64,000 bases of DNA from Sulfurimonas sp. HSL-1656 (GTDB taxonomy: Bacteria; Campylobacterota; Campylobacteria; Campylobacterales; Sulfurimonadaceae), in the NCBI RefSeq assembly GCF_039645585.1, contig NZ_CP147915.1:1178001-1242000 (forward strand), written 5' to 3'. How positions within the stretch are numbered: the first letter of the stretch is position 1; each line of letters opens with the position of its first letter. The notes beneath the pieces were generated by a model. The model did not search any database and was not told where the DNA came from. It worked only from the letters and a program-made list of their open reading frames with translations. This document shows positions 1 through 64,000 of this stretch, in pieces. The translations under genes and the position numbers were made by a program.

Positions 1-622
1 AGACGGTACCGAAATAGCTGCGGATCAATTCACGGTTTTTCAGGCGTAGCTGCCGGTAGTAGAGAAGAATCATCGGGAAAAGTGCGAGGGCGAAAACCGC
101 GCCGGTTACAAGGACGAGCCAAAGGGCATTTGTATAGTGCTCCCGCATCCGCCGGATACTATTGACGTCGACAGGGAAGAGGCCGCGGAACGCTCTGGTG
201 ACAGGGTTGCCGAAAGGATTTTTGATCTCGGCCGGACCCGTGGCGAAGCGAAGATAGGGGGTGCCTCCGTGTTCGACCAGCGACAGATCCTTCTTCCCTC
301 TCCTCGGCAGGAGCGGCAGCGGGGTATCATCTTTCAGCGCAGTCCAACTTTCGGACCCAAAAGCGTGGAGCAGACGGCCCTTCCCGTCATAGGCCTCGAG
401 GTAGGGGATCTGCATCTGTTGCAGCACTTCGCCCATCTCTTCACTGACCGTTTCGGACTCCTCCGTCGACAGGTGTACACGTACCTGCGTCATGACGTCT
501 GCAAAGCGCTGATTGACATAATCTTCGAGGCGCGAATGGTGTTGCCGATACACGGCGGCGAGCATCAAAGCGATCACGATCAGATAGGCGACAGCGATAC
601 GCAGGGCGAATGAGAGGAGCAT
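1..622 (-). CDS. Membrane sensor protein, N-terminal part (cut by window edge)
   Basis: Open frame on the minus strand from an ATG at 622 with a GGAGG ribosome site five bases upstream; it runs off the window at base 1 after about 207 codons. The visible part has a membrane segment at residues 3-24, an extracytoplasmic stretch of about 135 residues, and a second membrane segment near residues 165-188, followed by a basic, helical linker (around LYYRQLRLKNREL). This two-helix layout is typical of sensor kinases, diguanylate cyclases and HD-GYP phosphodiesterases. The output domain lies outside the window, so its activity cannot be named. An HD-GYP protein is my weak guess from the linker style. 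Confidence 0.7.
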   Translation of the reverse strand, partial: MLLSFALRIAVAYLIVIALMLAAVYRQHHSRLEDYVNQRFADVMTQVRVHLSTEESETVSEEMGEVLQQMQIPYLEAYDGKGRLLHAFGSESWTALKDDTPLPLLPRRGKKDLSLVEHGGTPYLRFATGPAEIKNPFGNPVTRAFRGLFPVDVNSIRRMREHYTNALWLVLVTGAVFALALFPMILLYYRQLRLKNRELIRSYFGTV

Positions 623-690
623 GGTTACCTCCCGGAAGGGTTTCTACCGTCTATTGTAACCAATTCGGCATAAGGAACCCGGAGGGCTCC

Positions 691-2082
691 CTAGGGAAGG
701 GCGACGACGTAGATCTGGCCTTTGCGGTAGAGATAGATGCGCTTGAGCTTGCCCTCGGCGCTGCTGCGCGCTTTTTGCAGGGAGGTCAGATCGGTGACAG
801 GGGTGTTCTCGAGCTGGACGATGATGTCGCCGGGACGGACCCCCTGCATGGCCGCATCGCTTTGGGCATCCACTTCGGTGACCAAAACCCCCTCGACGTT
901 GTCGGGGATCCGCAGGCGGTAACGCTGCTGGGGGTCGAGATTCTGCAGACTGACCCCTTCTAAAATGGCATCGGAGTCGTTCGCGGCCTGCTCTCCCAGG
1001 TCGGTCAGGTTGACGGAGACCGTTTCGGTCTTGCCGTCGCGCTCATAGGTGACGTTGATGCGGCTGCCGGGGCGGTACATCCCGACCGTATTTTTGAGGT
1101 CGGCGGCACTGTTGATGCTGCGGCCGTCGATAGCGACAATAAGGTCACCGCGTTTGAGGCCCGCTTTCTCTGCCGGGGAGCCGGCAACGATATCGTTGAG
1201 CAGGGCACCGTTCTCGTGCGTGTAAAGAGACTGGAGCTCCTTCGTGAGGTCGCCGATACTGACGCCGAGATAGCCCCGCGTCACGCTGCCGTCCTCGATC
1301 AGTTTCTTGGCGATGCTCTTGACCATATCGACCTCGATGGCGAACCCGATCCCGTTGTTGCCGCCGCTTCGGGTAATGATGGCGGAGTTGATCCCGATCA
1401 GCGCTCCGCGGCTGTCAATCAGGGCGCCGCCCGAGTTACCGGGGTTGATGGAGGCATCCGTCTGGATGAAGTTCTCGTACTCGTTGATCCCGATGCCGTT
1501 TTTGTGCTGGGCGGAGACGATCCCCTGCGAGACGCTCAGGCCGACACCGAAGGGGTTGCCGATGGCAAAGACGATATCGCCGATTTTAAGTTCGGCGGAG
1601 CTGCCCATCCGGATCGGCGTGAGCCCCTCGGCCTCGATCCGGATCACGGCAATGTCGGATTTGGGGTCGCTCCCGACGAGCTTGGCGCGGTACTCCTTTT
1701 GGGAATCCGGCAGTTTGACCATAATGCTGTCGGCGTCTTCGACGACGTGGTTGTTCGTGACGATGTATCCGTCACTGGTGACGATGACGCCCGAACCGAG
1801 GCTCTGGCGGTGGGGATTGGGGTTGAATTTCCGGCCGAAAAACTGTTCAAAGAAGGGGTGCATCTGCTCCATGTATTTTTGCGACCGTATCTGTTTGGAG
1901 GAGATGTAGACGATGGAGTTTTTCGCCTTGTCGATGGCCGTACTGAAAGAGAGGACCGCATTGGGGGCATTGGGCATGACCCGTTCGCTCAGCGGGGGCA
2001 TTTCGTCAAAGGTGACGGCCGCCGCCTGCAGGGACAGGAAGGCCGAAAGAATCGAACTGACAAGCATAAATCTTCTGGGCAT
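691..2082 (-). CDS. htrA: HtrA/DegP-type periplasmic serine protease with two PDZ domains
   Basis: A 463-residue Do-family protease, the usual length. An N-terminal signal peptide (about residues 1-22) sends it to the periplasm. The trypsin-like domain shows the triad His112 (in TNNHVVE), Asp143 (SDIAV) and Ser216 (NPGNSGGAL). Two PDZ domains follow, about residues 265-355 and 375-460. It would degrade or refold misfolded envelope proteins. The start has a good ribosome site (AAGGATG). A plausible -10 box, TATACT on the minus strand, lies at 2112-2117. Transcribed alone or with the downstream membrane sensor after a 68-base gap. Confidence 0.96.
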   Translation of the reverse strand: MPRRFMLVSSILSAFLSLQAAAVTFDEMPPLSERVMPNAPNAVLSFSTAIDKAKNSIVYISSKQIRSQKYMEQMHPFFEQFFGRKFNPNPHRQSLGSGVIVTSDGYIVTNNHVVEDADSIMVKLPDSQKEYRAKLVGSDPKSDIAVIRIEAEGLTPIRMGSSAELKIGDIVFAIGNPFGVGLSVSQGIVSAQHKNGIGINEYENFIQTDASINPGNSGGALIDSRGALIGINSAIITRSGGNNGIGFAIEVDMVKSIAKKLIEDGSVTRGYLGVSIGDLTKELQSLYTHENGALLNDIVAGSPAEKAGLKRGDLIVAIDGRSINSAADLKNTVGMYRPGSRINVTYERDGKTETVSVNLTDLGEQAANDSDAILEGVSLQNLDPQQRYRLRIPDNVEGVLVTEVDAQSDAAMQGVRPGDIIVQLENTPVTDLTSLQKARSSAEGKLKRIYLYRKGQIYVVALP

Positions 2083-2150
2083 CTATCATCCTTTGAATAT
2101 AGAATTATCCCAGTATAAAACGTGCGGTTTAATCGCGTGTAAACGTCAGC

Positions 2151-2357
2151 CTATTCGTAACGGAAAAGGTCGGACTCGCTGTAGGTGGAGTCTTCGGAGA
2201 TGTAGGCCCCGGGGTGGTCATTGAGTATCTTTTTCGCTTCCTGGGGACACGTACATTTTCCCAGAAGCTCCTCATACTCGACTGGTCCGCTCGAAAGCGT
2301 GACTTTTTTGCGCTGCTTGATAATATAGATATGTTGCGGGGGGTTGTCTTTTCCCAT
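2151..2357 (-). CDS. Small hypothetical protein, 68 aa
   Basis: A short reading frame in the gap between htrA and pdxA, on the same strand as both. The product is charged and soluble, with no signal peptide or membrane segment, and carries a single CTCP motif near residue 36. The ribosome site before its ATG is weak (AGGG). No family was recognised. It is accepted because it fills an otherwise empty interval, is not antisense to a better gene, and reads like a soluble protein. Confidence 0.5.
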   Translation of the reverse strand: MGKDNPPQHIYIIKQRKKVTLSSGPVEYEELLGKCTCPQEAKKILNDHPGAYISEDSTYSESDLFRYE

Positions 2358-2426
2358 CGGTCGACCCTGATAGTTTTTATATGATTAAATTCTATTAAGA
2401 AAGTGTCAATAATATATCACAAATTG

Positions 2427-3383
2427 TTATGAATTGGAGACGGTGTTTTCCGAGAGCTGAAGGGCAGTGTCGACGGCATTGCGGTAGCTGTTCAGGCGCG
2501 CTTTTCCGCGGTAGGCGATGTCAAAAGCGGTTCCGTGGTCGACGGAGGTGCGGACGATGGGGAGGTTGAGAGAGATGTTGACGCTCTCGTCGAAATAGAG
2601 CGCTTTGAGAGGCGCCAGCCCCTGGTCGTGGTACATCGCCACGATATGGCGGTGCGCGGTGCGGAAGGTCGGTGTAAATGCCGCATCGGGCACGACCGGA
2701 CCGAAGAAAGGGCGTCCGTCGCATTTGAACCCCTCGGCCTCCAGGGTATCGTTGGCGAGAATAATGGCCGCTTCGATCTCCCGCTCCTCGTCTCCGAGTA
2801 CCCCGTTGTCGCCGGCATGGGGGTTGAGGCCCAGCACGGCGATATCATCAAAACCGGTCGCACGGTAGAGGTCGAGGAGGAAACGGGCGAGGGCGTTGCG
2901 TTCGATCTTTGCAGGGACCTCTTTGAGCGGAATGTGCTCGGTATAAAGCGCCACGTAGAGCTGGTGGCATCCCAGCATCATGATCGCCTCTTTGCCGAAA
3001 TAGTCACGGAGCAGTTCGGTATGCCCCTTGTAGGCGATGCCCGCCTGCATCCACGCTTCCTTATGGATGGGGAGGGTGACAAGGGCATCGGTTTCGCCGG
3101 CTTCGGTGAGGGCGATCGCCTTCATAAAGGAGGCGTGGCTGTAGCGGCCTGCCTCCGGGGTGACGCAGCCGGGCTGGACGGCAATCGGCTGCTCCAGTGC
3201 GATCATGTCGAAATCGTCTGGGATGTGCATGCCCAGCAGCGATGCGGCCTGTTCCATCACCTCGGGGTCGACACAGTACAGCGGCAGGCAGTAGTCGGTG
3301 ATCTGCGGGTGGGCCCGCAGGGCGATCTCGGGACCGACGCCGTTGGGGTCACCGATGCTGATGGCGAGGCGCGGCAGGCTCAT
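2427..3383 (-). CDS. pdxA: 4-hydroxythreonine-4-phosphate dehydrogenase
   Basis: Catalyses NAD-dependent oxidation of 4-phosphohydroxy-L-threonine in the DXP-dependent pyridoxal phosphate pathway; its product is the substrate of PdxJ. The 318-residue length is normal. The family start ISIGDPNGVGPEI is present, as are the three metal-binding histidines in KGHTELL, LNPHAGDNG and AMYHDQGLAPLK. The ATG overlaps the stop of pdxJ by four bases (ATGA), so the two are translationally coupled. Confidence 0.97.
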   Translation of the reverse strand: MSLPRLAISIGDPNGVGPEIALRAHPQITDYCLPLYCVDPEVMEQAASLLGMHIPDDFDMIALEQPIAVQPGCVTPEAGRYSHASFMKAIALTEAGETDALVTLPIHKEAWMQAGIAYKGHTELLRDYFGKEAIMMLGCHQLYVALYTEHIPLKEVPAKIERNALARFLLDLYRATGFDDIAVLGLNPHAGDNGVLGDEEREIEAAIILANDTLEAEGFKCDGRPFFGPVVPDAAFTPTFRTAHRHIVAMYHDQGLAPLKALYFDESVNISLNLPIVRTSVDHGTAFDIAYRGKARLNSYRNAVDTALQLSENTVSNS

Positions 3384-4183
3384 CGGACAAGCAGCGCTTT
3401 CATGTCGCGGACGGCGGCACCGAGGCCCGTGAAGACGGAGCGCGCGACGATGCTCTGGCCGATGTTGAGCTCGACGATCTCCGCGATGGCGGTAATGGCA
3501 TGCAGGTTGTGGTAGTTCAGGCCGTGGCCTGCCGCGACTTCCAGGCCGATGGCATGGGCATGTTCCGCGCTCTGGCGGAGCGCATCGACGGCGGCTTCAA
3601 GCCGCTGCTGCAGTTCATCGCGCGGCAGTTCAAGCTCGGGGATGCTGTGGCGCGTATAGGGCAGGGCGGTGTTCAGCATTGCAAAGAGGTTGGCATAGGT
3701 GCCGGTGTGCAGCTCCACCATCTCCGCTTCGAGTGCCTTGGACTGCTCCATGATATGCGCGGAGGGGTCGACGAAGAGCGAAACGGCGATGCCGGCGTCA
3801 TGCAGCTGGTCGATCGCGTCGGAGACGGCGGTGCTCTGCCCGATGACATCCAGGCCGCCCTCTGTTGTCACCTCCTCGCGGTTTTCCGGGACGAGGGTGG
3901 CGCGGTGGGGGCGCAGCTCGCAGACGATGTCGATGATGGACTGGTTGATGGAACACTCCAGGTTGACCGGGAGCGGGGAGGATACGATGATCTTCTGGGC
4001 ATCCTCGTCGTTGATATGGCGGCGGTCTTCGCGAAGGTGGATGGTGATCTGGTCTGCACCGTTCTGCGCACAGAGGGCCAGTGCCATCAGCGGATCGGGG
4101 TCGTTGATACGGCGCGCCTCGCGCAGGACGGCGATGTGGTCGATATTGACGCCGAGCTGAATCGGCCGGTGCTCCTGGGGCAT
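3380..4183 (-). CDS. pdxJ: Pyridoxine 5'-phosphate synthase
   Basis: Condenses 1-deoxy-D-xylulose 5-phosphate with 3-amino-2-oxopropyl phosphate to form pyridoxine 5'-phosphate. The TIM-barrel signatures GVNIDHIAVLREAR and ITIHLREDRRHI are present. I start at 4183 (MPQEHRP) because it has AAGGAG four bases upstream; an ATG nine codons earlier has no ribosome site. About 267 aa. It is the first gene of a pdxJ-pdxA pair. Confidence 0.96.
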   Translation of the reverse strand: MPQEHRPIQLGVNIDHIAVLREARRINDPDPLMALALCAQNGADQITIHLREDRRHINDEDAQKIIVSSPLPVNLECSINQSIIDIVCELRPHRATLVPENREEVTTEGGLDVIGQSTAVSDAIDQLHDAGIAVSLFVDPSAHIMEQSKALEAEMVELHTGTYANLFAMLNTALPYTRHSIPELELPRDELQQRLEAAVDALRQSAEHAHAIGLEVAAGHGLNYHNLHAITAIAEIVELNIGQSIVARSVFTGLGAAVRDMKALLVR

Positions 4184-4335
4184 GAAACTCCTTCTCTGCT
4201 CTTCATACATTCATCAAATTGTACCTGAAATACGAATAAAATCATTTAGAGGAGAAAGGGCGCGGTATGTGCCGCAATTGGGCACAAAAGTTGTTGCTGT
4301 TTTTAATGGTGATCATTTTTTAACCATTAAGTTGC
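4184..4335. other. Gap between pdxJ and the guanidine operon promoter
   Basis: AT-rich, non-coding spacer between the divergent pdxJ and guanidine operon. No gene is seen. Any pdxJ promoter should lie in its first part. A partial match to a sigma54 -24/-12 site at 4281-4294 was considered and not accepted. Confidence 0.5.
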
Positions 4336-4363
4336 TTGACGGGTTTGATAGAAATGTTATACT
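4336..4363 (+). promoter_or_regulatory. Sigma70-type promoter of the guanidine operon
   Basis: TTGACG at 4336-4341 and TATACT at 4358-4363, separated by 16 bases, are close to both consensus boxes. Transcription would start near 4370, about 50 bases before the riboswitch core and 185 before the first start codon. A clear -35 box is uncommon in this class, so this looks like a strong promoter whose output is gated by the leader RNA. Confidence 0.7.
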
Positions 4364-4384
4364 GACACCCAGAAAGCATGTCAC

Positions 4385-4517
4385 GAGGTTGTCAAACCTC
4401 ACCACTGTCATAATAGACGGCTAGGGTTCCGGCGGGTTACCGTGTCTGGTCCGAGAGCTGTCGACCTCTTGAGTAGGGGTTACACGGAGGGATAAAAGCC
4501 CGGGAGGTTTCAACCTC
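4385..4517 (+). ncRNA. Guanidine-I (ykkC) riboswitch with likely switching stems
   Basis: The three conserved blocks of the class are in order: CTAGGGTTCCG at 4421-4431, GGTCCGAGAG at 4448-4457, and ACACGGAGGGATAAAAGCCC at 4482-4501 followed by GGGAG. They form the aptamer for free guanidinium. The core is flanked by alternating complementary blocks: GAGGTT 4385-4390, AACCTC 4395-4400, GAGGTT 4504-4509 and AACCTC 4512-4517. The inner two can close the aptamer, or each outer pair can form its own hairpin. No U-run terminator lies before the first gene, so control of translation is more likely than attenuation. It heads the whole operon. Confidence 0.93.
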
Positions 4518-4555
4518 TTGGCGTGTTTATTCCATAACCTACTCAGGAGATTATT

Positions 4556-5626
4556 ATGAAATCTATTTTCAAATCTACCTCAAAACTCTTAGTTGCCGCT
4601 ACACTGGTCATGGGCTTCGGAGCCTCTTCGCTGATGGCGGAAGTCAAAGATAAGTTTCAGGTCTCCTGGACGATCTATGTCGGATGGATGCCGTGGGATT
4701 ATGCCCAGCAAAAAGGGATCATCGACAAATGGGCCAAGAAATACGGCATCGAGATCGAAATGGTCCAGGTCAACGACTACATCGAATCAATCAACCAATA
4801 TACTGCAGGAAAATTTGACGGCTGTCTGATGACAAACATGGACGCCCTTACCATCCCGGCTGCGGGCGGCGTCGACTCTACAGCGGTCATCATGGGTGAC
4901 TACTCCAACGGGAACGACGGTATCCTCCTCAAAAACAAGAAAAACCTGACCGACATCAAAGGCCAGACGGTCAACCTTGTCGAACTCTCTGTCTCGCACT
5001 ACCTGCTGGCACGTGCGCTTGAAACGGTCGGCATGAGCGAAAAAGACGTCAAGGTCCTCAACACTTCCGACGCCGACATGGTCGCGGCATGGGGGACGAA
5101 AGACGTGACTGCGATGACGACTTGGAACCCGCAGCTCAGCGAGATCATGGCCGGCAACAAAGACGCGAACCTCGTTTTCGACTCCAGCAAGACGCCGGGC
5201 GAGATCATCGACATGCTCGTCATCAACACCGAGACCCTTAAAGACAACCCGAAACTCGCCAAAGCGCTGACGGGTGCATGGTTCGAAGTCATGGCACTGA
5301 TGAAGAAGGGCGATGAAGCGGCACTGACGTTCATGGCACAGGCTTCCGGTACGGACCTCGCAGGCTACAAAAGCCAACTTGACTCCACGATGATGTTCTA
5401 TACGCCTTCCGACCTGCTTGCCTTTACGACCAGCGCGGAAATCCCGGCGACAATGAAAAAAGTCAGCGAATTCTCCTTTGAACACGGTATCCTCGGTGAA
5501 GGTGCCCCTGACGCCGAGTTTATCGGTATGGCGTTCCCGGGCGGTAAAACGTTCGGTGATCCGAAAAACATCAAGCTCCGCTTCGACGACACCTTTGTCA
5601 AAATGGCCGCCGAAGGGAAACTGTAA
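4556..5626 (+). CDS. ABC transporter substrate-binding protein, urea-carboxylase-linked (TauA/NrtA-like)
   Basis: Periplasmic binding protein of 356 residues with a signal peptide (about 1-28, cleaved after SSLMA). It belongs to the nitrate/sulfonate/taurine solute-binding superfamily and to the subgroup that accompanies urea/guanidine carboxylases (TIGR03427-type). A landmark stretch is YVGWMPWDYAQQKGI near residue 43. AGGAG lies six bases before the ATG. The guanidine-I riboswitch just upstream and the downstream carboxylase make guanidinium or a guanidino compound the likely ligand rather than urea. First of three transporter genes. Confidence 0.93.
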   Translation: MKSIFKSTSKLLVAATLVMGFGASSLMAEVKDKFQVSWTIYVGWMPWDYAQQKGIIDKWAKKYGIEIEMVQVNDYIESINQYTAGKFDGCLMTNMDALTIPAAGGVDSTAVIMGDYSNGNDGILLKNKKNLTDIKGQTVNLVELSVSHYLLARALETVGMSEKDVKVLNTSDADMVAAWGTKDVTAMTTWNPQLSEIMAGNKDANLVFDSSKTPGEIIDMLVINTETLKDNPKLAKALTGAWFEVMALMKKGDEAALTFMAQASGTDLAGYKSQLDSTMMFYTPSDLLAFTTSAEIPATMKKVSEFSFEHGILGEGAPDAEFIGMAFPGGKTFGDPKNIKLRFDDTFVKMAAEGKL

Positions 5627-5635
5627 GGTCCTCTT

Positions 5636-6460
5636 ATGAAACGATTAATGAACCTCAGACCGTCGAAGCAGTCCCTCTTTTTCCTGGGACTGCTGCCGTT
5701 CGTCCTGGTCGCGCTCCTCTACCTTGGGGCGTCGGAAGTCCGCCTGGCGGCCAATCCGGACGACAAACTGCTGCCCTCCATGAGCAGCTTTGCCGAGGCG
5801 ATCGACCGCATGGCACTCACACCGAGCAAACGGACCGGCGAATACCTCTTCGTCGAGGATACGGTCTCTTCGCTCGAGCGCCTTGGTCTCGGGGTACTCA
5901 TCAGTGCCGTGCTCGCACTGCTGATGGGGATCCCGCTGGGGTTCATTCCCTTCGTTCGTGCAGGACTTTCGCCCTTCGTCGCGGCCTTTTCCATGGTGCC
6001 GCCAATGGCTATTTTGCCCATCTTATTCATCATATTCGGCATGGGTGAGCTGGCTAAAGTAGCACTGATCGTCATCGGGGTGACCCCGCTGATCGTCCGC
6101 GACCTGCAGCAGCGGGTTATGGAGATCCCGGTCGAGCAGCTCATCAAGGCGCAGACCCTGGGCGGAACGTCGTGGAGCATCGTGCTGCGCGTCGTGCTGC
6201 CGCAGATCTTCCCGCGGCTGCTGGATGCGGTGCGTCTCACTATGGGGACGGCGTGGATCTTCCTGATCTCTGCCGAGGCGATTTCGGCCACGGAAGGGCT
6301 GGGGTACCGGATCTTCCTGGTACGCCGCTACCTGTCGATGGATGTGATCCTGCCGTATGTCGCCTGGATCACCTTCCTCGCCTTCTTATTTGATTACCTG
6401 CTCAAGCGGTTCACCTACAAGGTGTTCCCGTGGTACGACGCAGGGAAGGAGCAGTCATGA
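5636..6460 (+). CDS. ABC transporter permease (TauC/SsuC-like)
   Basis: A 274-residue inner-membrane permease of the nitrate/taurine type, with an N-terminal membrane anchor (about residues 15-35), about five further helices from residue 80 on, and the cytoplasmic EAA-like loop around QTLGGTSWSIVLRVVLPQIFPR that docks the ATPase. It lies nine bases after the binding-protein gene, and its TGA overlaps the ATG of the ATPase gene, so the importer is translated as a unit. Confidence 0.93.
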   Translation: MKRLMNLRPSKQSLFFLGLLPFVLVALLYLGASEVRLAANPDDKLLPSMSSFAEAIDRMALTPSKRTGEYLFVEDTVSSLERLGLGVLISAVLALLMGIPLGFIPFVRAGLSPFVAAFSMVPPMAILPILFIIFGMGELAKVALIVIGVTPLIVRDLQQRVMEIPVEQLIKAQTLGGTSWSIVLRVVLPQIFPRLLDAVRLTMGTAWIFLISAEAISATEGLGYRIFLVRRYLSMDVILPYVAWITFLAFLFDYLLKRFTYKVFPWYDAGKEQS

Positions 6461-7221
6461 GCCTCGTCACCGTCAAGAACCTCTGGAAAGAGTACGGCGA
6501 CAACGTCGTGCTGGAGAACATGAGCCTGAACATCGAAGCGGGCGAATTCTGTACGCTCGTCGGACCGTCGGGCTGCGGGAAAACAACTTTTCTGAAGATG
6601 CTGCTGGGGCAGGAAAACCCGACGCGCGGCACCTTCTTGCTCGAAGGGAAACCCTTCCCGGAAGAGCCGGGTGTCGACCGCGGGATCGTCTTCCAGCGCT
6701 ACTCCGTGTTTTCGCACCTGAGCGTGCTCAAAAACGTCATGCTGGGGATCGAGTTTGAAAAAGCCCCGCTGATGGGCCGCCTTTTCGGTCAGGCACGCAA
6801 GGAGGCGGAAGCCGAAGCGATGGCGATGCTCGAAGCCGTCGGCCTCGGCGACGCGGCGCACAAGTACCCCAGCGAACTCTCCGGAGGGATGCAGCAGCGC
6901 CTCTCCATCGCGCAGTCTTTGGTCAAAAAACCGAAGATCCTGCTGCTGGACGAACCGTTCGGCGCCCTCGACCCGGGGATCCGTGCTGATATGCACGCGC
7001 TGATCCTCGACCTGTGGAAGAAGAACAACCTCACCGTCGTCATGGTCACCCATGACCTGCACGAGGGGTTCTACCTCGGCACGCGGCTGCTGGTCTTCGA
7101 CAAAGTCCGCCACGACCCGCAGGCCCCCAACGCCTACGGCGCGCGAATCACCTACGACATCCCTGTCGGGGATACGCGCGACTCCGTGCTCAAAGAGATC
7201 GACCAGACCTTCAAGGTCTGA
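6457..7221 (+). CDS. ABC transporter ATP-binding protein (TauB/SsuB-like)
   Basis: A 254-residue ATPase with Walker A GPSGCGKTT near residue 39, Q-loop FQRYSVF, signature LSGGMQQR, Walker B ILLLDEPFGALD and the switch histidine in VTHDLHE. The start at 6457 (MSLVTVKN) has AGGAG upstream and overlaps the permease stop (ATGA). With the two previous genes it forms a complete importer. The C-terminal 50 residues, after the nucleotide-binding core, are typical of the carboxylase-linked subgroup. Confidence 0.95.
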   Translation: MSLVTVKNLWKEYGDNVVLENMSLNIEAGEFCTLVGPSGCGKTTFLKMLLGQENPTRGTFLLEGKPFPEEPGVDRGIVFQRYSVFSHLSVLKNVMLGIEFEKAPLMGRLFGQARKEAEAEAMAMLEAVGLGDAAHKYPSELSGGMQQRLSIAQSLVKKPKILLLDEPFGALDPGIRADMHALILDLWKKNNLTVVMVTHDLHEGFYLGTRLLVFDKVRHDPQAPNAYGARITYDIPVGDTRDSVLKEIDQTFKV

Positions 7222-7247
7222 ACCACTTTCGGAAGAGCATCTCTTCC
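7205..7247 (+). repeat. Two short perfect hairpins before the first internal riboswitch
   Basis: AGACCTT/AAGGTCT around one base (7205-7219, at the very end of the ATPase gene) and GGAAGAG/CTCTTCC around CAT (7231-7247). They precede the guanidine-II element directly. No U-run follows, so they are not simple terminators. They may protect the upstream mRNA end or take part in switching. Confidence 0.5.
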
Positions 7248-7250
7248 CGT

Positions 7251-7293
7251 GCCGCAGGACGACCTGCGGCATCGCGACGTCCGGGACGGCCCG
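7251..7293 (+). ncRNA. Guanidine-II (mini-ykkC) riboswitch, copy 1
   Basis: Two tandem hairpins with the diagnostic ACGR tetraloops. Hairpin 1 has an 8-bp stem, GCCGCAGG 7251-7258, loop ACGA 7259-7262, CCTGCGGC 7263-7270. Hairpin 2 has CGGG 7282-7285, loop ACGG 7286-7289, CCCG 7290-7293. Both loops are flanked by GG and CC, as in the family. An 11-base linker separates them. The ribosome site AAGGAG (7304-7309) follows after ten bases, which fits guanidine-dependent control of translation of the first DUF1989 gene. It sits inside the operon, after the transporter genes. Confidence 0.92.
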
Positions 7294-7314
7294 AAAAACT
7301 CTGAAGGAGATACA

Positions 7315-8052
7315 GTGATAACTGAACACGAAAACCTGAAACCAGAATCCATCATCCTCGACGAGGTGCTCCCGGGCGGTGCGCGCTGGTCGAAAATCAT
7401 CAAACACGGTGACAAGCTGCGTATCACGACCAAGGACGGGCTGGGCACGCTCAGCGCGATGTTCTACAATGCCGACAACACCGCGGAGCGTTTCAACTCC
7501 GCCGACACGGTCAAACTTCAGCACAATGCCTACTTCTGCAAAGGGCGGGTCTTCTATTCCGAGCAGGGGCGTGTACTGCTCTCCATTACGGAAGATACGA
7601 CTGACGGTCTCTTCGATGCTATCGGCGGCATCAGCAACCCGCGTATCGTCGCGAAAAACTTCGGTGAGGGTGACTTCGAACATATCCGCAACCGCTACTA
7701 CAAAAGCGACCGTGAAAATTTCCTGGTCGAACTGGGCAAATACGGCATGGGCAAACGCGACATGATCCAGGCGATCAACTTCTTCAGAAGGGTCGACGTC
7801 AAAGAGGGCAACAAGCTGGCACTTTCCGAAAAACGGCCGCAGCCTTTGAGTTACATCGAGCTGCGTGCGGAGATGAACGTCCTGCTTGTGCTCTCCAACA
7901 CGCCGCATGTTATGGAAACAGGAACATACAACCCCAGCGACGTCCAGCTGACGCTGTTCAAAGCGGCCCCGGTCACCGAAGATGATTACTGCATGAATTT
8001 CAGTATCCAGTCCAAACGTGCGTTCCAGAACAACGCACGCTATTTTGCCTGA
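7315..8052 (+). CDS. Carboxyguanidine deiminase subunit, DUF1989 family (first, longer subunit; urea-carboxylase-associated)
   Basis: A 245-residue DUF1989 protein of the urea-carboxylase-associated type; the pair is now known as carboxyguanidine deiminase (CgdA/CgdB), converting carboxyguanidine to allophanate plus ammonia. I start at the GTG at 7315 with AAGGAG five bases upstream; an in-frame GTG at 7249 would read through the riboswitch. Landmarks are MFYNADNTAERFN and LVELGKYGMGKRDM. The metal-site region reads DTTDGLFDAIGG (about residues 94-105), lacking the Cys and His seen in the partner, so this may be the non-catalytic subunit. The letter (A or B) was not assigned. Confidence 0.88.
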   Translation: MITEHENLKPESIILDEVLPGGARWSKIIKHGDKLRITTKDGLGTLSAMFYNADNTAERFNSADTVKLQHNAYFCKGRVFYSEQGRVLLSITEDTTDGLFDAIGGISNPRIVAKNFGEGDFEHIRNRYYKSDRENFLVELGKYGMGKRDMIQAINFFRRVDVKEGNKLALSEKRPQPLSYIELRAEMNVLLVLSNTPHVMETGTYNPSDVQLTLFKAAPVTEDDYCMNFSIQSKRAFQNNARYFA

Positions 8053-8062
8053 GGAGCGCGTG

Positions 8063-8683
8063 ATGAAAAGAGATATCGAAACTGCCGTTTACAACCATAA
8101 ACTGCCGGCGGGCGTGCCGTGGAGCTACGTCGTGAAAAAAGGCCAGACGCTGCGTATCGTCGACCTCGAGGGGTGCCAGGCCGTCGACACGCTTTTCTAC
8201 AATGCCAATGACCATGAAGAGCGCTACTCGGCCAACGATACGATCCGCGAGCAGGGGAGCATCTTCGTCACGACGGGTACCCAGTTGATCTCCACCGACG
8301 ACAACGTCATGATGACGATCACCGACGACACCTGCGGCAACCACGACACCCTGGGCGGCCACTGCAGCGCGGAGAGCAATACCGTGCGCTACGGCCACAA
8401 TACGAAGTACATGCACAGCTGCCGCGACAACTACCTGTTCGAGATCGGCGAGCGCGAGATGGACCCGCGCGACCTCACGAACAACATCAACTTCTTCATG
8501 AACGTGCCGATCGAGGAGAACGGGTTCCTGATCATCGTCGACGGGATCTCCAAGCCCGGTGACTATGTCGATATGAAAGCGGAGATGGACACGCTGGTGC
8601 TGATCTCCAACTGCCCGCAGCTCAACAACCCGTGCAACGCCTTCAACCCGACGCCGATTCAGCTGATCGTCTGGGACGACTAA
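8063..8683 (+). CDS. Carboxyguanidine deiminase subunit, DUF1989 family (second subunit; urea-carboxylase-associated)
   Basis: A 206-residue DUF1989 protein, homologous to the preceding one and presumably forming a heteromer with it. It keeps the putative metal ligands Cys91 and His94 (TCGNHD), Cys101 (GGHCSAESN) and Cys120 (HSCRDN), so it is the better candidate for the catalytic subunit. Start at 8063 (MKRDIE) with GAGGAG six bases upstream. It lies ten bases after the first subunit. Placement between an importer and the carboxylase fits a role in guanidine rather than urea breakdown. Confidence 0.9.
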   Translation: MKRDIETAVYNHKLPAGVPWSYVVKKGQTLRIVDLEGCQAVDTLFYNANDHEERYSANDTIREQGSIFVTTGTQLISTDDNVMMTITDDTCGNHDTLGGHCSAESNTVRYGHNTKYMHSCRDNYLFEIGEREMDPRDLTNNINFFMNVPIEENGFLIIVDGISKPGDYVDMKAEMDTLVLISNCPQLNNPCNAFNPTPIQLIVWDD

Positions 8684-8687
8684 GACG

Positions 8688-9701
8688 ATGAAAAAGACGA
8701 CACGGCTTCTGCGCTTCGAAGATGCATGGCTGCCGAACCTGGCGGCATGGGCCTATATGCTCGGCGCCTACGTGGGCGGTTTCGCCGCCATCATGGCCGA
8801 CGCGCTGTGGCTCAACGCCGCCGGGGTGCTCCTGCTGGCACACGGTATGGTCATCGCTGCCTATTTCATCCACGAATGCGCCCACGATTCGCTCTTCAGG
8901 CTGCCGATCAACAACCACCGTTTCGGAGAGGTATTGCTCTGGATCTGCGGCGCGTCGTACAGTGATTACGAGGCGATACGGATGAAGCATGTCCGCCATC
9001 ACCTGGACCGTGCCGATGTCGTCTCGTTCGATTTCCGCACCCGCCTGCCGCACTACCCGAAACTGCTCAAGACGATCCAGGTGCTGGAGTGGTTCTACAT
9101 TCCCGCCCTCGAGATCATGATGCACGCCCTGGTTATCATTCTGCCGTTTGTCAAGGAGAGCCGCCGCCACCTGCGCCGCCGCGTCGTCACGGTACTCGTG
9201 CTGCGCATCGCTTTCTTTGCCGCACTGGCGTCGATTTCGCCGAAAGTGCTGCTGCTCTACCCGCTGGCGTACATGATCTTCCTGACGGTCATGCGTTTCA
9301 TGGACGTGCACCAGCATACCTACGATGTGCATGAAACACTGGACTTTTCGCGCGAAGCGCAAGTGAAACAGTATGACCGCGCCTTCGAATCGCGCAACAC
9401 CTATTCGAACCTGTTTTCAGAGAAGTACCCGTGGCTGAACCTGCTGGTCCTCAATTTCGCGTACCACAACGTCCACCACGATCAGCAGATCCAGCCGTGG
9501 TACCGGCTGCCGAAACTGCATGCGAAGCTCTACGGCGACGACAGGACGCAGGTCCTGATGTTCTCCGACCTGGCGCGCAGCTACCACCGCTACCGTGTCG
9601 CGCGGGTCCTCAACGGGGACCCGGCCGACCTTGATGTCAAGCATGACGGGGGGCGCTCCTTTATCGGGGTGGACGGCGTCTCGTTCCTGACGGCACACTG
9701 A
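8688..9701 (+). CDS. Membrane fatty-acid-desaturase-fold di-iron protein in guanidine operon
   Basis: A 337-residue integral membrane protein with the three histidine clusters of the desaturase/hydroxylase superfamily: HECAH (62-66), HVRHH (101-105) and HNVHH (260-264), plus DVHQH near 207-211. Membrane helices flank the boxes (about 20-60 and 125-205). Members use O2 at a di-iron site to desaturate or hydroxylate. It starts four bases after the deiminase gene without a clear ribosome site, implying coupling. It is not part of the described guanidine pathway. Hydroxylation of an N-alkylguanidine to release guanidine is a possible role, but a lipid desaturase cannot be excluded. Confidence 0.85.
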   Translation: MKKTTRLLRFEDAWLPNLAAWAYMLGAYVGGFAAIMADALWLNAAGVLLLAHGMVIAAYFIHECAHDSLFRLPINNHRFGEVLLWICGASYSDYEAIRMKHVRHHLDRADVVSFDFRTRLPHYPKLLKTIQVLEWFYIPALEIMMHALVIILPFVKESRRHLRRRVVTVLVLRIAFFAALASISPKVLLLYPLAYMIFLTVMRFMDVHQHTYDVHETLDFSREAQVKQYDRAFESRNTYSNLFSEKYPWLNLLVLNFAYHNVHHDQQIQPWYRLPKLHAKLYGDDRTQVLMFSDLARSYHRYRVARVLNGDPADLDVKHDGGRSFIGVDGVSFLTAH

Positions 9702-9711
9702 AGGAGTCAAC

Positions 9712-10494
9712 ATGACCCAGGTAAAGAAGTTCTGGCCCATTCTCACCGGCACCCACCGCTACGAAAAAACCCTTTCGACACGGGGACATGGGCAGGGAAT
9801 CATCATCACTGCTCCAATTTTAAGCTATTTGATCGAAACAGCCCACGGTCGGATACTGTATGATGTCGGCTGTGACTACTCCAAGATCGTTGACGACGTA
9901 AAACGCAAAAAGTTTTACGAGCACGAAGGCTTCCCTTTCGGGCCGCCGACGATGGAGGAGGAGCAGCGTCTTCCCAACCGCCTGGCCGAACTGGGATTGC
10001 AAGCGGAGGATATCGACGTCGTCTTCTGCGGCCACCTTCACTTTGACCATGCGGGCGGGGTGTGTGAGTTCTGTGGTGCCGAGGTGCACGTACACGAGAA
10101 AGAGCTCGAAGCGGCTAACGCGCTGGCGGACGAAGCCTACTTCAAAGAGGATTTCGACTGCCCGGTCAACTGGCGCGTCTACAAGGGAGAGTATGATCTC
10201 GTCCCCGGTGTGCGCGCCATCGAGACCCCCGGCCATACGGCTGGGCACATGTCGATGATGATCGAACTGCCCAAAGGGCCCCCGATCCTGCTTTGCGGCG
10301 ATGCAGCCGACCTGCAGGAGAATCTCGAACAGGAGATCGTCCCGGGGCTTTGTTGGCAGGATCGTGAAGACATGGCGCTTGACAGTATCAAGAAACTCAA
10401 ACACCTCGCAAAGGAGACGGGGGCCGAACTGTGGCCCAACCACGATATCAAGTTCTTCGAAAGCAAGAACCGCTTTCCGAACTTTTTTAACTGA
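9712..10494 (+). CDS. Metallo-beta-lactamase-fold hydrolase (N-acyl-homoserine-lactonase-like)
   Basis: A 260-residue MBL-fold protein with the di-zinc motif His108-x-His110-x-Asp112-His113 (GHLHFDHAGG), His175 in TPGHTAGH, Asp near 196 in LCGDAAD and a C-terminal His in NHDIKF. The architecture is that of AHL lactonases and related esterases. No signal peptide, so cytoplasmic. AAGGAG precedes the ATG, ten bases after the desaturase-like gene. The substrate is unknown; in this context it may hydrolyse a product of the upstream oxygenase-like protein. Quorum quenching is the textbook alternative but has no support from neighbours. Confidence 0.87.
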   Translation: MTQVKKFWPILTGTHRYEKTLSTRGHGQGIIITAPILSYLIETAHGRILYDVGCDYSKIVDDVKRKKFYEHEGFPFGPPTMEEEQRLPNRLAELGLQAEDIDVVFCGHLHFDHAGGVCEFCGAEVHVHEKELEAANALADEAYFKEDFDCPVNWRVYKGEYDLVPGVRAIETPGHTAGHMSMMIELPKGPPILLCGDAADLQENLEQEIVPGLCWQDREDMALDSIKKLKHLAKETGAELWPNHDIKFFESKNRFPNFFN

Positions 10495-10517
10495 CGCCCT
10501 GGGGTGCGCAACCTCAT

Positions 10518-10560
10518 CTGTGCTGGACGACCTGCACAGGTATCCGAACGGGACGGCCCG
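10518..10560 (+). ncRNA. Guanidine-II (mini-ykkC) riboswitch, copy 2
   Basis: Two tandem hairpins with ACGR loops, the same design as copy 1. Hairpin 1: CTGTGCTGG 10518-10526, loop ACGA 10527-10530, CCTGCACAG 10531-10539, nine positions with a single U-U mismatch. Hairpin 2: CGGG 10549-10552, loop ACGG 10553-10556, CCCG 10557-10560. The ribosome site GAGGAAGAG (10573-10581) follows. An outer five-base match, CCTCA 10512-10516 with TGAGG 10572-10576, could mask that site when the hairpins are open. The element precedes the carboxylase gene. Confidence 0.9.
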
Positions 10561-10583
10561 AAACCTGAACCTGAGGAAGAGCT

Positions 10584-13500
10584 ATGTTTAAAAAAGTTTT
10601 GATTGCCAATCGTGGTGAGATCGCCTGCCGCGTTATCCGTACTCTCAAACAGATGGGAATCGGCTCCGTCGCCGTCTATACCGGTGCCGATACCGACTCC
10701 CTCCACGTCAGCCTTGCCGACGAAGCCTACTACATCGGTCACGGCGTTGCCAGCGAGAGCTACCTCGACGCTGCCAAGATCCTTGACATTGCGAAGCAGA
10801 GCGGCGCCGAAGCGGTCCACCCCGGTTACGGCTTCCTGAGCGAAAACGCGGCGTTTGCCAGCGCCTGCGAGGCGGCAGGGATCGCCTTCATCGGTCCGCG
10901 CACGGAGCATATGGAGAAGTTCGGTCTCAAGCATACGGCCCGTGCCCTGGCCGAGGCGAACAACGTCCCCCTCCTGCCGGGCTCCTCGCTGCTGGCCGAC
11001 CTGGACGAAGCGAAAAGCGAAGCAGTGCGCATCGGTTACCCGGTCATGCTTAAAAGTACCGCCGGCGGCGGCGGGATCGGGATGCAGCTCTGTTTTGACG
11101 AAGCGCAGCTGCTGAGTGCTTACGACTCCGTCAAGCGCCTCAGCGAAAACAACTTCTCCGACGGCGGGATGTTCCTGGAAAAATACGTCGCACATGCGCG
11201 CCACATCGAAGTACAGGTCTTCGGGGACGGCGAGGGCTTCGTCGCGACGCTGGGCGACCGTGACTGTTCCGTCCAGCGCCGCAACCAGAAGGTGATCGAG
11301 GAGACCCCGGCCCCCGGGATTTCCGACGAAACGCGCCAGGCCCTCTACAAGGCAGCGCAAGAGCTGACGGCCTCCGTATCCTACCGTTCCGCCGGGACGG
11401 TCGAGTTCGTCTACGACACCGACAGCGGCGAGTTCTACTTCCTCGAGGTCAACACCCGCCTGCAGGTCGAGCACGGTATTACCGAAGAGGTGACCGGCGT
11501 CGACCTCGTCGAGTGGATGATCCGCACGGCTGCAGGCGAGAACCCGGCGCTCTACGACTACGCCCATAACCCGCAGGGCCACTCCATCCAGGTTCGCGTC
11601 TACGCCGAAGACCCGATGAAGAACTTCCAGCCCAGCTCCGGCGTGCTGACGAACGTCGCCTTCGCCGAAGGGATCCGCTGCGACACCTTCATTGAAACAG
11701 GGCTCGAAGTCTCCTCCTTCTACGACCCGATGATCGCCAAGCTCATCGTCAAGGGCAACGACCGCAGCGATGCGCTTGCCAAGATCGCCAGCGCCATCGC
11801 GCAGACCCGCATCGACGGGATTGAGACGAACCTGCGCTACCTCGGGGCCATCGTCGCCTCCGAGGTCTTTGAACAGGGCAAACAGACGACGAAGTACCTT
11901 GACGGCTTCACTTTCACACCGAAAAGTATCGACGTTTTGCGCCCGGGAACCCAGACGGCGATCCAGGACTATCCGGGCCGCAGCGGTTACTGGGATATCG
12001 GCGTTCCGCCTTCCGGCCCCTTTGACGGATTCAGTTTCCGCTACGCCAACCGCCTGGTCGGCAACAGCGAAGCGGCGGCGGGCCTGGAGATCGCCATTGC
12101 CGGGCCGACCCTGCGTTTCAACACCGACAGCGTCGTCGCGCTCTGCGGTGCGCAGATCGACGCCTACCTGGACAACGAACCGGTAGGCATGAACGAAGCG
12201 CTGACGGTCAAGGCCGGCAGCGTCCTCAAACTGAAAAAAGTCCAGAACGAGGGCTTCAGAACCTACCTGGCCGTGCGCGGCGGATTCGACGTGCCCGAGT
12301 ACCTCGGCAGCCGCTCGACCTTTACCCTCGGGCAGTTCGGCGGTCATGCCGGACGTACCCTCGTGCCCGGTGACGTCCTGCACATCGACACGATGACCGA
12401 AGGCGACGCGGCCGTAGTCCCGGCCGAGCCGCGCCACGGTTATGAGAACCGCTGGGAGATCGGCGTCCTCTACGGGCCGCACGGTGCCCCGGATTTCTTC
12501 ACCGACGACGATATCGAGACCTTCTTTGCAACGGAGTGGGAGATCCACTACAACTCCAACCGCACCGGCGTGCGCCTGATCGGTCCCAAACCGCAGTGGG
12601 CGCGTACGGACGGCGGCGAAGCGGGACTGCACCCCTCCAACATCCATGACAACGCCTACGCCATCGGCGCCGTCGACTTTACCGGTGACATGCCGGTCAT
12701 CCTCGGCCCCGACGGTCCGAGCCTCGGCGGTTTCGTCTGCCCGGTGACGATCGTCAGCGCCGAACTCTGGAAGATGGGGCAGCTGCGTGCGGGCGACAAG
12801 GTGAAGTTCGTTCCGGTCGAACACGACACGGCGATGGCGATGCTCAAAGCGCAGGAGGAAGCGATTGCAACGCTCTCCACCTACGACGAGCGCGCTTTCC
12901 TTGCACCGAAACCGATCGGTTCGCCGATCCTCTTCGCCGACGAAGCGAAGGGCGACCTGCCGGCGATGGTTATCCGCCAGTCCGGCGACGCGAACCTCCT
13001 CGTCGAGTACGGCGAGATGCAGCTGGACATCGAGCTGCGTTTCCGCGCCCACGTGCTGATGGAGGCGATGAAAGAGGAGGCCTTCGAGGGGGTCACCGAT
13101 ATCACCCCGGGTATCCGCTCGCTGCAGGTGCATTTTGACCCGAAGGTCTGCGACCGCGCGGCGCTCATTGAACGCCTCAAGGAGATCGAGCTGACCCTGC
13201 CGTCCATCGACGACATCGAGGTGCCGGCGCGTGTCGTACACCTGCCGCTCTCCTGGGACGACGAGTCGACCCGCGTCGCCATCGACAAGTACATGAAGAC
13301 GGTCCGTCCCGACGCGCCGTGGTGTCCTTCGAACATCGAGTTCATCCGCCGTATCAATGGCCTGGACTCCATCGACGAGGTCAAGAAGATCGTCTTCGGC
13401 GCCAACTACCTCGTCATGGGGCTTGGCGACGTCTACCTCGGTGCCCCCGTCGCCACACCGCTCGACCCGCGTCACCGCCTGGTCACGACCAAGTACAACC

Positions 13501-14186
13501 CGGCGCGTACCTGGACCCCGGAGAACGCCGTCGGCATCGGCGGTGCGTACATGTGTGTCTACGGGATGGAAGGCCCAGGCGGCTACCAGTTCGTCGGCCG
13601 TACGGTACAGATGTGGAACCGCCACCGCCAGACGGCAGATTTCAAAGAGGGCAAACCGTGGTTGCTGCGCTTCTTTGACCAGATCAAGTTCTACGAAGTG
13701 AGCGCCGAAGCGCTGCACAAGATGCGCGAGGATTTCCCCCGCGGCCGCATGAAGCTCGAAGTCGAAGAGACGACCTTCAGCCTCAAGGCATACAAAACAT
13801 TCCTGAGCGAGAACGAGGCGAGCATCAAAGCCTTTAAAACGACGCAGCAGGCCGCCTTCGACGAAGAGCGCGCCATGTGGGAACGCACGGGTCTGGCAAA
13901 CTTCACCTCTGAGAGCGGCGAAGTGAAAGCGGAGACGATGGAAGTCATCGAGCTGGGCGAACACGACGAAGCGGTCGAGTCCCCGGTACAGGGTAGCCTC
14001 TGGAAGGTGATGGCGAAGCTCGGCGACACGGTCGAGGAGGGCGAAGTGCTCGCCATCGCCGAATCGATGAAGATGGAAGTCGACATCGAGGCCCCCGAAG
14101 CGGGCAAGATCGTCAAGGTGCTCTGCCATGAGGGCGAGAGCGTCCACGCGGGCAAGATGCTCTTCGTCATCGAACCGCAGGCGTAG
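10584..14186 (+). CDS. Guanidine carboxylase (urea-carboxylase family, biotin-dependent)
   Basis: A 1200-residue multidomain enzyme that carboxylates guanidine with bicarbonate and ATP. Order: biotin carboxylase (about 1-450; ATP-grasp [18 protein letters not shown]), carboxyltransferase halves related to KipA and KipI (about 450-760 and 790-1010), and a C-terminal biotin carrier domain with biotinyl Lys1163 in AESMKMEV. At the substrate position that I recall separates the two activities, Asp698 in GAVDFTGD, true urea carboxylases have Asn (Asn1330 of the Kluyveromyces enzyme); the 632-residue offset fits that enzyme's N-terminal hydrolase. The guanidine-II riboswitch upstream agrees. Urea carboxylase is the common database label. 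Confidence 0.93.
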
Positions 14187-14194
14187 GAAGGGCT

Positions 14195-15046
14195 ATGAAA
14201 CTACAGCTTTATAAAACCATGTGGGGGTTCGAAGGGGACTTCGAGACCGCCTGCGCCGAGGCCTCCGCGGCCGGCTTTGCCGGGATCGAAGGTCCCGCCC
14301 CCGAATCGGCGGAGCAGCGTGCCTACTGGAAGACGTGCCTGGAGCAGTATAACCTGCACTATATCGCCGAGGCGGTGACCGGCGGCGGTTATGTACCGCA
14401 GCGCGATCTCGGTGTCGAAGGGCACCTGGACGACCTGAACGCGATCCTCTCCCGCAGTGCAGAACTCTCCCCGCGTTTCGTCACCTGCATCGGCGGGCTG
14501 GACGCCTGGAGCGAAGCGGAAAGCCTGCGCTTTTTCAGCGAGGGGATGAAACTGGCGGAGCGGTACGGAGTGCAGATCAGTTTCGAGACCCACCGCAGCC
14601 GGAGTCTTTTCAACCCCTGGGTAACGCGGCGTATCGTCGAAGCGCTCCCGGAGATCGCACTCACGCTCGATATCAGCCACTGGTGCGTCGTCTGCGAACG
14701 GCAGATGGACAGCGAACCCGAAGTGATCAACGCGATCGTGCCGAACGTGATGCATATCCATGCCCGTGTCGGCTACGACCAGGGGCCGCAGGTACCGCAT
14801 CCTGCGGCGCCCGAGTACGCCTATGCGCTCAAAGCGCACCAGGGGGTCTGGGAACAGGCCTGGGAGAGCCAGCGCCGCCGCGGTTTCGGATTCACAACGA
14901 TGACGCCGGAGTTCGGCCCCGACGGTTACCTCCATATGCTCCCCTTTACCAAGGCACCGGTTGCCGACCTCTGGGAGATCAACCAGTGGATGGGCGAAAC
15001 GGAACGCTTCTACTTTCAGCGTCATAAAATAAAGGCCGTGGCATGA
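14195..15046 (+). CDS. TIM-barrel sugar-phosphate-isomerase/epimerase-like protein
   Basis: A 283-residue protein of the xylose-isomerase-like (AP endonuclease 2) TIM-barrel superfamily. Candidate metal ligands are Glu in SFETHRSR, Asp and His in LDISHW, His in MHIHARVG and Glu in TPEFGP. No signal peptide. It follows the carboxylase by eight bases and overlaps the EamA gene by four (ATGA), so it belongs to the operon. It has no place in the known guanidine pathway. The family includes isomerases, epimerases and hydro-lyases, so the substrate cannot be predicted. Confidence 0.8.
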   Translation: MKLQLYKTMWGFEGDFETACAEASAAGFAGIEGPAPESAEQRAYWKTCLEQYNLHYIAEAVTGGGYVPQRDLGVEGHLDDLNAILSRSAELSPRFVTCIGGLDAWSEAESLRFFSEGMKLAERYGVQISFETHRSRSLFNPWVTRRIVEALPEIALTLDISHWCVVCERQMDSEPEVINAIVPNVMHIHARVGYDQGPQVPHPAAPEYAYALKAHQGVWEQAWESQRRRGFGFTTMTPEFGPDGYLHMLPFTKAPVADLWEINQWMGETERFYFQRHKIKAVA

Positions 15047-15927
15047 GTTCACATCTTCCCGTCGTCGTACTGCTCGGCGCGTCGGTCCTTTGGGGGCTTA
15101 CCTGGCTTCCGCTCAAACAGATCAACGGCATGGGCATCGACGGAATCGCCCTGACGATGGGTGCCTACGGCATCCTGGCGCTCCTGCTGACCCCGGTGCT
15201 CATGGCGCAGTTTGCGCAGTGGCGCGAACACAAGCGGGCCATGGGAATGATCCTGCTTTTCGGCGGGGGTGCGAACCTCGCGTTTACTTATGCCCTGATC
15301 AACGGCGAGGTGATCCGCGTGATGGTGCTTTTCTACCTGCTCCCCGTCTGGGGCGTGCTCGGCGGGAAGTTCTTCCTGCGCGAAGGCGTCGACCTCTGGC
15401 GCTGGCTCGGTGCCGCGCTGGCGGTGACGGGTGCCTTCGTCATTCTCGGCGGGTTTGATGCCCTCGGCGGTGCCCCGTCATGGATCGACCTGATCGCACT
15501 GCTCTCGGGCCTGCTCTTCGCGATGAACAACCTCGTCTTCCGTGCCGCGGCAGAAGTCCCGGTCGCATCGAAGATTACGGTGATGTTCTACGGCTGCCTG
15601 ATCCTGGCCGGTGCACTGCTCGCCCTGGGCGTTGAAGAGCTTCCCTACGACGCGGACTCCGACGCATGGCTTGCCCTCGCGGCCTACGCCGTCCTGTGGC
15701 TGCTGCTGGCCAATATCGGGTCGCAGTGGGGCGTTTCGCATATGGAAGCGGGACGCTCCTCCATCATCATTATCATGGAGCTGATTACCGCCGTTATCTC
15801 CGCGACGCTCATTGCGGGCGAACGGATGGATGCCATGGAGATGATCGGCGGCGTGCTGATCCTTACGGCGGCGCTGATCGAGGCGCTGCGTACGAAAGAG
15901 GACGATCTCCCCGAGACGACGATATAA
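15043..15927 (+). CDS. EamA-family (DMT superfamily) transporter
   Basis: A 294-residue protein with ten predicted membrane helices in two repeats, the RhaT/EamA layout of the drug/metabolite transporter superfamily. That superfamily also contains the small Gdx/SugE guanidinium exporters, so export of guanidinium or of a pathway by-product is one option; uptake of a guanidino compound is another. Translationally coupled to the upstream isomerase-like gene by an ATGA overlap and thirteen bases from the amidase gene. Confidence 0.86.
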   Translation: MSSHLPVVVLLGASVLWGLTWLPLKQINGMGIDGIALTMGAYGILALLLTPVLMAQFAQWREHKRAMGMILLFGGGANLAFTYALINGEVIRVMVLFYLLPVWGVLGGKFFLREGVDLWRWLGAALAVTGAFVILGGFDALGGAPSWIDLIALLSGLLFAMNNLVFRAAAEVPVASKITVMFYGCLILAGALLALGVEELPYDADSDAWLALAAYAVLWLLLANIGSQWGVSHMEAGRSSIIIIMELITAVISATLIAGERMDAMEMIGGVLILTAALIEALRTKEDDLPETTI

Positions 15928-15940
15928 AAAGGAATACATT

Positions 15941-17272
15941 ATGACGATCTCACAACTTTTCAACGACTATAAAAACGGTATAACGACCCCGCGCGACGTG
16001 ATGGCGCAGATCCGTGCGCGGATCGAGGCGCACGCGGAAAACCCTATTTTTATCCATGCGCTGAGCGAGGCGGAGACCGAACCCTACCTCGAACGGCTTG
16101 AAGGGGTCAGCCCGGCATCACTGCCGCTCTACGGCATCCCTTTCGCGATCAAGGACAATATCGACCTCGCCGGTATCCCGACGACGGCCGCCTGTCCGGC
16201 CTACAGCTACGTTCCGGAAGCATCGGCTTTCGTTGTCGAACGGCTGATCGAAGCAGGGGCGATCCCCGTCGGAAAGACGAACCTTGACCAGTTCGCGACG
16301 GGGCTGGTCGGGACCCGTTCACCCTACGGAGCCTGCCGCAACAGCATAGATCCCGCCTACATCTCCGGCGGCTCCAGTTCGGGGAGCGCGATCAGCGTCG
16401 CCCTGGAGATGGCGGCCTTCTCACTGGGAACGGATACGGCGGGATCGGGACGCGTGCCGGCAGCCTTTAACAACCTCGTGGGGGTCAAGCCTTCCAAGGG
16501 GGTTCTGAGCACCTCCGGTGTCGTGCCGGCGTGCCGCAGCCTCGACTGCGTCTCCATCTTCGCCCTCAACACCGATGACGCCAAAGTTGTTTTTGACATC
16601 GCATGTGCCTTTGACGCCGAAGACCCCTACAGCCGCAAGATGCCGGCGACAGCGGATGCAGCGGAAAAAACGATGCGTTTTGCCGTGCCGCTGCCGTCCC
16701 AGCTGAAATTCTTCGGGGACACCGAGGCCGAAGCACTCTTCAACGCCGCGGTGACACGTTTTGAATCGATGGGGTATACGGCGATAGAAACCGATTTCTC
16801 GCCGATGCTCGATGCGGCGAACCTGCTCTATTCGGGCCCCTGGGTCGCCGAACGCTATATCGCGGCAAAGCAGATCATGGACGAGCAGCCCGAAGAGGTG
16901 CTCGATGTGACCCGTTCGATCATCGAGCAGGGCAGGGACAAGAGCGCGGTGGAGTACTTTGCCGCGGAGTACCGTCTCAAAGAGTATAAACGGCAGTCCG
17001 AACTGGCACTCGAGGGGGCAGATTTTGCGCTGACACCGACCACGGGAACCATCTACACCGTTGAAGCGCTCAATGCCGACCCGGTACAGCTGAACACGAA
17101 CCTCGGCTACTACACCAACTTCATGAACCTGCTCGATTTTGCCGCCTACGCGGTACCGGCCGGGTTCCGCCCCAACGGGCTCCCCTTCGGCGTGACGCTC
17201 TTCGGCGATGCCTTTGAAGACCGCCGTCTGATGGAGATCGGTAAAGCGTACGTGGAGGTGTCCCGTGGCTGA
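15941..17272 (+). CDS. atzF: Allophanate hydrolase, amidase part
   Basis: A 443-residue amidase-signature hydrolase. It shows the catalytic Lys in FAIKDNIDLAG and the Ser-cisSer motif in ISGGSSSGSA, with the glycine-rich FSLGTDTAGSGR after it. It would cleave allophanate, the product of carboxyguanidine deimination, to ammonium and CO2 via N-carboxycarbamate. Typical allophanate hydrolases are about 600 residues with a C-terminal domain; here that domain is a separate, overlapping gene. AAGGA precedes the ATG. Confidence 0.92.
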   Translation: MTISQLFNDYKNGITTPRDVMAQIRARIEAHAENPIFIHALSEAETEPYLERLEGVSPASLPLYGIPFAIKDNIDLAGIPTTAACPAYSYVPEASAFVVERLIEAGAIPVGKTNLDQFATGLVGTRSPYGACRNSIDPAYISGGSSSGSAISVALEMAAFSLGTDTAGSGRVPAAFNNLVGVKPSKGVLSTSGVVPACRSLDCVSIFALNTDDAKVVFDIACAFDAEDPYSRKMPATADAAEKTMRFAVPLPSQLKFFGDTEAEALFNAAVTRFESMGYTAIETDFSPMLDAANLLYSGPWVAERYIAAKQIMDEQPEEVLDVTRSIIEQGRDKSAVEYFAAEYRLKEYKRQSELALEGADFALTPTTGTIYTVEALNADPVQLNTNLGYYTNFMNLLDFAAYAVPAGFRPNGLPFGVTLFGDAFEDRRLMEIGKAYVEVSRG

Positions 17273-17663
17273 GACGATCAAGATCGCCGTCTGCGGTGCG
17301 CACATGCGCGGGCTGCCGCTCAACCACCAGCTGACGGAGCTGGACGCGACCTTTGTAAGTGCAACGAAAACGGCTCCGGGGTACCGCCTCTACGACGTGC
17401 CCGAAAAGGTGCCGCCGCGTCCGGGAATGGTGCGCGACAGCACTGTGCAGAGTGCCGTGACACTGGAAGTCTGGTCGATGCCGCTGGAACACTTCGGCGC
17501 TTTTATGATCCAGATCGCTTCGCCGCTCTGTATCGGCACCGTACAGCTCGAAGACGGCAGCACCGTGTACGGGTTTCTGTGCGAGGCCGATGCGCTCAAG
17601 GGAGCCGAGGAGATCACCTCTTTCGGCGGCTGGCGGGAGTACCTCGCTTCGAAGCAGGGCTGA
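17265..17663 (+). CDS. Allophanate hydrolase C-terminal domain as a separate protein
   Basis: A 132-residue protein beginning at a GTG that overlaps the amidase stop by eight bases, with GGAGG upstream. It resembles the C-terminal domain of AtzF-type allophanate hydrolases (landmarks CGAHMRGLPLNHQL, EVWSMPLEHFGAFM and SFGGWREYL). In fused enzymes this domain decarboxylates N-carboxycarbamate. The pair adds up to about 575 residues, the length of one fused enzyme. Last gene of the guanidine operon. Confidence 0.88.
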   Translation: MAETIKIAVCGAHMRGLPLNHQLTELDATFVSATKTAPGYRLYDVPEKVPPRPGMVRDSTVQSAVTLEVWSMPLEHFGAFMIQIASPLCIGTVQLEDGSTVYGFLCEADALKGAEEITSFGGWREYLASKQG

Positions 17664-17836
17664 AGCACCTTCCCGGCAGAAAAGAAAACCAACTTTTTGG
17701 AGGTGGAAAAAATGAGATGAACAGAATTTATCCTATATATGATTAAAAAATAAACAATTAGTCGGTTTAAAAATGTTAAACCGTTGGTAAAGTACTAAAG
17801 ACATAAAGCAAGTCTATCTATCGATAAGGAAACATA
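17664..17836 (+). promoter_or_regulatory. Porin upstream region with perfect inverted repeat
   Basis: An AT-rich intergenic region. It holds a perfect inverted repeat, CGGTTTAA-N5-TTAAACCG at 17763-17783, 54 bases before the porin start. It lacks the GC core and U-run of a terminator, so a regulator-binding operator is more likely. No convincing terminator for the guanidine operon was seen here. Confidence 0.45.
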
Positions 17837-19051
17837 ATGAAAATGACAAAAATGAGTTTGATGGCAGCACTGCTCCTGGGAAGCAGCGCTTTCGCATTTG
17901 ACAACACGGAAGTCGGCGGTGATGCCCGTTTCTTCTACTCTACATTTGACGGTCACGGTGCCGACCTTTTCGGCAAAGAAACCAGCACAGCCGATTTCGG
18001 TGCACGCCTGAGCATTACAACAGATATCGATGAGATCCTCTCCGCAGGCGTCACAGGTTATGCCGTCAGTACGCTTGGCCTTGATAAAGAGATCGCCAAC
18101 AACGTATGGTCCGGTGCACATGTTGATAATGCGACGGGTGATTTCTACACGACGACCGGCTGGATCGGCGAGGCGTGGCTCTCCGCCAAACTGGGTAACA
18201 CCGTTGCGAAAGCGGGACGCATGGAACTCGATACGCCGCTGCTCTTTACCGAAACGTGGGGCATTACAGCGAACAACTTTGAAGCGGCAACGATCACCAA
18301 TACGGATATCCCGGGTACGACACTTGTCGGTGCATGGGTTGCAACCGGAAACGGCTACTCCCAGTTCCTGCTGACGGATACAAAAGGTAAATTCTCAACC
18401 ATCGGCGACCAGGGTGCAATCGCAGTCGGTGCGATCAACAACTCCTTCGAGCCGCTGACGGCACAGGCGTGGTACTACGAACTGCCTGATACGGCAACAG
18501 CATACTGGCTCGAAGCTGACCTCTCCATGGCCGGTGTCGTTGCAGGTCTGCAGTATACGGCGATCAATCCGAACGAACTGATCTCTACGGCTGATGACTC
18601 TACGGCGTTTGCTGCGAAACTGGGTTACGAAGGTGTCGAGAACCTCGGTCTTTATGCTTCTTACTCCACAACGGATAAAGACGGCGATATGTATATCGGC
18701 AACATCGCAACCATGCCTGGCGAAGGCTGGGGTATGCAGTCCAAGCTCTACACGGAAGCATGGTGGAACTTCGGTTACGTCGGTCTGCCGGGTACGGACG
18801 CCTACAACGTGACGGCGACTTACAGCATTCCTGAAATGGCTGATCTCGGACTCTTCTACACGAACATCGACACTGATGGCGGTGCGGGTCTGACCTATTT
18901 CAAAAACACGGTAAGCGAAGTGACTTTCACTGCTGCCAAATCGTTCGGCAAGCTTGATGCACTCTTCGCCTATATCTATGCGGACGATGATGCTATCAAC
19001 GACGGCGACGCCTACAACACGCTGCAGCTCTACCTCGTCTACAACTTCTAA
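17837..19051 (+). CDS. Outer-membrane beta-barrel porin
   Basis: A 404-residue protein with a signal peptide (residues 1-20, cleaved after SSAFA), alternating beta-strand composition rich in Gly, Thr and aromatic residues, and the C-terminal YNF signature of outer-membrane barrels. It resembles the OprD/MOMP-like porins of Campylobacterota. Codons are of the highly expressed type, with AT-richer third bases than neighbours. AAGGA precedes the ATG. Being next to the guanidine operon it could serve that importer, but it has its own upstream region and may be a general porin. Confidence 0.88.
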   Translation: MKMTKMSLMAALLLGSSAFAFDNTEVGGDARFFYSTFDGHGADLFGKETSTADFGARLSITTDIDEILSAGVTGYAVSTLGLDKEIANNVWSGAHVDNATGDFYTTTGWIGEAWLSAKLGNTVAKAGRMELDTPLLFTETWGITANNFEAATITNTDIPGTTLVGAWVATGNGYSQFLLTDTKGKFSTIGDQGAIAVGAINNSFEPLTAQAWYYELPDTATAYWLEADLSMAGVVAGLQYTAINPNELISTADDSTAFAAKLGYEGVENLGLYASYSTTDKDGDMYIGNIATMPGEGWGMQSKLYTEAWWNFGYVGLPGTDAYNVTATYSIPEMADLGLFYTNIDTDGGAGLTYFKNTVSEVTFTAAKSFGKLDALFAYIYADDDAINDGDAYNTLQLYLVYNF

Positions 19052-19093
19052 TTGAAGTGACAGACGCGCGCAGCGCGCGGCACATCTCCTTTA

Positions 19094-19144
19094 CGCCCGG
19101 GGGCCTTCATTCTCCTCCTCCGGGCGTCCTCGCACACTTTTTTT
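19094..19144 (+). terminator. Intrinsic terminator after porin gene
   Basis: CGCCCGG (19094-19100) pairs with CCGGGCG (19120-19126) around a 19-base pyrimidine-rich loop, followed at 19138-19144 by seven Ts. It would end the porin transcript. A second GC palindrome (GCGCGC-A-GCGCGC) lies just after the stop codon. Confidence 0.6.
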
Positions 19145-19953
19145 CAAGACCATAGAAACATCGCCGAATCGACCCCGAGGATTTCCGCTTCGTAAACGGT
19201 ATCGCAGGCACGCCCAGTCGCCCCGTAACAGACATGCAGCGGCAGCAGGTGCTCTGCACGCGGGTGGCAATAGCGGGCGTAGGGGGCATGCTCCCAGTTG
19301 ATGAGACGTTCTGTGCGTTCGCTCTCAATGAGTTCAGGGTCCGAACAGGTTTTGATGAGCCAGTGCTTGAAGGCGTCGTTCTTTTCGGTACGCTCCTGCG
19401 ACGGCGTAAAGAACGCCTTCATGTTGTGGAACGAGAAGCCGGAGCCGACTACCAGGATATTGTCCCGTGACAGCGATGCCAGCGCCTTGCCCATGTGCAG
19501 ATGCGCGGCCGGGTCCAGCCCTTTGACGAGCGAGATCTGTATGCAGGGGATATCCGCATCGGGGTACATGATCTTTAGGGGCACAAAGAGACCGTGGTCG
19601 AAACCGCGGTCGTCATCCAGTATCGACGCGATCCCCTGCTGCTGGAGGCACCAGTGCACCTCATCCGCCAGGGCCGGCATCCCGGGGGCGGGGTAGGTGA
19701 TCTCGTAGGATTCGTCGGGGAAGCCGTAATAGTCATAGATGAGGTCGGGGGTGCTTCCGTGCGTGATTGTCGGCGTTACCGTCTCCCAGTGGGCACTGAC
19801 GACGATGATGGCCGAGGGCTTCGGGATCGATGCCGCGACCCGTTTCAGGGCAACGACCATTTCATCATGACTTTTGTCTCCCAGCAGCGGCAGCGGACCG
19901 CCGCCGTGCGAGAGGTAAAGGACACGCAATTTGCCTGGGTCTTTCGGTGCCAT
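19144..19953 (-). CDS. DODA-type extradiol ring-opening dioxygenase (YgiD-like)
   Basis: A 269-residue protein of the class III extradiol dioxygenase LigB/DODA family, non-heme iron or zinc dependent. Putative metal ligands are His in LSHGGGP, His in SAHWE, and His in FDHGLFVPL; a later conserved His lies in FSFHNMKAF. I use the start at 19953 (MAPKDPG), which has AAGGAG six bases upstream; the frame is open further upstream. The physiological substrate is not predictable. Transcribed convergently with the porin. Confidence 0.85.
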   Translation of the reverse strand: MAPKDPGKLRVLYLSHGGGPLPLLGDKSHDEMVVALKRVAASIPKPSAIIVVSAHWETVTPTITHGSTPDLIYDYYGFPDESYEITYPAPGMPALADEVHWCLQQQGIASILDDDRGFDHGLFVPLKIMYPDADIPCIQISLVKGLDPAAHLHMGKALASLSRDNILVVGSGFSFHNMKAFFTPSQERTEKNDAFKHWLIKTCSDPELIESERTERLINWEHAPYARYCHPRAEHLLPLHVCYGATGRACDTVYEAEILGVDSAMFLWS

Positions 19954-20160
19954 AGGACGCTCCTTGCCTTGGAACTGTGTGATTTCATTATAGCGCGGCT
20001 GTAACTGCCGTTGTTTAACTGCAGAGACTAGCATCGGCTGTTCAGTCGCTGTTTAACCGCGAAGATGCATAATGAAACATTATCGTGTGAAAAGGGGAAC
20101 AACGCCGCCCGGCCGCGTGCCGGAAGACGCAGCAGAGACAGGCAGCCGCAAGGAGGTCGC

Positions 20161-21033
20161 ATGAAACGCATTGTGAACCAGTTCCGTCAGAATCGCCATG
20201 CGATCGAGATGTTTTTGCGCAACAGGGTTGAGGATGACCGTTTCAATTTTGAAGACGAAGCGGGGATACACCAGGTCTTCAGCCACCTTCCTTTCCTGCA
20301 GATGATCTACCTCATCGGGCCCGATCTGAAGCAGACAAGCCCGAACTACTACAGAAGGGGGATGGACACATCGCGGGTCGGGACGGACAAGAGCCACTAT
20401 TTCACCAATTTCAGCCTGGAGAACTTCAGCTGCTATATGACCAACCCCTATATTCACCATCTCACGGGCGATTCCAGCGTGACGCTCGTGACCTCCGACG
20501 GGGAGGGCGGATTCGTCGTCTTCGACTTCAACCTGCTCAAGCTGCTCGAAGCGCTGCGTCTGATCGAGCACAACTCCCGGTTCGAACGTTTCAAACTGAT
20601 CGTGTATGCCTTGGGGGGCACCACCCTGGTTGCCGTCTCGCTTTTCCTGATTCTCTATGGTGCGTATACGTTCGCGTATGTCTTCTTCCACACCGCCGAC
20701 GCCATGCTGCACGAAGTCTTCAAGGCCATTATCGCCATTACACTGGGGATGGCCATCTTCGACCTGGCCAAAACGATCCTGGAGAACGAAGTGATGTACA
20801 AGAATGCCGGGCGGCAGCGCGAGGGGCAGTATACGCTGCTGGGGAAGTTCCTCGTCTCCATTATTATCGCGCTTTCGATCGAGTCGCTGATGGTCGTATT
20901 CAAGATCACGCTGGGGGATTATACGGGGATGGGGTACGGCTTCATGCTCCTGCTCGGCGTCACGCTGATGATCGTGGGGTTGGGGTGGTTCGATTACCTG
21001 ACGCATCATAAACCGTCAGGCGGGGAGGAGTGA
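20161..21033 (+). CDS. PDC-sensor membrane protein without recognised output domain
   Basis: A 290-residue protein. Residues 1-145 form a PDC/Cache-like sensor domain (landmarks FLQMIYLIGPDL, GTDKSHYFTNF, VTLVTSDGEGG). Four membrane helices follow (about 153-185, 190-212, 228-250, 258-280). There is no kinase, cyclase, phosphodiesterase or chemotaxis domain and no N-terminal membrane anchor before the sensor domain. Start at 20161 with AAGGAGG. The function is unknown; similar proteins occur in Campylobacterota. Confidence 0.75.
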   Translation: MKRIVNQFRQNRHAIEMFLRNRVEDDRFNFEDEAGIHQVFSHLPFLQMIYLIGPDLKQTSPNYYRRGMDTSRVGTDKSHYFTNFSLENFSCYMTNPYIHHLTGDSSVTLVTSDGEGGFVVFDFNLLKLLEALRLIEHNSRFERFKLIVYALGGTTLVAVSLFLILYGAYTFAYVFFHTADAMLHEVFKAIIAITLGMAIFDLAKTILENEVMYKNAGRQREGQYTLLGKFLVSIIIALSIESLMVVFKITLGDYTGMGYGFMLLLGVTLMIVGLGWFDYLTHHKPSGGEE

Positions 21034-21035
21034 GT

Positions 21036-22226
<1,191 letters not shown>

Positions 22227-22342
22227 GTCTGCCGATAATTTAAAGGGCACGCCGCGCTCCATCCGGGCGACGCCCTTCCACCGCTGAAGAAAGAAGGTAT
22301 TCGCACGGCCCGGGCATCCGCCCCGCGCCGTGACACAGGACC

Positions 22343-23746
22343 ATGAAAAAAATTCTCATCATCACGGATTGCACGATCGGCGAGCATCTCGTCGAGCGGG
22401 CCATCGAAGCGTACTCCAAAGACAACCTCTACTACGTCATCCAGATGAAGGATCGCAAGTACGAGAAGGCCGGTCCGGACCGCTTCAAGTTCTTCACCTT
22501 CGACCCGACAAGCCGCTACAAGCTCAGCAACGTGCTGAAGATGGACTTCGTGCAGATCATGCTGGTGATGAGCAGCCGCCTGGACGCCGTCAACACCCTG
22601 GAGAACATCCGGTCGGAGAAACCGTCGGTGCGCGTCATTATGCTGGACCAGTGGGACCTCAAGATCGACGACCCGAATACCCTGACCATCGACGTCAACG
22701 ACCAGCTCTCCGCCCGCCTCATCGACTACCTCCCCAACGTCCCCGTGATCGCGCAGAATGTCGGCATGGGGGAGGGCGAGGTGATGGAAGTGCTGGTCCC
22801 CTTCGGCAGCGCCTACGTCTACCGCCATGTCGGGGCGATCGAGCAGTCGCAATGGCGCATCGCCGGCATCTACCGTGACCAGCGTCTCATCCTGCCCACG
22901 GAACGGACGCTGATCCACCCTAACGACCTGCTGCTGCTTGTCGGCGAACCGGACGTCCTCATCTCCATCTACCGGTCGTTCAAACGGGAACTCGGACACT
23001 TCCCGGCACCCTACGGCAGCACCATCTACCTCTATATTGACATGGATGTCGACCGGGCCGAGGATATTATCCCGATGCTGCGCAAAACGATCTATGTCCA
23101 GGAGCGTCTCCGCCGCAAGCTCTACATCCGTGTCACCAACCCCGGCGACCTGGATGTGCTGCGCGAGATCAAGCAGCTGCGCTCGCCCGAGGTAGAGGTG
23201 ATGATCGATTACGACCGCCGGGGAGAAGCCTACCTTCTCAGCAACGACAAACGCCATATCCATGCCGGGTTCATTGTCGTTTCGCGCAAGCTCTTCGGCA
23301 TCGATGCCGTGCGCAAAGTGCTCTACGACCTCAAGGTCCCGGTGCTGAAGATGGCATCGGGGCAGATGCACAACGTCAAGCGAGCCGTTATGCTCCTCTC
23401 CGAATCCGAGGATGTCGAGAAGATCACGACGACGATGTTCGATATGGCGTCGCAAATGGAGTGGATGATCGAGCTGCTGGAGTACCAGCAGGACGAGAAT
23501 GACTTCAAGGAGCAGGTGGAGCAGTACTACCAGAACCTCTCGGCGATCTTCTCGCAGTCTGTCTCCATCCGAAAAAGCACGGACAACCCCTTGCGCATCC
23601 TCAAAAAAGAGGACCGCTTCGTGCAGTGTATCCCCTTTTCCGAGACCGTCATGCAGCGGCCGGTCCTCTCTCTTTTCTCCACGGATTTGCAAGGACTCTC
23701 GTTTCACCTGGACCATTTCCACCAGCTTTTCATCCCGGTCCTCTAG
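22343..23746 (+). CDS. TrkA-like (RCK-domain) conserved protein, COG3400 type
   Basis: A 467-residue cytoplasmic protein. The N-terminal 125 residues look like an RCK_N/TrkA-N nucleotide-binding fold (KKILIITDCTIGEHLVERAI), followed by a TrkA-C-like domain (about 140-215; VLVPFGSAYVYRH ... HPNDLLLLVGEP). The second half is helical and uncharacterised. No channel segment is present, so it may regulate a K+ channel or transporter encoded elsewhere. It is conserved next to tgt and aroB in Campylobacterota (HP0282 in my recollection). GGA-type ribosome site, ATG at 22343. Confidence 0.8.
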   Translation: MKKILIITDCTIGEHLVERAIEAYSKDNLYYVIQMKDRKYEKAGPDRFKFFTFDPTSRYKLSNVLKMDFVQIMLVMSSRLDAVNTLENIRSEKPSVRVIMLDQWDLKIDDPNTLTIDVNDQLSARLIDYLPNVPVIAQNVGMGEGEVMEVLVPFGSAYVYRHVGAIEQSQWRIAGIYRDQRLILPTERTLIHPNDLLLLVGEPDVLISIYRSFKRELGHFPAPYGSTIYLYIDMDVDRAEDIIPMLRKTIYVQERLRRKLYIRVTNPGDLDVLREIKQLRSPEVEVMIDYDRRGEAYLLSNDKRHIHAGFIVVSRKLFGIDAVRKVLYDLKVPVLKMASGQMHNVKRAVMLLSESEDVEKITTTMFDMASQMEWMIELLEYQQDENDFKEQVEQYYQNLSAIFSQSVSIRKSTDNPLRILKKEDRFVQCIPFSETVMQRPVLSLFSTDLQGLSFHLDHFHQLFIPVL

Positions 23747-23820
23747 GAAGCGCGCCGCTTCAAGATGGGTATAAGCCTCATTTAAGTATTATAAGTCACT
23801 AATTTTTTTTCGGATAGAGA

Positions 23821-24876
23821 ATGACCGTAGATATCGATCTCAAAAAGACTATTGACACCTCCTACAAGATCTTCATCGACGCGCTCCCGGCGCTCACCTT
23901 TGACAAAAAAGTCGCCGTCGTCACGAACCCGACGGTCTCCGGGCTGCACCTGGAGTACCTGCTCGAACGCCTCGTCGCACCGGCGGTGGAAGTGATCACG
24001 CTTCCCGACGGGGAGCAGTACAAGAACTGGGAGAGCATCGAGACGGTGCTCGGCGCCCTTTTCGAGGCGCGCTTCAACCGCAGTTCCGTCCTCATCGCCT
24101 TCGGCGGCGGCGTCATCGGCGATATGACCGGGTTCGCGGCCAGCATCTTCCAGCGCGGCATCGATTTTATCCAGATCCCGACGACGCTGCTCTCACAGGT
24201 CGATGCCAGCGTCGGCGGCAAGACCGGGATCAACAACCGTTATGGCAAGAACCTCGTCGGCGCCTTCCACCAGCCCATCGCCGTCTACGCGGACCCGCAT
24301 TTCCTGAAAACCCTCCCGCCGCGTGAATTCGCCGCGGGCGTCGCGGAGATCGTCAAGATGGCGGTCACCTTCGATGCGGAGTTTTTCGCATGGCTGGAGA
24401 GTGCAGATCTCTCCCAGCCCGATCAACTCGCCGAGGCGGTGGCACGTTCGGTCCAGACGAAGGCGTCCGTGGTCGCCCAGGACGAAAAAGAGCGTGGGCT
24501 GCGCGCGGCGCTGAACTACGGGCACACCTTCGGCCACGTGATCGAGAACGAAACGAACTATACGACCTACCTGCACGGCGAGACGGTCGCCATCGGCATG
24601 GTGATGGCCAACCGTCTGGCGGTTGAACTGGAACTGATGGACGCCGTTGAAGCGGAACGGGTCGAGCGGCTGCTGCAGCGCTATGATCTGCCGGTCCGGT
24701 ATGCCATCGCCGACGTCGAGGCGTTCTACGAAGCGTTCTTCCTCGACAAAAAAAGCGGTGACAACAGTATCACTTTCATTCTCCCGCACCACCTCGGCGG
24801 CGTCGTGATGCCCAACGATATTGACCGCGACACGGTGCTGAAAATCCTGCGCGGCTTTGCGGGGGATGCCCAATGA
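23821..24876 (+). CDS. aroB: 3-dehydroquinate synthase
   Basis: Second step of the shikimate pathway, DAHP to 3-dehydroquinate; NAD and Zn dependent. 351 residues. Signatures are LPDGEQYKNWES, AFGGGVIGDMTGF, PTTLLSQVDASVGGKTGIN and the metal-binding LNYGHTFGHVIE. Overlaps the mscS-like gene by four bases (ATGA). A -10-like TATTAT lies at 23787-23792. Confidence 0.97.
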   Translation: MTVDIDLKKTIDTSYKIFIDALPALTFDKKVAVVTNPTVSGLHLEYLLERLVAPAVEVITLPDGEQYKNWESIETVLGALFEARFNRSSVLIAFGGGVIGDMTGFAASIFQRGIDFIQIPTTLLSQVDASVGGKTGINNRYGKNLVGAFHQPIAVYADPHFLKTLPPREFAAGVAEIVKMAVTFDAEFFAWLESADLSQPDQLAEAVARSVQTKASVVAQDEKERGLRAALNYGHTFGHVIENETNYTTYLHGETVAIGMVMANRLAVELELMDAVEAERVERLLQRYDLPVRYAIADVEAFYEAFFLDKKSGDNSITFILPHHLGGVVMPNDIDRDTVLKILRGFAGDAQ

Positions 24877-26948
24877 TCAAACGCATCGCCGGAACGCTTT
24901 TATTTACGGCAACACTGCTGCTCGGTGCACCGGCTGCGTCGGCGGCAGATGCACCGGTGCAGAAAGCTTCGAAACATCAGACGGCCGTATCCTGGAACAG
25001 CGCCGTTGACGCGTATGCGCTCCGCCATGTCCTGCAGGAGCGTCTGGCGCAGATCGATGTAGCGCTGCAGAACCCCGAGGCTGCGGGCAAGGCCGATGCC
25101 CTCCGCCGCCTGGAGCGCGAACGCGAACGCCTGAAGACGGAACTGGGGCGTATCAATGCCGCCGCGGTGGCTGTCGTCGAATACTATGTCCAGCCCACGG
25201 GCGAACAGCTCTCCATCCATACCGACATGTACCGACGGTATGAATCGAAAGCTGCCGAACTGGAAACGCTCAAATCCGACCTTCAGATAAAGCAGAAAAG
25301 CCTCAACGCCCTCCTGGGTACGGCACGGGACACCGCCGAGGTGCAGCAGTCCCTCAAGGTGACCACCTTCGCCCTGGAGACGCTCAGTCGCATCCAGCAG
25401 CGCATTGCCCACCTTTCCGATGCACGCCTGACCCGCGTCAACGACCTGCGGAAGCAGGAGTCCGAGTTAAAAGACGAACTGGACAAAAGCAATATCTGGC
25501 AGAAAAGCTATACGGCCTACCTGACCTACCAGGACGTCAAGAAAGATCTGGCGGCGCTGCAGGAGCAGATCGATGCCATCGACCGTTCCGACGATGCCGA
25601 TGCCAAGATGGAGCAGCGCGACGCCCTGCTGGCGAAACAGAAGATCATGAGCGACCAGCTCTCCCTGCTGCAGTCGCACTCCGCCTCCCCGTTTGCAGAC
25701 CTGCTCAAACCCGAAGAGATCGAGGCCGCACCTGAGATCAGCAACCCCATCGATATTTTTGCCGGGGTCTCCTACAACAAGAAGGTGCGCGAACAGCTCA
25801 ATGAGTACATCAAGCGCGGCGACGAGCTCAAGCGCTACCTGCGGCTTCTGCTGGACGAACGCCAGCTTCTGATGAGCCTGGCCGACGTCGACAGCGAAGA
25901 GGACTACGTCAAGAAGATCGCCAGCCTTGACTCCATGACGGACAAATACCAGACCGCCTACTCGACGCTGCAGGATACGGCGGACGTTTACGCCAAGCGC
26001 GTCGAGGAGATCGAGCTCAAGATCAACAAGGCGATCGAGGAGCAGCTCTTCAAGCTGGCCAATATCGGCGGGATCATCCTCTTCCTGCTCATCATCTTCT
26101 TCATCATGAAGCAGATCGCGAAGAAGTACATCAGCGACAACGAACGTTTCTATATGGCGAACAAGGTCATCACCTTCGCCAATGTCTCGCTGATCCTGCT
26201 GGTCCTGCTTTTCAACTATATCGAGAACGTCAGCTACGTCGTCACCGTACTCGGGTTTGCTTCCGCCGGTATCGCCATTGCGATGAAGGACTGGTTCATG
26301 AGTATGCTCGGATGGCTCGTCATCGTCTTCGGCGGCTCCATTCACGTCGGTGACCGGGTCCGTGTCGACAAAGACGGCAAGCAGTATGTCGGAGACGTCC
26401 TGGATATTTCGCTCCTGCGGATCACGATCCTCGAGGACATTACGCTCACAACCTATATGCACAACCGCCGCGCGGGCCGGGTCATTTTTATCCCGAACAA
26501 CTACATCTTCACGGAGATGATCGCAAACTACACCCACGTCTCGCTCAAGACGGTCTGGGACGGTATCGACATCACCGTCACTTTCGACTCGAACCACAAG
26601 AAGGCGCAGCTTATCGCCAAAGAGATTACGCGTAAATTCGCCAAAGGGTATACGGACATCACCCGCAACCAGCTCAACAAGCTGCGCAGCCGCTACAACC
26701 TGAAAAATACGAACGTCGAGCCGCGTATCTACGCTTTCGCGGAGGAGAACGGCATACGCATCAGCGCCTGGTACCTCACCAACGCCTACGCGACCCTGAC
26801 GCTGCGCAGTACGATCTCCATGGAGATCCTCGATGCCTACGGCAAAGAAGAGGACATTACCATCGCCTACCCGACACAGCGTCTGCGTCTGCAGAACGAA
26901 CCGCTGCCGCAGCCGAGATCCCTGCCGGAAGAGGGCGAGCCGGTATGA
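24873..26948 (+). CDS. MscS-family mechanosensitive channel with long periplasmic coiled coil
   Basis: A 691-residue inner-membrane channel. It has a signal peptide (1-25), a long periplasmic coiled-coil region (about 50-380), three or four membrane helices (about 390-480), the MscS pore signature GFASAGIAIAMKDWF and GDRVRV, and a C-terminal cytoplasmic beta/alpha domain to about 660. Larger than minimal MscS and similar in plan to MscK/YbdG-type members. It would release solutes on osmotic downshift. Coupled to aroB upstream and mtaB downstream by ATGA overlaps. Confidence 0.93.
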   Translation: MIKRIAGTLLFTATLLLGAPAASAADAPVQKASKHQTAVSWNSAVDAYALRHVLQERLAQIDVALQNPEAAGKADALRRLERERERLKTELGRINAAAVAVVEYYVQPTGEQLSIHTDMYRRYESKAAELETLKSDLQIKQKSLNALLGTARDTAEVQQSLKVTTFALETLSRIQQRIAHLSDARLTRVNDLRKQESELKDELDKSNIWQKSYTAYLTYQDVKKDLAALQEQIDAIDRSDDADAKMEQRDALLAKQKIMSDQLSLLQSHSASPFADLLKPEEIEAAPEISNPIDIFAGVSYNKKVREQLNEYIKRGDELKRYLRLLLDERQLLMSLADVDSEEDYVKKIASLDSMTDKYQTAYSTLQDTADVYAKRVEEIELKINKAIEEQLFKLANIGGIILFLLIIFFIMKQIAKKYISDNERFYMANKVITFANVSLILLVLLFNYIENVSYVVTVLGFASAGIAIAMKDWFMSMLGWLVIVFGGSIHVGDRVRVDKDGKQYVGDVLDISLLRITILEDITLTTYMHNRRAGRVIFIPNNYIFTEMIANYTHVSLKTVWDGIDITVTFDSNHKKAQLIAKEITRKFAKGYTDITRNQLNKLRSRYNLKNTNVEPRIYAFAEENGIRISAWYLTNAYATLTLRSTISMEILDAYGKEEDITIAYPTQRLRLQNEPLPQPRSLPEEGEPV

Positions 26949-28192
26949 AGCCCAAAGTCTACTTCAAAACCTTCGGCTGCCGTACCAACGTCTTCGATAC
27001 GCAGGTGATGATGGGACGGCTGCGTGACTTCGAAGTGACGGAGGATGAATCGGCGGCGGATATCGTCGTCGTCAACTCCTGTACGGTCACCAACGGGGCC
27101 GATACGGGCGTGCGGGGCTACATCAACGCCCAGGAGCGTGCGGGGCGGACCGTCATGCTGACGGGGTGCGGGGCGCATACCAAGGGTGAATCCCTCTTCG
27201 AAAAAGGGAAGGTCCAGGGCGTCTTCGGGCAGTCCGAGAAGGCGAAGATCAACGAACTGCTGCAGCGCAAGACCCGCTTCTACGAACTGGGCGACCTGGA
27301 GTTTATCGACAACAACGTCGTCGAGCAGTTCGTCGGCAAAAGCCGCGCCTTCATCAAGATCCAGGAGGGGTGCAGCTTCCGCTGCAGCTACTGCATCATC
27401 CCCTTTGTACGCGGCGATGCGCGCAGCGTCGACGAGCAGGTAATTCTGGAACAGGTTGCCAAGCTGGCCGCGAACGGTTTCGGCGAGTTCATCCTGACGG
27501 GGACGAACATCGGCAGCTACGGTCAGGGTGAGAACCGCTCCATCGCGACCCTGCTGCAGAAGATGAGCCTCATCCGCGGCGTACGCCGTATCCGCCTGGG
27601 GTCGCTCGAACCGGTGCAGATCACCGACGCGTTCAAGGAGCTCCTGGACGAGCCGTGGCTGGAACGCCACCTCCACATCGCCCTGCAGCACACTTCGAAA
27701 GAGATGCTCAAACTGATGAACCGCCGCAACAAGTTCGACGAGGACCTGAAGCTCTTTTCCGAGCTGGCCGCGAAGGGCTTCGCGCTGGGCACGGACTTTA
27801 TCGTCGGGCACCCCGGCGAGACGCAGGAACGTTGGGACGAGGCGTGGAGACACCTGCAGCAGCTGCCGCTGACGCACGTGCACGCCTTTACCTACTCCAA
27901 GCGCGACGGCACGCCCTCGGCGACGATGAAACCCGAGATCAGCGGGGCCGTCGCCAAAGAGCGGCTCGCACAACTGACGGCCCTGGTGGACGCCAACAAC
28001 CTTGCGTTCCGGCGCAATCACTGCACGGACCTGGACGTGCTCGTCGAGTCCGTGACGGAAGAGGGGCGCTACCAGGGATACGACCAGTATTACAACAAGA
28101 TTCTCATCGACAGTGAGGCCGATCTCGTGGGTAACTGGATCCGGATCGAATCCGCCACGGCCGAAGAGGAGTACAATCATGCAGTCGTCTGA
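26945..28192 (+). CDS. mtaB: tRNA t6A37 methylthiotransferase
   Basis: A 415-residue radical-SAM methylthiotransferase that makes ms2t6A at position 37 of ANN-decoding tRNAs. N-terminal UPF0004 domain cysteines are in FGCRTNVFDT, NSCTVTN and LTGCGAHT; the SAM cluster is CSFRCSYC (CxxxCxxC). Overlaps mscS by four bases. The position between mscS and the ftsH-like gene is shared with Helicobacter. Confidence 0.93.
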   Translation: MKPKVYFKTFGCRTNVFDTQVMMGRLRDFEVTEDESAADIVVVNSCTVTNGADTGVRGYINAQERAGRTVMLTGCGAHTKGESLFEKGKVQGVFGQSEKAKINELLQRKTRFYELGDLEFIDNNVVEQFVGKSRAFIKIQEGCSFRCSYCIIPFVRGDARSVDEQVILEQVAKLAANGFGEFILTGTNIGSYGQGENRSIATLLQKMSLIRGVRRIRLGSLEPVQITDAFKELLDEPWLERHLHIALQHTSKEMLKLMNRRNKFDEDLKLFSELAAKGFALGTDFIVGHPGETQERWDEAWRHLQQLPLTHVHAFTYSKRDGTPSATMKPEISGAVAKERLAQLTALVDANNLAFRRNHCTDLDVLVESVTEEGRYQGYDQYYNKILIDSEADLVGNWIRIESATAEEEYNHAVV

Positions 28193-29816
28193 CAAAGCAA
28201 AGTGGATCATCGCCGCCTCGGCGGTGCTGCTTATCGCGCTGACCCTTTTTGCGTTTTTGCGCGATACCACCAAACCGATCAGCCGTGACCAGCTCAACAC
28301 GCTGATCGCCTCGGGCGATCTGAAGCAGGTCGTTGAGCGGGAAAGTTCCTACCTGCTGCGCAGCGCCGAGGGGCGCTTCAGCATCATCAAGTCCCAGGTG
28401 CCTGCCGGAACTTTCGATGCCTACGTCGTCAAAACGGAGGAGGGCGGTGCCGTTGTCATCGCCATTCTGAGCCTCATCATTATTTTGGGGGCGGCGTCGC
28501 TGCTATTGCGCTACTGGATGAAGCACCGCCGACTGCCGGGTGCACCGGTCAAGTCGGCACAGGGGGCGCCGGAACAGACTTACCGCGTCCAGCCGGTCGT
28601 CTCCGACGTGACGTTCAGCGACATCGGCGGCATCAGCGACGTCAAGGAGGAGCTTGAGGAGATCATCGACTTCCTCAAGAATCCCCAGCGCTACCGCAGT
28701 TTCGGGGCGCGTCTGCCCAAGGGCGTCCTGCTGGTCGGCCCTCCGGGTGTCGGTAAGACGATGATCGCCAAGGCGGTTGCCGCCGAGGCGAATGCGCCCT
28801 TTTACTACCAGAGTGCCTCCTCCTTCGTACACATCTATGTCGGGATGGGGGCCAAACGGGTCAGTGAGCTCTTCCGTGCCGCCGCGTCCAACGCCCCGGC
28901 CATCATCTTTATCGACGAAATCGATGCCGTCGGCAAGGTGCGCGACGGCGGCAGCAACGAGGAGCGCGAAGCGACCCTGAACCAGCTGCTCACCGAGATG
29001 GACGGTTTTACGGATTCCAGCGGCATCATCGTTATCGCCGCAACGAACAAGATCGAGGTGCTCGACCCGGCACTCTTGCGCGCGGGCCGCTTCGACCGCC
29101 GTATCTTCGTCGATCTTCCGACACCGGCCGAGCGCGAGGCGATCATCGCCAAATACCTCGAGAAGATCCCCCACAGCGTCGATGCAAAAGCGATCGCGGA
29201 GATCACCGTCGGTTTCAACGGCGCGGCACTGGCGGCACTGGTGAACGAAGCGGCATTGCACTCCCTGCGCCACCGCCAGATCCACGTCCGCATGGAGGAT
29301 ATCCTGGCCGTCAAGGACAAGGTCGCCTACGGCAAGAAGCGCCTGCCGATTCTCAACGATGAGCAGAAAGAGTGCCGGGCGACCTACCTTGCCGCCAAAG
29401 CCGTCGCCGCCACCTGGTTCGACCTTCCTTTCGAGAAAGTCATGCTGGGGAGCGAGAGCATCCGTCCGGCGCTCTCCGAACCGCTGATGCGCCACGAGAT
29501 CGAGTCGCACGTCCGTATGCTGCTCGCCGGCAAGATCATGTGCGACATCCGCTACCGCGAACACACCTCCAGTGCAAAGGACGACATCAACGCCGCACTG
29601 ACGCTGGCCAAAGCGATGCTCTTCGAGTACGGCATGGGCGATTCGCTCCTGCCGCCGCAGGAGGCGCTGCCGCAGATGCTTGAACGCCTCGAGACGGAGA
29701 CGCGGGCACTGCTGGAGGGGAAAACGGCCCTGGTGGACGGGATCGTCGATGTGCTGTTAGAGCGCGAAAGCATCTCCAAAGAGGAGATCAAAGCCCGGAT
29801 CGATGCGGTTTTATAG
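28179..29816 (+). CDS. FtsH-like AAA+ protein lacking the protease HEXXH motif
   Basis: A 545-residue membrane-anchored AAA+ protein of FtsH plan: membrane helices at about 10-30 and 90-112 flank a small extracytoplasmic domain, and the AAA module has GPPGVGKT (about 187), IIFIDEIDA, and the arginine-finger region RAGRFDRR. In the peptidase region the zinc motif HEAGH is replaced by residues around TYLAAKA (about 400), so it should lack proteolysis, although the later [11 protein letters not shown] and YGMGD segments persist. Start at 28179 with GAGGAG, overlapping mtaB by 14 bases. It may act as an unfoldase, or partner a true FtsH encoded elsewhere. Confidence 0.9.
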
Positions 29817-30315
29817 CGGTTTCTGTCTCAAAGACGAATCGGCCTTCTTCACGCCGTGGCTGCTGCAAAACGACTTCACGGTTGCGGGGTTCAGCTACGG
29901 GGCCATCAAGGCGCTCTATGATGTGCTGCAGAGCGACCGGCGCATCGACACGCTGCAGCTCTTTTCGCCGGCGTACTTCTGCAACAAGCCCGACAGCTTC
30001 AAGCGGCTGCAGATGAAAGGGTACAAACGCGACAGCGCGGCGTACCGCGCGCGTTTTATCGAGAGCTGTTTCGCACCGTATCCTGTCAGGGACGTCACGG
30101 TCTACGACGAGGGCGAAGAGGCGCTCGAAGAGCTGCTGGGTTACCCCTGGCCCGAAAAGCTGCTGCGGGAGCTGAACGAACGGGGCGTCAGGATCGAAGT
30201 CTACCTCGGCGGCAAAGATGCCGTTATCGATGCCGAAGCGGCGCGGGCGTTTTTCAAACCCTATGCCACTATATACTATTTTAAAGAGTACAACCACTTT
30301 TTGCAAGGAGCATAA
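29803..30315 (+). CDS. bioV: Pimeloyl-ACP methyl ester esterase BioV
   Basis: A 170-residue alpha/beta-hydrolase of the short BioV type found in Campylobacterota, which frees pimeloyl-ACP from its methyl ester for biotin synthesis. The nucleophile elbow is GFSYG (Ser near 32), the acid is Asp in GGKDAVID and the base is His in EYNHFL. It overlaps the ftsH-like gene by 14 bases. Biotin is also the cofactor of the guanidine carboxylase in this window. Confidence 0.85.
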   Translation: MRFYSGFCLKDESAFFTPWLLQNDFTVAGFSYGAIKALYDVLQSDRRIDTLQLFSPAYFCNKPDSFKRLQMKGYKRDSAAYRARFIESCFAPYPVRDVTVYDEGEEALEELLGYPWPEKLLRELNERGVRIEVYLGGKDAVIDAEAARAFFKPYATIYYFKEYNHFLQGA

Positions 30316-30316
30316 T

Positions 30317-30850
<534 letters not shown>

Positions 30851-30913
30851 ACGCGGAGAGCCTCCGGTACATTCCTGGCATTTGGAGAACGGTAGTACCT
30901 TGGAAGGAATTAG

Positions 30914-31297
30914 TTAGGCATAGTATCTAATGACTACCGTCACCAGCATACCCAATAGGAATGATGAAAAGGTTATTATGAGCCTAAAACCCACCATTGG
31001 TGTAAACAGGTTCTCCGGTCTGAGCATATGCGAAATTGCGGCATCAACTTTACCGACCAGATAACCGGATGAGAATAGTGCAATGACGGATGCGTACTCT
31101 GCAAACTCGGCTTTTTGTCCTGCGCTATAAGGGGTGAGAAAAATCCCGACCACCCAGCCAATTGCACCGCCGAGAATCACCAGCCCAAGATTGATGGGCA
31201 CGTCTGACGGTTCTTTCTTGACCCTGGTCGATAGCCAGCCTATCAGTGCATATACAGACAAGATCACTATACCGCTCATTATTAATTTGATGTTCAT
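30914..31297 (-). CDS. Small multi-pass membrane protein, hypothetical
   Basis: A 127-residue protein with about three membrane helices (residues 5-22, 37-56, 100-124) and no recognised family. Base composition is AT-richer than the core genes, and the neighbours are other unshared small genes, suggesting a recently acquired patch. AAGGA precedes the ATG on the minus strand. Confidence 0.6.
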   Translation of the reverse strand: MNIKLIMSGIVILSVYALIGWLSTRVKKEPSDVPINLGLVILGGAIGWVVGIFLTPYSAGQKAEFAEYASVIALFSSGYLVGKVDAAISHMLRPENLFTPMVGFRLIITFSSFLLGMLVTVVIRYYA

Positions 31298-31328
31298 ATC
31301 TTTCCTTTTGTATAACGTTGAAAATGAG

Positions 31329-31360
31329 CAATCAAAAAGCTACCCGCGGGTTTTTGATTG
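31329..31360. terminator. Bidirectional intrinsic-terminator-like hairpin
   Basis: CAATCAAAAA at 31329-31338 is perfectly complementary to TTTTTGATTG at 31351-31360, with the palindrome CCCGCGGG in the loop region. The A-run/T-run arrangement makes it symmetric. It probably ends the lipoprotein transcript (minus strand) before the small membrane-protein gene. Confidence 0.6.
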
Positions 31361-31456
31361 GTCTCCTCTGATAAGTTGGTCTATGTATGACAAGCTTGTT
31401 CATTTTTACGTAATTCATCAGTTGGAATGGTGTAAATAGGGGGTAGTTTAGTATTT

Positions 31457-31945
31457 TTACTTGTTAACTATTTTGCCCAGACTCCCCTCAACAATTTCAC
31501 CTGCTGAGTTTTCGAGCCAAACACTGGAACCGGATTCGGACAGTTTTCCTCTGACAGTATAGGTTTCACCGGCTTCCGGCGTAAAAATAAACTCTTTGAT
31601 TACACTCATATCGTCTCCGAAAAGAAGTTGTGCATCTGTCGGGAAAAACACCAATCCCTTCAAAGTCAATTTTTGCTTTTTGGGCACTACTTCTCTAGAA
31701 ACTATGCTGGGGGTAAAGCGCATTCCCTGGCCATAGTTATCCATACGTGTTTTTCCCCAGCTTTGCTGAACATGATTGTCATCAATTTTATAGAGTAAGA
31801 AGAAATGTGCACTGGTGTCCTCTTTATTCGTAAAAGAGTCATTGATAGTCGATGTATTGCCATTATAGTTTTCAGGAATTGGTTGATAGGTAGAAAAACA
31901 CCCTGAAAGGACTACGGCTAAAACCGTCATTGCTATTTTTTTCAT
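31457..31945 (-). CDS. Putative lipoprotein, hypothetical
   Basis: A 162-residue protein with a lipoprotein signal peptide: MKKIAMTVLAVVLSGC, Cys16 being the lipidation site. The rest is a soluble, beta-rich domain of unknown function. The start at 31945 has AGGAG five bases upstream; the frame is open for 17 more codons without a ribosome site. Low-GC codons mark it as part of the accessory patch. Confidence 0.7.
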   Translation of the reverse strand: MKKIAMTVLAVVLSGCFSTYQPIPENYNGNTSTINDSFTNKEDTSAHFFLLYKIDDNHVQQSWGKTRMDNYGQGMRFTPSIVSREVVPKKQKLTLKGLVFFPTDAQLLFGDDMSVIKEFIFTPEAGETYTVRGKLSESGSSVWLENSAGEIVEGSLGKIVNK

Positions 31946-32233
31946 TTTTTCTCCTGCACTGTAAGTCTGATGCAGTGACTGTTTATCAGCAGACATGTTT
32001 GTGTACTATAGAGCATTTTTATTTAGAGATTACTGTAGTAAATAAAACAAAATAAAATTAATTATCTTTAATGTGATGCTTGAGCGAGGATAATACTGCA
32101 AGATGAACTATAGATTTCGGTACATGATAGTATCTTCACTTGCCTGGCAATGTACCTTCTAATGGATCTACAGATAAGTTGGATGACAGAAAACTTTATG
32201 AGGAAAGCACCATGTAGAGAACAAAGAAAGTCT
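31946..32233. other. AT-rich non-coding stretch
   Basis: 288 bases with no acceptable gene. It contains GGTACAT and ATGTACC about 22 bases apart near 32120-32155, and the likely promoter of the lipoprotein gene at its left end. No riboswitch, tRNA or mobile-element end was recognised. Confidence 0.5.
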
Positions 32234-32731
32234 CTATATATGCGCTGTACCAAGCTTCTTCTCCCAAAACTGCGCGCTGCCCGCCTCGGGGTCGAGCTCG
32301 TAGGCGGCGAAGCCGAATTTCCTGTAGGCACCCTGTGCGACCGCGTTATTGCCAAGAACCTCGAGGGTGATTTTGCAGCACCCTTTTTCAGTTGCGATCT
32401 CCTCAACCTTTTCCAGCAGTTTCTGGCTGATGCCAAGTCCCCTGTACTCTGGTAGAACGGCGATGTCGTGGATATTGACGAGGGGTTTGCAGGCGAACGT
32501 AGAGAAACCCTCGAAACAGTTGGCCAGACCCGCCGCTTCTCCGTCGACGTAGGCAATGACGGAGAAGGCGTAGGGGCGTTTGGCGAGTTCTGACACCAGG
32601 TTGGCTTTAACCGTCTCTTTGAGCGGGTTTCCGCCGCCCATAGGGTCATGCGCATAGGCGTCGAGCAGCATCGGAATGTCGGCCCTGTGCTTTTCATTCC
32701 AATAGTCTGCTTTTTCGATTTGAATGTTCAT
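32234..32731 (-). CDS. GNAT-family N-acetyltransferase
   Basis: A 165-residue acetyltransferase with the acetyl-CoA-binding loop in VLPEYRGLGISQKLLEKV (Q/RxxGxG/A type) and the C-terminal NAVAQGAYRKFGF motif. Substrate unknown. GC content is closer to the core genes than that of the two genes before it. Divergent from the 32825 gene. Confidence 0.85.
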   Translation of the reverse strand: MNIQIEKADYWNEKHRADIPMLLDAYAHDPMGGGNPLKETVKANLVSELAKRPYAFSVIAYVDGEAAGLANCFEGFSTFACKPLVNIHDIAVLPEYRGLGISQKLLEKVEEIATEKGCCKITLEVLGNNAVAQGAYRKFGFAAYELDPEAGSAQFWEKKLGTAHI

Positions 32732-32824
32732 TATTTACCTTATGATCGCAGTTGTATATGTTAAATATTGTGCACGCGAATATGTTATGCATATTTTAGT
32801 GCAACGAAAGTAAAAAGGAAAATA

Positions 32825-33151
32825 ATGACCTGCAAACTCCACGAGGTAATCGATTTTGTCCGCCAGTACCATCTGCTCGACGACCTGAGTGATGAAGATA
32901 TCGAAACCTACTTCCACACCTTTCACCATGCCTGCAAATGGGACAAAGAGATCCACTCCCACGACATCGACTGTGATGAGATCGGGATCATCGTCGACAA
33001 GACGAAGGAAGTGCTGGATGAAGCCTACGATCATGAATATACCATACCGCAGATCTATGAGGTTGCCAAGGCTTTCTGCGGCGTCTTTGACGCGGCGAAA
33101 GCGCCCAAGGCGCCCGTACCGTTCGTTATCGTCCTTCTGACAAGACTCTAA
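32825..33151 (+). CDS. Hypothetical acidic protein, 108 aa
   Basis: A soluble, acidic, His-rich protein with no recognised family. Clusters such as YFHTFHHACKWDKEIHSHDIDC (residues about 28-48) could bind metal, which is a guess from composition only. Start at 32825 with AAAGGA upstream. Confidence 0.6.
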   Translation: MTCKLHEVIDFVRQYHLLDDLSDEDIETYFHTFHHACKWDKEIHSHDIDCDEIGIIVDKTKEVLDEAYDHEYTIPQIYEVAKAFCGVFDAAKAPKAPVPFVIVLLTRL

Positions 33152-33232
33152 CCCGTACTTTCATACGAAACAGGCTCCCTTGCGGGGGCTGTTCCATCAA
33201 ACTATTTATCGAAATATATAACCGTTGAAGCG

Positions 33233-34009
33233 CTAGAGCGCGAGGCGTATGCCGACGGGACAGTGGTCCGAGCCTTCGATGTCCTGGAGGATGAAGGCGT
33301 CTTCGAGCACCTCCGTAAGGTCGTCGGAGATGAAGAAGTAGTCGATGCGCCACCCCACGTTCTTTGTGCGTGCGCTGAAGCGGTAGGACCACCAGCTGTA
33401 CTCCTCTTCGATATCGCCGTGCACGTAGCGGAAGGTGTCGATGTAGCCGTGTTCGATGAGTTTGTCGATCCAGGCGCGCTCCTCGGGGAGGAAGCCGGAG
33501 GTCTTGGCATTGGACTTGGGGTTCTTGAGGTCAATTTCCCGGTGGGCCGTATTGACGTCTCCGCAGATGACGATGCTTTTCCCTTCGTCGCGCAGCGCGT
33601 CGCAGTAGGTGAGAAACTTCTCGTAAAAGGCCATCTTGTACGCGAGGCGTTCCTCGTCTTTCTGCCCGTTGGGGAAGTAGACGTTGAAGAGGGTGAAATC
33701 ATCGTAGTCATGCTGGATGATGCGCCCTTCGTGCTCGCTGTCGATGTCGAGGCAGAACTCGGAGGAGTCGGGAACGAGGTGTGAGAAGGTTGCCGTGCCG
33801 GAGTAGCCTTTTCGCTCGCCGCTGTTGATGGTCAGTGTCGCGTAGCTGGTGTCGAAGAGGTCGTCGGGGAACTGGGATGCAGTGGCTTTGATCTCTTGGA
33901 GACAGAGGATATCCGGACGGCGTTCATCGACCCATTTGAGTGCCTGCTTGTTGGCGACGGCGCGGATTCCGTTGACGTTCCATGAAAGTATTTCGATTGT
34001 ATCGGACAT
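33233..34009 (-). CDS. xth: Exodeoxyribonuclease III
   Basis: AP endonuclease/3'-exonuclease of base-excision repair, 258 residues. Motifs: SWNVNGIRA, LQEIKA (metal Glu), GDVNTAH (catalytic Asp-Asn) and GSDHCPVGI (Asp-His). Possibly co-transcribed with, and downstream of, the dehydrogenase genes after a 54-base gap. Confidence 0.95.
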   Translation of the reverse strand: MSDTIEILSWNVNGIRAVANKQALKWVDERRPDILCLQEIKATASQFPDDLFDTSYATLTINSGERKGYSGTATFSHLVPDSSEFCLDIDSEHEGRIIQHDYDDFTLFNVYFPNGQKDEERLAYKMAFYEKFLTYCDALRDEGKSIVICGDVNTAHREIDLKNPKSNAKTSGFLPEERAWIDKLIEHGYIDTFRYVHGDIEEEYSWWSYRFSARTKNVGWRIDYFFISDDLTEVLEDAFILQDIEGSDHCPVGIRLAL

Positions 34010-34063
34010 AAAATGTACCTTGTGAGAGCAGGGGAGAGGCGCATGACGCGCCCCGTGTAGTCG

Positions 34064-34948
34064 TTAGACGAAGTTGACCTTGGAAACGTGGTGCTTGAGG
34101 CCGAGTTCGGCCGGGGTACAGCCCAGGGCCAGACCAACCATCTGCTGCATGTGCAGGACCGGCATCTTGACGTCGCGGCCGACGGCATGGCCGGCGTGCT
34201 CGTACTGGGTGTCGAGTTTCAGGTGACACAGCGGGCAGGGCGTGACCATCCAGTCCGCGTTGGCATCCATCGCACCCATCAGGGCTTTACCGGTGAGCAG
34301 GGCAGCCGTTTTCGGTGCCTGGAGCTCTGCGTGGAAACCGCAGCACTTGTTCTTCTCTTCATAGTCGACGTTGACGCCGCCCAGGGTGACAATGAGGTCG
34401 TCCAGGGAGTTCGGGTTGTACGGGTTTTCCGCTTTGCCGTGCGTTTCGTTCTGCAGCTCGGACGGGCGGATGTTGTGACAACCGTAGAACGGCGCGATGT
34501 TGAACTGAGAGAGCGGTGTAACGACCTTCTCCCCCAGCGTCTCGAGACCGAAGTCGTCGATGATCGCGTAGAGGAAGTGGGTGATCTCGGAGGTACCCTT
34601 GTACTCCAGGCCGACTTCGGCGAGTTTTTCGTTGACGCGGGCTTTGAGCTCCGGGTCGTTGTCGAGACGGTGTTTCGTCATCGCCGTGTTGAGCTGGCAG
34701 GTATTACAGATGGTGACCATCGTCATGCCGCGGGACTCGGCGTAGCAGATGTTGCGCGCGTTGAGGACAAGCGACAGGAAATCGTCATAGTCCTGCAGGT
34801 GGGATGCGCCGCAGCAGGTCGCTTCGGAAAGCTCAACGAGTTCGATCCCGAGCTTTTCGGCGACGGCGTACGTCGACATCAGCTGCTCCGGCGTACTCTC
34901 CTTGGCGGTACATCCTGTGAAGAGGGCGTATTTGAGTTTCTTTTCCAT
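34064..34948 (-). CDS. Succinate dehydrogenase/fumarate reductase HdrB-like (CCG-domain) anchor subunit
   Basis: A 294-residue protein with two cysteine-rich CCG domains: first CTAKE, CCGASH and CNTCQ, second YGCHN, CCGFHAE and CPLCH. It is the SdhE/MfrE-type subunit of non-classical complexes, related to heterodisulfide reductase subunit B and replacing heme-bearing membrane anchors. It lies nine bases downstream of the iron-sulfur subunit gene. It passes electrons between that subunit and menaquinone. Confidence 0.9.
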   Translation of the reverse strand: MEKKLKYALFTGCTAKESTPEQLMSTYAVAEKLGIELVELSEATCCGASHLQDYDDFLSLVLNARNICYAESRGMTMVTICNTCQLNTAMTKHRLDNDPELKARVNEKLAEVGLEYKGTSEITHFLYAIIDDFGLETLGEKVVTPLSQFNIAPFYGCHNIRPSELQNETHGKAENPYNPNSLDDLIVTLGGVNVDYEEKNKCCGFHAELQAPKTAALLTGKALMGAMDANADWMVTPCPLCHLKLDTQYEHAGHAVGRDVKMPVLHMQQMVGLALGCTPAELGLKHHVSKVNFV

Positions 34949-34957
34949 GACTTATCC

Positions 34958-35941
34958 TTAGAATTTGACCGTTGACGACGATTTGATCAGGGCCTTGACC
35001 TCGTCGAGTTTGTCCGATTTCGGCATGTTCCACGGCATGACAACTTTGCCGACCTTGAACATCTTGAATCCGACCTTGCCGTGTTTCATCAGCATCGGGA
35101 GCGTCCCCTCGGAGTAGCGGACGAGTTCCGCTTCATCCAGCAGGCCGTGCTTCTTGATGGAGTGCGCGAAGCCGACGGCGTGGCGTGTCGCGACGTTGTT
35201 GATGGCGACACCGTGCTCGAATACCTGGTTGTGCAGCTTCGTGATCTTTTCGATCGGGTTGACCTCTTTGGGGCAGACCTCCTGGCACTCGTAGCATTTG
35301 ACACAGTCCCAGACACCCTGGTCCGGCGCGTTGACGATGTCGAGGCGATCCAGCGTTGCTTTGTCGCGGACGTCGGCGTTGAAACGGTAAGCAGCGGCAA
35401 ACGCGGCAGGCCCGATATAGGAGTCGTTGTTTTCAAGCGACGGACAGGAGTAGTGACACAGGCCGCACTGGATACAGTAGTCGGCCTCGAGCAGCTGCGC
35501 TTCCTCTTTCGGCGTTACGAGGTTTTCGCTCTCCGGATGTTCGTCAATCTCGTCAATGAGGTAGGGCTTGACCTGCTCGTGCTTCTTCCAGAAGTCCTCT
35601 TTATCGATGATCATGTCTTTGACCGCGCGCTTGATGCTGAGCGGCTCGAGCGTCAGCTCGGTACCGAAGAGCTCGATCAGGTCGTTCATACGCTCTTTAC
35701 ACGCCAGGACGCCTTTGCCGTTGACTTTGATGGCACAGGCGCCGCAGATCCCGTGGCGGCAGCTGCGGCGGTAACTGAAGCTGCCGTCGACGTCCCACTT
35801 GATACGGTTGAGGATGTCGAGGACGACCTCTTCGGAGGTAACCTCCATCTCGATCGTCTTATAGTAGGGGAGGTAGTCCGTTTCCGAGTTGAAGCGGAAT
35901 ACGTTGAATGTAATGGTTTGTGTTGTAATCGTCGTCATCAT
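34958..35941 (-). CDS. sdhB: Succinate dehydrogenase/fumarate reductase iron-sulfur subunit
   Basis: A 327-residue ferredoxin-type subunit. The 2Fe-2S ligands are in CRHGICGAC plus the following Cys; two further clusters are in CIQCGLCHYSCP and CVKCYECQEVCP. The extended C-terminus (about 60 residues past the last cluster) matches the E-type enzymes. Middle gene of three. Confidence 0.93.
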   Translation of the reverse strand: MMTTITTQTITFNVFRFNSETDYLPYYKTIEMEVTSEEVVLDILNRIKWDVDGSFSYRRSCRHGICGACAIKVNGKGVLACKERMNDLIELFGTELTLEPLSIKRAVKDMIIDKEDFWKKHEQVKPYLIDEIDEHPESENLVTPKEEAQLLEADYCIQCGLCHYSCPSLENNDSYIGPAAFAAAYRFNADVRDKATLDRLDIVNAPDQGVWDCVKCYECQEVCPKEVNPIEKITKLHNQVFEHGVAINNVATRHAVGFAHSIKKHGLLDEAELVRYSEGTLPMLMKHGKVGFKMFKVGKVVMPWNMPKSDKLDEVKALIKSSSTVKF

Positions 35942-35948
35942 CGTCCCC

Positions 35949-37661
35949 TTAGTATGTACGCTCTTGCGGCTCGAATTTACCCGGCGTTACGGCCATGTAG
36001 TCGAGGCTGATGTTGCCCTCGGCATCCATGTAGGCCATCGTGTGTTTCATGAAACCTTCGTCATCGCGGGTCGTAAAGTCCTCGCGGTAGTGTGCACCGC
36101 GGCTCTCTTTGCGCGCCAGGGCGCTTTCGACGATAAAGAGGGAGTAGTCGAGCATGTGGCCAAGCTCGATTGCTTCCTGGAGATCCGTGTTGAAGATCTT
36201 TGACTTGTCGTCGATGCGGATATTCGCAAAGCGCTTGCGCAGTTCCTTGACGATCTCGACCTGCTTGGAGAGGGTCTCTTCGGTACGGAAAACGCCGGCG
36301 TTGTCCGTCATGCTCTGCTGCAGTTCGTTGCGCAGGCCCGGAACCGTCTCTTTGCCGTTGGAAGTAAGGATACGCTCCATCTCTTCGATCATCGTATCTG
36401 CATCGGACTGCTCTGCCTCGCGCAGGTAGAGCTTCTCGATATCGGCCACCATGCTCTGACCGACGTGGCGGCCGAAGAGCAGGGCTTCGAGGACGGAGTT
36501 GGCTCCCAGGCGGTTGGCACCGTGAACGCTGACACAGGCGCATTCGCCCGCCGCGTAGAAGCCTTCGACGAGCTCGTCGTTGTTTTTGCGGACGTGCCCG
36601 TCGATGTCGACCGGGATACCGCCCATGGAGTAGTGCGCCGTGGCGGAGATCAGGATAGGTTCTTTGATCATGTCGAGGCCGAGGAAGGTGATGGCCAGGT
36701 CGCGCAGTTCCGGCAGGCGCTCCATGATCTTCTCTTTGCCCAGGTGCGTCAGGTCAATGTAGACGGCGTCTTTGCGCGGTCCGACCCCGCGTCCTTCGCG
36801 GATTTCGTTGATGATGGCGCGGGCAACGACGTCGCGGGAAGCCAGTTCAAGCTTGTTCGGCGCGTAGCGCTCCATGAAGCGTTCGCCTTCGGAGTTGAGC
36901 AGTTTCCCGCCTTCGCCGCGGGCCGCTTCAGAGATAAGGATACCGCTTCCTGAAAGCCCTGACGGGTGGAACTGGACGAATTCCATATCCTCGAGCGGCA
37001 GGCCGTGGCGTGCGACGATGGAGAGGCCGTCGCCGGTGTTGGCGTGGGCGTTTGAGCTGATCTTGAATGCGCGGGCGTATCCGCCGGTGGCGAACATGAC
37101 GGCTTTGGCGTTGAAGATCGCTTTTTCCTGGTTACGAATATTGAAGGCGACGATGCCGCTTACTTTACCATCTTCATAGATGATATCGGCGGCGTACCAC
37201 TCGTCGATGAAATCGACGCCGACGCGCAGCGCCTGCTCGTAGATCGTCTGGAGAAGGGTCAGACCCGTACGGTCTTTCGCGAAACAGGCGCGCGGGGAGG
37301 ACTGGCCTCCGAAGGGGCGCTGGGCGATCTTACCGTCATCCGTACGGCTGAAAGCCGCTCCCATGCGCTCAGCCCAGCGGATGGTTTCCGGGGCTTTCTG
37401 ACACATCAGCTCAACCGCGTCCTGGTCGGCGAGGTAGTCCGCACCCTTGACGGTGTCGAATTCGTGCAGCTCGATGCTGTCGACATCGCTGAGCGCAGCG
37501 TTGATACCGCCCTGCGCCGCACCGGAGTGCGAACGCAGCGGGTGGAGTTTGGTAATGACGGCGACGTTCTTGCCGGCGAGTTTCAGTTCTCTGGCAGCCG
37601 CAGAACCTGCCAGGCCGGAACCGACAATTACCGCATCATAAGTATAAATAGGAATACTCAT
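35949..37661 (-). CDS. sdhA: Succinate dehydrogenase/fumarate reductase flavoprotein subunit
   Basis: A 570-residue FAD protein: dinucleotide fold [17 protein letters not shown]-attachment region HSGAAQGGI, and active-site segments [10 protein letters not shown] and [10 protein letters not shown]. There is no twin-arginine signal, unlike the periplasmic MfrA of Wolinella and Campylobacter, so this enzyme should face the cytoplasm and may work as succinate dehydrogenase. First gene of the operon, with AAGGAAGG before the ATG. Confidence 0.94.
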
Positions 37662-37693
37662 AACCTTCCTTCGTAAACGTAAATATGCGTCAG

Positions 37694-37699
37694 ATTATA
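37694..37699 (-). promoter_or_regulatory. -10 box of the succinate dehydrogenase operon
   Basis: TATAAT read on the minus strand, 32 bases before the sdhA start. No clear -35 box, as usual in this class. Confidence 0.55.
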
Positions 37700-37776
37700 G
37701 CGATTGAAAGGGTAGGTTTCGGTTAAACCATTTGTGGCAGAGAGCAGAAGAGAAAGGTGTTACAAAATGAACCAGA

Positions 37777-37797
37777 AAGCCCCTTAAAACGGGGCTT
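37777..37797 (-). terminator. Terminator hairpin after the GGDEF-like gene
   Basis: AAGCCCC and GGGGCTT pair around a short loop (37777-37783 with 37791-37797), just past the 37810 stop codon on the minus strand. The following T-rich tract is short, so efficiency is uncertain. Confidence 0.5.
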
Positions 37798-37809
37798 CTG
37801 ACGGAAAAT

Positions 37810-39012
37810 CTATAATATTTTCGTATTGTTGCTCATATCGGAGACGCAGTTGCCGCCCTTCTCCTGTGCGATTTTCAGGCGCTCTTTGGCGTTTTTGACG
37901 GCATCGTCGAGGGTTTGGGAAGCGGTTTTTGAGGCAAAGCCGCCGCTCAGCGTGATCGGGAACGAGTCGTGTGGCATTTTGAAACGGTTCTCCTCGATCA
38001 TCTGGCGGATGTGGTTACACTCGTCCATCGCTTTTTGCTTGTCGCTGCGCAAAAACACGGTAATGAACTGTCCGCCGTGAATCCGGCCGATCTGGTCATT
38101 TTGCATCTTGTGCAGCTTCATAATGGAGGTGATCTTGATCAAAATCGGATCGATGACGCTCTGCGGGAAGTGGTTGATGAGCTTGGAGTAGTTGTCGATC
38201 TCGAAGATACAGACATAGGCCTGCATCTCCTTCGATCCGGACGGGCGGCGTTCAAACCCGATTTTGACCCCTTCATAGTTCGGCAGCTGCGTCACCTCGT
38301 CCTTTTTGTTGCCCGACGCGGCGGCTTCACCGCCCTCCTGGCGCAGTTTCAGGGCGATACTGTTGATCTCGGTCGTTTTGTACTTGACCGTCGTGCGGGT
38401 CGCGCCCTCCTGCGGTTGAAGCGCATGGATGTCGGCCAGGATCGTTCTGGCGGCACTGCGGCTGGCGACCATGACGACGAAGCTCCAGAGGAAAACAAGC
38501 GCGATGCTGGCCGCGACGAGCAGACTGTAGTAATAGAGGACGCGGTTCTGCAGTTTTGTCAGCGGATAGAAGACGGCGATGTAATCATCGATCGCATCAA
38601 GCATTTGCGCATGTTTGGAGGGGGACGCAGCGGTGGCCTTGAAATAGGCGGATGTCGCTGCGTTCAAAATCCTGGCACGTTCGCGGAGCATCTTGGTGTA
38701 TTTGCTGCGCAGTGCGGCTTCCCGGATGATCAGGCTGTTGGCGATCTCGTAAGGTGCTTCGGTATCGAGTGCATCGATCAGGATCGGCAGGCGGCTGAGG
38801 ACGCCGCTGGAGTTAATGCGTGCAAGTGCAGGGTCTTCACGCTGCATCTCGCCGAGGGAGCGTGCAAGTTTCTCCTGTTCAGCAATATTGTCGATCCGTT
38901 TATAGGTCGCAAGGGAGCTGGCGAGAAGCAGCCCGCTCAGAAGGGTGAACAGCATCAGCAGTGTCGCATTGAACTGCACCGAACTCAACAGTTTCTTGAT
39001 CGATGTCTTCAT
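37810..39012 (-). CDS. Membrane protein with degenerate GGDEF domain
   Basis: About 400 residues. An N-terminal membrane helix (about 15-37), an extracytoplasmic helical sensor region, a second helix (about 145-170), a linker, then a GGDEF-like domain (about 230-395). The active-site motif reads HGGQF within GRIHGGQF where GGDEF is expected, so diguanylate cyclase activity is unlikely; it may bind c-di-GMP or GTP, or act as a pseudoenzyme. The start is uncertain: 39012 (MKTSIKK) is preferred, but an in-frame ATG at 39057 exists and neither has a strong ribosome site. Confidence 0.75.
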   Translation of the reverse strand: MKTSIKKLLSSVQFNATLLMLFTLLSGLLLASSLATYKRIDNIAEQEKLARSLGEMQREDPALARINSSGVLSRLPILIDALDTEAPYEIANSLIIREAALRSKYTKMLRERARILNAATSAYFKATAASPSKHAQMLDAIDDYIAVFYPLTKLQNRVLYYYSLLVAASIALVFLWSFVVMVASRSAARTILADIHALQPQEGATRTTVKYKTTEINSIALKLRQEGGEAAASGNKKDEVTQLPNYEGVKIGFERRPSGSKEMQAYVCIFEIDNYSKLINHFPQSVIDPILIKITSIMKLHKMQNDQIGRIHGGQFITVFLRSDKQKAMDECNHIRQMIEENRFKMPHDSFPITLSGGFASKTASQTLDDAVKNAKERLKIAQEKGGNCVSDMSNNTKIL

Positions 39013-39128
39013 AATGTCCCGTTTGTGGTTTTTCACTAATTTTAATTGGTGTTTCATTAAGTGCCACTTATGACGGTCCCTGTGTAAAGGCGCCGCAAGC
39101 GAGAGTGGAGTAGAATTCTTCTCTTATT

Positions 39129-39953
39129 ATGGACCTGGAAAAACGTTTTATCGCTTCCGTCGCCGCCGCATCCAAACGGATCGGGGATGACGGGGCCGTG
39201 ATCGGCTCTTTTGTCTATTCGAACGACGCCTTTATCGAAGGGACGCATTTCAAGCGCGCCTGGATGAGCCCGCGGCAGATCGCTCACAAGGCCTTCGCGG
39301 TCAACATCTCCGACGCTGTGGCGATGAACGCCGTCCCGCGCTACGCGCTGCTGGCGATCGGCATTCCGTCGTCGATGCATGCCGACGAGGTGGATGCACT
39401 GGCGGCGGGGTTTGTTGAGGCGGCGGCAGCCTTTGACTGCGAACTCATCGGCGGGGATACCGTCAAGAGCGACCGGCTGATCATCTCGCTGACCATTGTG
39501 TCCGAAACGCAGCGTCCGCTGCGCCGCAGCGGGATCAAGCCGGGGGACCTTCTGGCCTACACCGGCAGCGTCGGGAAAGCGAAAAAAGAGCTACAATATC
39601 TGCTGGCGGGCCGCAGGGCACACGCACGGTCGCATTATGTGCGGCCGCTGTTGCGCCGTGCATTCATCGCCGATGCAGCGTCACACCTGCGGGCCGGAAT
39701 GGACATTTCCGACGGGATTTATACCGACCTGCAGCGGCTTTCGGACCTGAACCGGGTCGGTTTTGCGTTTTTGCGCCCCATGAGCAGGGCAGCCGGGTGC
39801 AGCGGGGAGGAGTACGAGATGCTTATCGCCTTTGCACCTCGGATGCGCAAGCGCGTCGAATACCTGGCGCGCAAGCACCGCACGCCGCTGACCGTTTTCG
39901 CACGGGCGGCACGGACCCGTTACAAGAATCCGTGCAAATCACACCACTTTTAA
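39129..39953 (+). CDS. thiL: Thiamine-monophosphate kinase
   Basis: Phosphorylates thiamine monophosphate to the active diphosphate. 274 residues, slightly short. Signatures are IGDDGAV, FAVNISDAVAMNA, LIGGDTVKS and the Asp-rich MDISDGIYTDL. It begins a run with truD and psd. Confidence 0.88.
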   Translation: MDLEKRFIASVAAASKRIGDDGAVIGSFVYSNDAFIEGTHFKRAWMSPRQIAHKAFAVNISDAVAMNAVPRYALLAIGIPSSMHADEVDALAAGFVEAAAAFDCELIGGDTVKSDRLIISLTIVSETQRPLRRSGIKPGDLLAYTGSVGKAKKELQYLLAGRRAHARSHYVRPLLRRAFIADAASHLRAGMDISDGIYTDLQRLSDLNRVGFAFLRPMSRAAGCSGEEYEMLIAFAPRMRKRVEYLARKHRTPLTVFARAARTRYKNPCKSHHF

Positions 39954-39961
39954 AGAGTACT

Positions 39962-41050
39962 ATGGACCGTTTTTATTATCTGCAGCATGCACCGATCCCC
40001 TTCGTCTTCAAACAGAGCGTGCGCGACTTCGTCGTCAATGAGATACCCCTGTACCCGTTTACGGGCAACGGCGAGCACCTTGTACTGCACGTCCGCAAGA
40101 AGAACCTGGCCACCTGGGACCTCATCTCCCTGCTGGCGAAGCACCTCGGCATCAAAGGCAAGGAGATCGGCTATGCCGGCCTCAAAGATAAAAACGCGAT
40201 GACGACGCAGTACATCTCCCTGCCGAAGAAGTTCGAGCGGCAGCTCGAGAGCTTCAGCCATGAAAACGTCAAGATTCTTGAGAAGACCTACCATAAAAAC
40301 AAGATCCACATGGGGCACCTCAAGGGCAACCGCTTCTTTATCCGTCTGAAAAAGGTGACGCCGACGGCGGCCAAGAAGATCGACGAGGCCCTCAAGCAGA
40401 TCGCGGCCTACGGCATGCCGAACTTTTTCGGCTACCAGCGTTTCGGGATCGGCGGAGAGAACTGGAAGAAGGGCGAAGCCCTGCTGCGCGGTAAGATCAA
40501 GGAACGCAACGTCAAGCTCAAGCGGCTTTATATTAATGCATATCAAAGTCATCTCTTTAACCTCTGGCTGAGCCGCCGTATCGAGATCAGTACTTTGATC
40601 GGTACCTTCGATGCCAAAGAGATCGCCCCGCTGCTCAACATGACCGAAGAGCAGCTCCTGAAGCTGAAATCCCAGCCGCACCCCTACAAGCTCATCGAGG
40701 GCGACGTGATGATGCACTACCCGCACGGGCGCCCCTTCGAGTTCGACGGCGGCGACGAGGAGATTGAGCGCTATATGGAGCGTGATATCGTCCCGACAGG
40801 CCTGCTTGTCGGTAAGCGGGCCATGCGTTCCACCGGCCTCTCCAGGGTCATCGAAAAAGAGTATGACGCCGTCCACGAGATCGATGGACAGCGCCGCTAT
40901 GCCTGGATCTTTCCCGAAGATGTGGAAGGCAAATACCGGGAGGAAGAAGCCTGGTACGAGCTGCACTTTTCGCTGCCGAAAGGCTCCTATGCTACGGTAC
41001 TGATCGAAGAGATCGCCAAACGAAAAATCGACAACGACGAGGAAGCATGA
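39962..41050 (+). CDS. truD: tRNA pseudouridine(13) synthase
   Basis: A 362-residue TruD-family enzyme. The catalytic Asp lies in YAGLKDKNAMTTQ; other landmarks are GNRFFIRLK, PNFFGYQRFG and INAYQSHLFN. Start at 39962 (MDRFYYLQ), eight bases after thiL; the frame is open upstream but that part is antisense-like and lacks a ribosome site. Its end overlaps the psd start (ATGA). Confidence 0.94.
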   Translation: MDRFYYLQHAPIPFVFKQSVRDFVVNEIPLYPFTGNGEHLVLHVRKKNLATWDLISLLAKHLGIKGKEIGYAGLKDKNAMTTQYISLPKKFERQLESFSHENVKILEKTYHKNKIHMGHLKGNRFFIRLKKVTPTAAKKIDEALKQIAAYGMPNFFGYQRFGIGGENWKKGEALLRGKIKERNVKLKRLYINAYQSHLFNLWLSRRIEISTLIGTFDAKEIAPLLNMTEEQLLKLKSQPHPYKLIEGDVMMHYPHGRPFEFDGGDEEIERYMERDIVPTGLLVGKRAMRSTGLSRVIEKEYDAVHEIDGQRRYAWIFPEDVEGKYREEEAWYELHFSLPKGSYATVLIEEIAKRKIDNDEEA

Positions 41051-41865
41051 CACGCCATATCACCAACACTATTTCGCAGCAGTTCGGACGGTTCGCGTCC
41101 AAGGAGTTCCCCCGCTGGTTCCAAAAAATCGTCAACCAGGGGTACGTCAGCATCATGGGGCTGGACATGGGCGAGTTCTACGCGCCTTCCACCTACCGTT
41201 CGCTCAATGCACTCTTCACCCGCAGCCTGAAAGCGTCGCGTCACTTCTCCAACGACGCCGACGACCTCATCTCGCCGTGCGACAGCCTCATCACCGAGTG
41301 CGGCGATCTCGATGCGACGCGGGCACTGCAGATCAAGGGGATGTCCTACTGCGTCCGTGAGCTGCTGGGGTCAGAGATCGATGACGGGAACAAGGACCGC
41401 ATCGAGCACGGGCAGTTTATGAATTTTTACCTCTCTCCGCGCGACTACCACCGCTACCACGTGCCGACGAACATGAAAGTGCGCAAGGCGGTGCATATCC
41501 CCGGCAAGCTCTACCCGGTCAACATGCCTTCGCTCAACAAGCGGGCCGACCTTTTTATCGAGAACGAGCGGGTGGTCCTGGAGTGCGAGAGCCAGCAGGG
41601 AAGACTCATCTACCTCGTCCTTGTCGGGGCGCTCAATGTCGGCAAGATGCAGGTCAGTTTCGAACCGCGCATCCAGACCAATGCGAACGCGCAGCAGCCG
41701 ACGGCGTACAGCTTTGAGGATCTCTACCTGCAAAAGGGGGATGACTTCGGCTGCTTTGAGATGGGTTCAACCATCGTCATGATTACGGAAAAAGCGGGGG
41801 TGGAACTGGGTGTGGAAGCGGGGCAGAAGGTCCGCTTCGGCGATACGATCGCGAAACTTTCGTAA
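41047..41865 (+). CDS. psd: Phosphatidylserine decarboxylase proenzyme
   Basis: Makes phosphatidylethanolamine in the inner membrane. 272 residues. The self-cleavage site that creates the pyruvoyl group is the Gly-Ser of FEMGSTIVM near residue 240 (usually LGST); the membrane-proximal motif FYLSPRDYHRYHVP is present. Translationally coupled to truD. Confidence 0.94.
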   Translation: MTRHITNTISQQFGRFASKEFPRWFQKIVNQGYVSIMGLDMGEFYAPSTYRSLNALFTRSLKASRHFSNDADDLISPCDSLITECGDLDATRALQIKGMSYCVRELLGSEIDDGNKDRIEHGQFMNFYLSPRDYHRYHVPTNMKVRKAVHIPGKLYPVNMPSLNKRADLFIENERVVLECESQQGRLIYLVLVGALNVGKMQVSFEPRIQTNANAQQPTAYSFEDLYLQKGDDFGCFEMGSTIVMITEKAGVELGVEAGQKVRFGDTIAKLS

Positions 41866-41872
41866 GATAGTG

Positions 41873-44515
41873 TTAGTTTAAAGTAATCAGCGGCGATTCC
41901 GTTGAGAACTCGAACCCCTTTTCCGTAAAGAGGCGAACACAGGCATCGACCGCATCAGGGTCGAAAGCGCTTCCCTTTCCATTCTGGATTTCCCGTAACG
42001 CCGTGTCGATACCCCGTGCCGAGCGGTAGGGGCGGTGCGACGAGATGGCATCGACCGTATCCGCGATGGCGATGATCTTCGCTTCAAGCAAAATGGCTTC
42101 ACCCTTAAGCCCATGCGGGTAGCCGCTGCCGTCAACGCGTTCGTGGTGCTGAAGGATGATCTGCGCAATGGGCCAGGGAAAGCGGACGTCTTTGACGATG
42201 TCGTATCCGGCTTCCGGGTGGGTCTGGATCAGCTGGTATTCGATGGCGCTCAGTCTGCCCGGTTTCGAGAGGATTTCCGCCGGGATGTGGACCTTGCCGA
42301 GGTCATGAATGATGCCGGCAAAACCGATCCCCTGAACCCGATCGTCATCCAGACCCATCTCCCGGCCAATTGCCGTCGCAAGCTCTGCGACGCGCTTCTG
42401 GTGGCCGGCGGTATAGGGGTCGCGCGATTCGACCGTCGCGGCGATCGCCTGGATGGACTGCTCCAGGCTTTCACGCAGGAGGGTTTCGTGCCGCTCGTGC
42501 GACGCACGCGTACGCAGGTTAAGGATGCCGTAGGCAAGATCCTCGGCCAGCTCTTCGAGCAGTTCGACTTCATCTTTGTCGAAGGGCTCCGGCACATTCG
42601 AATAGATGCTGAGCACACCGAATACGTTTCCGTTCTGTAGCAATGGCATGGAGATGTTCGCGTTGTAGCCATGGCTAACGGCGGCTTCTCCCCAGGGCGT
42701 GTCTGCGTATTCGGAAGCGATATCGCGGCAGATCTGCGTGGTTTTCTGCTTGACGGCGTGCCCGGCGGGAAAGTCGCCGTGGGTGGAGTTGTCCCATGAA
42801 AGCTCCCCGATCCAGTAAACAGGTACATTTAAGCCTGCCCAGGCGATTGGATTAAGGCTTTTGGTTCCGCTTTCACCGACAAAATCGACGACGGCAAGGC
42901 TGTAGCCGCCATGCTCGACGATGACATTCGTCGCATTGTGCAGCAGCGTCTCTTCATCCGGTGCATGGATGAGGACCAGGTTCCCCTCTGAGAGTGTTCT
43001 GAGGGCACGGTTTGCCCGGTTGAGTGCTTCCCTTGACGCCACACGCTCGCTGGTATTCCGGACGATGGAGAGAAAGTAGGGTTTATCGACGGTGATGAGC
43101 GATGCACTGATCTCAACGGGAAAGGTCGTACCGTCTTTGCGCCGGTTGAGGCTCTCGAAACGGATATTGTCTTCCTGGTTCATATTGGCGTTTACCATTT
43201 TGATCTTCTCATCTGTGACCGTAGGGTCGATATCGTAAACGGACATCTGCAGCATCTCTTCGCGCGTGTAGCCAAGGTCACGGCACGCCGTTTCGTTGAC
43301 ATCGATAAAGCACATCGTGACGGGGTCCACGATATGCACAGCGTCCATGGACTGGTCGAAGAGACTGTGGAACAGTTCGAGGCGCTTTTCGGTCTCCCTT
43401 TTTTTGGTGACGTCCATTCCTATGGCTAAGAGTCCTTCAGCATTCCCTTCGCCGTCGCGCAGGGTTTTACTGTACCACTCTATCTGCAGGGTTCTGCCCT
43501 GGCGGGTGACGATGCTGTCAAGCTGACCGTTGCTATCTAGGTCGTTGATGGCTTCAAGAAACCGCTCTTTGGTCACCTCCCTGCTAGGTGCCGGCAGGAA
43601 CGTCTCAAACCAGTCCTTTCCCTTTACTTCGTCGAGGGAATAGCCCGACAACAGCTCCATATAGCGGTTGAAACGGAGAATACACCCACGGGTATCCAGG
43701 ACGAGGATGATGACTTGTGCCGTATCGACGAGCTTCCGGTTAAAATCACGCTCGCGGCGCACCTCCTGCTCGATGCGCCTGTGCTCCGTCATGTCTATTC
43801 CCACACCGATAAGCACATCGCCTTCAGGCGAGGCGATACGCTGTCCCGTAAGCGCATAATATTTGGCACCATTCTGTGTCAGCAGGCGCGCTTCAGACGT
43901 TGTTGCACCTTTTGTAAAAGTCTCACCGATCCGCTGATTGATATACGCTTGATCGTCGGGATGGACCAAGGTGAGGGCGTCGTAACCTTTCAATGTCTCA
44001 TGATCGAGGCCGAATATCTCTTCGAGTCTGCCGTTCCATCGCAGCAGGCAGCCTTTGGCGTCAAGGAGGAAAAAGATGCCTGGCAGGCTCTCGACCAGTT
44101 TATCGGAAAAATGTTTTTCACTACAAAGCTTTATCTCTGCACTTCGGCGTTCGGTAATATCCTCAAGGATATGGATGGAGTATCGGTAATTACCGTTAGC
44201 GTCATTGACGACTGAGGATCGTGAATAGTATATCCTGCCGTCAATAGTGATCTCATCATGGACGGAATAGGTGACATGCTCCTCAATCGCCCCTTTGCAG
44301 TTTGGCAAGGGACCATCCAGTTTCGGGAAGACATCATAATAGTAACTCCCGATTATTTTTTCGTAGGGGAGGTTGGCCAGGACGCTGTAGGCTTTATTGC
44401 AGCGGATGACACGGAAATCGCTGTCATGCAAGAAGATGGGTTCTTTCAGGACGTCCAACGCGGACAGCCATTCGTTCAGTGCACGTTGAATCTGTTCTGT
44501 CGTCGATGGCCCCAT
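41873..44515 (-). CDS. PAS-PAS-PAS-PAS-GAF-HD-GYP sensor (c-di-GMP phosphodiesterase)
   Basis: An 880-residue soluble signalling protein. Four PAS domains (about 18-120, 135-250, 260-375, 380-490), a GAF domain (about 505-665) and a C-terminal HD-GYP domain with HDLGKVHIP and HHERVDGSGYP. The intact HD and GYP motifs predict c-di-GMP hydrolysis. No membrane segments, so it senses cytoplasmic cues. TATAAT boxes on the minus strand lie at 44569-44574 and 44577-44582. Single gene, convergent with psd. Confidence 0.93.
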   Translation of the reverse strand: MGPSTTEQIQRALNEWLSALDVLKEPIFLHDSDFRVIRCNKAYSVLANLPYEKIIGSYYYDVFPKLDGPLPNCKGAIEEHVTYSVHDEITIDGRIYYSRSSVVNDANGNYRYSIHILEDITERRSAEIKLCSEKHFSDKLVESLPGIFFLLDAKGCLLRWNGRLEEIFGLDHETLKGYDALTLVHPDDQAYINQRIGETFTKGATTSEARLLTQNGAKYYALTGQRIASPEGDVLIGVGIDMTEHRRIEQEVRRERDFNRKLVDTAQVIILVLDTRGCILRFNRYMELLSGYSLDEVKGKDWFETFLPAPSREVTKERFLEAINDLDSNGQLDSIVTRQGRTLQIEWYSKTLRDGEGNAEGLLAIGMDVTKKRETEKRLELFHSLFDQSMDAVHIVDPVTMCFIDVNETACRDLGYTREEMLQMSVYDIDPTVTDEKIKMVNANMNQEDNIRFESLNRRKDGTTFPVEISASLITVDKPYFLSIVRNTSERVASREALNRANRALRTLSEGNLVLIHAPDEETLLHNATNVIVEHGGYSLAVVDFVGESGTKSLNPIAWAGLNVPVYWIGELSWDNSTHGDFPAGHAVKQKTTQICRDIASEYADTPWGEAAVSHGYNANISMPLLQNGNVFGVLSIYSNVPEPFDKDEVELLEELAEDLAYGILNLRTRASHERHETLLRESLEQSIQAIAATVESRDPYTAGHQKRVAELATAIGREMGLDDDRVQGIGFAGIIHDLGKVHIPAEILSKPGRLSAIEYQLIQTHPEAGYDIVKDVRFPWPIAQIILQHHERVDGSGYPHGLKGEAILLEAKIIAIADTVDAISSHRPYRSARGIDTALREIQNGKGSAFDPDAVDACVRLFTEKGFEFSTESPLITLN

Positions 44516-44697
44516 TATAATTGCCTTTCGCTGGTGAAAACAGTTTTACACTTTCATTGTCGGCGTTGATTATAGCATTATAAATTTCGAGATGTAAAGA
44601 TTGTGAAATATTATATTGTGTTAGCGGATTTGCAGGGAAGGGAAGCCACCCGGAACGGGATGGCGGGCGGAATATGCCATAGGGATTGAATGGTGCG
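44516..44697. other. Spacer between HD-GYP sensor gene and ychF
   Basis: 182 bases. The left half is AT-rich and carries the two TATAAT boxes of the sensor gene; the right half is GC-rich. No gene or RNA was recognised. Confidence 0.5.
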
Positions 44698-45798
44698 TTA
44701 GACGTTAAACCTGAAGTGCATGACATCGCCGTCCTGGACGATGTACTCTTTACCTTCCAGGCGCATTTTGCCGGCCTCTTTGGCGCCGGCTTCGCCGTTG
44801 CAGGCGACGAAGTCCTCGTAACCGATGACCTCGGCGCGGATGAAGCCCTTTTCGAAGTCGTTGTGGATGACGGCAGCGGCTTTCGGTGCCGTCGTGTTCT
44901 TTCTAATCGTCCAGGCGCGTACTTCCTTGACACCGGCCGTAAAGTAGCTCATCAGGCCCAGTTTGTCGAAGCCCTTGCGGATGATCTGCTCGAGACCGGA
45001 CTCCTCGACGCCAAGGTCGCGCAGGAATTCGTCGCGCTCTTCGTCCTCCAGGCCGACGAGCTCCTCCTCGATCTTTGCACAGAGCTTGATAACTTCGCAG
45101 TTCTGTGCTTCGGCATGGGCCGTGAGACGCTGGACATACTCATTGTCTTCAAGCAGGCCGTCTTCATCCGTGTTGGCGCCGTACATGATCTCCTTGGCTG
45201 TCAGCAGGCGGAGGTCTTTGTTGAGTTCGGCGAAGCGGTCGTCATCGATGTCGGGGAAGCTGCGGGCAAGGTTGCCCTGGTCGAGGTGGTCGAGCAGGGT
45301 CTGGGCGAAGTCGACCATTGTCTGCGCTTTCTTGTCGGCTTTGGCCTGTTTCTTGAGGCGGTCGATACGGTTTTGCAGCATTTCGACGTCCGCGAGGATC
45401 AGTTCGGTTTCGATGATCTCGACGTCACGGAGCGGGTCGATGCTCCCTTCGGTGTGCACGACGTTATCGTCGGCGAAACAGCGCACGATCTGCAGGATCA
45501 CTTCCGTTTCGCGGATATTGGCGAGGAACTTGTTCCCAAGCCCTTCACCCTTGCTTGCCCCCTTGACGAGGCCGGCGATGTCGACGAAGTCGAGGGTGGA
45601 GTGCTGAATACGCTCGGGGTTGACGATCTTTGCCAGGGCATCCAGGCGCGGGTCCGGGACGGGAACGACCGCCTTGTTCGGTTCGATGGTACAGAAAGGG
45701 TAGTTGGCCGCTTCCGCGTTCTGCGCCTTCGTAAGCGCGTTAAAAGTAGTTGATTTTCCGACGTTCGGCAGCCCGACGAGTCCGATGGCTAATCCCAT
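44698..45798 (-). CDS. ychF: Redox-regulated ATPase YchF (Obg family)
   Basis: A 366-residue P-loop protein with GLPNVGKSTTFNAL, the switch DIAGLVKGASKGEGLG, a central coiled coil and a C-terminal TGS domain ending in DGDVMHFRFNV. Binds ATP in preference to GTP and associates with ribosomes. Single gene. Confidence 0.96.
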   Translation of the reverse strand: MGLAIGLVGLPNVGKSTTFNALTKAQNAEAANYPFCTIEPNKAVVPVPDPRLDALAKIVNPERIQHSTLDFVDIAGLVKGASKGEGLGNKFLANIRETEVILQIVRCFADDNVVHTEGSIDPLRDVEIIETELILADVEMLQNRIDRLKKQAKADKKAQTMVDFAQTLLDHLDQGNLARSFPDIDDDRFAELNKDLRLLTAKEIMYGANTDEDGLLEDNEYVQRLTAHAEAQNCEVIKLCAKIEEELVGLEDEERDEFLRDLGVEESGLEQIIRKGFDKLGLMSYFTAGVKEVRAWTIRKNTTAPKAAAVIHNDFEKGFIRAEVIGYEDFVACNGEAGAKEAGKMRLEGKEYIVQDGDVMHFRFNV

Positions 45799-45845
45799 AA
45801 TGGTTTCCTGTCTATAAGAAATAAGTCCGACATTGTACTCTTTAA

Positions 45846-45872
45846 GGGGTTAGGGGCGGGTTAGGGGACGGG
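45846..45872 (+). other. G-quadruplex-like G-run cluster
   Basis: Five runs of three or four G in 27 bases (45846-49, 45853-56, 45858-60, 45864-67, 45870-72) with loops of one to three bases, two of them TTA. It lies in the divergent spacer between ychF and the rubredoxin gene, just upstream of the latter's promoter. Confidence 0.5.
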
Positions 45873-45895
45873 ATACTGTACGGTTGACAAAACGG

Positions 45896-45904
45896 TGGTA
45901 TGAT
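45896..45904 (+). promoter_or_regulatory. Extended -10 promoter of rubredoxin gene
   Basis: TGGTATGAT at 45896-45904, an extended -10 element, with transcription expected near 45911 and the ATG at 45953. A TTGACA at 45884-45889 is only nine bases away and cannot serve as its -35 box. Confidence 0.45.
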
Positions 45905-45952
45905 TTTTTAACGGAGCACATCCGCAAATTTGTACTATCAAAAGGAGCGAAG

Positions 45953-46117
45953 ATGCAAAAGTATGTCTGTACCGTCTGCGGTTATATCTATGATCCCGAA
46001 GTGGGAGATGAGGATGGCGGCATCGCGCCGGGAACGGCGTTCGAAGATATCCCGGAAGAGTGGGAGTGTCCGCAATGCGGTGTCGGCAAAGCGGACTTTG
46101 AACCCTACGAGGAGTAG
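45953..46117 (+). CDS. Rubredoxin
   Basis: A 54-residue one-iron electron carrier. The iron is held by CTVCGY and CPQCGV; the conserved core [16 protein letters not shown] is present. Start at 45953 (MQKYVC) with AAGGAG eight bases upstream; the upstream open frame has no ribosome site. Likely part of oxidative-stress or anaerobic electron transfer. Single gene. Confidence 0.96.
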
Positions 46118-46121
46118 CGGA

Positions 46122-47558
46122 CTACTTTTTTGAGATAGCCCGCAGGAAGGCGACGGTGGTCCGTACGCCGGCACCCGTACCGCCGTGGGGGTTGACGCCC
46201 CAGCCGGACTCCGTATAGGCCGGACCGGCGATGTCGAAGTGCATCCACTTCTCTTTCATCTCGTCGGTGATGAAGTGGTCAAGGAACATCGCCGCGGTGA
46301 TGGCGCCGCCGTAAGGAATGTTGCTGATGTTGGAAACATCGGCGATCTCGCTTTTGAGCGCTTTTTTCAGGTGCGGGTTGAAAGGCAGTGCACCGACGAG
46401 CTCCCCTGCCGCGTCTGCGGCGCTGTACAGGGAGTGCTTCAGCGTACTGCTGTGTCCCATGATACCCGTGGTGTAAGGGCCGAGTGCGACGACACAGGCG
46501 CCGGTGAGCGTTGCATAGTCGAAGAGGTAGTCCGCCTTCACCTTGTCCTGCGCATAGGAGAGGACGTCCGCGAGCACGAGACGCCCTTCGGCATCGGTAT
46601 TACGCACCTCGATCGTCTTGCCGTTACGGGCGAAAAGGACGTCGTCGGGCTTATAGGCGTTGCCGCCGATCATATTTTCGACCGCCCCGACGAAGCCGTG
46701 GACGGCCACGGGCAGTTTCAGCTCGCTGACGGCCTTCATGATCCCCAGGACCGCACAGGCACCGGCTTTGTCCATCTTCATCGTGACCATAGAGGTCGCG
46801 GGCTTGAGACTCAGCCCGCCGCTGTCGTAGGTGAGGCCCTTGCCGACAAGGGAGACCGTGGCGACGGGGTTTTCCGGCATATAGGAGAGGTGGATCATGC
46901 GCGGTTTGTGCGCGGAAGCGCGGGCAACCATCAGCATGGCCTGCATGTGCTCCTCTTCAAGGGCATGCTCGTCGAAGATATCGCAGCCCAGGCCGTTGTC
47001 ATCTGCGAGCGTCTGGGACACGACGGCCAGCTGGCCCGGTGTCATGTCGTCGGGGGTCGTGTTGACAAGGTCGCGGGCAAAGTTGGTAGCGGTGGCAAGG
47101 ATGACGGCACCGTCAACAGCGGCTTTGAGGGCATCGGCATCGACAGCACTCCCGTCATAATTCGCGCCGGCGACATAGAACGTTTTGAGTTTCGACGGTT
47201 TGGCGTCGGATTTGTAGCGCGTGTATTTGTAGCTTCCCAGCACGATGCCCTCGACAAGGGCGGCGGCATTTTCAAGGCCGTACTGCGCGATTTTGGCGCT
47301 CTCATAGGCAAACCCGCTGAGGCTTTTTGCGGCGGCGGCCATCGCGTCCCGGATGGCGTCGGGTTCAAAGGCGGTGACGGCGGCGACGTATTCGGCGCCT
47401 TCGTGCAGCATACAGGTCTGCCCCTCTTTGGCCTCGAATCCGGCCTGTTCGAGGACAGATTTTTTCGGGTGTGACGCCAGCGTCTCCGGCGTCAGAAGGG
47501 TGACGGTCAGGGCCGCATCGATGGACTCAACAGTTTGCGTTTCGAGCTTGACGAGCAT
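46122..47558 (-). CDS. pepA: Leucyl aminopeptidase (M17)
   Basis: A 478-residue di-metal cytosolic aminopeptidase. Catalytic segments are VGKGLTYDSGG, MKMDKAGACAV and the family signature NTDAEGRLVLAD. It overlaps the end of the upstream dedA gene by 32 bases, with GGAGA before its ATG. Confidence 0.96.
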   Translation of the reverse strand: MLVKLETQTVESIDAALTVTLLTPETLASHPKKSVLEQAGFEAKEGQTCMLHEGAEYVAAVTAFEPDAIRDAMAAAAKSLSGFAYESAKIAQYGLENAAALVEGIVLGSYKYTRYKSDAKPSKLKTFYVAGANYDGSAVDADALKAAVDGAVILATATNFARDLVNTTPDDMTPGQLAVVSQTLADDNGLGCDIFDEHALEEEHMQAMLMVARASAHKPRMIHLSYMPENPVATVSLVGKGLTYDSGGLSLKPATSMVTMKMDKAGACAVLGIMKAVSELKLPVAVHGFVGAVENMIGGNAYKPDDVLFARNGKTIEVRNTDAEGRLVLADVLSYAQDKVKADYLFDYATLTGACVVALGPYTTGIMGHSSTLKHSLYSAADAAGELVGALPFNPHLKKALKSEIADVSNISNIPYGGAITAAMFLDHFITDEMKEKWMHFDIAGPAYTESGWGVNPHGGTGAGVRTTVAFLRAISKK

Positions 47559-48132
47559 GTTGTTTCTCCAGCATTTGGTTTTCGATTTTTTTGAACAGGG
47601 TGGTGATGCCGATCAAAAAGAGGGCGGCTATCGGCAGGGCATAGTACCAGTGCGCTTTGGCCCACTCGAGCACCTGCAAGATCTGTTCTCCCAGCAGGTA
47701 GGCGGGGATGATGGTGAGCGCCGCCCATACCCAGGCACTGAGCAGGTTGATAAGGGCGAATTTTCGCGAGGAGTACTTCGTGATGCCGATACTCATCGGG
47801 ATGACGGTCCTCAACCCGTAGAGGTAACGTTGTACGAAGATAATGGGCCAGCCGTACTTTCTGAGCAGAAGGTGGGCAATGGCAAACTTCCGGCGCTGAC
47901 TGTGCAGTTTCCGCTGGATGAATCCCTTGTTGAAACGGCCGATGTAGAAGTAGATCTGGTCGCCGGCAAAACCGCCCAGGCCGGCGACGAAGACGGCTAC
48001 CGGAACGTTCATGTGACCTGTGTGGCCCATGATGCCGGCCATGAGCAGGCCCATCTCCCCTTCGAGGATGCTCCAGACGAACAGGATGATGTAACCGTAC
48101 TCTTGCAGCAGTTCCAGTAAATACTCTTCCAC
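47527..48132 (-). CDS. DedA-family membrane protein
   Basis: A 201-residue inner-membrane protein of the DedA/VTT (SNARE-associated) family, with landmarks VWSILEGEMGLLMAG, GDQIYFYIGR and the basic motif FVQRYLYGLRTVIP. Homologues act as undecaprenyl-phosphate or phospholipid flippases. Its C-terminal end overlaps pepA by 32 bases. Confidence 0.92.
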   Translation of the reverse strand: MEEYLLELLQEYGYIILFVWSILEGEMGLLMAGIMGHTGHMNVPVAVFVAGLGGFAGDQIYFYIGRFNKGFIQRKLHSQRRKFAIAHLLLRKYGWPIIFVQRYLYGLRTVIPMSIGITKYSSRKFALINLLSAWVWAALTIIPAYLLGEQILQVLEWAKAHWYYALPIAALFLIGITTLFKKIENQMLEKQHARQARNANC

Positions 48133-48141
48133 GCGCGCTCC

Positions 48142-49341
48142 TTAGTCGAAGTGTAGCATGTCTTTGGCCTGGATCATGTCTTTGTCCCCGCGGCCGGAGA
48201 GGTTGACGATGACCAGTTTGCCGGCGATGTCGGGCATTTTCCTCAGATAGGCGACGGCGTGAGAGCTCTCGAACGCGGGGATGATCCCCTCTTTGCGGCT
48301 GAGCCAGACAAAGGCGTCGAGGGCTTCGGCATCGGTGATGCTGTCATACGTTACCGTCCCGTTCTCCTTGTGAAACGCGTGTTCCGGTCCGATGCCGGGG
48401 TAGTCGAGCCCGGCGGAGATGGAGTGGGCTTCAAGGATCTGGCCGTCGTCGTCCTGGAGGAGGTAGCTCATCTGGCCGTGCAGGACCCCGGGGCGCCCTT
48501 TGAGCAGGGAGGCTCCGTGCTTGTCCGTGTCGGTCCCCAGACCGCCCGCCTCGATGCCGACGCACTGTACCGCTTTGTCTTCAAGGAAGTGCTGGAACAT
48601 GCCGATGGCGTTGGAACCGCCGCCGATACAGGCAACGACGGTATCGGGGAGGCGCCCCTCTTTTTCCAGGATCTGCGCTCGTGCTTCCCAGCCAATGATC
48701 GCCTGGAAGTCACGGACCATCATCGGGTAGGGGTGCGGCCCGGCAACGGTGCCGATGATGTAAAAGGTGTCACGGGCATGGGTCACCCAGTGACGGATGG
48801 CGTCGTTCATAGCGTCTTTGAGGGTGCGCGACCCACTTTCGACGGCATGGACCTTGGCGCCCAGCAGCTTCATCCGGAAGACGTTGAGCTCCTGGCGGGC
48901 AACGTCCTTGGCCCCCATGAAGATCTCGCACTCCAGCCCCAGCAGGGCGGCGATGGTCGCTGTGGCGACCCCGTGTTGGCCGGCGCCCGTTTCGGCGATG
49001 ACCTTCTGCTTGCCGAGCTTTTTCGCCAGCAGGCCCTGGGCGATAACGTTGTTGACCTTGTGCGCCCCGGTGTGGTTCAGGTCCTCGCGTTTGATATAGA
49101 CCTTCGCGCCGAGCTCTTCGGAGACGTTCGCTGCATAATAGAGCGGGGAAGGGCGGCCGACGTAATCTTTGAGGTAGCCGTCCACCTCGCTCCAGAAGGT
49201 TTCGTCAAAGCGGTACTGCGCGTAGGCTTTTTCAAGCTCCAGCAGGGCCGGCATCAGGGTTTCAGGGACATAACGGCCGCCGAAGATGCCGAAATGGCCG
49301 TTGCTGTCGGGATCGAACGTCGAGGGTTCGGGGATGTACAT
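48142..49341 (-). CDS. trpB: Tryptophan synthase beta chain
   Basis: Joins indole and serine to tryptophan with PLP. 399 residues. The PLP lysine is in [11 protein letters not shown] and the phosphate-binding loop is GGGSNAIG. Start at the ATG at 49341 with AGGAG seven bases upstream; a TTG one codon earlier is also open. No trpA or other trp gene is near. Overlaps the apt stop (TGATG). Confidence 0.95.
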
Positions 49342-49889
49342 CAATCCACTCCTATAACGGTATAAACGGGGGTGAGTTCGGTCAGGCTGTTAATGCCCGG
49401 CAGGAACTCCAGCCCGAGGATAAAGCAGGCTTCGACACAGTGTGCGCCGAGCTTTTCGATCAGGGATGCGGCGGCTTTGGCCGTCCCGCCCGTCGCAATA
49501 AGGTCGTCGATCAGAAGCACTTTGGCGCCCTTTTCGGGACCGAAGGCATCGATATGGACCTCGACCTCGTCAAAGCCGTACTCCAGGGAGTATTTCTCCG
49601 AGACGGTCGTCGAAGGCAGTTTCCCTTTTTTGCGGATAGGGACGAAACCGACGCCCAGCATCTGCGCCAGGGCCGCACCGAAAATAAAGCCGCGGGCATC
49701 AATGCCCGCGACGTAGTCGAGTCCGTAACCCTCGTAACGCGCTTTGAGGTGCGCCATCAGCGTACCGAACGCCTCTGCATCATTGAGCAGGGTCGTGATA
49801 TCTTTGAAGATGATCCCCGGCTTCGGAAAGTCGGGGATGTCACGGATTGCACCTTCTACGAGGGCCTTTTGATCAACGGACAGTGACAT
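49341..49889 (-). CDS. apt: Adenine phosphoribosyltransferase
   Basis: Purine salvage, adenine plus PRPP to AMP. 182 residues with the PRPP-binding motif [13 protein letters not shown] and the N-terminal [17 protein letters not shown]. It lies eight bases downstream of rpiB and overlaps trpB by one base. Confidence 0.96.
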
Positions 49890-49897
49890 GAGGGGCC

Positions 49898-50353
49898 TTA
49901 CAGCGCTGCAGAGCAGCCGCCGACGGCTTCGATCTTTTCAACGCGTCCTGCGTGGCGTCCGCCTTCGAAGGCACCGGCGACCCAGGCGTCGATGATGGAC
50001 TCGGCCACGCCGCATCCGACGACGCGCTCGCCGAAGCAGAGCACGTTGGCATCATTGTGCGCGCGGGCCATCGTTGCCGTGTAGGCGTCGTGGCACAGCG
50101 CCGCGCGGATACCGGCGAAACGGTTGGCGGTCATGCTCATCCCGAGGCCCGAACCGCAGATCAGGATACCGTCGGCATCCTCTTCGTCGGTGAGCACGGC
50201 GTTGCAGACCTTCACGGCGAAGTCGGGGTAGTCGACGCGGTCTTTGCAGAAAGGGCCCAGGTCAACGACCTCGTGGCCTTTGGCTTTGAGCAGTTCGACG
50301 GTGTAGTCTTTGAGGTCGAGTCCGGCGTGGTCGGTGGCAATGTAGAATTTCAT
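49898..50353 (-). CDS. rpiB: Ribose 5-phosphate isomerase B
   Basis: Interconverts ribulose 5-phosphate and ribose 5-phosphate; 151 residues. It shows [10 protein letters not shown] and the catalytic loop [15 protein letters not shown] followed by the Cys of AALCHD. Its product feeds PRPP, used by the adjacent apt. Confidence 0.94.
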
Positions 50354-50371
50354 GGAGTACTCCTTCGGTTT

Positions 50372-51049
50372 TTAAGATAACAGCAGTTGCAGCACGTACT
50401 GGACGGGCATGAACAGTACATACTCTCTCAGCGGCGTGATCAGCAGGATGATGACGATGAAGATGCCGTAGGGTTCCAGGCGCTGGAACCACATGGCGAT
50501 GTTGTTCAGGCCGAACTTGAGCGAGAGGAACATCAAAAAATGTGCGCCGTCGAACTGCGGAATCGGCAGCAGGTTGAAGACGGCGAGCAAGACGTTGATC
50601 AGGACGAGTTGCAAGACGACGAGGTAGAGGAAAATATAGCCCAGCCCGTCGCTCTGCACCGGCTGCTGCATCCCCGTCAGCAAGACGGCGAAGAGGGATG
50701 CCAGGGCAAAGTTGTAGGCGATACCGGCGAGGCTGACCTGCATGGCGGCGTTGTAGCCGCCGTTGGCGATAACGGTGCGCATATTGACCGGGACCGGTTT
50801 GGCCCAGCCAAAGAGGAAGCCGCCGCCCATGCCGAGCAGCACGGGGATGAAGTACATCATCAGCGGCACAAGGACCGTCCCGACGGGGTCGATATGGATG
50901 AGCGGGTTGATCGAGAGGCGCCCGGCATGCTTTGCCGTCGTGTCGCCGTAGCGGTAGGCGACCCAGCCGTGCATGATTTCGTGGCCGATGATGGCGATGG
51001 CCAGTGCGAGGACGGCCGCGGCGATTTTCAGCAGATCAATAGAGTCCAC
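50372..51049 (-). CDS. Site-2-type zinc metalloprotease (M50), membrane
   Basis: A 225-residue multi-pass membrane protease. The zinc motif HEIMHG sits in the first helix, and the third ligand is Asp in NLLPIPQFDGAHF. Start at a GTG at 51049 (VDSIDLLK), overlapping lepB by 14 bases; the frame is open much further upstream but that part is lepB antiframe. It may cleave membrane-anchored regulators or signal-peptide remnants. Confidence 0.87.
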   Translation of the reverse strand: MDSIDLLKIAAAVLALAIAIIGHEIMHGWVAYRYGDTTAKHAGRLSINPLIHIDPVGTVLVPLMMYFIPVLLGMGGGFLFGWAKPVPVNMRTVIANGGYNAAMQVSLAGIAYNFALASLFAVLLTGMQQPVQSDGLGYIFLYLVVLQLVLINVLLAVFNLLPIPQFDGAHFLMFLSLKFGLNNIAMWFQRLEPYGIFIVIILLITPLREYVLFMPVQYVLQLLLS

Positions 51050-51857
51050 GGTCCGTGCCCTCTTCACGCTGGCGTTCGGCGACCGCGCGGTCCAGGTAGG
51101 GGGACTGCTCGAGATCGGTAGGGGTTTTGAACATACGGTCCCAGCGGATCTCGTAGTTGTCGTCCATGCTGAAGTAGATAAACCACGGCGTCCCTTCGAC
51201 GAGGCCGTACGGGACGGCACCCCAGAAGCGGCTGTCGTTGGAGTGGTCGCGGTTATCACCCATCATGAAGTAGCGTCCTTCGGGCACCTGGATAGGGCCG
51301 AAGTTGAAGATGGGCTGCGGGAACTGGCCGTCATCGATGATATGCGGGTCGTGGTGAATACCCGGGTGCTCTTTCATATAGGGGTTCTTGATCCACAGAC
51401 GCCCGTCGAACTCCTCGATCTCATGGGTGAAGGTGTAGTGCTGACGGATATAGTCGTCCCCCTCTGCCGGGTGAAGGAAGAGATCCTTGTTGTAGACGAA
51501 AAGTTCGTCCCCCGGCGTGGCGACACAGCGCTTGACGTAGTGCAGCGAGGTGTTGTTGGGGTAGCGGAAGATGACGATGTCGCCGCGCTGCGGCGTATCA
51601 CCGTCGATGATATGCCCGTCGGTACCGGGAACAAGCGGGATCTCCAGGAAGGGGACATGCGGGGTCGAGATGCCGTAGGCGAACTTCTTGGCGAAGAGGT
51701 GGTCACCGATGAGCAGAGAGTCCTTCATGGAGCCGCTGGGGATGCGGAAGGCCTGCGCGACGAAAAAGATGACGAAGAGGACGATGATGACCGTCCCCGT
51801 CCAGCTGTTGGAGAAACGGTAGGCCGCTTTGGCGGCGTGTTTGACCTTCGTCTTCAT
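51036..51857 (-). CDS. lepB: Signal peptidase I
   Basis: Removes signal peptides at the outer face of the inner membrane. 273 residues, N-terminal membrane anchor (about 20-40), catalytic Ser in PSGSMKDSL and Lys in YVKRCVATPGDEL. Start at 51857 (MKTKVKH), overlapping the folD stop (ATGA). Confidence 0.95.
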   Translation of the reverse strand: MKTKVKHAAKAAYRFSNSWTGTVIIVLFVIFFVAQAFRIPSGSMKDSLLIGDHLFAKKFAYGISTPHVPFLEIPLVPGTDGHIIDGDTPQRGDIVIFRYPNNTSLHYVKRCVATPGDELFVYNKDLFLHPAEGDDYIRQHYTFTHEIEEFDGRLWIKNPYMKEHPGIHHDPHIIDDGQFPQPIFNFGPIQVPEGRYFMMGDNRDHSNDSRFWGAVPYGLVEGTPWFIYFSMDDNYEIRWDRMFKTPTDLEQSPYLDRAVAERQREEGTDRGLY

Positions 51858-52711
51858 TGGCGCTCTTGTGCGTGCATTTCGGCCGCTTTGAGGGTGTTTT
51901 TCAGCAGCATGGCAATGGTCATCGGACCGACGCCGCCGGGAACCGGGGTGATGTAGGAGCATTTCGGCGCAACGTTCTCATAGTCGACGTCGCCGACGAG
52001 GCGGCCGTCCGGGGCGCGGTTGATACCGATATCGATGACAATGGCTCCCTCTTTGACCATATCCTCTTTGATCAGGTTGATGACCCCGGCACCGACCAGG
52101 ACGATGTCGGCGTTTTGGGTGTGCGCTTTGAGGTCCTTGGTATGGATGTGGGTGACGGTGACCGTCGCATTGGCGTTGAGCAGCAGGGCGGCCATCGGCT
52201 TGCCGACGATGTTGGAGGCACCGACGACGACGGCGTCTTTGCCCGTCAGGTCGATCTCGTATTCGGCGAAGAGCTCCATGACGCCCAGCGGGGTGCAGGG
52301 GACAAAGCCGTCCAGGCCCGTCATCAGGCGCCCGGCGTTGTAGGGGTGAAAGCCGTCGACATCCTTGCTCGGGGCGACGAGTTCGAGCAGGCGTGTCGTG
52401 TCGATGTGCGCGGGGAGGGGAAGCTGGACGAGGATACCGTCGATGTTCGGGTTGCCGTTCATCATCTCGATCGTCTGCTCGATCGCCTCCTGGGAGATCG
52501 TTTCGGGCATCTCGTGGGTGACCGAGTAGAAACCGGCACGGTCGCAGGCCTTTTTTTTCATACCGACGTAGGCATGCGAAGCGGGGTCGTTTCCGACAAG
52601 AATGACGGCGAGACCCGGGACGCGTCCGGTCCTTTCCTTGAGTTCGGAGGCTGCGGTGGCGACGCCTTCTTCTATCTTCTTGGAGAGCGCTTTTCCGTCG
52701 AGTATCTGCAT
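51854..52711 (-). CDS. folD: Methylenetetrahydrofolate dehydrogenase/cyclohydrolase
   Basis: Bifunctional one-carbon enzyme, 285 residues. The catalytic Lys is in YVGMKKKACDRAG; other motifs are ILVQLPLPAHID, VVGASNIVGKPMA and PVPGGVGPMTIAML. First gene of the folD-lepB-protease run. Confidence 0.97.
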   Translation of the reverse strand: MQILDGKALSKKIEEGVATAASELKERTGRVPGLAVILVGNDPASHAYVGMKKKACDRAGFYSVTHEMPETISQEAIEQTIEMMNGNPNIDGILVQLPLPAHIDTTRLLELVAPSKDVDGFHPYNAGRLMTGLDGFVPCTPLGVMELFAEYEIDLTGKDAVVVGASNIVGKPMAALLLNANATVTVTHIHTKDLKAHTQNADIVLVGAGVINLIKEDMVKEGAIVIDIGINRAPDGRLVGDVDYENVAPKCSYITPVPGGVGPMTIAMLLKNTLKAAEMHAQERQ

Positions 52712-52772
52712 TTCAACTGACCTAATTATTTTTTTGATAATATACCCCTACTTCAATAAAAAGGTGCTTTTA

Positions 52773-53111
52773 ATGGCCCGTTGGCTCCTGTTTTTGGCGA
52801 CCTTTCTTGCGGCGGAGGAGTCCTTCATCACCCCGCAGGAGTACGCCGCGCAGCTCTACCACAATCCGAGGGGGATCGGCTGCAATCTCTGCCACGGCGA
52901 ACACGGCGAGGGGAAGGTGATCGCCAATTATACCGACAAGGGCGTTCGCAAATCGTTTACCGCCCCGGCGATCAACGTCATCGCCTTCGAAGACTTTGAC
53001 AGGGCCCTGAACGGACGGGTCAAGGGGATGCCGCGTTACTTTCTGACCGAGGAGGAGCGGCACACCCTTTACAGTTACCTGCACCCAAAGGATGCCAATG
53101 TTTCACAATGA
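52773..53111 (+). CDS. Small c-type cytochrome
   Basis: A 112-residue secreted monoheme cytochrome. A short hydrophobic leader (residues 1-14) precedes the mature protein; the heme site is CNLCH and a distal Met is likely in KGMPRYFLTEEE. Start at 52773 (MARWLLF) with AAGG about ten bases upstream. It overlaps the lyase gene downstream. The redox partner is unknown. Confidence 0.82.
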   Translation: MARWLLFLATFLAAEESFITPQEYAAQLYHNPRGIGCNLCHGEHGEGKVIANYTDKGVRKSFTAPAINVIAFEDFDRALNGRVKGMPRYFLTEEERHTLYSYLHPKDANVSQ

Positions 53112-54033
53112 TCTTCCCGCGCTGGAGCGGGCCGCGGAGACGCTTGATATCGGTGCCCTGGACGCGTTTCTTTCGTCTCAGCACCGCTCCCTGAACACCT
53201 CGGCGACTTTCCATGCGCCGCTGATGCTCTCCGCCCACCGCGTCAGGCACCTCGCCAAGATCCCGCAGCTGGCTGCCGACGCGGTGATGTTCAACCTCGA
53301 AGACGGGGTCTCCGAAGCGCAAAAACCCGTGGCACTGCGCCTCTGCGCCATTGCGCTCTCCCGGCTGCCGCAGTCCGACAAGAAGCTGATCGTACGGGTG
53401 AACTCCCTTGACGAGGGCGGGGCGGAGGAAATCGCATTTCTTGCCCCCTTCATGCCCGACGCCATCCGCGTTCCGAAGGTCCGCACGGCGGAGGAGGTCG
53501 AACGCATTGCGGCGATGGTACCGGCGCCCATTGAGATCCACCTCTCCATCGAGACAAAAGAGGCGTGGCTGGCGTTGAGCACGCTGCGTGCCGATCCGCG
53601 GGTAAGCACCTTCTACCTCGGCATCCTTGACCTCTTCGCCGACCTGGGGCTGGACCAGGCGCTGATCGCCCCGGAGAACCCGACCATGCGCTATCTGCTG
53701 TCGCACTTTTTTGTCACCTGCCGCGCCCTCGGCGTCAAACCCGTCTCTTTCGTCTACCAGGATTACCGCAACGAGGCGGGTTTTGCCGCCTGGCTTGCTC
53801 TGGAAAGCGAGATGGGCTTTGATGCCAAAGGGTGTTTGTCTCCAAAACAGGCGGAGCAGGTGATGGCGGCCTTCGGGCAGGACGAGGCGGCACTGGCGAG
53901 GGCGCGGGAGATCGTGGCCCTCTTCGAGGCCGAGCGCGCCAACGGGGTGACGGGTTTCACGCACGAGGTGTACGGTTTTGTTGATGAGCCGATCTACAAA
54001 GGCGCGCTGGCCCTGCTGAGGGGCGCGGAGTGA
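53098..54033 (+). CDS. CitE-like CoA-ester lyase (HpcH/HpaI family)
   Basis: A 311-residue TIM-barrel protein of the citrate-lyase-beta/malyl-CoA-lyase family; landmarks FNLEDGVSEAQK (metal site), VRVNSLDEGG and IHLSIETKEAW. Such enzymes cleave or make malyl-, citramalyl- or citryl-CoA. The start at 53098 is preferred over 53092 because of spacing to AAAGGA. It overlaps the cytochrome gene and the symporter gene, but no CitF, CitD or CoA-transferase is adjacent. Confidence 0.85.
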   Translation: MFHNDLPALERAAETLDIGALDAFLSSQHRSLNTSATFHAPLMLSAHRVRHLAKIPQLAADAVMFNLEDGVSEAQKPVALRLCAIALSRLPQSDKKLIVRVNSLDEGGAEEIAFLAPFMPDAIRVPKVRTAEEVERIAAMVPAPIEIHLSIETKEAWLALSTLRADPRVSTFYLGILDLFADLGLDQALIAPENPTMRYLLSHFFVTCRALGVKPVSFVYQDYRNEAGFAAWLALESEMGFDAKGCLSPKQAEQVMAAFGQDEAALARAREIVALFEAERANGVTGFTHEVYGFVDEPIYKGALALLRGAE

Positions 54034-55259
54034 ACCGCCTTCGTGCGGCGTTTGCGTCGACGAACGGACAGATACTGGCCGGTATCGTGCTCGGAGCGCT
54101 CTTCGGCGCTTTCTTACCCGAACTTGCCCTGGCACAGCGGGTGATCGGCCAGATGTTCGTCGCGCTGCTGAAGATGCTCGTCGTCCCCCTGGTCTTTGCG
54201 AGTATCTTCGTCGCCATTGCCGGATTGGGGACGCTGCATCACCTTAAGCATATGGGGCTTCGCACGATCGGGCTCTACCTGCTTACGACAGCACTTTCCG
54301 TCCTGCTGGCGATCGTCGTCATGAACATTGTCGGTATCGGGGAAGCGGTCTCCGCAGAAGGGGTCGCGTTCGCGCAGGCGCACGAGATCAAACCTTTCTC
54401 TTTCGAGGCGATGCTGCTTGGCTTCATCCCGACGAACGTCTTCGCATCGCTCACGAACGGGGCGATGATGCAGGTGATCGTCTTCTCCATCCTCTTCGCG
54501 ATCGCCAGCCTCTACCTCAGCGACCACCACCAGGGACTGATGCTCGACTTCTTTACCGGGGTCAACAATGCCATGCTCAAGATGGCCGAATGGGTCATCA
54601 AGTTGACGCCCATCGGCGTCTTCAGCCTCATCGCCTACGTGATCGCAGACGAGGGGGTGGACGTCATTCTCGGGCTTTGGAAATATATGCTTGTCGTAAT
54701 CGGCGTGATCCTGCTACACGGGCTGCTGACCCTGCCGTTCCTCGTCGCTTTCTTTGCACGTATCAACCCCTACCATTATATGGGAAGGGTGAAAGAGGCG
54801 ATTCTGCTCGCCTTTTCCACAGCCTCCAGTGCGGCGACGCTGCCGGTCTCCATCGAGGTGAGCGAGCATAAAGGCGGGGTGCGGCGGGAAAGCGCCGGTT
54901 TCGTGCTGCCGCTGGGCGCGACAGTCTCTATGGACGGGACGGCGGCCTACCTGGTCGTGGCCGTGCTCTATATCGCGACCCTGGCCGGTGTGGAGCTCTC
55001 TTTGGGCGACCAGGTGCTGCTAGGGGTGACCGTCGTGGCCCTCTCCGTCGGCGTCGCGGCGCTGCCGAGCGCCTCGCTGGTGATGATGGTCGTCATATTA
55101 AACCAGATCGGGCTTCCGGCGGACTATATCGGCCTTATCGTCGCCGTCGACCGGGTGCTCGACATGTTCCGCACTGCCCTCAATGTCACCTCGGACCTGA
55201 TGGTGACGAAGATCGTCGATGTCACAACGCGCAAAGCGGCACTGGAAGCGTCGGCCTGA
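54030..55259 (+). CDS. Dicarboxylate/amino acid:cation symporter (DAACS family)
   Basis: A 409-residue membrane transporter of the GltP/DctA family, eight helices and two re-entrant loops. Landmarks are LVVPLVFASIFVAIAGLG, STASSAATLPVSIE and the substrate-site segment around SMDGTAAYLVVAVLY. GTG start overlapping the lyase stop (GTGA). It likely imports C4-dicarboxylates, glutamate or aspartate with Na+ or H+. Confidence 0.92.
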   Translation: MNRLRAAFASTNGQILAGIVLGALFGAFLPELALAQRVIGQMFVALLKMLVVPLVFASIFVAIAGLGTLHHLKHMGLRTIGLYLLTTALSVLLAIVVMNIVGIGEAVSAEGVAFAQAHEIKPFSFEAMLLGFIPTNVFASLTNGAMMQVIVFSILFAIASLYLSDHHQGLMLDFFTGVNNAMLKMAEWVIKLTPIGVFSLIAYVIADEGVDVILGLWKYMLVVIGVILLHGLLTLPFLVAFFARINPYHYMGRVKEAILLAFSTASSAATLPVSIEVSEHKGGVRRESAGFVLPLGATVSMDGTAAYLVVAVLYIATLAGVELSLGDQVLLGVTVVALSVGVAALPSASLVMMVVILNQIGLPADYIGLIVAVDRVLDMFRTALNVTSDLMVTKIVDVTTRKAALEASA

Positions 55260-55271
55260 AGGCGTGTACGC

Positions 55272-56186
55272 TTAATAGCCGCGCAGGTAGTAGCCGAATT
55301 TATAGCGTACCAGGGTCTTCTGCTCCGGGCGCGGGTATTTCCAATAGACCGATTCGATTGTCTCCTTCGTCACTTCGTCGAGCAGGAAGAAACCGCTGTT
55401 GCGTACGGTGCGGAAATCGGTCATACGGCCGTCAGGGTGGAGATAGAACTCGACGATGTTGTAGTCGTTGACGCGCATGTTGTTGGGGATCATCGTGCTG
55501 CCGGTAGCGTTGAGCTGGGTCTGGGTGAGGCGGCGCATGATCTCCTGGTTGTCGAGCAGGTACTTCTGTTCCCCTGCACTCAGTTTCCCGAACGCATCGC
55601 CGTACGCCTCGCGGATATCGTCCGGGATGCGGCTTTCGCGTTTGGCGGAAGCGGACGCGGCAGAGGCTTTGCTTTCGACGTTCTTCTGTTTCTGCGACAG
55701 TTTGGCAAAGAGGTTCTTATGCTTTGTCGGCACCGTGGTCGCATTGTCCTCGACCGTTTTCGGCTCAGGTGCTTTCATAAAAGGGATGTAGGGCTTTTCC
55801 GGCGGGAGTGGTTCGGTTTTGGCAACCCGTTCCTGCGGCTCGGCGATCTTTGTCGGCGTCGGGATCTTCTGCTGCGGTTTGACCGGCGTCGGCTGGGCAA
55901 CGGGGAGCTGCTGCTGGGGCTGCGGTAACGGCTGGGAGTTGGGAAGCTTTTCAAGCTGCTTGCCCTTCGGCATCGGCGGGACTTTTTCCGTCGGGGGGCG
56001 CTTGTTCGGGAGCGCGGCGTTCTCTTTGGCTTTCGGGCGCTCTTTGAGCGCGACCTTGATCCGGTGCTCCTGGAGTTTCGGCTCGACCGGTTCGGTGACG
56101 AAAATGAAGCCCAGCAGGAGGAAAAGCATCAGGATGAGCAGGTGGAAGAGTACGGCAATGATCAGGGCGGCGGTACTTCGGCTCAT
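55272..56186 (-). CDS. TonB-like energy transducer
   Basis: A 304-residue protein with one N-terminal membrane helix (about 8-32), a long Pro/Lys-rich spacer (about 60-150) and a C-terminal TonB-like domain with FYLHPDGRMTDFRTVRNSG and YRFKFGYYLRGY-type end. It would span the periplasm and pass energy to outer-membrane receptors. No exbB or exbD lies next to it. Confidence 0.85.
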   Translation of the reverse strand: MSRSTAALIIAVLFHLLILMLFLLLGFIFVTEPVEPKLQEHRIKVALKERPKAKENAALPNKRPPTEKVPPMPKGKQLEKLPNSQPLPQPQQQLPVAQPTPVKPQQKIPTPTKIAEPQERVAKTEPLPPEKPYIPFMKAPEPKTVEDNATTVPTKHKNLFAKLSQKQKNVESKASAASASAKRESRIPDDIREAYGDAFGKLSAGEQKYLLDNQEIMRRLTQTQLNATGSTMIPNNMRVNDYNIVEFYLHPDGRMTDFRTVRNSGFFLLDEVTKETIESVYWKYPRPEQKTLVRYKFGYYLRGY

Positions 56187-56247
56187 CGGGTCGGTGTTTC
56201 CTTCCAGCCGAAATGCGCTTTTGCCGGCCGTTACTTAAAGTGGGGGA

Positions 56248-56269
56248 ATTATAACCCATTTGCTATAAT
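56248..56269. promoter_or_regulatory. Closely spaced divergent -10 boxes (tonB-like and hemL)
   Basis: TATAAT on the minus strand at 56248-56253 for the TonB-like gene and on the plus strand at 56264-56269 for hemL. Only ten bases separate them, so RNA polymerase cannot occupy both at once. Confidence 0.6.
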
Positions 56270-56335
56270 GGCGGGAAAATTCAGGGGAGTTTGCGCGCCG
56301 TCGCCGTGCCGCATGCCCCTTCTTACGGACGGTCA

Positions 56336-57619
56336 ATGAATATTACATCCTCGATTCAGGCATTTGAAGAAGCACAGACATTGATTCCCGGCGGTGTGGA
56401 TTCGCCGGTACGCGCCTTTAAAAGCGTCGGCGGGACCCCGCTTTTTATTGAAAAGGGCGAAGGCGCGCACCTTTACGATATCGACGGCAACGCTTATGTC
56501 GATTATGTCCAGAGCTGGGGGCCGCTGATCTTCGGCCACCGCGACGAAGCGATCGAGAATGCGGTCTGCGACGCGGTCCGCCACGGGCTCAGTTTCGGGG
56601 CGCCGACCCTCTCCGAGAGCGAGCTGGCCAAGGAAGTTATCGGGATCTTCGACAGCATCGACAAGGTCCGTTTCGTCTCCAGCGGTACCGAAGCGGTCAT
56701 GAGCGCCATCCGCCTGGCGCGGGGCTATACGGGCAAGGACGACATCGTCAAATTCGAGGGGTGCTACCACGGCCACAGCGATTCCCTGCTGGTGCAGGCC
56801 GGTTCCGGTCTTGCGACCTTCGGCAACCCGAGCTCCCCGGGGGTCCCGGCGGACTTCACCAAGCATACCCTCCTGGCCAAATACAACGACATCGAGAGCG
56901 TACGCAAATGTTTCGAAGACTCCGATAATATCGCCTGTATCATCATCGAGCCGATCGCCGGCAACATGGGGCTCGTCCCGGCGGACAAGGAGTTCCTGGC
57001 GGAACTGCGCCTGCTCTGCGACGCCCACGGCGCACTGCTGATCTTCGACGAGGTTATGAGCGGATTCCGCGCTACCCTGCACGGCGCCGAGTCCATCACC
57101 GGGACGACGCCGGATATGGTGACGCTGGGCAAGGTTATCGGGGGCGGGATGCCGGTCGGCGCCTTCGGCGGCAAAGCCGAGATTATGGCGAAGCTCTCCC
57201 CGGAAGGACCGGTGTACCAGGCGGGGACGCTGAGCGGCAACCCGGTCGCGATGGCGGCGGGGATCACCGCCGTGCGCAAACTCCGCAGCAACGCCAAGCT
57301 CTACAGCGTGCTCGAAGCACGGGCGAAGCGGCTCATGGAGGGGTTTGCAGAAGCGGCGGACAAGCACGGCATTGCCCTGAAGACGGATGTGCGCGGTTCG
57401 ATGTTCGGCTTCTTCTTTAACGACAAACCGGTCAAGAACTTTGACGATGCGGCGGCATCGGACCTGGAGCGTTTTGCCGCTTTCCACGCCGGCATGCTGT
57501 CGCGCGGTTTCTACTTTGCCTGCTCGCAGTTCGAGACGGGCTTTATCTGTACGCAGATCACCGACGCGATGATCGAAGCGACGATCAGCGCGGCGGATGA
57601 AGTGATGGGGGCGCTCTGA
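56336..57619 (+). CDS. hemL: Glutamate-1-semialdehyde 2,1-aminomutase
   Basis: Makes 5-aminolevulinate in the C5 heme pathway. 427 residues. N-terminal [19 protein letters not shown] lysine in [15 protein letters not shown]; gating loop [10 protein letters not shown]. Start at 56336 (MNITSS); the open frame before it is the promoter and leader. Ends in a TGATG overlap with atpZ. Confidence 0.97.
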
Positions 57620-57975
57620 TGGCGGACAAGCACCTGACGGGCCTGACCCCGGAGAACGGAGAACCCGAAGAGCGCAAGCCGCGCCTCAAGCCGATTGTCG
57701 AGGGGGCGGAAACGCTCTCACTCGGTATCTCGATGGTCGTGGCCGTGCTGATCGGGGTGGCGCTCGGGATCGGTCTCAAGAAACTGACGGGCATCACGTG
57801 GCTGCTCTGGGTCGGCGTGGTCATCGGGATCGCCGCGGCGTTCCTGAACGTTTTCAAGGCCTATTCGAAACAGTACAAAGAGTTCGAGGAACTCTCCAAA
57901 AACCCGCGCTACAACCCCAAGACCCTGGAAGGTGACGACGACGATGACGATGACGACGCTGCGAAGCACTATTAG
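57619..57975 (+). CDS. atpZ: AtpZ/AtpI-family protein with poly-Asp tail
   Basis: A 118-residue protein with two membrane helices (about 34-54 and 58-78), the hairpin layout of AtpZ/AtpI, accessory factors of F-type ATP synthase. The tail ends with eight consecutive Asp before AAKHY. Its last 32 or so bases overlap the next gene. No atp operon is in the window. Confidence 0.8.
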   Translation: MADKHLTGLTPENGEPEERKPRLKPIVEGAETLSLGISMVVAVLIGVALGIGLKKLTGITWLLWVGVVIGIAAAFLNVFKAYSKQYKEFEELSKNPRYNPKTLEGDDDDDDDDAAKHY

Positions 57976-58471
57976 TCCCTTCCTCGCCGTTCATATCCTG
58001 TTGTACGGCCTGCTCGCCGTCTCCAAAGCGGCCTTTCTCAATGCCCAGATCGCATTCGTTTCCGCGTTTTTGATCCTGCTGGGTTCGCTTTACAGCTACC
58101 GCAAACTCGTGCAGCGCAACCTCGAAAACGAAACAGCGATCCACCAGGACGATCTCGTCGAGAAGATCGACGACCCTTACGATCTTTATAGCGAGAGCGA
58201 TGAGGGTATCGACGAGGAGAAGCCGCTCAAGGATGTCATCAAGGAGGAGAAGGCGCGCCTAAAGGCGAACAAGGCCACCGTGCGCAACGTTTCCAAGTCG
58301 ACGCCGGCGCTGCTCTCCGTCTACCGCCTGGTACCGTACGGCATCCTGATCCTCGGGTTTATCGCCCTTAAAAACAACAATATGCTTTTACTCTGGTATT
58401 TTCTGCCGGGACTGGCAGCGGGGATCGTGGCAGGGTTCCTGAGCGGAAAGGCGCTGTTCGCCTCCCGCTGA
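57944..58471 (+). CDS. Hypothetical membrane protein
   Basis: About 175 residues with helices near 8-25, 30-50, 125-145 and 150-170 and a charged cytoplasmic loop (about 60-115). No family recognised, but its position after hemL-atpZ suggests a conserved envelope role. The start is uncertain among in-frame GTG 57932, ATG 57944 and ATG 57950; I use 57944 relative to GGAAGG at 57927-57932. The start region overlaps the poly-Asp codons of atpZ in another frame. Confidence 0.7.
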   Translation: MTMTTLRSTISPFLAVHILLYGLLAVSKAAFLNAQIAFVSAFLILLGSLYSYRKLVQRNLENETAIHQDDLVEKIDDPYDLYSESDEGIDEEKPLKDVIKEEKARLKANKATVRNVSKSTPALLSVYRLVPYGILILGFIALKNNNMLLLWYFLPGLAAGIVAGFLSGKALFASR

Positions 58472-58480
58472 TCCGGCCGT

Positions 58481-59167
58481 TTACTGGTTGATGATGGGGA
58501 TGTTGACCGTGACGGATTTCTTGCCCACCTCGCAGAAGAGGTGATTCTTCTTACACATCTGCTCAATCGCCGACTTGTAGACTTCGTCAAAAACGTTTCC
58601 GCTTACCTTGAGGGAGAAGAAGGTGTACTTTTTCTCTTCATAGAGGATGTACTCCCCGATACGGAAAGCGAGTTTCGTCGTGATCATTTCACTGCCGCCG
58701 AAGGATTCGTACATTTTGTTGAGCAGGCGGATGAACTGGTCGGTGTTGAGACGCGTTTCGGGCATCGTCGGGTCCAGGTCTTTCTGGAAGGACGATTTGT
58801 TCCCGATGGAGTTCGTCGCGATACAGAGGTCGATGAGCGAGTAGATGTTGACGAGCTCGCCTTCGATCTCCGGGCGTGAGAACTGGAAAGAGGGGGTCTG
58901 GAAAAAGCGGATTCCGATCTCCTCTTCGTTGACGTACCCGACCATGATCCCGAAGATCTTGAAGCGGCCGTACTCCAGCTCCATAAAGGTCGTTTTGAAA
59001 CCGAAGGAGGGGCTGGCGTAGGTGGTGGCCAGTTCAAAGAGGGTGTGGCGGTCGACGGCGCCGAGCAGGTACTGCCCCTCCGCGTTGACGGAGAGGACCT
59101 TCCCCGCGGCGCTGAAGAGGATATAGGGGTTGAAATCGTATTCGATCCACTGCTGTTCGAAGGTCAT
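58481..59167 (-). CDS. Conserved hypothetical protein with PAS-like N-terminus
   Basis: A 228-residue soluble protein. The first 110 residues resemble a PAS fold (PYILFSAAGKVLSVNAEGQYLLG); the rest is mixed alpha/beta without a recognised catalytic motif, faintly like a histidine-kinase ATPase region. Its start overlaps the rpoD stop by one base (TAATG), so it is translated with the main sigma factor. Role unknown. Confidence 0.75.
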   Translation of the reverse strand: MTFEQQWIEYDFNPYILFSAAGKVLSVNAEGQYLLGAVDRHTLFELATTYASPSFGFKTTFMELEYGRFKIFGIMVGYVNEEEIGIRFFQTPSFQFSRPEIEGELVNIYSLIDLCIATNSIGNKSSFQKDLDPTMPETRLNTDQFIRLLNKMYESFGGSEMITTKLAFRIGEYILYEEKKYTFFSLKVSGNVFDEVYKSAIEQMCKKNHLFCEVGKKSVTVNIPIINQ

Positions 59168-61020
59168 TATTCCTCGATATAGTTCTTGAGTTTACGGCCG
59201 ACTTTGGGATGCTTGAGCTTTTTGATCGCACTGCTCTCGATCTGGCGGACGCGTTCGCGGGTGACGTTGAGCTCTTTGCCGATCTCTTCAAGGGTACGGT
59301 CGCTTTCGTCGTCCATGATCCCGAAGCGCATCTTGATAACGGCTTTTTCGCGCTCGTTAAGCTGTTCGAGGACGCCCTCGATCTGCACCTTGAGGTCGTC
59401 TTTGAGAATGGCATCGGAAGGGGAGAGCGAGGTGCGGTCTTCGATGAAGTCGCCGAAACGGCCGTCCTCTTCGCTGCCGATCGGTGCCTCGAGGGAGATC
59501 GGCTCTTTGGTGATCTTGATGACGTTCTTGACCTTCTCGACGGAGAGGCCGACCTCTTCGGCGATCGTCTCGACATCGGGCTCTTTCCCGTTCTCCTGCA
59601 GGTATTTGCGCATGATCTTGTTGATACGGTTGATCGTTTCGATCATGTGGATCGGGATACGGATCGTCCGCGCCTGGTCCGCGATAGCACGGCTGATAGC
59701 CTGGCGGATCCACCAGGTGGCGTAGGTGGAGAACTTGTACCCTTTCTGGTACTCGAACTTGTCGACGGCTTTCATCAGACCGATATTGCCTTCCTGGATC
59801 AGGTCGAGGAAGGGGAGGCCGCGGTTGGTATAGCGCTTGGCAATGGAGACGACGAGACGGAGGTTGGACTTCGCCATCCGTGTCTTTGCCGTCTCGGAGA
59901 TCGCTTTACCGCGTTTGATCTGCTCGAGGATGTCCGAGAGCTTTTCGGGTTCCATATTGAAGCCGCCTTTGGAGGCCTCTTTGGTCTGGATCAGTTTTTT
60001 GATCTCCATATAGGTACCGACCATGGTCGCTTCGGGGACCCGTGCGGCGATATCCTCTTTGGTGAGATCGGTGATGTTGTCGAGGATCTCTCTGTGGTTC
60101 TTGCGCAGCAGGTCGTTGAAGAGCGGGAGCTTGTACTCGAGGCGCTTGAGCTCTTTTTCAAACCCTTCGTCGCTTTTGAGGGAGGTCTCCATCGATTTGA
60201 CGAGTTCGTTGATGAGCTTGGAGGTCGGTCCGAGATCGAGCAGTTTCTCTTTCAGGATCTTCTTTTTGAAGCTGGCCGTCAGGAAGAAGAGGACAATCTC
60301 TTCGTTGAGTTCGCCGTCTTCAGCGCCTTCGGGGAGTTTCTCAGAGGCTTTCTGCCACTCTTTTTTCGCTTTTTCGAGGGCTTTGAAGCTGCTGACAACA
60401 AGCTCGACGCGCTTTTTGTCCTTGGCGCTGACTTTTTTCTCTGCACCCTCGTCATCGTCGTTGTCGTTATCATCGTCACTGTCGTCTTTTTCGTCTTCAA
60501 AGCTTTTGAAGAGCTCTTTGACACGGCGTTCGCGGTTGATAAGCGGTTCTTTGTAGTCGAGGATGAAATCGATCAGGTAGGGAACGGAACAGATCGCATC
60601 GATAATGATGCTTTCACCGAACTCGATCTTTTTGGAGATCTCGATCTCCTCTTCCTTGGTCAGAAGCGGGATCTGTCCCATTTCGCGCAGGTACATCCGT
60701 ACCGGGGAGTCGGAGCGGGACCACTCCATCAGCTCGTGCTGTTTGAGGATGTCGAACTCTTCGCCGCTGGCGTTCTCAATGAGTTTGCGCTGCGCGTCAC
60801 GGCGTGCTTCTGCTTCCTGCTCGTTCATGAGCTTGGCATGCTCCGAAGCCGTGTAGAGGCAGCGCTTGTTTTTCTCGGCAAGCTTCAGGACGCTTTTGGC
60901 CTGGGCCGCTGTCGGGTTTTTCTCAAAAAGTTCCGAAACTGCCTCGTAGGTGATACAGTTTTCGGAGGAGTGATCGACAAAAAGGGTTTCGAGGGCTTTA
61001 TTGAGTTCTTTTGCGGTCAT
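59167..61020 (-). CDS. rpoD: RNA polymerase sigma factor RpoD
   Basis: The primary sigma factor, 617 residues. Region 1.2 around [15 protein letters not shown], a non-conserved acidic insert (about 175-195, rich in Asp/Glu), region 2 with [31 protein letters not shown] and [13 protein letters not shown], region 3, and region 4 with helix-turn-helix [12 protein letters not shown]. Preceded by a hairpin leader and a TATAAT box. Confidence 0.97.
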
Positions 61021-61059
61021 CGGGTGAAAAGCTCCTGGAATAGTGTATTAGGGCGTTTC

Positions 61060-61118
61060 GGCCTCTCCCGCTTCCGGGAGGGCCGGGCCTGTGGGTTTTG
61101 AGTTAAGTGGGGATTATA
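61060..61118 (-). promoter_or_regulatory. rpoD promoter and leader hairpin
   Basis: TATAAT on the minus strand at 61113-61118. Between it and the start codon, GGCC-T-CTCCCG (61060-61070) pairs with CGGGAGGGCC (61075-61084) around a four-base loop, forming a strong ten-pair hairpin in the rpoD leader RNA. Confidence 0.55.
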
Positions 61119-61202
61119 CTTTATAGAGGCTTAGTCTTTGCTTTCTTACAAAATTGAAGTGACGCCCAAAGGGAGTATATTAATTAATATTACCTGTCAT
61201 TC

Positions 61203-61231
61203 AACCCCCTTTGAGGGTTTTTGGATATAAT
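61203..61231 (+). promoter_or_regulatory. leuD promoter with upstream hairpin/T-run
   Basis: TATAAT at 61226-61231 is preceded by a T-rich tract and a small AACCC/GGGTT hairpin ending in TTTTT (61203-61220). The T-run before the -10 box is typical of Campylobacterota sigma70 promoters; the hairpin might also end upstream transcripts. Confidence 0.6.
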
Positions 61232-61257
61232 CGCACCAAAAAATTGCAGGATCTTCT

Positions 61258-61764
61258 ATGAGCACACTCGAAGGAAAAGTCTGGCGGTTCGGCCAGGATA
61301 TCGACACGGACCTGATTATTGCCGCACGCTATCTTAATACGTCCGATCCCAAGGAACTCGCGAAGCATGTAATGGAGGACGCCGATCCGGATTTCGTTTC
61401 GAAAATGGTCCCGGGCGACATTATCGTCGCCGGCAACAACTTCGGCTGCGGTTCTTCCCGCGAGCATGCACCGATCGCCCTGAAAGCTGCCGGCGTCGCC
61501 GCCGTGATCGCCCCGACGTTTGCACGTATCTTCTACCGCAACGCCTTTAACATGGGCCTGCCGATCTTCGAACTGGAAGAGAGCGCCGAGATTGCCGAAG
61601 GCGATATCGTCTCCGTCGACATGGACAAGGGGACGGTCACGGACAAAACGACCGGGAAAAGCTACGCCTTTACGCCGATCCCGCCGTTTATGCAGGAGCT
61701 GCTCTCCGCCGGCGGCCTGATGAATTATGCCGAAGAAGAAGTCAAAGCAGGAGGTAAAGCATGA
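61258..61764 (+). CDS. leuD: 3-isopropylmalate dehydratase small subunit
   Basis: Swivel-domain subunit of isopropylmalate isomerase in leucine synthesis. 168 residues, the short LeuD type, with [14 protein letters not shown] and [13 protein letters not shown]. Needs LeuC, which is not in the window. Overlaps leuB by four bases (ATGA). Confidence 0.95.
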
Positions 61765-62831
61765 AAACCTATAACATTGCCCTGATCAAGGGGGACGGGA
61801 TCGGCCCGGAGATCGTTGATGAGGCGGTTAAAGTCCTTGATGCCGTCGCCGCGCGGTTCGATTTTTCCCTGCGTTATGAAGAGGTCCTGATGGGCGGCAG
61901 CGCCTACGACGTCACCGGCGATCCGCTCCCGCAGGAGACCATCAATGTCTCCCTGAACTCCGACGCGGTCCTTTTTGGCGCCATCGGCGGCGAAAAATGG
62001 GACAACCTGCCGCGCGAAAAGCGCCCGGAGAGCGGTCTGCTCCGTTTCCGCAAAGAGCTCGGCGTCTTCGCCAACCTGCGCCCGGCCGTCGTTTACGACG
62101 AACTGGTCAACGCCAGCTCCCTCAAGCCTGAAATCGTCAAAGGCGTCGACCTGATGGTCGTGCGCGAACTGATCGGCGGGATCTACTTCGGCGAACCGAA
62201 GGGCTGGGAAGGGGACAAGGCCTACAACACGATGGTCTACACCAAGCCCGAAGTCGTGCGTATCGCCCATACGGCCTTCAAGATCGCGATGGAGCGTAAC
62301 AAGAAGGTCTGTTCCGTCGACAAGGCAAACGTGCTTGATGTCTCCCAGATGTGGCGCGAAACCGTCGAAGAGGTTGCCAAGGAGTATCCGGAAGTCTCCC
62401 TGTCGCACATGTACGTCGACAATGCCGCGATGCAGCTCATCCGTGACCCGAAACAGTTCGACGTCATCCTGACCGGCAACATTTTCGGCGACATCCTCAG
62501 TGACGAAGCGAGCATGCTTTCCGGTTCCATCGGGCTGCTCCCCTCCGCATCCGTCGGGGCGAAGATCGGCGTTTACGAGCCGATCCATGGCTCCGCACCG
62601 GACATCGCGGGGCAGGGGATCGCCAACCCGATCGCGACGATCGCCAGCGCATCCATGATGCTCCGCTTCGCCCTGGGCGAAAACGAGGCGGCAGACCGTA
62701 TCGACGCGGCCATCAAGCACGCCCTCAAAGACGGTTACCGTACGCGCGACCTCGCCAACTACGACGCCAAAGAGCTCTGTTCCACCAGTGAAATGGGCGA
62801 CATCATCGCCAACTACGCGGCCAAAGAATGA
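61761..62831 (+). CDS. leuB: 3-isopropylmalate dehydrogenase
   Basis: NAD-dependent oxidative decarboxylase of leucine synthesis, 356 residues. Motifs: [27 protein letters not shown] and the metal-binding [17 protein letters not shown]. Coupled to leuD before and purU after by ATGA overlaps. Confidence 0.97.
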
Positions 62832-63664
62832 AAGAGTACCGGGTACTGATCGATTGTCGTGACGAAAAAGGGCTCGTCTACAAAGTCTCGAGCATCTTTT
62901 TCAAGTACGACCTGAACATCCTCTCCAACAGCGAGTTCGTCGACAGCGAAACGAACCTCTTCTTTATGCGCAGCGTCGTCAGCGGTTTTATTGACGGCAA
63001 CGACTTGGAGAAGGAGCTGCGCGCCGTGCTGCCCGAAAAGGCGAACCTGCGTATCATCGCCCCGGAGAAGAAGAACATCGTCCTGATGGTCACGAAGGAG
63101 TCCCACGCGCTGGGGGACCTGCTGATTCGCTACGAAGCCGGTGAACTCGACGCCAACATCCTCGGGGTCGTTTCCAACTACGATCTGCTCCAACCGCTGA
63201 TCGAGAAGTTCGGCATCCCTTTTTACACGGTGTCGCACGAGGGGCTCAGCCGCGACGCGCACGAGCAGAAGGTACTCGAATGCCTGGCCGGTTTCGGCGA
63301 GATCGACTATATCGTCCTGGCGAAGTATATGCGTATCCTGACCCCGAATTTCGTCGAGGCGTACGCGAACAAGATCCTGAACATCCACCACTCCTTCCTG
63401 CCGGCATTTATCGGGGCGAACCCCTACAAGCAGGCCTATGAGCGCGGCGTGAAGATCATCGGGGCGACGGCACACTTCGTCAACAACGACCTCGACGAGG
63501 GGCCGATCATCTCCCAGGACGTCAAGCACGTCGACCACGCCCACAACTGGCAGGAGATGCAGCGCCTCGGGCGCGATATCGAGAAGATCGTCCTCTCCCG
63601 GGCCCTGCGCCTGGCCCTCGAGGACCGCATCTTCGTCTACGGGAACCGGACCGTTATTTTTTAA
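62828..63664 (+). CDS. purU: Formyltetrahydrofolate deformylase
   Basis: Hydrolyses 10-formyl-THF to formate and THF, balancing one-carbon pools. 278 residues: N-terminal ACT domain (1-80) and a formyltransferase-fold catalytic domain with [18 protein letters not shown] and the Asp of [16 protein letters not shown]. Overlaps leuB by four bases. Confidence 0.95.
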
Positions 63665-63830
63665 CTAAACGCCAAATGAACAAAACAAGGATACCGCTCG
63701 CGCAGCGATGTTTCCTCGAAAGTCCATTTGTCTACGCTGCCGCTAAGGCACGTTGTCCTCGCTTTGCTGCGGAATTCCGCTTTGCTGCATCGTCAGTAGG
63801 CCCACGCGCTTTGCGCTTTTAAAGGCACTC
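63665..63830. other. Non-coding spacer with short direct repeat
   Basis: 166 bases between purU and trmL. CGCTTTGCTGC occurs at 63760-63770 and 63778-63788, separated by a segment containing the palindrome GGAATTCC. Several other GC-rich half-complementary words follow. No gene or tRNA was recognised. Confidence 0.45.
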
Positions 63831-64000
63831 ATGTTTAACATCGTTCTCGTCCATCCTCAGATCCCCAATAATACCGGCGCCATCGGGCGCCTCTGCGTCA
63901 ACACGGGCGCCACGCTGCACCTGATCGAACCGCTGGGATTTGATATCAGCGAAAAGGCGGTCAGAAGGGCGGGACTGGATTACTGGCACAAGATCGACTT
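63831..64000 (+). CDS. trmL: tRNA 2'-O-methyltransferase TrmL, N-terminal part (cut by window edge)
   Basis: An open frame from ATG 63831 to the window end, about 56 codons. It begins [20 protein letters not shown] and continues with [20 protein letters not shown], the N-terminus of SPOUT-family tRNA (cytidine/uridine-34) 2'-O-methyltransferases. The knot and SAM-binding region is beyond the window. Confidence 0.88.

Follow-up and report, generated by a model that had tools for sequence, protein, structure and literature searches.

Two described systems stand closest to the locus reported here: the guanidine carboxylase pathway, which comprises the carboxylase (gca), UAAP1/2 (CgdAB), and allophanate hydrolase (AtzF), and the MgdH/MgdL system of Vreelandella boliviensis, which demethylates methylguanidine. 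As described in the accessible portion of PMC12508155, mgdH and mgdL are accessory genes, located between gca and atzF, of an operon under guanidine-I/guanidine-II control; MgdH is a 2-oxoglutarate (2OG) oxygenase, and its non-oxygenase partner MgdL carries conserved residues inside the beta-barrel of a structural model, with D49/R51 needed. The same passages give N-(hydroxymethyl)guanidine a half-life exceeding 1 h and describe its cleavage by a lyase. Where guanidine comes from in nature is called a major gap in the consulted part of a 2025 review (PMC12186494).

The window analyzed here is a 64,000-nucleotide stretch of the Sulfurimonas sp. HSL-1656 genome. It contains the complete carboxylase pathway, together with guanidine riboswitches (one Guanidine-I and two Guanidine-II elements by Rfam search at gathering score) and an ABC importer, and differs from the described pathway in that allophanate hydrolase is split into two genes and four genes are added (Table 1). 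These encode a membrane di-iron oxygenase (FADS), a metallohydrolase (MBL), an isomerase-like barrel protein (TIM), and an EamA transporter. UAAP1 and UAAP2 are, by their names in the literature, presumably the carboxyguanidine deiminase subunits. When the carboxylase was aligned to the Kluyveromyces lactis urea amidolyase, Asp698 fell opposite Asn1330 of the urea carboxylase, at what we take to be the urea/guanidine selectivity position. By the rule for telling guanidine-type from urea-type carboxylases, as given in the consulted part of PMC12186494, an Asp698 enzyme is of the guanidine type. With Asp at this position, UAAP1/2, and a guanidine riboswitch, the operon belongs to the guanidine carboxylase class.

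As in V. boliviensis (passages of PMC12508155), the additions are accessory genes in a gca operon under guanidine-I and guanidine-II control, some of them between gca and atzF, and combine an oxygenase with a second, non-oxygenase protein. The proteins themselves differ: the oxygenase of the window is a membrane di-iron FADS encoded upstream of gca, and the PF03171 2OG/Fe(II) dioxygenase family has no match in the window's genome; TIM is a PF01261 TIM barrel; and MBL and EamA are extra. Compared by description only, FADS and TIM would most likely form an unrelated counterpart of MgdH/MgdL.

Table 1. Features of the guanidine operon, in positions of the window
Feature	Coordinates	Strand	Evidence
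Guanidine-I riboswitch, operon head	4410..4508	+	RF00442, 90.2 bits, gathering 63
ABC substrate-binding protein, guanidine/urea type	4556..5626	+	TIGR03427, 555.8 bits, cut-off 333.9
ABC permease	5636..6460	+	PF00528, 57.5 bits
ABC ATPase (start inferred)	6457..7221	+	PF00005, 118.6 bits
Guanidine-II riboswitch, 5' of UAAP1	7251..7293	+	RF01068, 41.2 bits, gathering 32
UAAP1, presumed carboxyguanidine deiminase subunit (start inferred)	7315..8052	+	TIGR03425, 267.5 bits, cut-off 205.95
UAAP2, presumed carboxyguanidine deiminase subunit (start inferred; scanned as 8018-8683)	8063..8683	+	TIGR03424, 345 bits, cut-off 284.7
FADS, membrane di-iron oxygenase, FA_desaturase/AlkB fold; putative alkylguanidine hydroxylase	8688..9701	+	PF00487, 118.9 bits
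MBL, AiiA/pyridoxolactonase-like metallohydrolase	9712..10494	+	PF00753, 56.5 bits
Guanidine-II riboswitch, 5' of carboxylase	10519..10560	+	RF01068, 35.3 bits, gathering 32
Guanidine carboxylase (gca)	10584..14186	+	TIGR02712, 1932 bits; Asp698
TIM, guanidine-linked AP_endonuc_2 clade; putative guanidine-releasing step	14195..15046	+	PF01261, 46.6 bits, gathering cut-off 31.1
EamA transporter; putative guanidinium exporter	15043..15927	+	PF00892, 80.8 bits, cut-off 28.2
Allophanate hydrolase amidase part (AtzF)	15941..17272	+	TIGR02713, 592.5 bits, cut-off 511.05
Allophanate hydrolase C-terminal domain (AH_C), own gene	17265..17663	+	PF21986, 171.8 bits
OprD-like porin, possible outer-membrane entry; candidate operon member	17837..19051	+	PF03573 E 0.0002, 21 bits, below cut-off 25

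The genes for TIM (283 amino acids) and EamA (294 amino acids) share the bases ATGA at 15043-15046 and are flanked by the carboxylase on the 5' side and the two-gene allophanate hydrolase on the 3' side; overlap, families, and neighbors are all as the original prediction described them. This arrangement is not due to chance, because all 11 genomes with TIM among the 397 searched from the window's phylum retain the order TIM-EamA-AtzF-AH_C, and gca directly precedes TIM in 10 of them (G350, the eleventh, has a contig end within TIM). The proposal that TIM and EamA act as one functional unit was nevertheless rejected, because each occurs without the other: of the phylum's 14 gca operons that lack TIM, 6 have EamA, and among 80 TIM loci, these being the best 80 of 82 relatives matched in a genome scan, with some loci short, EamA was found in 29. 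The closest companions of TIM are instead FADS and MBL, encoded upstream of the carboxylase. Of the 45 TIM loci at ≥50% identity, 41 have a guanidine-degrading enzyme either in the locus itself or in the genome; at 40 to 50% identity, 8 of 22 loci show no guanidine enzyme, and below 40% such an enzyme is found in the locus in 0 of 13 cases and elsewhere in the genome in 3 of 13. A function on guanidino compounds, as originally suggested, is thus borne out, the gene not being equally frequent in unrelated contexts, and TIM is almost certainly linked to guanidine. The accompanying claim that the two genes take no part in breaking down guanidine probably fails for TIM, whose most likely contribution is to provide the guanidine that is degraded.

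Co-occurrence was surveyed in 62 genomes from the gammaproteobacterial order of Thiomicrorhabdus chilensis (G397), using E value thresholds of 1e-40 for TIM and FADS, 1e-60 for MBL, and 1e-200 for gca. TIM, FADS, and MBL were found in the same 24 genomes, even where TIM lies >20 kb from MBL (G451 and G453); gca was present in 23 of these 24 and in none of the remaining 38 (Fisher p 4e-16, a value that overstates independence because the sampled genomes are related). In the window's phylum, gca was detected in 10 of the 11 TIM genomes versus 14 of the 386 without TIM, and MBL in all 9 TIM operons that could be assessed versus 0 of 14 TIM-less gca operons, as judged from the fetched stretches. 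MBL is therefore a constant companion of TIM in both surveys. FADS is less constant: L017-L020, four operons of the phylum with full coverage, have TIM and MBL without it, and in six genomes (G116, G143, G281, G367, G331, and G350) TIM is present while neither FADS nor a PF03171 2OG oxygenase was found, so that either another oxygenase serves or none is required. Comparison of the neighbors of L017-L020 revealed a few shared genes outside the operon beside L018 and L019, none recognized as an oxygenase by eye. No recognized oxygenase accompanies 10 of the 45 TIM loci at ≥50% identity, some of which have too little flanking sequence.

Elsewhere, the TIM clade also occurs with a Rieske or a 2OG oxygenase. 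When oxygenases within 5 kb and at 35% identity are counted, the oxygenase type switches at least four times on the TIM tree; looser labels, which accept an oxygenase anywhere in the locus, give 5 switches, the stricter limit removing L072, L111, and L122. In P. sprentiae (L141), TIM overlaps a 2OG oxygenase gene at 15885-16940, and UAAP1-UAAP2-uca-atzF come next. The guanidine-consuming enzyme is interchanged as well: three verrucomicrobial metagenome-assembled genomes (MAGs) yielded no gca but carry, in the same gene run as TIM and upstream of it, a gene for guanidine hydrolase, and in one of them urease genes follow behind TIM. The guanidine hydrolase of L106 is nearest to PDB entry 9fek (531 bits), followed by 7esr/7oi1 (524 bits). 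These gene contexts, which can be read directly from sequence as to membership, co-occurrence, riboswitch control, and interchange of both enzyme types, make an oxygenase a very probable partner of TIM.

TIM belongs to the AP_endonuc_2/xylose isomerase-like family, and among the 50 matches listed its structure model (pLDDT 96.6) resembles ketose 3-epimerases, UlaE, IolE, Art22, and other AP_endonuc_2 enzymes at Z scores of 19.5-21.9 (root mean square deviation [rmsd] 2.9-3.5 over 237-255 aligned residues), with sequence identities of 9-18%. Those with solved structures are mostly sugar-acting; no function for Art22 was found in the papers searched. The likeness extends to residues that, by analogy with these relatives, we assume to form the metal-binding site: E131, D159, and E239 are invariant in 73 of 73 aligned rows and H187 is kept in 71. 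TIM differs from these enzymes in its low identity, its guanidine-linked context, the clade-specific residues E59, W105, and Q196, which would fit a cationic substrate, and the absence of any NCBIfam match at E 0.001, including named epimerase, dehydratase, or isomerase families. A single-sequence search of the PDB gave nothing useful at E 1 (one match at E 0.34), whereas a profile reached Art22 and AsbF at E 2e-4; PHROGs contained no match. On the tree, the guanidine-linked sequences form a clade with an SH-aLRT value of 100.

By Pfam match, histidine clusters, and predicted fold, FADS is a membrane di-iron oxygenase of the FA_desaturase/AlkB type. Nine histidines (H62, H66, H101, H104, H105, H210, H260, H263, and H264) are invariant in 30 of 30 homologues. 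The likeness to AlkB rests on a second structural comparison (Z 11.3, rmsd 5.0, 252 residues), as Foldseek matched the model to nothing in the PDB at E 0.001; by sequence, the PDB yielded no match to the single protein at E 1 or to the profile at E 0.01. Among plasmids, one record was retrieved, from Gloeothece at 35%, annotated only as a fatty acid desaturase. Guanidine-II control further sets FADS apart from AlkB/FA_desaturase oxygenases: with genes having <150 nucleotides upstream excluded, a Guanidine-II riboswitch lies directly 5' of FADS in 14 of 28 loci, 11 of the 14 at Rfam gathering score. In L063, the Guanidine-II element preceding FADS spans 8061-8107. The wider Guanidine-II tally, of 30, does not count four matches with E 0.16-0.96 or the 26 in the window and its phylum. 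A Guanidine-II-like element 5' of the 2OG oxygenase in L081 (E 0.026) found no support from Rfam at its gathering threshold.

MBL is nearest to N-acyl homoserine lactone (AHL) and 4-pyridoxo lactonases and scores 152.6 bits against NF045699, below the equivalog cut-off of 375 for the AHL lactonase AiiA. H108, H110, D112, H113, H175, D197, and H244 are invariant in 20 of 20 homologues and make up an HxHxDH plus H, D, H pattern, which we take to be the dinuclear zinc motif. With MBL found in 22 of 33 FADS loci and none of the 16 Rieske loci, the step it serves is not a general one. In L079, MBL and TIM form a single reading frame, seen in one MAG and possibly a sequencing error.

Because in many bacteria TIM is accompanied by an oxygenase, a hydrolase resembling lactonases, and guanidine riboswitches, it probably helps to strip guanidine from a larger guanidino compound, the guanidine then serving as a nitrogen source. 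As for substrate, reaction order, and the reaction of TIM, we infer a course beginning with an imported N-alkylguanidine, for which methylguanidine is the first candidate, if a doubtful one. The oxygenase would hydroxylate the carbon adjacent to the nitrogen of the guanidino group, and metal-dependent TIM would split the resulting carbinol into guanidine and an aldehyde, a second enzyme being called for because the carbinol is unusually stable, as published for N-(hydroxymethyl)guanidine. MBL may handle a by-product, be it a lactone, an ester, or a compound derived from the aldehyde. Guanidine would then be degraded to ammonium and CO2 by the carboxylase, UAAP1/2, and allophanate hydrolase in turn, or be taken up by guanidine hydrolase in some other bacteria, with surplus guanidinium exported by EamA. 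We give this full course, in which FADS, MBL, and TIM are a guanidine-releasing module attached to guanidine degradation, an even chance, and consider it equally balanced whether TIM acts on a hydroxylated intermediate. More tentatively, TIM may represent a new class of guanidino-carbinol lyase on a sugar-epimerase fold, paired with any of three unrelated oxygenases in several phyla and releasing guanidine from alkylguanidines.

The substrate could instead be a guanidino acid (guanidinoacetate, 4-guanidinobutyrate, or similar), hydroxylated next to the nitrogen to a carbinol or gamma-lactone; MBL would open the lactone, and TIM would isomerize or split the product into guanidine and an oxo acid. 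The lactonase relatives of MBL point this way, as do TIM-2OG clusters in Klebsiella and Kozakia, both with genes for a class II aldolase and a glyoxylate/hydroxypyruvate reductase nearby; the surroundings of the Kozakia cluster further include an amino-acid ABC transporter and a gene of the arginine deiminase family. These clusters, however, represent a diverged TIM branch with no gca alongside, and the window itself holds no pointer to a carboxylate, which leaves this an unlikely reading. Still less probable is a repair or recycling role for TIM and MBL, directed at adducts that guanidine forms with aldehydes (e.g., hydroxymethylguanidine from formaldehyde and guanidine), with FADS an optional extra. 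The operons lacking FADS (L017-L020) and the joined frame of L079 would suit such a role, but the strict sharing of all three genes in the Thiomicrorhabdus order and the repeated pairing of TIM with other oxygenases argue against it. That TIM is an ordinary sugar isomerase present by chance, as its Pfam family and structural nearness to ketose 3-epimerases might suggest, is very improbable; we rejected this bystander role on the separate clade and on the neighborhoods, given the drop in guanidine enzymes from the loci at ≥50% identity to those below 40%.

For EamA, position is the chief guide. Genes of the SMR family, which includes Gdx and other exporters, occur in or beside 5 of the 8 EamA-less gca operons of the phylum, in two cases in the exact EamA slot and otherwise at operon ends, versus 1 of 17 EamA-bearing genomes. 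As EamA thus occupies the SMR slot of some relatives, guanidinium export, one of the roles first suggested for it, holds up well and is its best reading; on this positional exchange, we consider a putative exporter of surplus guanidinium reasonably probable. EamA differs from SMR exporters in family, since at E 0.001 the 294-residue protein matched PF00892 alone and not PF00893. A PDB search with its single sequence gave no match at E 1. The SMR protein of L054 is nearer in the PDB to EmrE (58 bits) than to 6wk5 (51 bits), so its identity as Gdx is not shown. EamA-family transporters can work in either direction, and in Thiomicrorhabdus EamA lies within the FADS-MBL-TIM block, as might be expected if it imported the alkylguanidine substrate or moved something else. 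In passages of PMC7266159, moreover, ykkC subtype 2d riboswitches, whose ligand is unknown, also control EamA genes. Against import stand the dedicated ABC importer already in the operon and the occurrence of EamA in TIM-less gca operons, interchanged with SMR genes, and we regard it as improbable.

Our literature searches, which largely excluded subscription papers, including the original guanidine-II gene-association tables, retrieved no paper linking guanidine carboxylase with EamA, none joining urea carboxylase and fatty acid desaturase with a guanidine riboswitch, and none joining guanidine, riboswitch, and sugar phosphate isomerase, although xylose isomerase (PMC10535843) and Rieske do occur as terms alongside guanidine riboswitches. 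For methylguanidine, riboswitch, and operon, judged by titles and the beginnings of abstracts, only PMC12508155 concerns an operon of the gca-accessory kind. The "desaturase" in the accessible portions of mini-ykkC papers is NapI, and the passages of PMC7266159 consulted mention no desaturase, lactamase, hydroxylase, or isomerase. The novelty of the module in print is, within a search of this scope, not proven. Under this proposal, candidate functions emerge for four genes whose present annotations stop at the family level: a fatty acid desaturase, a lactonase, a sugar isomerase, and a drug/metabolite transporter. If true, the oxygenase-TIM lyase would be a widespread biological source of guanidine under guanidine riboswitch control. 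As the module sits with both known guanidine-consuming routes, its oxygenase often under Guanidine-II control, the gap in guanidine sources becomes testable as the question of which alkylguanidine is cut.

In other phyla, neighbors of TIM include creatininase-like, type III glutamine synthetase, PuuE-like, FGE-like, and SDR genes, which methylguanidine does not explain. A 43% homologue of the OprD-like porin, in L019, stands 3' of its own Guanidine-I riboswitch.

The window's genome is a single contig of 2.56 Mb, in which the guanidine genes are densely packed. The first half of the run consists of a guanidine-I riboswitch, three ABC importer genes, a guanidine-II riboswitch, and the carboxyguanidine deiminase genes UAAP1 and UAAP2; the second half comprises a gene for a membrane protein resembling fatty acid desaturases, a putative di-iron oxygenase (here FADS), an AiiA-like metallohydrolase gene (MBL), a second guanidine-II riboswitch, the carboxylase, the TIM barrel gene (TIM), the EamA gene, and two allophanate hydrolase genes. 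The TIM and EamA reading frames share ATGA, bearing out the original prediction that an isomerase-like TIM barrel overlaps an EamA gene between carboxylase and allophanate hydrolase. Carboxylase Asp698 aligns with Asn1330 of the K. lactis urea carboxylase, which we take to be the selectivity residue. Asp is described as the guanidine form of the carboxylase (PMC12186494). The window's allophanate hydrolase is split; among the best 80 of 82 TIM-scan loci, proteins of the AtzF cluster have a median of 599 aa, as long as a fused protein would be.

Positions of features in the window and at compared loci
Feature	Location	Strand	Basis
AP_endonuc_2 (xylose isomerase-like) TIM barrel	14195-15046	+	family match
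EamA transporter	15043-15927	+	family match
Allophanate hydrolase, with amidase and AH_C domain encoded by separate, overlapping genes	15941-17663		
OprD-like porin, after the operon	17837-19051		
LigB-type (PF02900) dioxygenase family protein, opposite strand, just past the porin	19144-20034	-	
Porin homologue, genome G367	L019:310-1723		
Frame spanning MBL and TIM, Piscirickettsiaceae MAG	L079:9272-10846		
Ureohydrolase, TIM, and 2-oxoglutarate (2OG) oxygenase, consecutive, Klebsiella	L143:6886-9823		
NikR-like nickel regulator (example)	L069:6336-6791		
SMR, genomes G361 and G389	between gca and atzF		
SMR, genomes G345 and G369	directly past AH_C		
SMR, genome G255	upstream of importer		

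Genome contigs were scanned with a TIM alignment, and the best 80 of 82 loci were classed by identity to the window's TIM: at least 50% (n = 45), 40 to 50% (n = 22), and below 40% (n = 13). In the highest class, 27 of 45 loci hold carboxylase or UAAP genes, 3 hold a guanidine hydrolase, and 11 come from genomes that encode a carboxylase outside the locus (E 1e-150); the 4 for which no guanidine enzyme was found (L067, L068, L079, and L090) are all MAG contigs. The corresponding counts for any guanidine enzyme are 10 in the locus, 4 elsewhere, and 8 with none for the middle class, and 0, 3, and 10 for the lowest, where none of the 13 loci has a recognised oxygenase. The genomes of L061, L062, and L067 were also included in the phylum counts. 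Across 62 genomes of the T. chilensis order, the identical 24 carry TIM, FADS, and MBL; the carboxylase occurs in 23 of these and in none of the remaining genomes. The 24th is a MAG (G402, locus L079) with MBL and TIM in one reading frame of 524 aa, which may reflect a genuine gene fusion or an error in the sequence.

Three further MAGs (L098, L099, and L106) gave no carboxylase at E 1e-150; each has an arginase-family gene upstream of TIM within one same-strand gene run. The L106 protein is closest to 9fek (531 bits) and 7esr/7oi1 (524 bits), PDB name agmatinase 2, which we presume to be guanidine hydrolases. At this locus, a urease alpha subunit gene lies downstream of TIM, and the two small genes between them resemble, by eye, the remaining urease subunits. 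Sll1077 is described as guanidine degrading (PMC8390497). Because a guanidine hydrolase replaces the carboxylase in these three genomes, the TIM module is tied to guanidine itself rather than to one degradation route.

Within the phylum, 24 of 397 genomes encode the carboxylase (E 1e-200) and 11 encode TIM (E 1e-10). Ten have both; in the eleventh TIM genome, G350, the end of a contig truncates the gene. The order TIM-EamA-AtzF-AH_C is conserved in all 11. Operon regions were compared for the 23 other carboxylase genomes and G350. MBL is present in 9/9 TIM operons with its place covered versus 0/14 TIM-less carboxylase operons (searched within the operon stretches), and FADS is present in 5/9 (the window and L012 to L015). 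MBL is thus so far inseparable from TIM in the phylum, and FADS is optional there. Genome searches for FADS and for PF03171 oxygenases found neither in G116, G143, G281, G367, G331, or G350.

Elsewhere, the oxygenase itself varies. In Thiomicrorhabdus, Hydrogenovibrio, and other Gammaproteobacteria, FADS-MBL-TIM-EamA is the usual single block, commonly adjoining guanidine carboxylase genes and often accompanied by a creatininase-family protein, a type III glutamine synthetase, a NikR-like regulator, and a second ABC importer. By clustering of the best 80 of 82 loci, the creatininase-family protein lies near guanidine operons at 25 and the glutamine synthetase at 30 (both L063 to L128); the nickel regulator adjoins many carboxylase operons (17 loci). 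In Verrucomicrobia, a Rieske oxygenase lies near TIM in place of FADS. In P. sprentiae, a 2OG oxygenase (closest solved chain 9ovh, 231 bits) overlaps TIM by ATGA and is followed by UAAP1-UAAP2-uca-atzF, behind a guanidine-I riboswitch; its MBL is encoded on the opposite strand, following an importer gene that a second guanidine-I riboswitch controls. Kozakia and Klebsiella have TIM-2OG pairs, with gca absent from the stretch examined. The Klebsiella pair overlaps by ATGA and is preceded by a ureohydrolase that shares 34.5% identity with the L106 guanidine hydrolase; nearby genes encode a class II aldolase and a glyoxylate reductase. Two cyanobacterial loci (L120 and L121) carry TIM homologues (∼41%) downstream of genes encoding an AtzE-type amidase and a protein resembling allantoate amidohydrolase; a search of their genomes at E 1e-150 found no guanidine carboxylase, and each has two arginase-family genes elsewhere.

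Riboswitches were located with a covariance model built from 16 guanidine-II elements, 3 of them before FADS, which gave 60 matches at E ≤1 in 77 sources. The 30 matches at E ≤0.03 in the 54 loci outside the phylum directly precede the carboxylase (14), FADS (14), UAAP1 (1), and a 2OG oxygenase (1). Where 150 nt or more of upstream sequence is present, such elements precede 14/28 FADS and 14/34 carboxylase genes, and the model found none before TIM (0/53), MBL (0/22), EamA (0/25), or Rieske genes (0/13). Eleven of the 14 FADS elements reach the Rfam gathering score; those of L076, L091, and L092 fall below it. At L092, a guanidine-I riboswitch additionally heads the importer-FADS-TIM-UAAP-carboxylase run.

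A published system offers a parallel. MgdH/MgdL cut an alkylguanidine by hydroxylation and then enzyme-assisted fragmentation; the gca operon that contains their genes carries both guanidine-I and guanidine-II riboswitches, and the guanidine-II switch binds methylguanidine as well as guanidine (PMC12508155). By analogy, TIM would be the second enzyme, acting after the oxygenase, since a constant TIM barrel adjoins three exchangeable oxygenases, as expected of such an enzyme. Evidence against this assignment comes from genomes that carry TIM and MBL but in which neither FADS nor a 2OG oxygenase was found, the lack of MBL at all 16 Rieske loci, and the neighbour genes in other phyla, which it leaves unaccounted for. 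The TIM tree (quick maximum likelihood, 81 rows, midpoint root, many inner branches weak) places 68 rows, the window's among them, in one clade (SH-aLRT 100). The oxygenase type switches at least four times on this tree under strict labelling and five under loose labelling, and the four 2OG rows (L081, L141, L142, and L143) occupy three places.

The TIM model (pLDDT 96.6) resembles AP_endonuc_2 enzymes; Art22 and ketose 3-epimerases rank highest (VIA Z about 21 to 22, rmsd about 3.0, 245 to 253 residues). All 73 aligned rows have Glu131, Asp159, and Glu239, and 71 of them retain His187; Glu59, Trp105, and Gln196 are invariant in 61 clade rows and occur in 3/12, 3/12, and 1/12 outside it. Such a carboxylate, together with a tryptophan, would fit a guanidinium group. 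In the published model of MgdL, the residues used are Glu, Asp, and Trp (PMC12508155). For the FADS model (pLDDT 91), Foldseek gave no match at E 0.001; a second structural comparison gave an AlkB-like match (Z 11.3, rmsd 5.0, 252 residues) and two FtsHi motor complex chains (Z 18.8 and 18.6).

EamA is separable from TIM, because 6 of the 14 TIM-less carboxylase operons contain it (G326, G056, G205, G208, G167, and G379) and 8 lack it; the proposal that TIM and EamA form a coupled unit therefore did not hold. The accompanying suggestion of guanidinium export fared better for EamA: EamA and SMR (PF00893) genes swap positions between operons, which supports a putative guanidinium exporter function. 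Across the 25 genomes compared, the operon contains or immediately adjoins an SMR gene in 5/8 EamA-less and 1/17 EamA-bearing genomes (G396 only; Fisher p 0.0055, kinship of genomes ignored). G234, G247, and G165 have neither gene in the operon, and SMR matches in the window's genome and G359 are weak and unlinked (25.1 and 27.9 bits; cutoff, 23.7). The exporter reading is tempered by the SMR protein of L054, which scores slightly higher against EmrE than against 6wk5. It is tempered also by ykkC subtype 2d riboswitches, described as having an unknown ligand, which control EamA genes elsewhere (PMC7266159). The porin beyond the operon has a 43% homologue in G367 that sits directly 3′ of its own guanidine-I riboswitch, which suggests a guanidine-induced outer-membrane channel.
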